33,516 bases of DNA from Falsiroseomonas oryziterrae (GTDB lineage: Bacteria; Pseudomonadota; Alphaproteobacteria; Acetobacterales; Acetobacteraceae). Under the pieces are notes generated by a model, which saw nothing but the letters and a program-made list of their open reading frames with translations, made no database searches and was not told the DNA's origin. Position 1 is the first letter of the stretch, and every line of letters begins with the position of its first letter. Of the stretch, positions 1 through 33,516 are shown piece after piece. The stretch covers positions 1-33,516 of the forward strand of contig NZ_JAKJIB010000011.1 of the NCBI RefSeq assembly GCF_021864505.1, in the 5' to 3' direction. The position numbers and the translations under genes are program-made.

Positions 1-407
1 GACAGCAGCCCGGGCCCCCGGCGCGCCGGGGTGATCGGCAACGCCGCGACCGCGCGACCGCGGGCCGAGAGGCTGCCGACCGGCGCCTCGGGCGCGATCG
101 CGACAGCGGGCCGGCCGACCTGCAGCAGCGCCTCCGGCAGCACGGAGGGGACGAACATGCCGGCGCCGGCGCGTCCCTCGGCATAGCCCTCGGCGACGAG
201 CCGCTCATAGGCCAGGACCGCCGTCTGCCGCGACACACCCACCTCGGCCGACAACGCGCGGGTGGATGGAAGCTGCGCGCCAGGCTTGAAGCGGCCGTCC
301 AGCACGCAGCCCCGGAAATGCGCGGCAAGCTGTTCCTGCAGCGGCACGCCGCTGGCGAGGTCCGGAGCGAAGCTGCCCCAGAGCGGCGGGGCTTGGCGTC
401 GGGGCAT
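1..407 (-). CDS. MocR/PdxR-type GntR-HTH regulator, N-terminal part only (cut by window edge)
   Basis: Reading leftwards from an ATG at 407, about 135 residues are visible before the window ends. Residues 20-85 form a GntR winged helix: a GVPLQEQLAAHFRGCVLDG helix, then PGAQLPSTRALSAEVGVSRQT and VLAYERLVAEGYAEGRAGAG. The wording STRALSAEVGVSRQTAV is typical of MocR/PdxR regulators, in which this DNA-binding domain is followed by an aminotransferase-like PLP domain. That second domain would lie outside the window, so the class is inferred from the HTH and the following linker. The gene is divergent from the PaiB-like gene, with about 100 bases between the starts, and MocR genes often sit beside such FMN proteins. 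It may control that neighbour. A plain GntR protein of another subclass cannot be excluded. Confidence 0.8.
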   Translation of the reverse strand, partial: MPRRQAPPLWGSFAPDLASGVPLQEQLAAHFRGCVLDGRFKPGAQLPSTRALSAEVGVSRQTAVLAYERLVAEGYAEGRAGAGMFVPSVLPEALLQVGRPAVAIAPEAPVGSLSARGRAVAALPITPARRGPGLL

Positions 408-505
408 GGCGAACTGGACCGATCGATTCCGAGAAACCGGTCATAGGGCATCGGTCCGGACAGGCGTAGGCGAAAGCATACCCCGCCACGCCGAGGATGT
501 GCCCG

Positions 506-1165
506 ATGTATGTTCACCCCGCCTTCCGAACCGATACTGCGGATGCGCTCAGCATGCTCGGCGCACGCGGCTTCGGGCTTCTGGTCGTCGCCGACAGCGC
601 CGGCCTCCCGCACGCCGTGCATGTCCCGTTCGTAGCCGAGCGCCACGGAGAGGACGGGCTGCGCATCGAGCTGCACGTGGCCCGTGCCAATCCGATCCAC
701 GCAATGGCCGGCGAAGCGGGGCGCCCGGCCCTGCTCGCGGTGCAGGGCCCCGATGCTTACGTCTCGCCTGACTGGTACGGCGTGCCGAACCAGGTGCCGA
801 CCTGGACCTACACGGCCGTCCACCTCTCCGGCCAGGCGCGAACGCTGGCTCCCGCGGCCGTGTACGACCACCTCGAGCGCCTGTCGGCCGCCTTTGAGGC
901 GCGCCTAGCGCCGAAGCCGCCCTGGCGGATGGAGAAGATGGAGCCGCATCGCCTGCAGGCGATGATGCACGCCATCGTCGGCATCGAGCTTCTGGTGCCC
1001 GCCAGCGGCATCCAGGCCCAGCGGAAGCTGATCCAGCACAAGGGTGAGACCGAGCGGCGCGGGGCGATCGTCGGCCTCTCGGCCCGGCCGGAGCCGGGCT
1101 CCCGCGCAGTCGCCTGGCTGATCGCCGAGACCCTCACAGGGACGCAGGTCGCGGACGGCGCTTGA
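506..1165 (+). CDS. FMN-binding PaiB-like negative regulator / flavin reductase-like protein
   Basis: The protein has about 219 residues, the usual size for the PaiB family (split-barrel FMN-binding fold; Bacillus PaiB represses sporulation and protease genes). It opens with MYVHPAFR, a standard PaiB start. Family landmarks are HVPFVAERHG near residue 45, HVARANPIH near 60, the AYVSPDWYG segment near 90, and VPTWTYTAVHLSG near 105. The C-terminal QRKLIQHKGETERRGAI matches the family's conserved tail. I chose the ATG at 506 over the in-frame ATG at 497 because a GAGG at 493-496 is well spaced only for 506. It is divergent from the MocR-like gene and followed by a DMT exporter. Whether it regulates DNA or acts as a flavin enzyme is not decided by the sequence. 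Confidence 0.85.
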   Translation: MYVHPAFRTDTADALSMLGARGFGLLVVADSAGLPHAVHVPFVAERHGEDGLRIELHVARANPIHAMAGEAGRPALLAVQGPDAYVSPDWYGVPNQVPTWTYTAVHLSGQARTLAPAAVYDHLERLSAAFEARLAPKPPWRMEKMEPHRLQAMMHAIVGIELLVPASGIQAQRKLIQHKGETERRGAIVGLSARPEPGSRAVAWLIAETLTGTQVADGA

Positions 1166-1308
1166 CCTTCCCTCAGGCCGGGCGACCCGCGGGGTCGCGC
1201 CAGACACAAGCCAGACCCGAGCACGGACCACGCACATGCTGAGACATCCCTCGATCACACCGGTTGCCGGTGCGCTGTCACCCGCGGCACCCGCGGTGGA
1301 GGCGTGAC

Positions 1309-2208
1309 ATGCGACCGACCTCGCGCACCTCCGACCTGCTGCTGACCGCCTTCGCACCGGCGATCTGGGGCAGCACCTACATCGTCACGACCGAGGCGCT
1401 GGCCGGCTGGCACCCGCTGACCGTCGCGCTGCTGCGCGCGCTGCCAGCGGGGCTGCTGCTGCTCGTGCTGGTGCGGCGGTTGCCGGAAGGGCTCTGGTGG
1501 GGGCGCAGCGCGATGCTCGGCGCGCTAAACTTCTCGGTGTTCTGGGTTCTGCTCTTCGTCTCTGCCTACCGGCTGCCGGGCGGTGTCGCGGCCACTGTGG
1601 GCGCCGTCCAGCCGTTGATCGTGCTTCTGCTGTCGCGCGCCGTGCTCGGCACGCGCATCCGCGCGCTGGGCGTTCTGGCGGCCCTCTGCGGGATCGCCGG
1701 CGTGGCGATGCTCGTGCTGGCGCCGGGGGCCTCGATCGATCCGCTCGGTGTCGCAGCGGGGCTCGGTGGCGCGGTCTCGATGGCCGTCGGCATGGTGCTG
1801 ACGCGGCGCTGGCAGCCGCCGGTGCCGGCACTGACCTTCACGGCGTGGCAGCTCGTCGCGGGCGGGGTGCTGCTGCTGCCGGTCGTGCTCTGGCTTCAGC
1901 CGGCTGTGCCCGCGGTGAGCATGGCCAACCTGCTCGGACTCGCCTGGCTCGGGCTCGTCGGCGCCGCCCTGACCTGCATCCTCTGGTTCCGCGGCATCGC
2001 GCGCCTCGGCCCGACGGTCACGGCACCGCTCGCCCTGCTGAGCCCGATCGCGGCGGTGCTGCTCGGCTGGGCGGGGCTCGGGCAGACGCTGACGCCGATG
2101 CAGATGGCCGGCATGGTCGTGGTGATCGCAAGCATCGCGCTCAGCCAGCTCGCCCAGGGAGCCGCCGCGCCGAGGCCTTCGCGAACCGCCGCCGCGAGCC
2201 GCGGCTGA
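1309..2208 (+). CDS. EamA/DMT-superfamily membrane transporter
   Basis: The product has about 299 residues with ten hydrophobic stretches in two homologous halves, as in EamA (drug/metabolite transporter) carriers of the inner membrane. The first half begins with LLLTAFAPAIWGSTYIVT, the classic EamA opening. The second half has the matching LAWLGLVGAALTCILWFRGI and a PLALLSPIAAVLLGW loop. I set the start at the ATG at 1309 because GGAGG at 1298-1302 precedes it at good spacing; an upstream in-frame ATG at 1264 would add only a non-hydrophobic stretch. The family exports amino acids, nucleosides or drugs, and the substrate cannot be read from sequence. It follows the PaiB-like gene by about 140 bases on the same strand and converges with the LysR gene. 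Confidence 0.88.
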   Translation: MRPTSRTSDLLLTAFAPAIWGSTYIVTTEALAGWHPLTVALLRALPAGLLLLVLVRRLPEGLWWGRSAMLGALNFSVFWVLLFVSAYRLPGGVAATVGAVQPLIVLLLSRAVLGTRIRALGVLAALCGIAGVAMLVLAPGASIDPLGVAAGLGGAVSMAVGMVLTRRWQPPVPALTFTAWQLVAGGVLLLPVVLWLQPAVPAVSMANLLGLAWLGLVGAALTCILWFRGIARLGPTVTAPLALLSPIAAVLLGWAGLGQTLTPMQMAGMVVVIASIALSQLAQGAAAPRPSRTAAASRG

Positions 2209-2226
2209 TGGCGCTGGTGCGCGCGC

Positions 2227-3135
2227 TCAGGCGGGCCGCGCGCCCTCGATCAGCGCGCGCTGCGCGGCAATCCCCTCGCCGATCACGTCGAGGCAGGCGC
2301 GCACGCGTGCGGTGCGCCGCAGATCCTCGTGCGTCACGACCCAGAGTTCCCGCGACAGCGCCGGCACGGGCTCCGTCAGCGCCCGTAGCAGGCCGGCTTC
2401 CGGGTCACCATGGTAGCAAGGCAGCGCTGCCAGCCCGATCCCCTCGCGCGCGGCGACCATCTGGTGCACCAGGCTGTTCGAGCGATAGACGACCTGTTCG
2501 GACGACGCCGTCGCCTCGACCCACTCCGCGGCGCCAACGCCCACCGTGTCCACGCCCCAGCCGATGAAGGGGAAGCGCGCCAGGTCGGCGACGTCGCGCG
2601 GCGCGCCGTGCTCCGCGAACAGCTTCGGTGACCCGTAGACCGTCCAGGCGACGTCGCAGAGCCGGCGCCCGAACAGGTCGCCCTCGCGCGGGCGGGCGGC
2701 CCGCAGCGCCACATCCGCCTCGCGCCGCGACAGGTTGAGCAGCCGACTCTCGGCCAGCAGCTCGACCAGCACGCCGGGATAGAGCGCGCGGAAGCGCGCC
2801 ATCAGCGGTGTAATCAGGCGGAAGGCGAAGGTCTCCGACATGGTCAGCCGGACGCGGCCGGTCAGGCGATGGTCGCGGCCGGCGATGTCGCGATCCAGCG
2901 CCGCTGTTTCCGTCTCCATCCGCTCCGCCGCTGCCGCCACGCGTTCGCCCGCGGCGGTCGCCGCGTAGGCGCCGCCGGGAAGGCGCTCGAACAGCCGCGC
3001 GCCGAGCCGTTCCTCAAACGCGTTCAGCCGGCGGAAGGCGGTGCTGTGGTTGACCCCGAGCGCGCGCGCGGCACCCGAAAGACCACCAGCGCGGGCGACG
3101 GCGAGCACGAGCCTCAGGTCGTTCCAATCCTCCAT
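2227..3135 (-). CDS. LysR-family transcriptional regulator
   Basis: The product is a 302-residue LysR-type regulator. The winged HTH occupies the first 60 residues: MEDWNDLRLVLAVARAGG, then LSGAARALGVNHSTAFRRLN and EERLGARLFERLPGG. The rest is a periplasmic-binding-like effector domain, for example TGRVRLTMSETFAF and REGIGLAALPCY. I chose the ATG at 3135 because it gives the standard LysR beginning; an in-frame extension to 3231 adds unrelated residues. The MEDWNDLR form and the short, divergent HTH wording resemble the subgroup often called AphB/CrgA-like. The small secreted protein gene starts about 150 bases away on the opposite strand and is a possible target. The effector is unknown. Confidence 0.9.
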   Translation of the reverse strand: MEDWNDLRLVLAVARAGGLSGAARALGVNHSTAFRRLNAFEERLGARLFERLPGGAYAATAAGERVAAAAERMETETAALDRDIAGRDHRLTGRVRLTMSETFAFRLITPLMARFRALYPGVLVELLAESRLLNLSRREADVALRAARPREGDLFGRRLCDVAWTVYGSPKLFAEHGAPRDVADLARFPFIGWGVDTVGVGAAEWVEATASSEQVVYRSNSLVHQMVAAREGIGLAALPCYHGDPEAGLLRALTEPVPALSRELWVVTHEDLRRTARVRACLDVIGEGIAAQRALIEGARPA

Positions 3136-3285
3136 GCGCGCCACCGTCTTTGCATTTCCGCAAGCGTAGCTGGCGAGATCGCTGCGTGCCTTGCGCAGAT
3201 GCGGGGAATACATCGTTCCACACGCCGACACCAGCGCCCCGATCCCGGCGGCGACCGCAGCGGCGGAATGCGAAAGGAACCTCCC

Positions 3286-3654
3286 ATGTCCACCCTCTCA
3301 CGGATCGCACTGCGCGCGATGGCGGTGCTGCTCGGCGCGACGCTCACCGCGCCCGCCCTCGCCACGGATGACGTGACCTGGCCGCGCACCATCGGCAGCG
3401 GCGAGAATGTCGAGATCGACTACGGCCCCGGCCCGCGCGGCAACGTCGTCGGCGGCGGCGCGGTGCACGTCACCGGTTCCGGCGAGAACGTCGAGGTCCA
3501 CCACCTCGACCCGTCCTTCGTCCAGCAGCCCCCCGCCGGTCAGGTGCCCGTCACCGTCGGCAGCGGCGAGAACGTGAGCACCGTCTGGGTGCCGGCGGAC
3601 AACGCCACCACCCAACTCGGGCTGCTGATCCAGCCCGGTGCCGCGCGCGGCTGA
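3286..3654 (+). CDS. Small secreted protein with three GSGENV repeats
   Basis: I do not recognise this 122-residue protein. A signal peptide is clear: MSTLSRIALRAMAVLLGATL followed by TAPALA and a cleavage site near residue 26. The mature part carries the hexapeptide GSGENV three times, at residues 37-42, 64-69 and 92-97, so the period is 27-28 residues. Each copy is followed by beta-prone text (EIDYG, EVHHL, STVWV), which suggests three stacked beta units. The protein has no cysteine and is acidic. The start ATG has an AAGGAA ribosome site. The gene lies between a divergent LysR regulator and a glutathione transferase, so a periplasmic or secreted stress role is possible but not shown. Confidence 0.8.
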   Translation: MSTLSRIALRAMAVLLGATLTAPALATDDVTWPRTIGSGENVEIDYGPGPRGNVVGGGAVHVTGSGENVEVHHLDPSFVQQPPAGQVPVTVGSGENVSTVWVPADNATTQLGLLIQPGAARG

Positions 3655-3731
3655 GCCTGCGGCGCGGCGACCGGCCACCCGCGGTCACCGCGCCCCGGCG
3701 CCCTCTCCTCCAGCTTCCAAGGACACCGTCC

Positions 3732-4430
3732 ATGGCCCGGCTCGAACTGGTGAGCTTCGTTCTCTGCCCCTACGCCCAGCGCGCCGCGATCGTGCTGGCC
3801 GAGAAGGGCGCGCCCTTCACCCGCACCGACATCGACCTCGCGCTCAAACCCGACTGGTTCCTGGCAATCTCGCCCACCGGAAGGGTGCCGCTGCTGCGCG
3901 TCGATGATGAGGTGCTCTTCGAATCCGCGGCAATCGCGGAATATCTCGACGAGACCATCGCCCCGCGCCTGCTGCCCGCCGATGCGCTGCAGCGCGCCCG
4001 TCAGCGCGCCTTCGTGGAGTTCGCCTCCGGCACGCTGGCCGACATCGCCGCCCTCTACATGGCACCCGACCAGGATGGCTACGCCGCGAAGCGCCGGGCG
4101 CTGCGCACCCGCTTCGCGCGGCTGGAGGAAGAGCTTGATCCACAGGGCCCGTATTTCGCGGGGCCTGGCTTCGGCCTGGTGGATGCGGCCTTCGCGCCGG
4201 CCTTCCGCTACTTCGACGTTATCGACCCGGCCACCTGCGAGGACAGCTTCGACCGCCTGCCGCGCATAGCGCGCTGGCGTGCGGCGCTCGGCGCGCGGCC
4301 GAGCGTCATCCGCGCGGTGGTGCCCGACTTCACCGCCCGCCTCGCTGCCTTCCTCGGCAGCCGCCCCTCGCATCTCGCCGCGCTGATCGCTGCCGTCACG
4401 GCCTGCGCCGCGGCCCGGCTGGACGCCTGA
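3732..4430 (+). CDS. Glutathione S-transferase family protein
   Basis: This 232-residue protein has the two-domain GST layout. The N-terminal thioredoxin fold has LELVSFVLCPYAQRAAI with Cys12 in a CPYAQR motif, as in omega-type and SspA-like GSTs that use a catalytic cysteine. Next come SPTGRVPLL with the cis-proline before the third beta strand, and ESAAIAEYLDE, which binds the glutathione gamma-glutamyl group. The helical C-terminal half has the FGLVDAAFAPAFRYF segment, the conserved N-capping motif region of GSTs. The protein is cytosolic. It precedes an Old Yellow Enzyme on the same strand by 36 bases, so the two may form an operon for detoxifying electrophiles. The exact substrate is unknown, and the C-terminal alanine-rich tail is slightly long. 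Confidence 0.88.
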   Translation: MARLELVSFVLCPYAQRAAIVLAEKGAPFTRTDIDLALKPDWFLAISPTGRVPLLRVDDEVLFESAAIAEYLDETIAPRLLPADALQRARQRAFVEFASGTLADIAALYMAPDQDGYAAKRRALRTRFARLEEELDPQGPYFAGPGFGLVDAAFAPAFRYFDVIDPATCEDSFDRLPRIARWRAALGARPSVIRAVVPDFTARLAAFLGSRPSHLAALIAAVTACAAARLDA

Positions 4431-4466
4431 TACTACCACCAATCCGACAAACCGAAGGAAAGACCC

Positions 4467-5540
4467 ATGTCCACCCAAGCCGGGCTCTTCACGCCGCTCC
4501 GCCTCGGCGCGCTCGACCTGCCGCACCGCATCGTCATGGCGCCGATGACGCGCAACCGCTCGCCCGGCAACCTGGCGAACGCGCTCAACGCGACCTACTA
4601 CGCGCAGCGCGCCGCGGCGGCGCTGATCATCACCGAAGGCACTGCGCCCGACGCGATGGGGCGCGGCTACATCGACATCCCCGGCCTCTACGACGGCGCG
4701 CAGGTCCGCGCCTGGCGGCAGGTGACGGAGGCAGTACACGCGCGCGGCGGGCTGATCGCTGTGCAGCTGATGCATGTCGGGCGCATCTCGCATCCGGACT
4801 TCCTCGATGGCGCGACGCCGGTTGCACCCTCTGCCGTCGCAGCGGCCGGCGCGATCCACACCTGGACGGGCCCGAAGCCGCACCCCGTGCCGCGCGCGCT
4901 CGACGCCGCCGAGATCCCAGCCGTGATCGCCAGCCACGCGCGCGCCGCGCGCCTGGCACGCGAGGCCGGCTTCGACGCGGTGGAGATCCACGGCGCGAAT
5001 GGCTACCTGGCCAACCAGTTCCTTGCCCCCAATGCGAATCTGCGACGCGACGCCTGGGGTGGCAGCGTCGAGAAGCGCGCGCGCTTCCTGCTGGAGGCAA
5101 CCGATGCCGCCATCGCCGAGATCGGCGCCGGGCGCGTCGGCGTGCGCCTCAGCCCCGGCAATGGCTTCAACGACATCGCCGATCCGGAAGCGGAGGCGAC
5201 CTATGCGCATGTGCTCGCCGAGCTGGACCGGCGCGATCTCGCCTGGCTGCACGTGATGGATACGCGGCCGGGCTTCGACGTGCCGGCGCTGATCGCGCGG
5301 CACTATCGCGGCGCGGTGATGCTGAACGGCGGCTACGACCGCGCCCGCGCGGAGGCCGATATCGCCACCGGCCGTGCGGCGCTGGTCTCCTTCGGCACGC
5401 CGTTCATCTCCAATCCCGACCTGCCCGAGCGGCTGCGCAACGGCGCGGCGCTCGCGACCGCCGACCGCGCGACCTTCTATGGCGGCAATGCGCGCGGCTA
5501 TATCGACTACCCTGCATTGGAACCTGCGAGGGCCGCGTAA
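4467..5540 (+). CDS. Old Yellow Enzyme family alkene reductase (NemA/xenobiotic reductase-like)
   Basis: This 357-residue FMN-dependent TIM-barrel enzyme reduces activated C=C or nitro groups with NAD(P)H. It has the standard OYE landmarks: LFTPLRLGALDLPHRIVMAPMTRNRS at the start (FMN contacts), VQLMHVGRISHPDFL near residue 105, and the active-site EIHGANGYLANQFLAP near 180, where His and Asn bind the substrate carbonyl and Tyr is the proton donor. VGVRLSPGNGFND and the late MLNGGYDRARAE and FGTPFISNPDLPERLRNG (phosphate grip) follow in order. The length is normal. A GAAGGAAAG ribosome site precedes the ATG. The preceding GST gene suggests a shared detoxification role, for instance on maleimides, enones or nitroesters. 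Confidence 0.93.
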   Translation: MSTQAGLFTPLRLGALDLPHRIVMAPMTRNRSPGNLANALNATYYAQRAAAALIITEGTAPDAMGRGYIDIPGLYDGAQVRAWRQVTEAVHARGGLIAVQLMHVGRISHPDFLDGATPVAPSAVAAAGAIHTWTGPKPHPVPRALDAAEIPAVIASHARAARLAREAGFDAVEIHGANGYLANQFLAPNANLRRDAWGGSVEKRARFLLEATDAAIAEIGAGRVGVRLSPGNGFNDIADPEAEATYAHVLAELDRRDLAWLHVMDTRPGFDVPALIARHYRGAVMLNGGYDRARAEADIATGRAALVSFGTPFISNPDLPERLRNGAALATADRATFYGGNARGYIDYPALEPARAA

Positions 5541-5824
5541 TGGCGGCTGCTCCGAGGCGGCGGAGATCCCTTCCAGGCATGCATCTCTTCCTTGCTGGAG
5601 TGGGATAAGACGTCCGCTGCGGCCACCAGGCCGGCGTCGCGGGACCGGCGCGGCCGCAGGCGCCGCCTTGCCGGACCTCGTCGCGGCGACGTCGGATTGC
5701 AGGCGCCGGCTACGCCGGAAGCGGGCGCAGAGAGGCGAGGTGCGGCCGTGCGCTCCGCTGCGGGAGGTACCCCGGCGCGTGGGGGGAGCAATCGACCATG
5801 CCGATCGCCCCCCCGCTCCTCCGG

Positions 5825-6796
5825 TCAGGCTGCGCCGCGCACGAAAGCCAGGAGGTCGCGGTTCAGCACGTCGGCGTTCACCGTAAGCATGCCGTGCGAG
5901 AAGCCAGGATAGGTCTTCAGCGTGCCGTTCTTCAGCAGCCGGACCGCGATCCTGGCCGAGCTGTCGATCGGCACGATCTGATCGTCCTCGCCGTGCATCA
6001 CCAGCGTCGGCACGGTGATCGCCTTCAGGTCCTCGGTCTGGTCGGTCTCGGAGAACGCCTTGATACCGTCGTAGTGGGCTTTCGCGCTGCCGCTCATGCC
6101 CTGACGCCACCAGTTCTGGATCACGCCTTCATGCGCCGTGGCGCCAGGGCGGTTGAAGCCATAGAACGGTCCCGCCGGCACATCGCGGAAGAACTGCGCA
6201 CGATTGGCCGCCAGCGCATTGCGGAAACCGTCGAACACTTCGATCGGCAGCCCGCCCGGATAGGCTTCGGTCCTGAGCATGATCGGCGGGATGGCTGCCA
6301 CCAGAACGGCCTTGGCGACGCGACCCGTGGGCTGGCCGTGCTTCGCCACGTACCGCGCGAGTTCGCCGCCGCCTGTGGAATGGCCGATGTGGACCGCGTT
6401 GCGGAGATCCAGGTGCTCGGCCACGGCGAAGGCATCCGCGGCATAGTGGTCCATGTCATGGCCGTCGGAGACGTGCGCCGAGCGTCCATGGCCGCGCCGG
6501 TCATGCGCCACGACCCGATAGCCTTGCTGCAGGAAGAACAGCAGCTGCGCGTCCCAGTCGTCGGATGACAGCGGCCAGCCGTGATGGAACACGATGGGCT
6601 GCGCGTCCCGCGGGCCCCAATCCTTGTAGAAGATCTCGACGCCGTCGCGGGTCGTCACGGTGGGCATGATGGGTGGTCCTTCCAGGTTGGTGTTGATCTG
6701 TGCTCCGGCCGCGCGCGACAGGCCGGCGAGGGCGATCATTGCGGCCGCTCCCAGTTCAATTGCCTGGCGCCGTGTCCGATCGAGTGCCACGTCCAT
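5825..6796 (-). CDS. Alpha/beta hydrolase, non-heme chloroperoxidase-like, with Tat-like leader
   Basis: The product is about 323 residues long. The catalytic triad is visible: the nucleophile Ser in GHSTGGG, Asp in MHGEDDQIVP, and His in GFSHGM. The oxyanion stretch FHHGWPLSSDDWD and the DRRGHGRS motif are those of the cofactor-free (perhydrolase) chloroperoxidase/esterase group. The first 43 residues form an RTRRQAIELG leader with a hydrophobic AAAMIALAGLSRAAGAQ, so Tat export is likely. I start at the ATG at 6796; a TTG two codons upstream is also open. A second possible start is the Met of MPTVTTRDGVEI (ATG at 6667), preceded by GGAAGGA, which would give the usual cytosolic enzyme. The gene converges with the Old Yellow Enzyme across 284 bases in which I see no feature. 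Confidence 0.9.
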   Translation of the reverse strand: MDVALDRTRRQAIELGAAAMIALAGLSRAAGAQINTNLEGPPIMPTVTTRDGVEIFYKDWGPRDAQPIVFHHGWPLSSDDWDAQLLFFLQQGYRVVAHDRRGHGRSAHVSDGHDMDHYAADAFAVAEHLDLRNAVHIGHSTGGGELARYVAKHGQPTGRVAKAVLVAAIPPIMLRTEAYPGGLPIEVFDGFRNALAANRAQFFRDVPAGPFYGFNRPGATAHEGVIQNWWRQGMSGSAKAHYDGIKAFSETDQTEDLKAITVPTLVMHGEDDQIVPIDSSARIAVRLLKNGTLKTYPGFSHGMLTVNADVLNRDLLAFVRGAA

Positions 6797-6979
6797 ATCC
6801 AAGATTCCCTGGTCTGTTCCGCTCTTCGCGGGCCGTCCTCACCATGTCTTGGGGCGACGGGGCGCGTCGTTGCGCGCCGGCCAACTTCTTCCAAAGAAAT
6901 CGAGCCGACCGCTTTCGCCCTTGCTGCGCATGGCGATCGGATCGCGATCCGCGGAGAGGGCTTGGGGAAGGCGCGCGAT

Positions 6980-7158
6980 GGCGCGCGCCTTCCTCTTCGT
7001 GGTGGGAGGATCAGCCGCGGTGTCGCGCGCTGGACGTGCTGTTCGAACTGCTGGCCTCTGGCGGGCAACTGCTGACCAAGGAGGCGCTACTTGCCAACGT
7101 ATGGCCCGGCGTCATCGTCGAGGAGAACAACCTCCAGGTTCAGATCTCGGCCTTGCGT
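6980..7158 (+). pseudogene. Remnant of a winged-helix (Trans_reg_C) transcriptional regulator
   Basis: Only part of the C-terminal-type winged helix remains. RALDVLFELLASGGQ followed by LLTKEALLANVWPGVIVEEN and NLQVQISALR (7024-7158) is the recognition region of OmpR/CadC-like regulators, in particular those that start with a 'SRALDxL' wing and continue into ATPase or TPR domains. The preceding strand text RLPLRGGR is in another frame (from 6980), so there is at least one frameshift near 7020. After ISALR the family text stops and unrelated residues follow. No start codon and no effector domain remain. It abuts, tail to tail, the remnant of a membrane gene on the other strand. Confidence 0.65.
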
Positions 7159-7438
7159 CCGCCGCACCCAGGGCAACCTGCGCCACGTAGAGGCTCGCGA
7201 TGAGGCAAGCCGATGCCGCGAAGCCGCGCAGCCGCCGCACCAGCAGCGCCCCACCGAGCAGCCCGGCCACCGGCAGGGCCAGCGTCACGCCGAGCGCGGC
7301 ATGGACGCCCCAGAGCTCACCATCGCGAAACAATGCCTAGCCCGCGGTGAGGAACTGCGCCAGCAGCCCGAGGGGCAGCGCACGGGCCGCCAGCACGAAG
7401 GGAGCAGGCGGGAGCAGGACGCCGGAAATGGACCGCAC
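7112..7438 (-). pseudogene. DUF6220-like membrane protein gene interrupted by an in-frame TAG
   Basis: From a GTG at 7438, with GGAGG at 7447-7451 at ideal spacing, the frame reads RSISGVLLPPAPFVLAARAL then LLAQFLTAG, a TAG stop (7337-7339), then ALFRDGELWGVHAALG and two more hydrophobic segments (VTLALPVAGLLGGALLV and FAASACLIASLYVAQVALGA). The pattern 'AQFxxAG-x-F-xxxHxALG' followed by four membrane helices resembles DUF6220 proteins, which have no known function. The stop falls where that family has a residue between G and the next hydrophobic residue, so one substitution explains it. The last part, after VALGAA at about 7160, does not look like family sequence and probably lies beyond a rearrangement junction. 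The family name is a moderate guess. Confidence 0.5.
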
Positions 7439-7441
7439 CGC

Positions 7442-7609
7442 TCAGGCCTCCGCCGCAAGCGGCAGCAGGCGCGCGCGGGCCGCGACGGACTGCGCCGTCG
7501 CCGCCATCCAGCGCCGCAGCCGCGCGGCATAGGCCTCGCCCGCCGCGTCGAGCTCCGCGGGGGAAAGCCGGTTCGCCCGGAAGAGCAAATGGGGCCGGGT
7601 CCAGGCCAT
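7442..7609 (-). pseudogene. Unidentified minus-strand gene fragment (3' end)
   Basis: About 55 residues are coding-like on the minus strand: PHLLFRANRLSPAELDAAGE, then a long amphipathic alpha helix (AYAARLRRWMAATAQSVA) ending LLPLAAEA and a TGA at 7442-7444. The stop lies 3 bases before the GTG of the DUF6220-like gene, whose ribosome site lies inside this fragment, so the two were once an operon. The upstream (5') part is missing because at about 7607 the sequence changes to the AraC remnant on the other strand. I do not recognise the family. It may be the C-terminal helix of a small regulator. Confidence 0.35.
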
Positions 7610-8374
7610 ACCGCCTATCTGATCGCATCGGTGGACCTGCCGGTGATGGGATCGGTGATCGAGGCGAGCGCGGAGCGCCCCTATCTCTGCCTGCGTCTCG
7701 ACCTCGACATGACGGCGCTCGGGGAACTCGCGATCCGCTATCCCGCAACCGGCCCCGAGCCGGAGGGCCTTCCTGTCGGAATTGCGCTGAACCGGACAAC
7801 GCCCGCGCTGCTCGACGCCGCGACCCGGCTCGTGGGCCTGCTGGACACGCCGGACGACATCGAGGCGGTTGCGCCACTGACAATCCGCGAGATCCTCTAC
7901 CGCCTCCTGACCGGGGACAGCGCCGCCACGGTCCGGCAAATGGCGCGCGCCGACAGCCGCCTCAATCAGGTCGCCCGTGCCATCGTCTGGATCAGAACGC
8001 ATTTCCGGGAGGCCTGTCCGATCGAGACATTGGCCGAGATGGCGGGCATGAGCCGCTCCGCCTTCCACGCACATTTCAAGGCGATCACGTCGATGAGTCC
8101 GCTTGAGTTCCGCACGCATCTGCGCATGCATGAGGCGCAGCGGCTCATGGTCGGCGATGCCATGGACGCCGCCAGCGCGGGCTTCAGCGTCGGATACGGC
8201 AGCCCATCGCAATTCAGTCGCGACTACACCCGCATCTTTGGGATGCCCCCGGCCAAACACGCTGGCCGACTGCGCGGCATCGTTGAAACCCAGTCCGAAA
8301 CGCAGGAGTTGGCGTCTGTCCAGAAACATCTTCGATGTGAGCCGGCGGGGCTGGATGGTCGGGCTGATTCGTAA
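7607..8374 (+). pseudogene. AraC-family regulator lacking its N-terminal ~80 residues
   Basis: The frame carries most of an AraC regulator with an AraC_N (YqhC-like) cupin domain: AYLIASVDLPVMGSVIEAS, RPYLCLRLDLDMTALGEL, then LTIREILYRLLTGD, and the double HTH domain with THFREACPIETLAEMAGMSR SAFHAHFKAITSMSPLEF and FSVGYGSPSQFSRDYTRIFG. Full-length relatives have about 80 more residues before this point, covering the first strands of the cupin. Here the homology begins abruptly at 7607, and upstream codons in the same frame are low-quality arginine/glutamine-rich text. I therefore call it 5'-truncated. In relatives this regulator often stands next to an SDR gene, and an SDR tail does follow. 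It could still be expressed from an internal start, giving a bare DNA-binding domain. Confidence 0.75.
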
Positions 8375-8429
8375 TTCGACCGGGTCGCGCAACTCTGGAC
8401 GGACGAACCGATGTTGGACCCCAGCGAGC

Positions 8430-8600
8430 GGTGGCACATCGGCGGAGGTGGCGGAGGTGATCCTGGTCGCCGTCAGCAATGGCACCGCCCGTTTGCGCTG
8501 TGTCGCGACCGAGGGCATCCGCGCCTGGGTCGCGGCGCACCGCGAAACCTCCGAGGAAGCGTACATCGCCGTCATGCGACGCGAGGTGGGGCTTGGCTGA
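8430..8600 (+). pseudogene. C-terminal remnant of a short-chain dehydrogenase (SDR)
   Basis: The last 55 residues before the stop at 8600 read TSAEVAEVILVAVSNGTARL, then VATEGIRAWVAAHRETSEE and AYIAVMRREVGL. This is the typical tail of SDR oxidoreductases of the type regulated by YqhC-like AraC proteins ('AEVI..A.TDG...LRYVAT.DI..L...R...SEE.Y...MR'). The Rossmann fold, the catalytic YxxxK and the N-terminus are missing. The text upstream of about 8430 in this frame is not SDR-like. The AraC stop at 8374 lies only about 55 bases before, so an internal deletion removed most of the SDR gene. Confidence 0.65.
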
Positions 8601-9156
8601 GACGCAAGCGCCGGTGGTGACGCGACTGCCGTGGCAGGAGGTCTTGCGGTACCTCGATCCGGCACGGCGGCTCGATCCTTTCGATCCGCGGGTCGCCGGC
8701 ACGCCGGCGCTCGGGCTCGACCTGCCCGGCAGCGACCTCGACATTCTCTGTCATGCGCCGGATCCCGATGCGTTCCTCGCCGTGCTCTGGCCGCTGTGCT
8801 CAGGCTGGCCGGGGTTCGCGGTGTGGCAATGGCGCGGCGCGTACCGCCCGCTGGTGGCACGCTTCCAGGCCGGCGGCTGGGAGGTCGAGATCTTCGCAGC
8901 CGGTGAACCGGTCGAACAGCAGATGGCATGGCGGCATGCCCGCATCGAGGCCAGGCTGCTGCGGATTGGCGGCACGGCGTTTCGAGACCGCGTGATGGAT
9001 CGGCGGCGGCAGGGCCTGAAGACAGAACCTGCCTTCGCGGCGGTACTGGGGCTTGAGGGGGACCCGTATCGCGCGCTGCTCGCATGCGAGGGTTGCGACG
9101 ACGACGCACTGCGACGGCTGGTCGAAAGCCGGGCGCTGGCGCCAAACCAACGATGA
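8593..9156 (+). CDS. DUF4269-family protein (nucleotidyltransferase-like)
   Basis: The 187-residue protein matches the DUF4269 family in length and wording: FDPRVAGTPALGLDLPGSDLDI, with GSDLDI resembling the metal-binding GS..D.D of nucleotidyltransferases, then WEVEIFAAGEPVEQQMAWRH, then RIEARLLRIGG and QGLKTEPAFAAVLGLEGDPY. The family's biochemical function is unknown; the nucleotidyltransferase link is inferred from GSxxDxD and the later acidic VEIFAAG strand. No in-frame ATG exists at a sensible place. TTG at 8593 gives AETQAPVVTRLPW, with GAGGTGGGG just upstream, and overlaps the SDR stop by 8 bases. Its ribosome site thus lies inside the SDR tail, which may be why that piece survives. 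Confidence 0.8.
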   Translation: MAETQAPVVTRLPWQEVLRYLDPARRLDPFDPRVAGTPALGLDLPGSDLDILCHAPDPDAFLAVLWPLCSGWPGFAVWQWRGAYRPLVARFQAGGWEVEIFAAGEPVEQQMAWRHARIEARLLRIGGTAFRDRVMDRRRQGLKTEPAFAAVLGLEGDPYRALLACEGCDDDALRRLVESRALAPNQR

Positions 9157-9616
9157 CGCGCCCGATGCGAGTCACGCCGGCGGTTGGACGGCATGGTAGG
9201 CGGAGTGCTCGGAAAACACCGTGGCTCGCAACCGAGCGATGGAGATCTGCGTTTCATCCTGCGCGGCGCGCCATGCACCCAGCGTCTGCGCAGCCCCATG
9301 GCTGCGGCGCTTGAGCGCCCACCGCTCACAGAGGGTGGAGTTCTCGGTTCCCACCGCTGCTCCAGTCGGCCTTTCCCAGAACGCTCTCCATTGCCGTTCG
9401 GACCGCGCGGAAGCGCCTGTCTGGCCGAGGTTCGCGTACCAACCTTGATGGTGCAGGGACGGAACGACGGGCCAAGAACCCTTTCCGAACGCCAAAGACT
9501 CTCCGGACCTTGAGAGTTGGACGAGCTTACCCTCAAGTTTATGCGCTGTTCGACTTGGGTGTGGGACTATACAGCCATGAACGGCGCCGGGTTTGCCGGA
9601 GGCTGTTTGGTGTGGG
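9157..9616. other. About 460 bases with no recognised gene
   Basis: Open frames exist on both strands, but none has a recognisable domain or a convincing start. On the minus strand the text RLRATVFSEHSAYHAV near 9190-9240 and FWERPTGAAVGTEN near 9330-9390 looks protein-like, without a family I can name. On the plus strand VRVPTLMVQGRNDG near 9430-9475 resembles an alpha/beta-hydrolase strand but stands alone. The stretch lies between the DUF4269 gene and two IS fragments, so decayed sequence is the simplest reading. Confidence 0.4.
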
Positions 9617-9725
9617 TTACGCTGCCAGGGGAGTGGCCTCCTGTGCGGCATAGTAGCGCGCTTCCGCCTCGGCGGGCGGGATGTTCCCGATTGGCTCGAG
9701 GAGGGCGGCGGTTGTTGAACCAGTC
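9617..9725 (-). pseudogene. 3' end of a second IS3-family transposase (orfB), truncated and frameshifted
   Basis: On the minus strand the sequence encodes DWFNNRR, then after one extra C the text LLEPIGNIPPAEAEARYYAA and QEATPLAA followed by TAA (9617-9619). 'WFNNRRLLEPIGNIPPAEAE' is the standard C-terminus of many IS3-family orfB transposases and is clearly different from the C-terminus of the neighbouring complete element. Only about 35 codons remain. The upstream end coincides exactly with the inverted repeat of the complete IS at 9726, so that insertion or a later deletion cut this gene. Confidence 0.8.
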
Positions 9726-9739
9726 TGACCCTGCCCCTT
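9726..9739 (+). repeat. Left terminal inverted repeat of the IS
   Basis: TGACCCTGCCCCTT, matching the other end except for one C fewer in the C run. Confidence 0.8.
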
Positions 9740-9751
9740 AATTGCCCTCTT

Positions 9752-10867
9752 TCATGAGCAGAGCCTGTTCTCCGTTTGCCCCGATGCGGGGCGGGTTGCA
9801 AAGGCTGCTGGGGTGAGCCCGTTCAGGCTCGTGTGCGGGCGGGCCGTGTTGTAGTCGCTCCTCCGTGCTTCGATGATGCGGCGCGCCGCAGGCAGGCTGC
9901 CGAACAGGTGCTCGTTCAGGCACTCGTCGCGGAACCGGCCGTTGAAGCTCTCGACAAACCCGTTCTGCTGCGGCTTGCCCGGCGCGATGTAGTGCCAGGC
10001 GACGCCACGCTCCTGCTGCCAGCGCAGCATCGCGTGCGAGGTCAGCTCGGTACCGTTGTCGCTCACGATCAGCGCCGGACGGCCGCGCAGCGCCAGGATC
10101 CGGTCGAGCTCACGCCCGACCCGCAGCCCAGACAGCGAGGTGTCCGCGGCCAGCACCAGACACTCGCGAGTGAAGTCGTCCACCACGGCGAGGACGCGGA
10201 ACCGCCGCCCGCAGGCCAGCGCGTCAGAGACGAAGTCCAGCGACCAGCGTTGGTTCACCCCCTGCGACAGCGCCATCGGCGCCCGCGTGCCCAGCGCGCG
10301 CTTGCGCCCGCCCCGTCGGCGCACCCCAAGACGTTCCGCCCGGTACAGGCGAAACAGCTTCTTGTGGTTCAGCCGGTGCCCCTCCCGCGCCAGCAAGATG
10401 TGCAGGCGCCGGTAGCCAAACCGTCGGCGCTCATTCGCCAGCGCCCGCAGCCGAACGCGGACCGCGCCGACGTCAGGGCGCCGAGAGACGTAGCGGTACG
10501 TCTTCGGGGCCATGCCGACGATCTGGCAGGCGCGCCGCTGCGAGTAGTCCTTCTCATCGATCGCCCGGGTCACGGCGTTTCTCCGCGAGCTGGGCGTCAG
10601 AAATTTTTTTGCCAGCATCTCCCGCAGTGTCGAGACATCGAGCATGGACTCCGCCAGCAGCTTCTTCAGCCGCGCGTTCTCATCCTCGAGGCTCTTCAGC
10701 TTGCGGGCGTCCGACACCTCCATGCCCCCGTACTTCGACCGCCAGGCGTAGAACGTCGCCTCGCTGATCCCGTGCTTGCGGCACAGATCCGGCGCCGGCG
10801 CACCCGCCTGGTGCTCCTTCAGCACGCCAATGATCTGCTCCTGCGTGAACCTCGATCGCTTCATCAT
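9752..10867 (-). CDS. IS3-family transposase, orfA and orfB in a single frame
   Basis: The 371-residue transposase has an N-terminal HTH ([37 protein letters not shown]) and a leucine-zipper-like region ([18 protein letters not shown]), which together equal OrfA. The OrfB part has a HTH_21-like segment and an rve DDE core: first Asp in RWSLDFVSD, second Asp in [10 protein letters not shown], and Glu in [14 protein letters not shown], with the final [14 protein letters not shown]. All three catalytic residues are present, so the enzyme looks active. In most relatives OrfA and OrfB are separate frames joined by -1 frameshifting. Here they are continuous through [19 protein letters not shown], the join lying on a run of seven A (10604-10610). 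The MMKRSRF start lies 57 bases inside the right end. Confidence 0.92.
10601..10610 (-). other. A7-T3 slippery tract at the orfA/orfB junction of the IS
   Basis: On the coding strand the sequence is GCAAAAAAATTTCTGA. With seven A the frame continues into orfB. With six it would end orfA in -KNF and a TGA, the arrangement typical of related elements. The tract is the expected site of programmed -1 slippage. Confidence 0.55.
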
Positions 10868-10909
10868 CCGTCTCCCTTCGACGGACTCTAGCTCGGGGCG
10901 GGGACATCC

Positions 10910-10924
10910 AAGGGGGCAGGGTCA
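10910..10924 (-). repeat. Right terminal inverted repeat of the IS
   Basis: Read on the minus strand this is TGACCCTGCCCCCTT. It is the partner of the left repeat and lies 43 bases outside the transposase start. Confidence 0.8.
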
Positions 10925-10950
10925 AACTGTGTTGGCCGCGGCCGCTAGTC

Positions 10951-13206
10951 TCAATCGTCCTCGGCGGACGCCTCTTCGGGCGCTCGCGTAGAGCGTAAGG
11001 GAACACCCGGGGCGAAGGAGAGCATCTCGAAGGTCAATGCGCCCTCCTCGAAGCGCGCGCTAACCGAGACGCAGCCTCGCGCCGCGTCGAGCTCAGCCCT
11101 GACCGAGAGCGGTAGGCCAGAGCCACCGGTCAGAACTTCCGAATGCAGAGTCAGCCTTGCGTCATTTGCGCCCGGCGTCGCAAGGCAGCGGCACTCCACC
11201 ATCACGAAAGGGTCGCGAAGCAGCGGCGCGAAGGAGGCCGCCAGCCCCCCTCTAAGGTCCGGTGAACAGAGCGGCGAGCGGTCGTGCCAGATCAAGCCGG
11301 GGCGGGCCGCATAGGGAACGCTCGGCATCGCGAGCGCGAGCAGCCGCAGCAGCGGCGCGGCTGCAGGTGTGATCGAGATCATGCGCCAAGCATCGGCGTC
11401 GGCCCGCGACACCATCTCGCCGCCGCCCCGGCCGGCCGCATGGTGATGTCGCCCCCAGTCGTCGAGAAAGACCTCGATGGTTTCCGCGTTCCGTTCGTCG
11501 GGCGCGAATGAGGCGGGAACCTTCCCTCTGGCTTCGACGGACCAAAGCGCCTGGCCTGGCACCATGCCCGTCAGCAACGTGCGTACCGCGGGATCCGCAA
11601 GTGCGGCTGCAAGGACGGTGCCCTCGGGCGGGACGCCTGCCGCGTGCCATCGCAACAAGCCTTCGCCTGGGGCCGCCTCGGTCAGGAAGTTCGCCACACG
11701 GAAACGCGCCGTCATCGCACCCGGCGTCGCGGCCCTCTGCGCCTGGATGTGCAAGTGGGGCGTGGGCGACCGGCCGGAGTTCCCCACCAGACCAATCTGG
11801 CTGCCCGCGACCACGCGCATGCCGGGCGCGCACGGGATGCTCCATTGCTTAAGGTGCGCCAGCATCGCCCAGCCGCCCTGGTCAAGCCGGATGATAACGT
11901 GGTTGCCCCAGTTCTCCTGGAAGTTTGACACGCCCAGTGGGTTGTCAGCGACGTCGTTCCGCACGTGTTCGACCACGCCTGCCGCGGGTGCGTAGACCGC
12001 TGCCTCCCAGAGCGATGGCCGTGCGTCCGACGAGCCGTCGGTGGCGGGCCGCTGCAGGTCAAGCGCGTGGCGCCAGCGCCCAGCATGGCTCAGCTTTCCG
12101 GAGAACCCCTGCGTCACCTCGGCGGTGCCGGCTAGAGGCACGCCAAGCAGAGGCTCCCGGCTGCCCCAGCGGAGGGCTTCAAGGGCGGCGCCGCGCCAAG
12201 CCTCTTCCGGCGGCGACGAGGGAAGTGGGTTGCGCAATAGAACGCCGCGCTGTTCGGCCGACAGCAGCGCACCGATGCCGATCCAAACGGTCAGCCCGAG
12301 CGGGATCGGCAGGTAAGCGGCGGGCGATCCGCCGAATAGGTGCTGCAGCCCGATTGCTGCGACGGCAGCGAAGGCGCCCGCGGCTGCGGCAACCGGCAGG
12401 GAGCCGCGGGAGGGCAGGTACTGGACCGTCCCGAGCGCCATGCCGGCAAGGAAGAAGTTGTAGGAGGTCGGCAACCAGTAGTGCATGTCGCCGAGCTTCA
12501 GGAAGCTCTGCGCCGCCAAGACGCCGGCGATCCAGCCCACCAAGCCGCAGACGAACATGAGACGCGACCACGCGAGGATGACCCCTGCCATCAGCAGTCC
12601 GGCCCAGGGCGTGGGTGAGAACACCAGCGCGCCCAGCGAGCGCAGCAGCGCCATGACCCAGTCCGCCGCGGTAACGGGCGCGCTGCCCCAATCCATCGTC
12701 AGGATGGCGCGGTACGTCCAATCCGGAAAGACGAGGAAGTAGAAGCTGGCGACCACGCAATACGCCCAGACGAGCGGGGGCAGCGACGTGTTCTCCAGCG
12801 CGTGCCGGATTGCTGCCGCGAGAACTGCGGCGAGCCCTGCCGCCGCGGCAACGAGCCCCGCCTGCGCGATCAAGGAGAGGCCCGCAGGGCCCGTCATCCA
12901 GCCCGTTGCCACGGCGGCGAGAAAGGCGTTCGCCTTGAGGCAGCCCTCATGTCCGGTGATGTCGTCGTTTCCGCTCAGGCGCCGGACGGCCTCGCCGACC
13001 AGGATGCCAAGGACCCCGGACAGCAGCAGCCGCGGCTGAGCGGCTAGCGCCAGCCACATCAGCGCGCCGGCCCAGGCTCCGCGCACAAGCACGATGCCGG
13101 CTACGGGATGAAGGAAGAGTTCGGCCGCCAGCGTGGCCCGGCGCGCGAGCGGCGCGGGCAGGGCCGAGGCGTCGGGAAGCCGGCGGCTTAGCCGCACCGG
13201 CATCAT
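10951..13206 (-). CDS. Urea-transporter-fold membrane protein fused to an M23 (LytM) peptidase-like domain
   Basis: The protein has 751 residues. Residues 25-320 form about ten membrane segments with the two-repeat pattern of UT/SLC14 urea channels: GHEGCLKANAFLAAVATG in repeat one and TSYNFFLAGMALG in repeat two (the 'GxxxxNxxLxxxAxG' filter motifs), with LENTSLPPLVWAY between them. Residues 355-490 form an M23 beta domain: VTQGFSGKLSH, RWRHALDL (383 Asp), VYAPAAGVVEHV, GNHVIIRL, MLAHL (His451), QIGLVGNSGRSPTPHLHI (His484, His486). The first zinc His of HxxxD is shifted: Arg379 stands at the canonical place with His380 beside it. The remaining 260 residues are unassigned and beta-rich. The M23 part follows the last helix, most likely on the periplasmic side. 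It is the last gene of the PqqD operon, overlapping the previous gene by ATGA. Confidence 0.85.
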   Translation of the reverse strand: MMPVRLSRRLPDASALPAPLARRATLAAELFLHPVAGIVLVRGAWAGALMWLALAAQPRLLLSGVLGILVGEAVRRLSGNDDITGHEGCLKANAFLAAVATGWMTGPAGLSLIAQAGLVAAAAGLAAVLAAAIRHALENTSLPPLVWAYCVVASFYFLVFPDWTYRAILTMDWGSAPVTAADWVMALLRSLGALVFSPTPWAGLLMAGVILAWSRLMFVCGLVGWIAGVLAAQSFLKLGDMHYWLPTSYNFFLAGMALGTVQYLPSRGSLPVAAAAGAFAAVAAIGLQHLFGGSPAAYLPIPLGLTVWIGIGALLSAEQRGVLLRNPLPSSPPEEAWRGAALEALRWGSREPLLGVPLAGTAEVTQGFSGKLSHAGRWRHALDLQRPATDGSSDARPSLWEAAVYAPAAGVVEHVRNDVADNPLGVSNFQENWGNHVIIRLDQGGWAMLAHLKQWSIPCAPGMRVVAGSQIGLVGNSGRSPTPHLHIQAQRAATPGAMTARFRVANFLTEAAPGEGLLRWHAAGVPPEGTVLAAALADPAVRTLLTGMVPGQALWSVEARGKVPASFAPDERNAETIEVFLDDWGRHHHAAGRGGGEMVSRADADAWRMISITPAAAPLLRLLALAMPSVPYAARPGLIWHDRSPLCSPDLRGGLAASFAPLLRDPFVMVECRCLATPGANDARLTLHSEVLTGGSGLPLSVRAELDAARGCVSVSARFEEGALTFEMLSFAPGVPLRSTRAPEEASAEDD

Positions 13207-14636
13207 ACGGTGCCGAGGTGCCCTGGCAGGCGCTCAAGCCCGGCGATGTCCTCGAGCGTCTCGGCCTGCCGAATGAGCTCGGCCTTGCCCTGCTCCGTGA
13301 TCATTGCCATCGCCGGGCGGCCGAAGATGAACTGCATGGACTGGTTCGAGTTGTAGGCTCCCACCGGATACAGCGTCAGCAGGTCGCCTGTCTCTAGCAG
13401 GGGCAGTTCGGCCTGCTCGCGGACGACATCGATTGCCATGCAGAGCGGCCCATACAGGCGCACAGGCGTCGGCGCCGTGTTGGTGGCGCGGGCCGGCATA
13501 GCCTCGATCCGGAACCACGCCGCCGTATAGAGGAGGTTGATCCCGGCATCGAGCACGTAGCCCGTGCGGGCCTCGTTGCCGCGGAGCGCCTGCTCCTTGT
13601 AGGCGAGGCCGGCAAGGTCGCCGCCGGCGCTGAGCGTTGGCCTGCTGCCCTTCACCGCGGCGATGCGCGTGACGAGATAGCCGGCCTCGTCCACCAAGTG
13701 GCGTCCATTCTCCATCCGCAACAGCGGGCGGCGCTTCGCGGGCAGGGCTTTCAGCACGGCGGTGATGGCGTCCGCATATGCATCCACCGGCGGCACGGCG
13801 CGCTCCGCTGGGCCGGCCATGCCATGCAGCAGGCTCACCGACGGCAGGCCCCCGCCCAGGTTTAGGCAAGGGACGAGATGGCCGTGTCGCTGCTCGATAG
13901 CGTCACGCAGCGCCAGCATCTTCCGCGCTGCGACCGCATAGGCCTCAGGCAGCAGGATGTAGGTGCCGATATGGGTGTGCAGTGTGTGCAACCGCAGCTT
14001 CCGGTTCCGCACGACGCGCGCGGCAGCGCGCTCCGCCTCGCCGTCGGCGAGCGCGAAGCCGAACTTCGACCACATTGGCCGGATGCCGGTGTCTACCAGC
14101 AGGCGGAGCCCCACCTCCACCGGCGCGGGCGCGGCGGCCGCGATGTCCTCGACCAGGCCGAGCTCATCCCAGTTGTCGATCTGCACGAGCGCGCCCTCGG
14201 CCATGGCGCGCTCGAGGTCGGCGCGCGGCTTCGCCGGCCCGTTCAGCACGATCTCCCTCGCGGCATAGCCGAGCCGGCGGGCCTTCGCGTACTCGAATCC
14301 CGACGCGGCATCGGCGATCCAGCCCTCTGAGCGGAATACCTGGCAGACAGCGTCGAGGTGGTTAGTCTTGAACGACCAGGCAAACTCCGACTTCGCGTAG
14401 CGACTGCGGAAGGCCTCGCGCATCGCCTTCGCCTTCTCACGCAGCGTCCGCTCGGAAAAGACGAAGAGCGGCGTGCCGAAGCTACGCGCCAGATCGGCGA
14501 CCAGGACGCCGTCTATCGCCTCGCGGAAGCTGGCCTCCTTGCCGCGAGAGAACGCGTTGCGTTCGATAGCGGATTCGATCGGCTGGCGCCCGAGTTCGTC
14601 CGTGATGGTGGGGGGGAAGTAGGTCAGGGGCATCAC
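13203..14636 (-). CDS. Fold-type III PLP-dependent decarboxylase, diaminopimelate-decarboxylase-like
   Basis: The 477-residue protein has the alanine-racemase-like barrel plus beta domain of DAP/ornithine-type decarboxylases. PLP-binding Lys90 lies in EFAWSFKTNHLDAV; HTHIGTY (near 222) and CLNLGGGLP (near 261) grip the cofactor; VLDAGINLL (361-369) and GPLCMAIDVV with Cys399 match the second half, and VGAYNSNQSMQF carries the cofactor-contacting Tyr428. Two features differ from housekeeping LysA: ENGRHLV in place of the usual EPGRxxV, and C-M-A-I-D in place of C-E-S/T-x-D. It is about 60 residues longer than LysA. This argues for a different amino-acid or peptide-bound substrate. The start is GTG 14636 (GTGA overlap) or ATG 14633. 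It is coupled to the ATP-grasp ligase upstream and the transporter/peptidase downstream. Confidence 0.88.
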   Translation of the reverse strand: MMPLTYFPPTITDELGRQPIESAIERNAFSRGKEASFREAIDGVLVADLARSFGTPLFVFSERTLREKAKAMREAFRSRYAKSEFAWSFKTNHLDAVCQVFRSEGWIADAASGFEYAKARRLGYAAREIVLNGPAKPRADLERAMAEGALVQIDNWDELGLVEDIAAAAPAPVEVGLRLLVDTGIRPMWSKFGFALADGEAERAAARVVRNRKLRLHTLHTHIGTYILLPEAYAVAARKMLALRDAIEQRHGHLVPCLNLGGGLPSVSLLHGMAGPAERAVPPVDAYADAITAVLKALPAKRRPLLRMENGRHLVDEAGYLVTRIAAVKGSRPTLSAGGDLAGLAYKEQALRGNEARTGYVLDAGINLLYTAAWFRIEAMPARATNTAPTPVRLYGPLCMAIDVVREQAELPLLETGDLLTLYPVGAYNSNQSMQFIFGRPAMAMITEQGKAELIRQAETLEDIAGLERLPGHLGTV

Positions 14637-15724
14637 GCGGCCTCACTGGTCCCAGCCGCCTCGGCGAACTGCTCGCCGGTGAGGCGCGCGATGTCGGCTA
14701 TGTCGCCGACTAGGTCTGTGCAGTGGCGGATGAACATCTTGCCCGGCGGGCACTGCTTCAGTTCGACACCGCTGCCGCCGCACAGGCGCTCGAAGAAGGC
14801 CGCCGGGAGGTTGCAGTCGATCTTGGCAGGGAAATCGATCCAGGCGGGGAAGCGGGGATTCATCTCCATCAGCACCGGCGGCCGGCCGGGCGCCTTGATG
14901 AATTCGAGCTCGAAGGGCCCGTCCCAGCGAAGAGCCCCGATGATCCGACGCGCGAACTCCTCGATCTCCGGGTTGTCCACCACCAGCCCCGCATATCCTT
15001 TGCCGAGCTTCGTCCGCAGCATCTTGCGGATGGCGCAGAAGGCGACCAGCCCACCCTTGCCGTCGCCGAGGCCGGTCAGATCGTATTCCTCCCCGAAGAC
15101 GGCCTCCTGCGCGAGAACGGGGCCGCCCCAGACACGATGGATGTCGGCGAAGGCCGCGTAGAGCTCGGCCGCCGAGTGCACTGCACGTGCGTCGTACAGC
15201 CGGCCCTTCACGTAGCAGGGATAGCCGATCTCGAGTGCGCGCGCGGCGAGCGTCGCTGCGTCATGCGCCTGCACGGTGCGAGGCGTCGGCACCTCGATGC
15301 GCTGGCAGAACTGCCGAAGATGCGTCTTCGCCATCGCCCGGAGTGAGGTGCGGCTCGGCAACAGCAGCCGCACGCCGAGGTTGGCGAGGTCTTCCTCGAT
15401 ATCGAGATAGTTCACAAGTTCGGAGTCGAGACAGGGGATGATCGCGTTGACCCCCTCCTCCGCGATGACCTGCTTCAGCCGACCCAGCAGCGGCTCTGGC
15501 CCGAGGGCGGGATAGGGCATGAGATGCGCTGCATCGAGGCGGTCGAGCCCGCCGCTGTAGATGCCGCTCTCCATGGGGTCGTAGCAGAGCCCGACGACCT
15601 TCAGCTGCGGCCAGACGCGGCGCAGGCTCTCCGCCACCGCGCCGCCCGGCTGCGGGCTCTCCCCGCGGTGCATGCCGGACACCGCCAGGACGCGCTGGCC
15701 CTCCGGCAGGCGTCTCGCGCTCAT
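14633..15724 (-). CDS. ATP-grasp ligase (CarB/PylC-like)
   Basis: The 363-residue protein has an N-terminal pre-ATP-grasp Rossmann domain (VLAVSGMHRGESPQPGGAVA, VVGLCYDPMESGIYSGGLDR, AIIPCLDSELVNYL). The ATP-grasp core follows: AMAKTHLRQFCQ, Lys173 in YPCYVKGRLYDA, Glu207 in VLAQEAVFGEEYDL, FELEFIK (Glu272/274) and LMEMNPRFPAWI (Glu287, Asn289), so all nucleotide and magnesium ligands look present. Such enzymes join a carboxylate to an amine through an acyl-phosphate. The partners here are probably amino acids or a peptide carboxylate, which I infer from the neighbouring decarboxylase. The protein is cytosolic. It overlaps the PqqD-like gene by ATGA at 15721-15724 and the decarboxylase by GTGA. 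It is not carbamoyl-phosphate synthetase, being far too short. Confidence 0.88.
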   Translation of the reverse strand: MSARRLPEGQRVLAVSGMHRGESPQPGGAVAESLRRVWPQLKVVGLCYDPMESGIYSGGLDRLDAAHLMPYPALGPEPLLGRLKQVIAEEGVNAIIPCLDSELVNYLDIEEDLANLGVRLLLPSRTSLRAMAKTHLRQFCQRIEVPTPRTVQAHDAATLAARALEIGYPCYVKGRLYDARAVHSAAELYAAFADIHRVWGGPVLAQEAVFGEEYDLTGLGDGKGGLVAFCAIRKMLRTKLGKGYAGLVVDNPEIEEFARRIIGALRWDGPFELEFIKAPGRPPVLMEMNPRFPAWIDFPAKIDCNLPAAFFERLCGGSGVELKQCPPGKMFIRHCTDLVGDIADIARLTGEQFAEAAGTSEAA

Positions 15725-16128
15725 GTTGCCTCCTGCGCGATCAGGCCGCGCAGGGTCAGCTCGTTGAGGAACAGCTCGGCGTCGCGGATCGCGCGCGTCC
15801 TCTCGATTCCGTAGCGCCGCGCCAGCATTTCTGGCAGGTCGTCGCGTTTGGCGCCGCCCTCAATGGCGCGCAGCACGAAGGCAGCCGTCGGGCTGATCCG
15901 GTAGAACATCCCCCAGACCGTATCGAAGACGAAGGTGTCGCCGTAGAACTTCAGGTGCCGGGTGCCGCGGAGCGGGCCGATGGACGCGCTCGCGGTCGGG
16001 GAGCGCCTTGCGTTTGGTTGGGTCAACGCCCTGACAATCCTCCAAGCTTCGGCCGGCGTGGTCGGACCCGCCGATTGTTCGCGCTCCGCGGTCCTAAGGG
16101 CCGCTTTCCTTAAACCATAGCGCACCAT
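15721..16128 (-). CDS. PqqD-like protein (RiPP recognition element fold)
   Basis: The protein has about 135 residues, with the PqqD domain in the last 85: GTRHLKFYGDTFVFDTVWGM (three beta strands), FYRISPTAAFVLRAIEGGAK and a three-helix end with LARRYGIERTRAIRDAELFL and ELTLRGLI. The 'FxISPTxxxVxxxIEGG' and 'FLNELTxxGLI' wording is standard for PqqD, which binds the leader of a precursor peptide and presents it to modifying enzymes. I start at the ATG at 16128. It has no close ribosome site, and the first 45 residues are basic and unlike PqqD. A TTG at 16026 with GGAGG at 16039-16043 would give a normal-length protein of about 100 residues. It is first in the four-gene operon and divergent from the solute-binding protein. 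Confidence 0.8.
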   Translation of the reverse strand: MVRYGLRKAALRTAEREQSAGPTTPAEAWRIVRALTQPNARRSPTASASIGPLRGTRHLKFYGDTFVFDTVWGMFYRISPTAAFVLRAIEGGAKRDDLPEMLARRYGIERTRAIRDAELFLNELTLRGLIAQEAT

Positions 16129-16165
16129 GCGCGCAGGAACATTGCTCCAGATCAATGATCCGTCC

Positions 16166-16185
16166 CCACGGTCGTTCTACCGTGG
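16166..16185. promoter_or_regulatory. Perfect palindrome CCACGGT-N6-ACCGTGG, candidate operator
   Basis: Two 7-base arms are separated by CGTTCT, midway in the 86-base gap between the divergent PqqD-like (start 16128) and solute-binding (start 16215) genes. The 20-base dyad has the size of a dimeric-regulator operator. The bound protein is unknown and no regulator gene is adjacent. Confidence 0.5.
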
Positions 16186-16214
16186 AGCGCAACGATATCG
16201 AGCGGAACGCACAT

Positions 16215-17810
16215 ATGACGCGCGTCGGGTCTCCACGCTTCCTCGTCGCCTCCGGGCTTGTCCTGGCCCTTTCACTCGCTGGCTGTGCCGGAACGGACCG
16301 GCAGGACAACATGCCGCCGCCAGGGACCTTGAGGGCGGTACCCCACGCAGGGCTGACGAGCCTCGATCCGATCACCACGACCGCATACATCAATCGGACG
16401 CATGGCTATCTCGTCTACGACACGCTCTTCGCGCTGGACCAGAATTTCGAGCCGCAGCCACAGATGGTGGACAGCTTCACCATCTCGCCCGACGGTCGGA
16501 CCTACACCTTCCGGCTTCGAGACGGGCTACGCTGGCACGATGGCACGCAGGTCACTGCGGAGGATTGCGTTGCGTCCCTCCGCCGATGGGGCCGTCGCGA
16601 CGGAACCGGCCAGGCACTCTTCTCGACCGTGGAGAGCCTGACCGCCGAGAACCCGCAGACCATCGTCATGCGCCTCCGTCGCCCGTTCCCCGGGGTTCTG
16701 GAGGCGCTCGGGAAGATCTCCTCCAACGTGCCGTTCATGATGCCCCGGCGCCTGGCGGAGACCGATGCCAACACCGCGGTCAACGATGCCACAGGATCGG
16801 GCCCCTACCGCTTCAGCCGCGACGACTGGCAGCCGGGTCGCCGGGCCGTGTATCTGCGCAATGACGCCTATGTGGCGCGGTCGGAGCCCGCTTCCCTCGC
16901 GGCCGGTTCCCGGGCCGGACAAATGCCGCGCATCGAGTGGGTCAGCTACCAGACACCCGAGGACGCGGTGGCGGCGCTCGGCCGCGGCGAGGTGCACTAC
17001 CTCGAATCGCCGCCTGTCCGGCTGTTGCCGCAGCTGCGTGAGATGCCGGGTGTCAGCGTCGGCTTCACCGACCCGCTCGGGAATGTCGGCATGGCGGTCT
17101 TCAACCACGCGGCAGCGCCGTTCAACAACGTCGCCGTACGTCGGGCCGTCATGATGGCCATGAACCAGGAAGACTACATGACGGCCGCGGTGGGCGATCG
17201 GACGCTCTGGCGCACGTGCCACTCCGTCTTCCCCTGCGACTCGCCGCTGGCCAACGAGGCCGGGAACCAAGTGATGCGCAGCGCCAACCTGGACGGCGCT
17301 CGTGCTGCCCTGCGCAGGGCAGGATATCGCGGGCAACCGGTCGTCATCATGAACCCGACCGACATTGCGGTGCTCGCGGCCTTCACCCGGGTCACGGCGG
17401 ATCGCCTGCGGGAGATCGGCATGAATGTCCAGGTTGAGGACATGACCTGGGATGCGCTGCTCCAGCGCCGGAACACGCGCAGCGGCCCTGGCTCCTGGAG
17501 CATGTTCCACACCTGGTGGGTGGCGGCAGACCTTCTCGATCCCACCAAGATCGCCTTCTCGGGCAATCCTCAGACCGGCTGGATCGGCTGGCCCCGCGAC
17601 CCGCAGCTGGAACGGCTGCGCGCCTCCTTCGTGGCTCAGCAGGACCCCGCGCGACGCAGGGCCATCGCCGAGCAGGTGCAGCAGCGGGTTCTCTCCAATG
17701 CGAACTTCGCAATCCTGGGCCAGTTCTATGAGCCGATCGCATTCCGGGACAACGTGACCGGCCTGCAGTCGCCCATCCAGATGTACTATCGCCTCGGGTT
17801 GCGGCAGTGA
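16215..17810 (+). CDS. Lipoprotein solute-binding protein, peptide/nickel class (SBP_5)
   Basis: The 531-residue protein has a lipoprotein signal (FLVASGLVLALSLAGC, lipid Cys24), so it sits on the membrane facing the periplasm. The mature chain is a family-5 substrate-binding protein: HAGLTSLDPITTTAYINR, YDTLFALDQNFEPQPQMV, TYTFRLRDGLRWHDGTQVTA, TGSGPYRF, AVRRAVMMAMNQEDYM. These proteins bind oligopeptides, dipeptides, glutathione or nickel. The start is ATG 16215; an in-frame extension to 16155 would overlap the palindrome. No permease or ATPase is near, so the transporter partners are elsewhere or absent. Its divergent position with a common palindrome links it to the PqqD/ATP-grasp operon. 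Substrate unknown, but a peptide fits the context. Confidence 0.9.
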   Translation: MTRVGSPRFLVASGLVLALSLAGCAGTDRQDNMPPPGTLRAVPHAGLTSLDPITTTAYINRTHGYLVYDTLFALDQNFEPQPQMVDSFTISPDGRTYTFRLRDGLRWHDGTQVTAEDCVASLRRWGRRDGTGQALFSTVESLTAENPQTIVMRLRRPFPGVLEALGKISSNVPFMMPRRLAETDANTAVNDATGSGPYRFSRDDWQPGRRAVYLRNDAYVARSEPASLAAGSRAGQMPRIEWVSYQTPEDAVAALGRGEVHYLESPPVRLLPQLREMPGVSVGFTDPLGNVGMAVFNHAAAPFNNVAVRRAVMMAMNQEDYMTAAVGDRTLWRTCHSVFPCDSPLANEAGNQVMRSANLDGARAALRRAGYRGQPVVIMNPTDIAVLAAFTRVTADRLREIGMNVQVEDMTWDALLQRRNTRSGPGSWSMFHTWWVAADLLDPTKIAFSGNPQTGWIGWPRDPQLERLRASFVAQQDPARRRAIAEQVQQRVLSNANFAILGQFYEPIAFRDNVTGLQSPIQMYYRLGLRQ

Positions 17811-17843
17811 TGTCGCGGCCGCGCGCAGCCTGACAGGCGTCGG

Positions 17844-17880
17844 TTCCGGCCTCGCCAGGTGACGAGGCCGGAATTCCGCT
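17844..17880 (+). terminator. Hairpin terminator after the solute-binding gene
   Basis: An 11-base perfect stem (TTCCGGCCTCG paired with CGAGGCCGGAA) has an 8-base loop and lies 34 bases after the stop. It is followed by a modest pyrimidine-rich stretch (TTCCGCTTGG) rather than a long T run, so efficiency is uncertain. Confidence 0.6.
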
Positions 17881-18020
17881 TGGACTTATGCTGCTTAACG
17901 CGGTCGGCTTGGACTCAGCGGAGTTGGTTCAGTAGACTGACCACCTGAGGCGCGCAGGGCATTGCGCTCGCTTGGCCGAGCGCCATCCTGCAGCGCCCTG
18001 CCGAACAGGAGCACGGGAGC

Positions 18021-18950
18021 ATGCGTTTTCGGGCACGCTTGCGTCGAGCGGCCTCCTGCGCCGGTGCGTGCTGGCGCTTCGGGGTGAGCGCGCTGCTGCT
18101 GCTCGGCACCACCCTGCTGCCCGCCAGGTGGGCCGAAGCCAGGGATGCCACGGTGCGCATCGCTGCCACCGCGCCGCACTCCGGCCGCGATGTCCAGCTC
18201 TTCGGCGAGGTGTACCGCCCCGCCGGGGAGGGGCGCTTTCCAGCCGTTGTGCTGAAGCATGGCTGCGGCGGCTGGATGGGCGGCGCGCGCCACGCCCTGC
18301 AGCAGCATGCGGCCTTCCTGCGCGACAATGGCTTCGTGGTGCTGAACCTCGACGGCTTCGGTCCGCGCGGCCTGGGCGACGGTTCGGCCTGCGCCAGCGT
18401 CGCCACGCTAACCGAGGCGCTGCGCTACCGTACGCAGGACGCCTTCGACGCGCTGCGCTACCTGCGCTCGCTCGACTACGTGGATTCCGAACAGATCTTC
18501 CTGATGGGACAGAGCAACGGCGGCAGCGTGGCGATGCTCGCGGCCGCGGCCGGCGCCGCCCGCACGTTCCGCGCGGCCGAGGGCGGCTTCCGGGCCGTGG
18601 TGGCCTTCTATCCATGGTGCGGGACCCTCGGCTCGACCCGGCTTTCCCTCGAAGCGCCGCTCCTGGTCCTCACCGGTGCGCGCGACGACTGGACGCCCCC
18701 GGATGACTGTCGCCGCTTCACCTCGAGCGGGGCACCGGTCCGGGTGACCGTCTACGGCAATGCGGCGCACTCCTTCGACCTGCTCTCACCCCCGCACCGC
18801 TTCCTCGGCAAGCTGGTGGGCTACGACGCGGACGCAACGCAGGACAGCCGCCAGCAGATGCTCGCCTTCTTCCGGGAGCATGGCGCGCGCGCCCGCGTGG
18901 CTCGGGCTGGAGCCAGCAATCCCATCACCCGGGTCAGCGACCGCCGCTGA
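18021..18950 (+). CDS. Dienelactone hydrolase-family alpha/beta hydrolase, exported
   Basis: The 309-residue protein has a hydrophobic N-terminus (RFGVSALLLLGTTLLPARWA, AEA) that reads as a signal peptide ending near residue 40. The mature part is a DLH-type hydrolase: FPAVVLKHGCGGWMG, GFVVLNLDGFGPRG, nucleophile Ser in FLMGQSNGGSVAML, Asp in LVLTGARDDWTPP and His in YGNAAHSFDL. DLH proteins usually use Cys at the nucleophile place, so with Ser it resembles the general esterase/hydrolase branch. It could cleave small esters in the periplasm. GGAGC precedes the ATG. It stands alone, after a terminator and before the TorF-type gene. Confidence 0.85.
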   Translation: MRFRARLRRAASCAGACWRFGVSALLLLGTTLLPARWAEARDATVRIAATAPHSGRDVQLFGEVYRPAGEGRFPAVVLKHGCGGWMGGARHALQQHAAFLRDNGFVVLNLDGFGPRGLGDGSACASVATLTEALRYRTQDAFDALRYLRSLDYVDSEQIFLMGQSNGGSVAMLAAAAGAARTFRAAEGGFRAVVAFYPWCGTLGSTRLSLEAPLLVLTGARDDWTPPDDCRRFTSSGAPVRVTVYGNAAHSFDLLSPPHRFLGKLVGYDADATQDSRQQMLAFFREHGARARVARAGASNPITRVSDRR

Positions 18951-19112
18951 GGCCGTCGCCGCATCACCCTGCGAGGCGAGGCTGCAACGCCAGTCGCGTG
19001 CAGGCGTGCGCCTGTTGATGCGTATCAATGCATAGTGTTCCGCCTCCGGCTTTCATATCTTCCGAACGAAATGCACCCGCCGCGCCGCGGTGCAGCTTGT
19101 CTGAGGGGGACC

Positions 19113-19853
19113 ATGCGTAGATCGCTTGTTGCCGGTGCGCTTCTTGCCGTCGTCGTCGCCACGCCTGCTGCGGCGCAGGTGCCGCTCGGCAGCGGGTTCA
19201 GCGTCAGCGGATACGTCACCGGGACGACCGACTACGTCACCCGCGGCATCAGCCAGACACGCGAGCGACCCGCTTTGCAGGCCGGCGCCGAGCTCGCGCA
19301 TGAGTCCGGCTTCTATATCGGTACCTTCGTGAGCAACGTCGCCTTCCAGGGCACCGACGCGCGGCAGGAGGTGGATGCGTATCTCGGCTATCGCTGGACA
19401 CTGAGTGGGTTCCGCTTCGATGTGGTGGGCCAGTGGTACACCTATCCGGGCTATACGGCCGGGCCTGGCCAGTACGGGCTCGATTTCGCGGAGGTCATCC
19501 TCTCGGCGGCCTATGATTTCGAGCGTGTGACGCTGAGCGGCCTTGTCGGCTGGTCGCCCGACTACTCCTTCGAATCTGGCAACGCCGTGCGGGTTGAGGC
19601 GGGTGTCGCCTGGACGACGCCTCTCTGGGACATCGTTCTGTCGGGCCGCGTCGGCTACCAGTCGATCGACCGGAACAGCAGGATCGGACTGCCGGACTAC
19701 GTCTACTACGGCGCATCCGTGTCGAAGGCGCTCGGCGGCGGCGTGAGCGTCGCCGCGGGGGTGTACGGAACGGACATCTCGAAAAGCGACTGCTTTGGCG
19801 GACGCGACGTCTGCGACACGCGGCTGCTAGCCTCCGTAACCTGGCGCTTCTGA
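19113..19853 (+). CDS. TorF-type putative outer-membrane porin (TIGR02001-like)
   Basis: The 246-residue protein has a signal peptide (RRSLVAGALLAVVVATPAAA, cleavage after AQ) and a beta-rich mature chain ending in VTWRF, the terminal aromatic of outer-membrane proteins. The motifs SVSGYVTGTTDYVTRGISQT near the start, SGFYIGTFVSNVAFQG, and EVDAYLGYRWTLSGFRFDVV are those of the proteobacterial TorF/TIGR02001 family, small barrels whose transported substrate is unknown. The start is ATG 19113, with GAGGGGGA before it; an upstream in-frame ATG at 19035 would add a non-signal extension. No partner genes are adjacent, so function is not inferred further. Confidence 0.85.
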   Translation: MRRSLVAGALLAVVVATPAAAQVPLGSGFSVSGYVTGTTDYVTRGISQTRERPALQAGAELAHESGFYIGTFVSNVAFQGTDARQEVDAYLGYRWTLSGFRFDVVGQWYTYPGYTAGPGQYGLDFAEVILSAAYDFERVTLSGLVGWSPDYSFESGNAVRVEAGVAWTTPLWDIVLSGRVGYQSIDRNSRIGLPDYVYYGASVSKALGGGVSVAAGVYGTDISKSDCFGGRDVCDTRLLASVTWRF

Positions 19854-20117
19854 GAAGCCGCCCTGATCTGCCGGTCCTGTCGCGCCTGCTAACCGCAGGT
19901 ACGGCCATCATCCTCGGGTGACCTCTCAGTGGGGCGACTTTGCACGCGGAGATGCTGCAATGATGTGGATGGTCCCCCGCTTCGAGTGACTCCACCAACA
20001 GCGCCGCTGCAGCGGATTTCGCCGAAGATGAAGGGGTGGTAATCTATCGCGCCGCGCAGAAGGACCCGCGCCCGGCCGCGCGATCGTTGCCTGTCACTCG
20101 CCCAGGGAGCTCTACAG

Positions 20118-20891
20118 TTGATCACCACCATCACGACCCATGTCCAGCCGGGCACGCCGGCGGAGGTCGAAAGCCGCCTGAGTCCCGCGCTGACGGCCGC
20201 CGAAGCCTTCGGGGCGCACCTCGTTACGCTCGTTTTCGCGATTGACGGCAACGAGGAGTTGGCAGGCGCCGCAGCCAACCAGGCGGACGAACTAGCAAAG
20301 CGACGCGGCATTCGCGGCGAGGTACGGCCGCGAAGCTCCTTTGCTTACGGGGCGGGCGAGGTCTTTGCCGACCACGCGCGCGTCAGCGATCTCGCGGTGG
20401 TATCGCTTGATCTTGGTCGCGGCCTGGCTGGGCGGATGCTGCTCTCCGCCGTCGCCTTCGGCAGCGGCCGCCCGGTGCTGATGGTGCCGGAGGCGGCAGG
20501 CATGACCCGGCTTCCCCGGCGCGTGTTGGTCGGGTGGGATGCTTCGCCGGCGGCGGCGCGTGCCGTAGCTGGCGCCCTGCCCTTCATTCGCCGGGCTGAA
20601 GAGACGCTTGTGGTGACCATCAGCGATGACAAGTCCCTTCGGTCGGGTCAGTCGGGCATCGAGTTGACGCATCTTCTCGCGCGGCACGGCGCCAAGGCGT
20701 CCTTCATGGCGGTGCGCGCCGATGGCCGCGGCCCGATGGCGGCGCTTTCAGAGTGCGCGCGCGAGCGGGAAGCAGATTTGCTGGTGCTTGGTGTCGTCCA
20801 GCACTCGCCGCTGCACGAACTGGTCTTCGGCAGCGCCACCGCCGCGCTGTTCCAGGACACGGCCGGGTTGCCCTGCCTCGTCGCGGCGTAG
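20118..20891 (+). CDS. Universal stress protein, two-domain
   Basis: The 257-residue cytosolic protein has two UspA-like halves. The first (residues 1-130) is degenerate and ends at FGSGRPVLMVPE. The second has RRVLVGWDASPAAARAVAG, where the ATP-binding beginning V-G-x-D-x-S is seen, then ADLLVLGVVQHSPLHELVFG and TAALFQDTAGLPCLV. The canonical G-2x-G-9x-G-S/T motif is only partial (FGSATAALF), so ATP binding is uncertain. The only sensible start is TTG 20118 with GGGAGCT upstream. UspA pairs of this sort help survive starvation and oxidants. It stands alone between the porin and the phosphonate-related genes. Confidence 0.85.
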   Translation: MITTITTHVQPGTPAEVESRLSPALTAAEAFGAHLVTLVFAIDGNEELAGAAANQADELAKRRGIRGEVRPRSSFAYGAGEVFADHARVSDLAVVSLDLGRGLAGRMLLSAVAFGSGRPVLMVPEAAGMTRLPRRVLVGWDASPAAARAVAGALPFIRRAEETLVVTISDDKSLRSGQSGIELTHLLARHGAKASFMAVRADGRGPMAALSECAREREADLLVLGVVQHSPLHELVFGSATAALFQDTAGLPCLVAA

Positions 20892-21034
20892 GTCCACTCA
20901 CGGTGAAAAGGGCGGTCAGAGGGCCGCCCACTTCGCTGGCCTCGTGTTGCGGTCGCACCGGGGCAGGGATTGCGAGCTTTCGACCCAACCGGGCTGGAAC
21001 CCGCCCGATCGCTTGGTGCCGCTCAGGTCTGCGG

Positions 21035-21336
21035 CGGTGGGCGCGAGCCTGAAGGTGCCGGTCTGGACCACCTTCCGCCGCGTCACCTTGCCGATCTGCC
21101 TGCCCGCCATCCTGGAGATCTGGATCTTCCTGTTCGTCAGCGCGATGACGACGGTGGGCGCGGTGATCTTCCTCGACGGGCCTGACACGAAGCCGGCCTC
21201 GGTAGCCGTCGTCCACGTGGACGAGGCGGGGCAGGCCAGCGCCGCTGCCGCCATGGCCTGCGTCCTGCTGGCCGCGACAACCGCGGCGAAGCTCGCGCGG
21301 CTCGCGGTCGACGCCCTGGCGGGTCGCGCGACCTAG
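21035..21336 (+). pseudogene. Truncated ABC permease, 2-aminoethylphosphonate-type (PhnV-like)
   Basis: Only about the last 100 residues of a binding-protein-dependent permease are present: GASLKVPVWTTFRRVTLPIC, then LPAILEIWIFLFVSAMTTVG, AVIFLDGPDTKPASVAVVHV, DEAGQASAAAAMACVLLAAT. 'VPVWTTFRRVTLPICLPAILEIW' is the cytoplasmic EAA loop and helix of the putative 2-aminoethylphosphonate ABC permease. The upstream part, which should hold four more membrane helices, is missing, and the sequence before about 21035 (right after the stress protein) is unrelated. I see no ATPase or binding-protein gene of the same system. It is a non-functional end piece, probably left by a deletion in the same phosphonate neighbourhood. 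Confidence 0.75.
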
Positions 21337-21360
21337 GCCTGGCGACGGCGCCGAGAACGG

Positions 21361-22263
21361 TCAGTCGAAGAAGACGGGGTTCGACCAGGCGCGACGGCCA
21401 GCGGAATCCGCGACCACGACGCGCCCGAAGCCGCCCGGGCGCAGCGCGGCAAGCGGCAGCTTGGCCTCGCGCTGACCGGGCGCTACCGACTGTACAGCGC
21501 GCGAGCCGCGTCCGAGCACCATGATGCTGGCCGCATCGCTGCACCGCACCGTCACCTGCTCCGCCTCCCAAACGATGTCGATGATCGAGGGGCCTTGGGT
21601 GGCGTAGAAGCGCCCGGCCTTGAGGGCGGCGAGCAGCATCTCGGGCTCGTTCGCCTCGGCCTTCACCATGACCCACCCGCCGAAGGCGTCGTCGCAGGCG
21701 AAATGCGCGTCGTCCGTCGCGAGCAGCGACACGCGCCGCCCGGCGGCGAGGAGCTGGTCGGCGAGGTAGACACCGTCGCCGCGTTCGGTGCGGAGCTGCG
21801 AGGTATGGTTGTACACCTCGACCGCGTGGGCGCCCGGGATCGTCGCGGCGTCCTCCTTGGTCAGCGCGTACCAGCCGGGGTGCGGAATGGCGACGAAGGC
21901 GCCGGCGGCCAGTGCTCGGGCGGCAAGCTCGGGACCGGTCTCGTCCGCGGCGGGGGGCGCGAAGCCGGATGGAAGGCCGACGGCGAGGATGTGCCAGGTC
22001 TCGCCGAGCTGAGTGCGGGGTGCGTGAAGCTCCGCGCCGAGCAGGGTCGTGAAGCCGGGCGCACGGAAGGGGCGCGTGTCGGCTATCGGGAAGCCATATC
22101 TCGGCAGGAAGTGGTCGGTGAGGGCGAGGAAATCGTAACCCGCCTCGCGGTAGGCGGCGCAGACCGCCTCCGGGCTGCGGACGCCATCGGATAGTGTCGA
22201 GTGCGTGTGGAGGTTGCCCTTCCAGAACCGGCCCGGTGCGACAAATGCATCGTCCATCGGCAT
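21361..22263 (-). CDS. PHP-domain metallohydrolase, CehA/McbA-like
   Basis: The 300-residue protein shows the PHP-superfamily metal ligands: His-x-His in WKGNLHTHSTLSDG, Asp-His in FLALTDH, Glu in LLGAELHAP, His in AIPHPGW and AVEVYNH, and Asp-Asp-x-His in LLATDDAHFACDDA. The remaining C-terminus (ALKAGRFYATQGPSIIDI plus a beta domain) is the extension seen in CehA/McbA-type hydrolases. The family splits phosphate or carbamate esters with two or three metal ions. Position back to back with the phosphonate operon, sharing a 200-base promoter gap that contains a Pho-box candidate, suggests a role in an organophosphorus ester pathway, though that is inference. The start is ATG 22263 or the next Met, MDDAF (22257). 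Confidence 0.87.
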   Translation of the reverse strand: MPMDDAFVAPGRFWKGNLHTHSTLSDGVRSPEAVCAAYREAGYDFLALTDHFLPRYGFPIADTRPFRAPGFTTLLGAELHAPRTQLGETWHILAVGLPSGFAPPAADETGPELAARALAAGAFVAIPHPGWYALTKEDAATIPGAHAVEVYNHTSQLRTERGDGVYLADQLLAAGRRVSLLATDDAHFACDDAFGGWVMVKAEANEPEMLLAALKAGRFYATQGPSIIDIVWEAEQVTVRCSDAASIMVLGRGSRAVQSVAPGQREAKLPLAALRPGGFGRVVVADSAGRRAWSNPVFFD

Positions 22264-22369
22264 CGGTCTGTCCTCCCACCTCGGTCAGCGCCTCTCCAAA
22301 GCCGGTTGCGCCGTGCGGGGCAAGAGACCTTTGGCGGTCAGGCGCGACCCCGGCGGCTTCGACGCTGCA

Positions 22370-22387
22370 CGATCATCGCACCGTCAT
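22370..22387 (+). promoter_or_regulatory. Candidate Pho box
   Basis: CGATCAT-CGCA-CCGTCAT matches the PhoB consensus CTGTCAT-N4-CTGTCAT at 11 of 14 positions with exact 4-base spacing. It lies 77 bases before the phnD start, and a phosphate-regulated phosphonate operon is the expected target. It could also serve the divergent PHP gene. Confidence 0.6.
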
Positions 22388-22464
22388 GCCGCTGCAACGG
22401 TAGCCGTCTATCCGCACGGGCATCCGCCGCGCTGACGTCGGCCGCCACGCAAGGAGCCCCCGCC

Positions 22465-23376
22465 ATGACTCGCCGCCGCGACATCCTGCTTGCCGCAACT
22501 GCGCTCGCACTCCCGGGTCTTGCCCATGCCCAGGGCGGCTGGCGAGCGCAGTTCAGGGAACTGCGCTACGGCATCATCTCCTCCGAGAACGAGCGCGACG
22601 CCATCGCCCGTCTCCAGGGGCTCGCCGCCTACACCGAGCGCAAGCTCGGCGTGCCGATGCGCGTGACACGCGGGACGGACTACGCGGCGGTGGTCGAGGC
22701 CCTGCGCTCCAGTCAGCTCGAATTCGCCCATCTCGGGCCCGCGGCCTATGCGCTGGCGCGGCGTTCCATGGGCGAGCGCGTCGTGCCGCTGCTGCGCCAT
22801 CGCGGGCATGACGGGGCGGAGGGCTATTTCTCGGTCATCTTCGTCCGCGCCGACAGCCAGTTCCGGACGCTGGCGGACCTGCGCGGCCGTTCCTTCGCCT
22901 TCGCCGATCCGAACTCCGCCTCTGGTTTCGCGGCGCCGAGCTACTTCCTGCGCAAGGAAGGCGTAGAGCCGGCCCGCTCTTTCGGCCGCACCGGCTTCTC
23001 GGGCAACCACGAGCAGTCGGTGATCGCCGTCCTGAATGGCACCTTCGATGCCGCGGCCACCTTCTGGAACAACGAGCAGAGCGGCAACATCCAGCGCATG
23101 GTCGAGAAGGGCATGATCCAGCCCGGAACGACGCGGATCATCTGGCGCAGCCCGCTCATTCCGAACTCGCCGACCGTCACCCGCGCCGAGGTGCCGGAGG
23201 ACCTTCGCCGCGACTTCATCGCGATGATGCAGGCGATGCCGCAGGAGGCGCCCGAGGTGCTGCGCCAGCTGAGCGCCAACACCGCCGGTTTCGCGCTGGC
23301 CCGGCATGAGGACTATGCCGACGTCATCGCCATGGTCGAGGAGAACCAGGCCCAGCGGCGTGAGCGCCGTTCTTGA
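22465..23376 (+). CDS. phnD: Phosphonate ABC transporter substrate-binding protein PhnD
   Basis: The 303-residue periplasmic protein has an export signal with TRRRDILLAATALALPGLAHA (RR present, Tat-like). The mature protein reads ELRYGIISSENERDAIARLQ, TRGTDYAAVVEALRSSQLEF, AHLGPAAYALARR and FADPNSASGFAAPSYFLRKEG, the phosphate-group-binding loop of PhnD/PtxB/HtxB proteins. The end includes FALARHEDYADVIAMVEENQ. It would catch phosphonate, phosphite or hypophosphite; the substrate is not readable by eye. The start is ATG 22465, with AAGGAG before it. It begins the operon behind the Pho box. The stop TGA shares bases with the TTG start of the first permease. Confidence 0.92.
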   Translation: MTRRRDILLAATALALPGLAHAQGGWRAQFRELRYGIISSENERDAIARLQGLAAYTERKLGVPMRVTRGTDYAAVVEALRSSQLEFAHLGPAAYALARRSMGERVVPLLRHRGHDGAEGYFSVIFVRADSQFRTLADLRGRSFAFADPNSASGFAAPSYFLRKEGVEPARSFGRTGFSGNHEQSVIAVLNGTFDAAATFWNNEQSGNIQRMVEKGMIQPGTTRIIWRSPLIPNSPTVTRAEVPEDLRRDFIAMMQAMPQEAPEVLRQLSANTAGFALARHEDYADVIAMVEENQAQRRERRS

Positions 23377-24236
23377 GCCTGACCGTCGAGGCGGTCTCGG
23401 CCCGCTGGCGGGAGGAGACCTCCGCCCGGCGCCGCCGGGGCCTGATGTGGCTTGCGCTGTTCGCGGCCGCGACACTGGTGGCCGGCAGGGTCGGGGAGGT
23501 TGACCTTGCCCGCCTCGTGGAGGGCCTGCCGCGCGCGGGAGACTACGTCGCCCGCACCATCCCCGTCCTGCGATGGGACAGCCTCGGCCCCGATCTCGCC
23601 GACTGGATGTGGGGCCTCGATCTGTGGGTGGAGTTCCTACTGGACACCGTGCTGATCGCCTACACGGGGACGGTGCTGGGCGGTGCGGCTGCGCTTCTGC
23701 TGTCCTTCCCCGCCGCGAGCACTTTCGCGCCACCCTGGGCGGTGACGCTTTCGCGCCGCCTGCTGGAGTTTGCGCGCACCGTTCCGACGCTCGTCTTCGC
23801 GTTGATCTTCGTCTACGCCTTCGGTCTCGGCCCCTTCGCCGGCGTACTGGCGATCGCGCTGCACAGCATGGGTGCGCTGGGGAAGCTGTTCGCAGAGGTG
23901 CACGAGAACGCCGATCCCCGTACGCCGGAGGCGATCCGCGCGGCGGGCGGCAACTGGACCCAGGCGATGCGCTTCGGCGTGCTGCCGCAGTCGCTGCCCG
24001 GGCTTCTGTCCTTCGGGTTGCTGCGCCTCGAGATCAACGTGCGCGAGGCGAGCGTATTGGGGCTCGTCGGCGCCGGCGGCATCGGCGAGGAACTCTACCT
24101 TGCCGTGCGCCAGTTCGAGTATCCGGACATCTCGGCGATCATCGTGCTGATCCTGCTGACGGTGACGCTGATCGATCAGCTTTGCGCCAAACTGCGCCAC
24201 CGCATCCTCGGGGCGGAGGCATTGCGCGCCGCATGA
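23373..24236 (+). CDS. phnE: Phosphonate ABC transporter permease PhnE (first copy)
   Basis: The 287-residue membrane protein has six or so helices. Motifs are VEFLLDTVLIAYTGTVLGGA, LEFARTVPTLVFALIFVYAFGLG (the PhnE signature), the EAA-type loop AIRAAGGNWTQAMRFGVLPQSLPGLLSF, and EASVLGLVGAGGIGEELYLA. It forms half of the inner-membrane channel, with the second PhnE the other half. The start overlaps the phnD stop by four bases (TTGA), so TTG at 23373 is used, an unusual start supported only by the coupling. No ATPase gene (phnC) precedes or follows. Confidence 0.92.
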   Translation: MSLTVEAVSARWREETSARRRRGLMWLALFAAATLVAGRVGEVDLARLVEGLPRAGDYVARTIPVLRWDSLGPDLADWMWGLDLWVEFLLDTVLIAYTGTVLGGAAALLLSFPAASTFAPPWAVTLSRRLLEFARTVPTLVFALIFVYAFGLGPFAGVLAIALHSMGALGKLFAEVHENADPRTPEAIRAAGGNWTQAMRFGVLPQSLPGLLSFGLLRLEINVREASVLGLVGAGGIGEELYLAVRQFEYPDISAIIVLILLTVTLIDQLCAKLRHRILGAEALRAA

Positions 24237-24997
24237 GGGTCTCCCGCACGCAACTGCTGTTCGTCGGCGGCTTCGTGCTGTTGGTCCTCGGTCTCTGGCG
24301 CGTGGACGCCTCCCCGCAGCGCATCTGGGAGGGTCTGGGCAAGCTCGGCTGGCTGGTCGCGCTGATGTGGCCGCCAAGCCCTGGCCAGTATCTCACCGAC
24401 CTGCTCGAAGCCCTGGCCGAGACGGTGGCCATGGCGTTCCTGGGGACGCTGCTGGCGGCCTTGATCGCACTGCCGATCTGCTTTCTCGGCGCCGGAAATG
24501 TCGTGGGCAACACGCTGCTGCGCTTCACCGTGCGGCGCAGCTATGACGGGCTCCGCGGCGTGGACAGCCTGATCTGGGCCCTGATCTTCGTCTCCGCTGT
24601 CGGCATGGGGCCCTTCGCCGGCATCCTGGCGCTGGCCGTCCCGGATATTGGTCTCCTGGCGAAGGTCTTCTCGGAGGCCATCGAGTCCGCGGATCGGCGC
24701 CAAGTGGACGGCGTGCGTGCCTCCGGCGGATCGCGGCTGCAGGCGATCCGCTACGGACTGGTTCCGCAGGCTGGCCCGGTCATGCTCTCCCAGGTGCTCT
24801 ACACCTTCGAGAGCAACACGCGCTCCGCCACGATTCTCGGCGTCGTCGGGGCAGGGGGGATAGGCCTCGCCCTCGGCGATCGCATCCGGCTGAACGACTG
24901 GGACGAGGCCGCCTTCATCATCCTGCTGATCCTGGTCACCGTCGCCGCGATAGACTGGGCTAGTCGTCGAATCCGGTTGAGGCTGATCAGGGCATGA
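24233..24997 (+). CDS. phnE: Phosphonate ABC transporter permease PhnE (second copy)
   Basis: The 254-residue permease has the same plan as the first copy: ETVAMAFLGTLLAALIALPI, GVDSLIWALIFVSAVGMGPFAG, EAA-type loop GVRASGGSRLQAIRYGLVPQ, then NTRSATILGVVGAGGIGLAL, a PhnE hallmark. It pairs with the preceding permease as a heterodimeric channel. Start ATG overlaps the upstream stop (ATGA, 24233-24236) and its own stop overlaps the next start (24994-24997). As an operon this is phnD-phnE-phnE-transferase. Confidence 0.92.
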   Translation: MRVSRTQLLFVGGFVLLVLGLWRVDASPQRIWEGLGKLGWLVALMWPPSPGQYLTDLLEALAETVAMAFLGTLLAALIALPICFLGAGNVVGNTLLRFTVRRSYDGLRGVDSLIWALIFVSAVGMGPFAGILALAVPDIGLLAKVFSEAIESADRRQVDGVRASGGSRLQAIRYGLVPQAGPVMLSQVLYTFESNTRSATILGVVGAGGIGLALGDRIRLNDWDEAAFIILLILVTVAAIDWASRRIRLRLIRA

Positions 24998-25650
24998 GCG
25001 AGCCGATCTTCCAGGACCCGGGGACCGCGACGAAGCGCCTCGGGCGAGAGCCCGCGATCCACCCCACCGCAAGCGTGCGCGACTGCACCTTCGGTGTCTA
25101 CACGGAGGTGGGCGCGCGCACGACGATCGCCGAGGTCTCGTTCGGCGACTACTCCTACGTGGTCCATGACGCGCAGATCACCTACGCGACCATCGGGAAG
25201 TTCTGCTCGATCGCCAGTCACACACGGATCAATCCAGGGAACCATCCGCTGGAGCGGGTGGCGCTGAACCACTTCACCTATCGCGCCAGCGCCTATGGCC
25301 TCGGCCCGGATGAGGCGGGTTTCTTCGACTGGCGCCGCAGCCACGCCGTCACGCTTGGCCACGATGTCTGGCTCGGTCACGGGGTGATCGTGCTTCCAGG
25401 CGTCAGCATCGGCACGGGTGCCGCGATCGGCGCGGGTGCCGTGGTGACGAAGGACATCCCGCCCTTCGCGGTCGCGGTCGGCAACCCAGCTCGTGTGATC
25501 CGCTTCCGCTTTCCGGAGGAGATCCGCGCCGCTCTGCTGCGCATTGCCTGGTGGGACTGGCCGCGCGAGCGCCTGGCGGCGGCGCTGGAAGAGATTCGAA
25601 CACTGTCTGCCGAGGAGTTCTGTCGCCGGCATTCGGCGCCCTTGCCGTGA
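24994..25650 (+). CDS. Hexapeptide-repeat acyltransferase of phosphonate operons (LbH, TIGR03308-like)
   Basis: The 218-residue left-handed beta-helix protein has hexapeptide turns ITYATIGKFCSIASHTRINP and HDVWLGHGVIVLPGVSIGTG followed by AAIGAGAVVTKDIPPFAVAVG and NPARVIRFRF. The wording IHPTASVRDCTFGVYTEVG at the start and NHFTYRASAYGLG in the middle matches the 'phosphonate metabolism protein, transferase hexapeptide family' that travels with phn genes. Such proteins are thought to acetylate a phosphonate intermediate, but the reaction is not established. It overlaps phnE by ATGA. No C-P lyase gene (phnGHIJKLM) is in the window. Confidence 0.88.
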   Translation: MSEPIFQDPGTATKRLGREPAIHPTASVRDCTFGVYTEVGARTTIAEVSFGDYSYVVHDAQITYATIGKFCSIASHTRINPGNHPLERVALNHFTYRASAYGLGPDEAGFFDWRRSHAVTLGHDVWLGHGVIVLPGVSIGTGAAIGAGAVVTKDIPPFAVAVGNPARVIRFRFPEEIRAALLRIAWWDWPRERLAAALEEIRTLSAEEFCRRHSAPLP

Positions 25651-25698
25651 CCGGCCCGTTCGCCAACAGGCTCCATCCGGTCCGGCTGCGGCACGAGG

Positions 25699-26067
25699 TT
25701 AGCCGGCCACGGGCTTCGCCGCATCTCGCAGCACGGCCTTCGCCTTGCGCGCCGGTTTCCTGCCAGAACGGGGCTTGCGTGGGTCGGCCTTGGCCGGTGC
25801 CGGCTTCGGCGCGCCGTCGGCGGCCATACGGCGGTCCTGCCACTCGGCGAGAAGCCGCTCCAGCAGCGCTGTCTTCTTGATGCCCAGGTCCTTGGCGGCC
25901 TGCTTGAACCGCTGCTTGAAGCTGTCCGTCACCTTGAACCGCAGCTCCTGCGACCGTGCAGCCTTCTTCGGCGCGTTATCCGTCGGTGGCTTGTCTGCTA
26001 CGCTGTTGCCGGACTTCGCGGCGTCGGCGTGCATGGCAGCGGCTTTGCGTCTGGTCGATTTGCGCAT
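25699..26067 (-). CDS. Small basic protein with RHH-like core and lysine/proline-rich tail
   Basis: The 122-residue protein is very basic. The centre, LRFKVTDSFKQRFKQAAKDL followed by GIKKTALLERLLAEWQDR, has the beta-strand/two-helix outline of ribbon-helix-helix DNA-binding proteins (basic beta strand, then helices with TALLERLL). The flanks are low-complexity: KKAARSQE and AADAAKSGNSVADKPPT before, PKPAPAKADPRKPRSGRKPARKAK after, the latter like histone H1 or AT-hook-type tails. I do not recognise a family name. It probably binds DNA as a dimer and may act in chromosome organisation or as an autorepressor. A second Met (MHADAAKS) 11 codons inside could be the start. The gene is tail to tail with the phosphonate operon. 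Confidence 0.65.
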   Translation of the reverse strand: MRKSTRRKAAAMHADAAKSGNSVADKPPTDNAPKKAARSQELRFKVTDSFKQRFKQAAKDLGIKKTALLERLLAEWQDRRMAADGAPKPAPAKADPRKPRSGRKPARKAKAVLRDAAKPVAG

Positions 26068-26366
26068 CGGGGAGGCATTCTCTGGCAGGCGAACTCCGCC
26101 ACACTCGGCGAAAGCGTGAATGCCGCAATCTCAGAACGATGAAATTTTTCTGACGGTGCGCTCGGCGTCACACGCTTCGACGGTGTTGCCGGCCGCCTGG
26201 GCGCAGCCCTGTGTGTGATCGGCGAGCGTTTGGGATTGCTGTGCGACGCGCGGTGCTGCGGCCTGGCGTGGAAGCTCATCGCGCATCGCCGGGGCGACAG
26301 CCGACGAACGCCAATCGTCGCTTGCGCGCCGTGCGCGTCCGGGCTTGAAGCCGATCGGACGGCCCT
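26068..26366. other. About 300 bases without a recognised gene
   Basis: This is the upstream gap between the RHH-like gene and the P460 gene, which are divergent. One AT-rich stretch (AAATTTTT near 26141) stands out in the otherwise GC-rich gap and may be part of a promoter. I see no clear repeat, hairpin or small gene. Confidence 0.4.
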
Positions 26367-26921
26367 ATGCGCATGACCCTGATCGCCCTGCCGGCCGCGC
26401 TGCTCGCCCTTGTCGGGGCGACTGCTGCGCAGCCGGGCGACGCTCACCGCACCCGCGAGCCCCGGATCGTGCTGCCGCACGATTGGGAGCAGCGCTTCAT
26501 CCGCTACGCGACGGTGGACGACGCGGATCGCCGGATCGTCCGACATGTCCATGTCGACCCCGACGCGCATGCGCGGCTCCGCCCCGGGATGCCGGCGCCG
26601 GACGGCACGCTGCTGATCATGGCCGATGCGCGCGCCCGGCTGGACACGACGGGGCAGCCGCTGCGTGATGCGGGCGGTCGCTTCCTGCCTGAGCCCGGCT
26701 GGATCGCGCTCTTCGCCAAGCGGAAGGACGCGCGCCGTGACCGCGCGACCGAGCCCGGCTTGCGCAACGGCGATTGGGATTACGCGGCGTTCGACGGCGC
26801 CGGCCGGCCGCGGGACGTCTCCCTCGCCGCGTGCTTCGCCTGTCACCAGCAGGCGCGCGCGGCGCAGGACTACACCTTCACACTCTGGGACTACGCCGCG
26901 ACGCGCGGCGGCGGTCGATGA
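26367..26921 (+). CDS. Cytochrome P460-family heme protein, exported
   Basis: The 184-residue protein has a signal peptide (MTLIALPAALLALVGATAA) and one c-type heme site, CFACH at residues 156-160. The wording LPHDWEQRFIRYATVD at 36, RPGMPAPDGTLLIM and NGDWDYAAFDGAGRPRD is that of cytochrome P460/c'-beta family proteins, which bind NO or hydroxylamine or act as electron carriers. In Nitrosomonas P460 a lysine crosslinks the heme. Here the only two lysines are Lys118 and Lys120, so whether a crosslink is possible cannot be told by eye. The gene ends 14 bases before the TPR protein and the two share an operon. Confidence 0.85.
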   Translation: MRMTLIALPAALLALVGATAAQPGDAHRTREPRIVLPHDWEQRFIRYATVDDADRRIVRHVHVDPDAHARLRPGMPAPDGTLLIMADARARLDTTGQPLRDAGGRFLPEPGWIALFAKRKDARRDRATEPGLRNGDWDYAAFDGAGRPRDVSLAACFACHQQARAAQDYTFTLWDYAATRGGGR

Positions 26922-26935
26922 ACAGGAGTTGGCCC

Positions 26936-27373
26936 ATGGTCCGGTTGCCAGCCTTCCTGGTCGCAGCCGCGTTGGCGGTGATGCTGGCCGCGGCGCCCGC
27001 GCGCGCGGTGCTGCCGGAGCCGGAAGGCGATCCGGACATCGCAGCGGCCGCCGGCATGATCGAAGCCGGCCGCCACCGGCTTGCGCTGGAGTTGCTGCAG
27101 GCGGTGCTGGCGCGGCTGCCGGGCGATCCCGATGTGCTCACCTATATCGCCTTCGCGCATCGCCGCCAGAACGACCTCGCAGCCGCCGAGGCGGCCTATC
27201 GCGCGGCGCTTGCCAGCGATCCGAACCATCCGGGTGCGCTGGCCTATCAAGGCTCGCTGTTCCTGCAGCAGGGGCGGCGAGCCGAGGCGGAGGCCAACCT
27301 CGCCCGGCTGACCGCCAGTTGTGGCGGCTGTGCGGAGCGGGAGACGCTCGCGCGGGAACTCGCCGCCCGATAG
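26936..27373 (+). CDS. Exported TPR-repeat protein with CGGC
   Basis: The 145-residue protein has a signal peptide (FLVAAALAVMLAAAPARA, cleavage near residue 25) and two to three TPR units: DPDIAAAAGMIEAGRHRLAL, DPDVLTYIAFAHRRQNDLA, AAEAAYRAALASDPNHPGAL and AYQGSLFLQQGRRAEAEANL. A CxxC (SCGGC) lies in the last helix pair, which may form a disulfide. I chose the ATG at 26936 because AGGAG lies 7-12 bases upstream; an ATG at 26918 would overlap the P460 stop by ATGA. It probably scaffolds a periplasmic complex, perhaps with the P460 protein, which is inference from adjacency only. Confidence 0.78.
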   Translation: MVRLPAFLVAAALAVMLAAAPARAVLPEPEGDPDIAAAAGMIEAGRHRLALELLQAVLARLPGDPDVLTYIAFAHRRQNDLAAAEAAYRAALASDPNHPGALAYQGSLFLQQGRRAEAEANLARLTASCGGCAERETLARELAAR

Positions 27374-27586
27374 GCCCGCTGCGAGCGCCGCGGAGTCAGC
27401 GCGCGGCGGTCGGTAGGCAAGTCGCGCCGCCGCGATGCGAAAGGCATGCGGTGATGACGCGCCTGGCCGACGGGATGCTTGGCGCCGGCACACGACGTAA
27501 CCGATCTTTCACCAAACCGCCGCTCGGGTGTCGCGGGCAGGCGCTATCCGGCACCTCCCAGCAACCGCCAGGACGCAGTCATCACC

Positions 27587-29617
27587 ATGCCGGACGACAT
27601 CCGCCACCTGCCCTACGACCTTGAGGCGGGCGACGAGATCCCGTCGAACACCTCGCCGAACCCAACCTTCGCCGAGATCGCCGAGACGCGCCTCGGCCGC
27701 CGGGGCATGCTGATGGGCGGGCTTGCCACCGCGATCACCGGCTTCATCGGCACGACCGGCGCCCGACCGGCCGCCGCCGCGCGCGGCCCGATGATCGGCT
27801 TTCGCTCCGTGCCGATCAGCCCGAACGACACCGTCGTGGTGCCGGAGGGCTACTCGGTCCAGGTGCTGATTCCGCACGGCACGCCGCTGGACGGCCGCCC
27901 GGCCGCGCGCAACCTGCCCGAGATGACGGCCGCCGAGCAGGAACAGGCGATCGGCGCGCATCACGACGGGATGCACTTCTTCCCGATCGAGGGCCGCGAG
28001 CCTGACCAGGGCAGCAGCACCGACGGGCTTCTGGTGGTCAACCACGAGTACATCGAGCCGCGATTCCTGCATGCGCGTGCCGCCGGACAGTCCATCGGCA
28101 ATGGCCGCATGCCGGTCGTGGACAATGCGCGCGACCCCGACGAGGTGCGCAAGGAGATCTTCGCCCACGGCGTGTCCGTCGTGCGCATCGCCCGGCAGGC
28201 GAACGGCCAGTGGACGGTCGTCGCCGATCCGCGCAACCGCCGCATCCATGGCGCGACGCCGATGGCGATTTCCGGCCCCGTGCGCGGGCATGCGCTGGTC
28301 CGCACGAAGTACAGCCCGGACGGAACGCGCGTGCGCGGCACGCTGAACAACTGCGCGCATGGCGTGACGCCCTGGAACACTTACCTGACGGCCGAGGAGA
28401 ACTGGGCCGGCTATTTCCGCAACCTCGACCGCGCCGAAGGCCAGCCGCGCCTGCCGCGGGAGCACGCGCGCTACGGCGTGCCCAATGCCCAGGCGCGCTA
28501 CAACTGGGACCAGGCCGCGGGCGGCGCCGACGAATTCGCGCGCTTCAACGTCTCCTCGACCGGCCCGGATGCGACGCAGGACTACCGCAACGAGGTCAAC
28601 GCCTTCGGCTGGATCGTCGAGATCGACCCGTTCGACGCGAACGCAGTGCCGGTGAAGCGCACCGCGCTCGGTCGCTTCGCGCATGAAGGCGTGGTTTTCG
28701 GCCCGGCCCGCGAAGGCCGCCCCGTGGTCGCCTACTCCGGCGACGACAGCGTCTTCGAGTACATCTACAAGTTCGTCTCCGCCCGCCCCTTCAACCGTGC
28801 CACCGCCAGCGGCGCACTGCTCGACGAAGGCACGCTCTACGTCGCGAAGTTCAACGCCGACGGGACTGGCGAATGGCTGCCGCTGGTGCATGGCCAGGGC
28901 CCGCTGACGGCTGCCAACGGCTTCGCCGACCAGGGCGAGGTGCTGGTCAACACGCGGCTTGCAGCCGACGCGGTGGGCGCGACGAAGATGGACCGGCCCG
29001 AATGGGGTGCCGTGGATCCGCGCGACGGGCAGGTCTACTTCACGCTGACCAACAATAGCCGCCGCACCGAAGCGCAGGTGGATCCCGCGAATCCGCGCGC
29101 GCGCAACCAGTTCGGCCAGATCATCCGCTGGCGCGAGGCGGGCGACGACCACGCCGCGACGCGCTTCACCTGGGACCTGTTCCTGATCGCAGGCCCGGAA
29201 GGCGACAGCCGCATCGCCGGCAACGCGCCGGTCAATGCAGACAACATGCTGGCCTGCCCGGACGGGCTCTGGTTCGACGCCGACGGACGGATGTGGATCC
29301 AGACCGACATCGGCGAGAGCGAGCAGCTGCGCGGCGCCCTCGCGCCCTTCGGCAACAACGCGATGCTGGTGGCGAACCCGGCGACCGGCGAGATGCGCCG
29401 CTTCCTCACCGGCCCGATCGGTCAGGAGGTCACCGGCGTCATCACCACGCCGGATCGTCGGACCATGTTCGTGAACCTCCAGCATCCGGGCGCGACCACC
29501 CCCGCGGCCGAGTGGGCGGCAGGCCGGCCGAACAGCCGCTTCCCGAACGGCGACGGCGTGCCGCTCTCGGCGACGCTGGTGATCACCAAGAACGACGGCG
29601 GCATCATCGGCACCTGA
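27587..29617 (+). CDS. PhoX-family (DUF839) alkaline phosphatase-like protein
   Basis: The 676-residue protein begins with a long Tat-type leader (GRRGMLMGGLATAITGFIGT) after about 35 acidic residues, as in PhoX proteins, which are folded with iron and calcium before export. Family stretches follow: GLLVVNHEYIEPRFLH, NNCAHGVTPWNTYLTAEENW, FGWIVEIDPFDANA, RFAHEGVVFGPA, VVAYSGDDSVFEYIYKFVS, WGAVDPRDGQVYFTLTNNSR and LACPDGLWFDADGRMWIQTD. PhoX splits phosphate esters outside the cytosol during phosphate starvation. I do not see a Pho box in the 213-base gap before it. Start ATG 27587. A strong hairpin follows the stop. Confidence 0.9.
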   Translation: MPDDIRHLPYDLEAGDEIPSNTSPNPTFAEIAETRLGRRGMLMGGLATAITGFIGTTGARPAAAARGPMIGFRSVPISPNDTVVVPEGYSVQVLIPHGTPLDGRPAARNLPEMTAAEQEQAIGAHHDGMHFFPIEGREPDQGSSTDGLLVVNHEYIEPRFLHARAAGQSIGNGRMPVVDNARDPDEVRKEIFAHGVSVVRIARQANGQWTVVADPRNRRIHGATPMAISGPVRGHALVRTKYSPDGTRVRGTLNNCAHGVTPWNTYLTAEENWAGYFRNLDRAEGQPRLPREHARYGVPNAQARYNWDQAAGGADEFARFNVSSTGPDATQDYRNEVNAFGWIVEIDPFDANAVPVKRTALGRFAHEGVVFGPAREGRPVVAYSGDDSVFEYIYKFVSARPFNRATASGALLDEGTLYVAKFNADGTGEWLPLVHGQGPLTAANGFADQGEVLVNTRLAADAVGATKMDRPEWGAVDPRDGQVYFTLTNNSRRTEAQVDPANPRARNQFGQIIRWREAGDDHAATRFTWDLFLIAGPEGDSRIAGNAPVNADNMLACPDGLWFDADGRMWIQTDIGESEQLRGALAPFGNNAMLVANPATGEMRRFLTGPIGQEVTGVITTPDRRTMFVNLQHPGATTPAAEWAAGRPNSRFPNGDGVPLSATLVITKNDGGIIGT

Positions 29618-29885
29618 CGCGCCGCAACGAAGCGACAGGCGGGCGGCAGGCTTCGGCCTGCCGCTCTTCGCAGTCCTGCCGAACCATTCGCCGGGCTGGC
29701 GCCAGCAGCGCTGCCTGGCCTGCTACGGCCCGTCTGACAAGGTCCGCGAGAGCATCGAGCGCGCCATCGGACGGCTGAAGCATTCGGGCCGGATCCACAC
29801 GCGAAAAGACGACGATCGCTGCCCACCTCGCCTGCTGCAGCGCACCGGCGATGAGCGCACGCGCGAAGCTCGGTCGCGTGGTCAT
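29604..29885 (-). pseudogene. Short gene coupled to the quiC-like gene, probably truncated
   Basis: An ATG at 29885 overlaps the stop of the upstream quiC-like gene (ATGA, 29882-29885), and the first 63 residues (SFARALIAGALQQARWAAIV, VFSRVDPARMLQ and a DALADLVRRAV helix) look like true coding sequence. After LAPARR, the reading frame runs through the phoX hairpin terminator (ERQAEACRPP) and into the phoX end, so the natural end is lost. I do not recognise the family. Its position makes it a former third gene of the quinate-degradation operon. Either it is a short functional gene of about 65 residues with lost stop, or a relic. Confidence 0.4.
29643..29668 (+). terminator. Hairpin terminator after phoX-like gene
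   Basis: A 9-base perfect stem (GCGGCAGGC / GCCTGCCGC) with a TTCG tetraloop is followed by TCTTCG, 25 bases after the stop. The dyad would serve transcription from the left, and perhaps from the opposite side too. Confidence 0.7.
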
Positions 29886-31801
29886 CCGCCTCCCGGCGAT
29901 GGCTTCGTGTCGGGCGCGACGCCGTCTCGTGCCTCGGAGGCGCGCTGCATCGTCCTGCGCTGCGCGGCCATGCGGACCGCCGCGTTGGACGCTCCGAACC
30001 CCGCATAGCCGCCGAGCCGTTCGACCAGCTCGAAGAAGAAGCGCTCCCGGAAGGCCTGGCTGTAGGCGTGCCGGAACACGCCGCCGGCGGAGTCGCGGTC
30101 ATACAGCAGGTGGCGCCGCTGCAGCGCCTCGAGTTCGGCATCATCGAGCCCGAACCGCGCGGCAACATCCTCGTAGTAGTTCTCAGGGATATCGAGCAGC
30201 GGAGCCTGGCGGGTGGCGGCGGCATCCACCGCGGCGGAGCAGTCCGCGGTGCCGAAGGCGACGTGGTGCACGCCCGCCCCTGCGAGCGCCGAGACGAAGC
30301 GCCCCGTGCCGGTCCGCGTGCTCTCCGACACGTTGAGGGGCAGCCGCACGCTGCCGTCCTCGGCGACGAAGGCGCGGGAGCGGACCAGGCCGTAGGGATC
30401 CGGCAGTTCCCACGGCGCGTCCGGGCGCAGGCCGAGCAGGGCGCGGTAGAACAGGACGAAGCTGTCCATCATGCCCGGCACCACTGCCTGCGCCGCGTGG
30501 TCGATGCCGAGCAGGCCCCCGGTCTCGCCGGCCGCAAGGTGGAAGTCGTCCTCCCAGATCGGACGGGCACCGAGAGCGGGATCCTCGACCAGGTAGACCA
30601 GCGTGCCATCCGGCGCCCGCACGCCCGGGATCCGGCGCTCGCCGGCGCCGGTCCGCTCGCGCCAGACCGGGTACTGCAGCGCCTCGGCCCGCGCGACCAG
30701 GCGGGCCGGGTCATCCACCCGGACGGCCATGGCGCAGACCGAGGGACCCAGCTGCTCGAAGCGCTCGGCGGCGGCGCTGTCCGGCTCCGCGTTCAGCACG
30801 AGATTGGCGCCGCCGCTGCGCCACAGCTCAACATCCTTCGATCGGTGCCTCCCGGCGCGGCGGAAGCCGAGGGTGCCGAGCATCGCGCCGAGTTCCTCGC
30901 GCGCGGCGTGGTCCACCGCGAACTCCACGAACTCGATGCCCGAGAGCCTCGGCAATGCGGGCAGCCGCGCCGTGCCGGCACGATCCTGGAGCCAGGTCAG
31001 GCTGCGGCGCGCGTCGCGTGCGATGCGGCGCGACGGCGCCGCTCGGAAATCGTCGTTGAAGATCTCGAGCGAGAGCGGGCCGCGATAGCCGGCGCGCAGC
31101 ACCTCGGCGAGGAAGGGTGCGACGGGAAGCTCCCCCTGCCCAGGGAAGACCCGGTGGTGCCGGCTCCAGGACAGCACGTCCATGGAGAGCCTCGGCGCGT
31201 CCGCCAGCTGGAGGAAGAAGATCCTGGCACCCGGAACATCCCCCGCGAGCCCCGACAGGTCGTCGCCAAGCGCGAGCGTGTGGAAGCTGTCGAGGCAGAG
31301 GCCGAGCGCCGGATGGTCCGCGCGGCGTACGATCTCCCAGGCCTGGCGCCAGCGCCTGACGTGCCGGCCCCAGGCGAGCGCCTCGTAGCAGACGCGCAGT
31401 CCGCGCGCCGCGGCGCGCTCCGCCATCTCGCGCAGGTCGGACGCCACGCGCGCGGGATCGTCGACCGCCGCGGGCTGGACGTTGGAGCAGACGAGGATCA
31501 GCCCGGTGCCCAGCGCCTGCATGGTGTCGAACTTGCGCTCCGCGCGGTCCATGTTTCGGCTGCGCTGCGGCTCCGGCATCGCCTCGAAGTCGCGGAAGGG
31601 CTGGAAGAGGGTGATCGCCAGTCCCAGCTCCTCGCACATGCGGCGCACATCGGACGGGGTGCCGTCGAAGGTGAGCAGGTCGTTCTCGAAGATCTCCACC
31701 CCGTCGAAGCCCGCGGCCGCGGCGGCTTCGAGCTTGTCGGGCAGCGTGCCCGAGAGGCACACGGTCGCGATGGAGGTCGGCAGGCGCTCGGCTGCGGTCA
31801 C
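29882..31801 (-). CDS. quiC: 3-dehydroshikimate dehydratase (QuiC) fused to HPPD-like dioxygenase domain
   Basis: The 639-residue protein has two parts. Residues 1-270 are a sugar-phosphate isomerase/AP-endonuclease-2 barrel with the metal-site sequence of 3-dehydroshikimate dehydratase: Glu140 (VCYEALAWG), Asp171/His174 (CLDSFHT), Gln198 (FFLQLADAP) and Glu246 (LSLEIFND). This gives protocatechuate from dehydroshikimate. Residues 290-610 are a VOC pair like 4-hydroxyphenylpyruvate dioxygenase, with iron ligands His435 (GIDHAAQ), His513 (HHVAFGT) and Glu591 (FFFELVER) all present. Fused QuiC proteins are known from Pseudomonas, where the dioxygenase-like half is not known to act in the pathway. 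GTG start at 31801 with GAGGGAGAG upstream. It is divergent from the shikimate dehydrogenase. Confidence 0.9.
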   Translation of the reverse strand: MTAAERLPTSIATVCLSGTLPDKLEAAAAAGFDGVEIFENDLLTFDGTPSDVRRMCEELGLAITLFQPFRDFEAMPEPQRSRNMDRAERKFDTMQALGTGLILVCSNVQPAAVDDPARVASDLREMAERAAARGLRVCYEALAWGRHVRRWRQAWEIVRRADHPALGLCLDSFHTLALGDDLSGLAGDVPGARIFFLQLADAPRLSMDVLSWSRHHRVFPGQGELPVAPFLAEVLRAGYRGPLSLEIFNDDFRAAPSRRIARDARRSLTWLQDRAGTARLPALPRLSGIEFVEFAVDHAAREELGAMLGTLGFRRAGRHRSKDVELWRSGGANLVLNAEPDSAAAERFEQLGPSVCAMAVRVDDPARLVARAEALQYPVWRERTGAGERRIPGVRAPDGTLVYLVEDPALGARPIWEDDFHLAAGETGGLLGIDHAAQAVVPGMMDSFVLFYRALLGLRPDAPWELPDPYGLVRSRAFVAEDGSVRLPLNVSESTRTGTGRFVSALAGAGVHHVAFGTADCSAAVDAAATRQAPLLDIPENYYEDVAARFGLDDAELEALQRRHLLYDRDSAGGVFRHAYSQAFRERFFFELVERLGGYAGFGASNAAVRMAAQRRTMQRASEARDGVAPDTKPSPGGG

Positions 31802-31938
31802 GGCTCTCTCCCTCGGGTGGTGTGTCCCTGCAGGCGCCTCGACGGTCCGGGCGCCATGGAATTGGCGCGGCGCGGCTGGTCCGCTATGCGCCTCGCGCGT
31901 CGGCGCCCCGGGGCGCCGACGCGCCGAGGAGGATGTCC

Positions 31939-32811
31939 GTGATCACCTGGGACCAGCGACCTGCCGTCCTCGCCGGCCTGATCGGCAGCGGGATCCAGGC
32001 TTCCCGTACGCCGGCGCTGCATGAGCGCGAGGGCGCCGAGCAGGGACTGCGGCTGATCTACCGCCTGGTCGACCTCGACACGCTCGGGCTCGGTGCCGAT
32101 GCGTTGCCGGAGCTTCTGACGGCTGCCGAGCGCATGGGCTTCGGCGGGCTCAACATCACCTATCCCTGCAAGCAGGCCGTGGTGCCGCTGCTGCACGAAC
32201 TGTCCGCCGATGCGCAGGCGCTTGGCGCGGTCAATACGGTCGTGCTGCGAGAGGGCCGGCGGGTCGGCCACAACACCGACTGCTCGGGCTTCGCCGAGGC
32301 GTTCCGGCGCGGCCTGCCGGACGTGCCGCGCGCCCGCGTCGTGCAGCTCGGCGCGGGCGGTGCGGGTGCGGCTGTCGCGCATGCGCTGCTCGGCGAGGGC
32401 GTGGGTCGTCTCGCGATTGTCGACACCGAGCTGCCGCGGGCGGTGGCGCTCGCCGAGGGGTTGGTCGCGCGCTTCGGCGCCGGGCGCGCCGCGCCCTGCC
32501 TCGATCTGGCGCAGGAGCTCGCCGCGTCGGACGGGCTGGTGAACTGCACGCCGGTCGGCATGGCCAAGCTGCCCGGCACGCCATTGCCGCCAGGCCTTCT
32601 CCGGGCGGAGCTGTGGGTGGCGGAGATCGTGTACTTCCCGCTGGAGACTGAGTTGCTGCGCGCCGCCCGCATGCTCGGCTGCCGCACGATGGATGGCGGG
32701 GGCATGGCGGTGTTCCAGGCCGTCGGTGCCTTCCGCCTGTTCACCGGACTCGAGCCGGATGCCGCGCGCATGCTGCGCCATTTCGCGGCGATGTCCGCAG
32801 CTGCGGCCTGA
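31939..32811 (+). CDS. Shikimate/quinate dehydrogenase (AroE-like)
   Basis: The protein of about 290 residues has the AroE fold: AGLIGSGIQASRTPALHERE, catalytic Lys in GGLNITYPCKQAVVPLL, Asp in GHNTDCSGF, the NAD(P) Rossmann VVQLGAGGAGAAVAHALL, and GGGMAVFQAVGAFRLFTG at the end. The Asp after the second strand (IVDTELPRA) suggests NAD(H) preference, as in catabolic quinate/shikimate dehydrogenases; this fits the divergent dehydratase. I start at GTG 31939 because GAGGAGG at 31926-31932 has good spacing for it and none for the ATG at 31933. It yields 3-dehydroquinate or dehydroshikimate for the QuiC enzyme. Confidence 0.88.
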   Translation: MITWDQRPAVLAGLIGSGIQASRTPALHEREGAEQGLRLIYRLVDLDTLGLGADALPELLTAAERMGFGGLNITYPCKQAVVPLLHELSADAQALGAVNTVVLREGRRVGHNTDCSGFAEAFRRGLPDVPRARVVQLGAGGAGAAVAHALLGEGVGRLAIVDTELPRAVALAEGLVARFGAGRAAPCLDLAQELAASDGLVNCTPVGMAKLPGTPLPPGLLRAELWVAEIVYFPLETELLRAARMLGCRTMDGGGMAVFQAVGAFRLFTGLEPDAARMLRHFAAMSAAAA

Positions 32812-32822
32812 GCCCAACCCGG

Positions 32823-33509
32823 TCACGGGCCGCCGCGCGCCAGGGCGTGGTCGACACCGCCCAGGATGTGCCTCGCCAGCACGTCCCGCGCGGTCGCCGC
32901 GTCCCGCCGCAAGGCGCAGTCGCGCAGCGCCGCGTGCTCCCGCACCGCGATCTCGCCGCGGAAACCGAGCGCGCGGTTCTGATAGCGCTGGTAGCGGTCG
33001 AACACCGCCGCATGGGTCGCCATGAGCGTGCGCGAGCCGCAGGCGGAGATCAGCGTCTGGTGGAACTGGGAATCGAAGCGCCGCCAGGGATCGAGGGCCG
33101 CGGCCTCGCCCGCGATCAGCCGTTCCTCCATCTGCGCGAGCTTGTGGTGGGCGGCGACGACGGCCGCCTCCCACTCGACATCGCCCGCGTGGAAGGCCTG
33201 CCCGAGCGCATGGCTCTCTAGCAGCAGCCGGAGCTTCGCCAGTTCGCGCAGTTCGGCGGCGGAAAAGGGCGCGACCTCGAAGCCGCGCTGCCCTTCGGCC
33301 AGCACCAGCCTCTCCGCGACGAGGCGGTTGAGCGTCTCGCGCAGCGTGCCGATCCCTACGCCATAGGCGTCGCGCAGGGCTTCGAGCTTCAGCTTCTGTC
33401 CCGGCGCCAGGGCGTTGCCGAGGATGTCGGCGCGGATCAGGCGATAGGCGCGCGCGGCGGCGGTCTCCGCAGCCGGGTCTGTCAGGGCCGGCCGGGCGCC
33501 GGCGATCAC
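32823..33509 (-). CDS. GntR-family regulator, FCD subfamily
   Basis: The 228-residue protein has a GntR winged helix at residues 15-75 (AYRLIRADILGNALAPGQKL, LEALRDAYGVGIGTLRETLN, VLAEGQRGFEV) and an all-helical FCD sensor domain (LRLLLESHALGQAFHAGDVE, FHQTLISACGSRTLMATHAA, REHAALRDCALRRDAATARD and HI at its end). FCD domains bind a small carboxylate with a metal. The start appears to be GTG 33509, six bases before the window's end, so an upstream start is possible. Convergent to the shikimate dehydrogenase, it is a plausible controller of the quinate/shikimate genes. Confidence 0.9.
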   Translation of the reverse strand: MIAGARPALTDPAAETAAARAYRLIRADILGNALAPGQKLKLEALRDAYGVGIGTLRETLNRLVAERLVLAEGQRGFEVAPFSAAELRELAKLRLLLESHALGQAFHAGDVEWEAAVVAAHHKLAQMEERLIAGEAAALDPWRRFDSQFHQTLISACGSRTLMATHAAVFDRYQRYQNRALGFRGEIAVREHAALRDCALRRDAATARDVLARHILGGVDHALARGGP

Positions 33510-33516
33510 GACGCGG

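Follow-up and report, generated by a model that had tools for sequence, protein, structure and literature searches.

RiPP recognition elements (RREs) are known grips for precursor peptides, and in borosin-type RiPPs the enzyme and its substrate peptide lie in one chain. PylC couples an amino acid to the side-chain amine of lysine, and BtrJ is the ATP-grasp ligase of the butirosin pathway. According to parts of an RRE survey (PMC12710340), the characterised recognition sequence of lasso RREs is YxxP, with W/Y/L variants. In excerpts of a study of FigC (PMC7857480), the butirosin decarboxylase BtrK is described as acting on glutamate held by the carrier BtrI. Here we analysed a window of 33,516 nucleotides from Falsiroseomonas oryziterrae in which genes for a PqqD-family protein, an ATP-grasp ligase, a PLP decarboxylase and a urea transporter (UT)-M23 fusion lie together. 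This operon is an uncharacterised, widely spread and probably biosynthetic set. None of its proteins (window and relatives scanned) reached a curated NCBIfam cut-off, and no description was found in the open-access literature searched by component names.

The lasso RREs TfuB1 and TbiB1 belong to the same sequence family as the PqqD protein and likewise have a partner with a YxxP-type recognition motif, but here it is a PLP decarboxylase, and not a short precursor peptide, that bears the motif, in its arm. The decarboxylase shares with the FigC/FslC clade (SbnH, AcsE, MccE, BtrK) its fold, a catalytic Cys followed by Met and the loss of the DAP/ornithine specificity residues, but has an arm of ~38 residues, Ile and Gln in place of the citrate contacts, and an ATP-grasp partner. 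The likeness to butirosin BtrI/BtrJ/BtrK would lie in the decarboxylation of a side-chain-tethered amino acid, and the ligase-decarboxylase logic is possibly shared; in contrast to butirosin, no acyl carrier protein was seen here, and a PqqD protein and a leader-like arm are present instead. The membrane protein has the folds of urea transporters and of M23/LytM proteins, here joined into a single polypeptide that includes a further beta-rich domain, and, unlike in M23/LytM proteins, SIR2 can replace the M23 domain.

Gene set and its conservation

The sequence-only reading had drawn four minus-strand genes joined by 4-base overlaps, and all ORFs and overlaps (15721-15724, 14633-14636 and 13203-13206) are present in the sequence as claimed (Table 1). 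The decarboxylase arm, the UT-SIR2 variant and the downstream accessory genes were absent from that reading. The SBP_bac_5 and DLH-like proteins are recurrent neighbours in the window's own clade, with the same cluster at 5 and 7 loci, respectively.

Table 1. Features of the operon and its neighbours, in window positions
Feature	Coordinates	Strand	Remarks
PqqD-family protein, RRE (peptide-binding) type	15721..16155	-	TTG start; alternative in-frame ATG start gives 16128 (start in the sequence-only reading); conserved domain in last ~80 residues
ATP-grasp ligase	14633..15724	-	conserved NPRFPAW block after E-x-N motif
PLP decarboxylase, alanine-racemase fold	13203..14636	-	GTG start; Pfam and AF2 model
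Decarboxylase N-terminal arm, leader-like	14523..14636	-	about residues 1-38
UT-M23 protein	10951..13206	-	UT fold (about 18-320), M23 (about 355-510), beta-rich C-terminal domain (about 515-735)
Divergent family-5 substrate-binding protein, probably lipoprotein	16155..17810	+	Pfam SBP_bac_5
Dienelactone-hydrolase-like protein	18021..18950	+	Pfam DLH

Conservation was assessed in two sets of loci. The first comprised 87 loci, 80 of them from a decarboxylase-anchored scan (the best 80 of 516 relatives). In this set all four genes were found at 74/87 loci and PqqD at 80/87; the order PqqD, ATP-grasp, decarboxylase, UT-M23 was kept at 71/87 and another order was seen once, and UT-SIR2 replaced UT-M23 at 2 of the 74 complete loci. 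Eight of the 13 incomplete loci were cut by contig ends (L034, L076, L109, L115, L116, L124, L130 and L134), L091 had 1.2 kb left, L105 and L114 had 7 kb downstream without UT, L125 was unlinked and L066 decayed. The second set was anchored independently on the ATP-grasp protein and held 53 places, 13/14 from one search and 40/42 from another; left out were G475 (the genome of L136, in the first set), the window itself and G842 (a 197-aa fragment). The decarboxylase adjoined 49/49 strong matches and 0/4 weak ones, and PqqD was present at 48/49 strong matches, the exception (L210) beginning near a contig start. The two sets overlap partly, with identical arms in L122/L197 and L089/L212. The genes thus stay together in other genomes, and the lack of co-occurrence against which the sequence-only reading had staked itself did not appear. 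Since the set is conserved across distant genomes (19 phylum-level groups by record title), it is no chance reading.

The UT-M23 gene is not always beside the other three, since PqqD, ATP-grasp and a tagged decarboxylase were found with no UT-M23 in several kb downstream at five loci (L105, L114, L204, L206 and L207). On one viral-labelled contig (L232), PqqD, ATP-grasp and decarboxylase genes were found without YxxP in the arm and without a UT-M23 match. An initial single-protein scan of genome contigs with the ATP-grasp query gave no relative. A plasmid-borne operon was rejected, as a search of 72,556 plasmid records with the ATP-grasp protein gave no match at E 1e-30. An anti-phage defence system was likewise rejected, as no PADLOC family matched the four window proteins or two relatives at E 0.001.

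The ligase, the decarboxylase and the membrane protein

The sole Pfam match of the ligase was to ATPgrasp_Ter, at 26.3 bits against a cut-off of 29.1, and PF02222 gave no match in the window ligase at E 0.01. The closest solved chain was 2pn1, which is CPSase-like, and weak similarity to VanA and Ddl was seen. The motif residues were conserved over 87 domains, in line with the intact metal and nucleotide ligands read earlier from the sequence. ATPgrasp_Ter, which the window ligase also grazes, recurs in ATPgrasp_Ter/PylC-like pairs on viral-labelled contigs (L234, L235 and L237), where an ATP-grasp gene likewise adjoins an alanine-racemase-fold decarboxylase, but these pairs lack an arm and any PqqD, UT or M23 match.

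Pfam placed the decarboxylase in Orn_Arg_deC_N (91.4 bits, cut-off 23.4) and Orn_DAP_Arg_deC (42.6, cut-off 23), and its nearest solved relative was N-citrylornithine decarboxylase (7kh2, 2.4e-87). Against NF041039 (FslC/FigC, cut-off 500) the window protein scored 155.9 bits and a Sulfurimonas member 236.4. In an alignment mapped by hand, C399-M400 of the window corresponded to C354-M355 of FigC, and the FigC citrate contacts H357 and R387 to I402 and Q432; the roles of the specificity and citryl-binding residues are those given in excerpts of the FigC study (PMC7857480). A rhizoferrin-type siderophore-like or other small-conjugate pathway, with PqqD as a bystander, would agree with the kinship to N-citrylornithine decarboxylase and with a secreted protein family, which may be an outer-membrane barrel, near the operon in 67/140 loci (a TPR-profile neighbour count of 102 was set aside because the profile had drifted into another secreted family). 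We consider such a pathway very improbable: the residues that bind citrate are replaced, none of the 29 flanking/accessory proteins scanned was recognised as an NIS synthetase, and PqqD is present almost as regularly as the rest of the set, both in the first set (with its best 80 of 516 relatives) and at the strong ATP-grasp matches.

The sequence-only reading had also described a decarboxylase with altered specificity motifs, and this description held. Against TIGR01048 (LysA) the window protein scored 192.2 bits, below the cut-off of 297.9, and the LysA residues, an acidic one after the catalytic Cys and an Arg for the distal carboxylate, were not found, the window having C399-M400 and, in the specificity helix, T371/W374. 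A separate LysA above the cut-off was present in 11/13 genomes with the operon or part of it, the others being the window's own assembly (G000) and G064 (68% complete). The gap in the window's assembly probably reflects the assembly, since all 14 other genomes of its genus have LysA (428-445 bits). A plain LysA replacement was rejected on these three grounds.

In the membrane protein, UT (85.8 bits, cut-off 25) and Peptidase_M23 (48.2, cut-off 28.7) both exceeded their Pfam cut-offs in one chain, bearing out the fusion proposed earlier. The UT fold matched urea transporters (dvUT, UT-B) at Z 32-34.5 over 304-321 residues, with UT-B at Z 34.5, rmsd 2.9 and 319 aligned residues, and M23/LytM folds were matched at Z about 15 over 123-144 residues. 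Five residues of the M23 H..D..H-x-H pattern (H374, D383, H451, H484 and H486), which we take to be the Zn ligands, were invariant in 53 sequences. For the NCBIfam equivalog urea_trans_yut (cut-off 274.6), the window protein was unlisted at E 0.1 and relatives reached 118, 85.8 and 57.2 bits. Structure matches (UT, ammonia-channel and M23/LytM-type) lay nearly all within residues 4-537, and the C-terminal domain spans about 515-735. The mean net charge over 53 sequences was +1.28 in the first helix segment, +1.06 in the last and -0.91 in the centre loop, with a neutral linker after the last helix (-0.08), a modest bias. An NAD-dependent SIR2 domain can stand in for M23; no more members of this UT-SIR2 branch were found beyond the query genomes (1/9 and 1/1 genomes). 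A cytoplasmic orientation of the M23 domain is suggested by the modest charge bias taken together with the SIR2 variant, and a periplasmic M23 domain with a trimming role is judged less likely.

These results bear on a role in cell wall or lysine supply, in which the decarboxylase would be a LysA substitute, the ligase D-Ala-D-Ala-like and the M23 domain a periplasmic peptidoglycan hydrolase. The TIGR01048 kinship, the weak likeness of the ligase to VanA and Ddl, the match of M23 to LytM domains and the window assembly without LysA above the cut-off all speak for this role, but it is made highly unlikely by the separate LysA of most operon genomes and of all 14 other genus genomes, by the replaced LysA substrate residues, and by the SIR2 swap and charge bias, which suggest a cytoplasmic M23.

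The PqqD protein and the decarboxylase arm

The PqqD protein exceeded its Pfam cut-off (40.1 bits against 23.4). A profile of 45 relatives had its best solved matches in the lasso RREs TfuB1 (7e-14) and TbiB1 (8e-14), followed by other PqqD-family chains, so the PqqD-like protein of the sequence-only reading is of RRE type and closest to lasso RREs. Of the neighbours scanned, none was recognised as a lasso cyclase. A six-frame search of the 87 loci (including the best 80 of 516 relatives) for short ORFs with [YW]xxPx[ILV] returned 388 ORFs; those on the operon strand within 5 kb look like noise except in L115, where the operon contains a tagged 63-aa ORF that may be a degraded copy of the arm. 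A separate precursor peptide at the operon was thus not found in 86/87 loci.

A motif of the same type lies on the decarboxylase. The window arm has Y-F-P-P-T-I at residues 6-11 and E-R-N-A-F-S-R-G at 25-32. A YxxPx[I/L]-type motif was present in 134/135 arms read, including arms from the best 80 of 516 relatives. In the first set, with those same relatives, [YWF]xxPx[ILVFM] was found in 84/84 arms located by script and in 2 read by eye, that is, in all 86 intact arms, and in the 84 the G-S-P block invariably followed at a distance of 39-47 residues; in the second set, 48/48 arms carried the motif. These counts omit L066 (no arm) and L191 (where the script took another decarboxylase piece), and the distant decarboxylases L233-L237 are outside the 135 arms. 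With shuffled arms, 5.5% of trials gave the motif at any position and 1.2% gave it within the range 38-48. P9 was invariant in 57 sequences, and no other arm residue was universal. The arm is predicted to be disordered: in the AF2 monomer model (mean pLDDT 86.9), pLDDT was 41-46 over residues 1-30 and above 90 over most of the domain. The motif was absent from 8 LysA proteins (from operon-bearing genomes or the window's genus, in regions located by a loose pattern), and neither arm nor motif was present in the distant decarboxylases of L234, L235 and L237, loci where the neighbour is an ATP-grasp gene and PqqD gave no match. In G1017 (L125/L230), the decarboxylase lies away from PqqD and ATP-grasp and still keeps its arm.

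A second arm segment follows the motif. In the 84 first-set arms (including the best 80 of 516 relatives), it reads NKFG in 53, and an x-K-[FYHAS] block is found in 67. Three double-ATP-grasp loci keep the Lys (SKHL, GKHQ and GKHE), and the two of these with a downstream gene both carry UT-SIR2. This leader-then-core layout raises the possibility that the arm is a covalent carrier or substrate, and that the ligase loads an amino acid onto its second segment, in most lineages onto the Lys of N-K-F-G. PqqD would present the arm to the ligase, and the decarboxylase would act on the tethered amino acid, as BtrK does on carrier-bound glutamate according to excerpts of PMC7857480. The product would then be unloaded where the UT-fold channel opens to the cytoplasm, either by M23 or by SIR2, which is a lysine deacylase. 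On this reading the arm would be a carrier made by the ribosome as part of the very enzyme that tailors its load, which would recall the enzyme-fused peptide segment of borosins, but there is no methyltransferase and no repeated core here. However, the Lys is missing in the window, in nearly all its clade (16/17 rows) and in L092, which excludes a universal arm Lys, and among these 17 loci with Lys-less arms UT-M23 is present in all except the contig-end locus L076. Moreover, the motif Pro is the sole universal arm residue and no modified arm has been seen. We therefore regard the carrier as a bolder and less probable alternative.

The arm could instead be an internal structural or regulatory part, such as a dimer contact or an active-site lid, with PqqD serving a peptide or protein encoded elsewhere. 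The conserved NKFG block and L232, which keeps PqqD without YxxP, are consistent with this, as is the location of the FigC active site at the dimer interface, given in part of PMC7857480 (the model here is a monomer). This is doubtful, however, because the most constant arm residues form a lasso-type RRE tag beside a lasso-RRE-like PqqD, the arm is predicted to be disordered, LysA and PqqD-less relatives have no arm, and L115 alone of the 87 loci (including the best 80 of 516) has a short tagged ORF inside the operon.

A model for the operon

Collectively, these results suggest, with a probability of roughly 0.55, that an RRE here grips a leader-like tag on an enzyme. PqqD would bind the YxxPx[I/L]-type motif on the disordered N-terminal arm of the decarboxylase, a proposed docking step that is well supported computationally, and this contact would hold the decarboxylase on the ATP-grasp ligase. 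We infer that the ligase would link a carboxylate to an amino acid via its side chain, and that the decarboxylase would then strip the alpha-carboxylate of the conjugate, the kind of reaction that the N-citrylornithine, BtrK and MccE decarboxylases carry out on their own conjugates. The UT-fold protein would lie in the membrane with M23 (SIR2 in the variant) on its cytoplasmic face, where it may cleave or free the product and allow its passage. Two observations run against docking: L232 is without YxxP, and docking alone leaves the second arm segment (NKFG) unexplained.

In this family, an enzyme carries the recognition motif as part of its own chain, the operon order is kept across many phyla, and no recognised precursor lies beside the operon in 86/87 loci (including the best 80 of 516). 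Parts of the RRE survey (PMC12710340) describe RREs as labelled by nearby classical RiPP enzymes, including ATP-grasp PF02222; as the window ligase has no PF02222 match, a survey of that kind would leave this PqqD unlabelled. The arm motif gives PqqD a visible partner within the operon. If the docking is true, the role of RREs extends to the assembly of ordinary metabolic enzymes. A carrier arm, for its part, would be a new way to tether intermediates and a new kind of carrier-bound biosynthesis.

Gene order and co-occurrence

The four window genes were confirmed as minus-strand ORFs joined by three 4-base overlaps, as the sequence-only reading had described. Pfam models above cut-off were PqqD, a two-domain PLP decarboxylase, and UT plus Peptidase_M23; the ATP-grasp protein matched ATPgrasp_Ter alone, just under cut-off. 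An NCBIfam scan of the four proteins gave no match at curated cut-off (0/4). The operon is followed by a transposase, presumably IS3-like.

Strong ATP-grasp matches (E below 1e-30) were found in 5 of 385 genomes of a class-level sample (the window's own, G035, G007, G064 and G125). When the last protein was searched against 146 genomes, its UT part was matched in only four (the window's assembly, G463, G436 and G035), and the remaining places listed covered M23 alone. The decarboxylase was present at all places from the ATP-grasp and UT searches (5/385 and 4/146 genomes).

The sequence-only reading took the four genes for one system, and they do co-occur in both sets of loci fetched. A decarboxylase-alignment scan of 84,980 species, one genome each, supplied the best 80 of at least 516 relatives; these and seven others (the window, L032-L035, L065 and L066) made up a first set of 87 loci. 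The order PqqD, ATP-grasp, decarboxylase, UT-M23 was found in 71/87. Two loci had a UT-SIR2 gene last and one had UT-M23 upstream instead. The remaining 13 comprised eight truncated by contig ends, L091 with 1.2 kb left, L105 and L114 with no UT within 7 kb downstream, L125 with the decarboxylase alone, and the decayed L066. With the ATP-grasp protein as anchor, 14 of 200 genomes from one phylum and 41 of 299 from the window's phylum had a match. Among the 53 places fetched, the decarboxylase adjoined 49/49 strong matches, PqqD was present at 48 (the exception, L210, begins near a contig end) and a UT gene lay within the stretch at 44, while none of the four weak matches had any partner gene. 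Two of the five strong places lacking UT were truncated by contig ends; L204, L206 and L207 had none in the available room. In the window's own family the operon is rare, with strong matches in 2/150 genomes plus a remnant in G436 (L066).

Coordinates of features in the window and in comparison loci
Location	Feature	Coordinates	Strand
Window	Transposase (HTH_Tnp_1, integrase-core domains), ending 83 bases downstream of UT-M23 stop	9752-10867	minus
Window	TorF-family putative porin (145.6 bits, cut-off 47.15)	19035-19853	plus
L066	Decayed operon; UT and M23 out of frame with each other, armless decarboxylase, no match to PqqD or ATP-grasp	6436-11105	
L033	UT-SIR2, recognisable sirtuin motifs	13877-15595	plus
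L035	UT-SIR2, recognisable sirtuin motifs	7330-8979	plus
L115	63-aa ORF, TTG start, between and overlapping ATP-grasp and decarboxylase	246-437	plus
L232	PqqD, ATP-grasp, decarboxylase with YxxP-less arm; no UT-M23 match	3405-5919	plus
L136	~310-residue family, directly after UT-M23	10338-11255	
L098	~310-residue family, directly after UT-M23	10318-11274	
L103	~310-residue family, directly after UT-M23	7312-8280	
L234	Ligase/decarboxylase pair, no PqqD or arm	4944-7231	
L235	Ligase/decarboxylase pair, no PqqD or arm	3220-6077	
L237	Ligase/decarboxylase pair, no PqqD or arm	4938-7183	

Decarboxylase substrate

The closest solved relative of the decarboxylase was the N-citrylornithine decarboxylase 7kh2 (FslC/FigC), followed by LysA and DokD, with BtrK lower. 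Met400 comes directly after the window's catalytic Cys399, matching C354-M355 of FigC. In an alignment mapped by hand, Thr371, Trp374 and Phe375 stand in the places of FigC Thr327, Thr330 and Tyr331, and Ile402 and Gln432 in those of its proposed citrate contacts His357 and Arg387 (FigC residue roles from PMC7857480). Trp374, Met400, Gln432 and Gln435 were invariant in 57 sequences. On this basis, the substrate is probably none of diaminopimelate, ornithine and citrylornithine, and instead an amino acid whose side chain is larger and carries less charge. Conjugated amino acids are the substrates of FigC, SbnH, AcsE, MccE and BtrK; for BtrK this is glutamate attached to a carrier protein (PMC7857480). 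By analogy, an ATP-grasp partner making an amino-acid conjugate, on which the decarboxylase would then act, fits an enzyme of this conjugate-acting clade. One way to make such a conjugate is acylation of the side-chain amine of lysine, as by PylC.

A separate true LysA was present in 11/13 genomes bearing the operon or part of it. None scored above cut-off in the window's assembly; a LysA was found in each of the other 14 members of the genus that were searched, so its absence is probably a gap in this draft of 735 contigs.

Membrane protein, neighbours and spread

The AF2 model of UT-M23 (mean pLDDT 89.3) matched UT-B over residues 7-346 (Z 34.5, rmsd 2.9, 319 aligned) and an M23 domain over residues 351-505 (Z 15.1, rmsd 2.5, 123 aligned). 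Pfam and these fold matches agree on the urea-transporter fold fused to an M23-like domain that had been proposed from sequence. The M23 zinc-ligand residues were invariant in 53 sequences. In L033 and L035, the loci with UT-SIR2, the ATP-grasp protein is a tandem double domain; both also have a TPR gene upstream. Mean net charge was +1.28 in the first helix segment and +1.06 in the last, compared to -0.91 in the centre loop and -0.08 in the linker after the last helix. This bias modestly favours a cytoplasmic location for both ends, in agreement with a SIR2 domain, which depends on NAD, in the position of M23. On that side of the membrane, either domain would have as its substrate something of cytoplasmic origin and not peptidoglycan.

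A secreted family of ~310 residues was found near the operon in 67/140 loci. In many of these it comes immediately after the operon, and a secreted TPR protein of ~210 residues often accompanies it. By its look the larger family may be an outer-membrane barrel. It has no Pfam or NCBIfam name: L136, L098 and L103 gave no Pfam match at E 0.1, and L136 and L098 also none in NCBIfam. The window lacks both families. What it has in common with its clade instead is a divergent substrate-binding protein, seen in 5 loci, and a dienelactone-hydrolase-like protein, seen in 7, and downstream of these genes in the window lies the putative porin, which could be an outer-membrane channel.

A tree of 85 decarboxylases, most of them from metagenome bins, spanned 19 phylum-level groups as judged from record titles. 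The phyla were clustered yet broken up (27 changes against a minimum of 18 and a shuffled mean of 57.6), and the window grouped with Marimonas and Alkalilacustris, near Pseudomonas/Stutzerimonas and beside Verrucomicrobia. Horizontal transfer of the operon appears likely.

A tagged arm on the decarboxylase and its putative reader

The decarboxylases start with ~38 extra residues, an arm whose commonest form is Y-E-K-P-x-I-x-K-x-x-T-G-x-M-N-K-F-G; that of the window reads Y-F-P-P-T-I-T-D-E-L-G ... E-R-N-A-F-S-R-G. The motif [YWF]xxPx[ILVFM] was present in 84/84 arms located by script in the first set, with the G-S-P block 39 to 47 residues further on; the motif's first residue was Y (77), W (6) or F (1) and its sixth I (68), V (7), L (6), F (2) or M (1). 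It was also found in two arms missed by the script (L084, L127) and in 48/48 arms read from the second set, where W is common. In total 134/135 arms, from two sets that partly overlap in species, carry it, the exception being L232 on a viral-labelled contig. Shuffled arms gave the pattern anywhere in 5.5% of trials and in the correct range in 1.2%, and it was absent from 8/8 LysA control proteins. In the AF2 model, pLDDT was 41-46 at residues 1-30 and >90 over most of the domain. A conserved motif on a predicted-disordered tail has the appearance expected of a docking motif. The small ORF of L115 repeats the tag (YHKPII ... SKYGKAG) and is either a tagged peptide in its own right or a degenerate duplicate of the arm.

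YxxP has been characterised as a sequence recognised by lasso-peptide RiPP recognition elements, with W/Y/LxxP variants (PMC12710340). The first matches of the PqqD profile were TfuB1 and TbiB1. The arm is also retained in genome G1017, where the decarboxylase gene is not linked to those for PqqD and ATP-grasp. L234, L235 and L237, on viral-labelled contigs, provide a natural control: a distant decarboxylase adjoins an ATP-grasp gene (PylC-like_N, ATPgrasp_Ter), there is no PqqD match, and arm and motif are both missing. Together, these observations make docking of PqqD onto the arm the simplest reading, in which PqqD would grip the arm and bring about docking within an enzyme complex.

A second arm block, x-K-[FYHAS], occurs in 67/84 arms, and its lysine is kept in 3/3 double-ATP-grasp loci. 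Sirtuins strip acyl groups from lysine, so the arm itself might be loaded with an amino acid and the product freed by SIR2 or M23. However, the lysine is lost in 16/17 rows of the window's own clade, and we consider a loaded arm unlikely. In L204, L206 and L207, where PqqD, ATP-grasp and a tagged decarboxylase have no UT-M23 nearby, the lysine is replaced by Thr (NTFG/NTFA), but maybe in one or two events, and it is retained in L105 and L114, which have no UT either. Our preferred, main reading is docking within an enzyme complex.

No description of the operon came from the open-access literature searched; subscription papers, among them earlier surveys of ATP-grasp operons, may mention it. 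The ligase-decarboxylase pair alone has distant parallels in L234, L235 and L237, and the novelty would lie in the arrangement of a tag on an enzyme.
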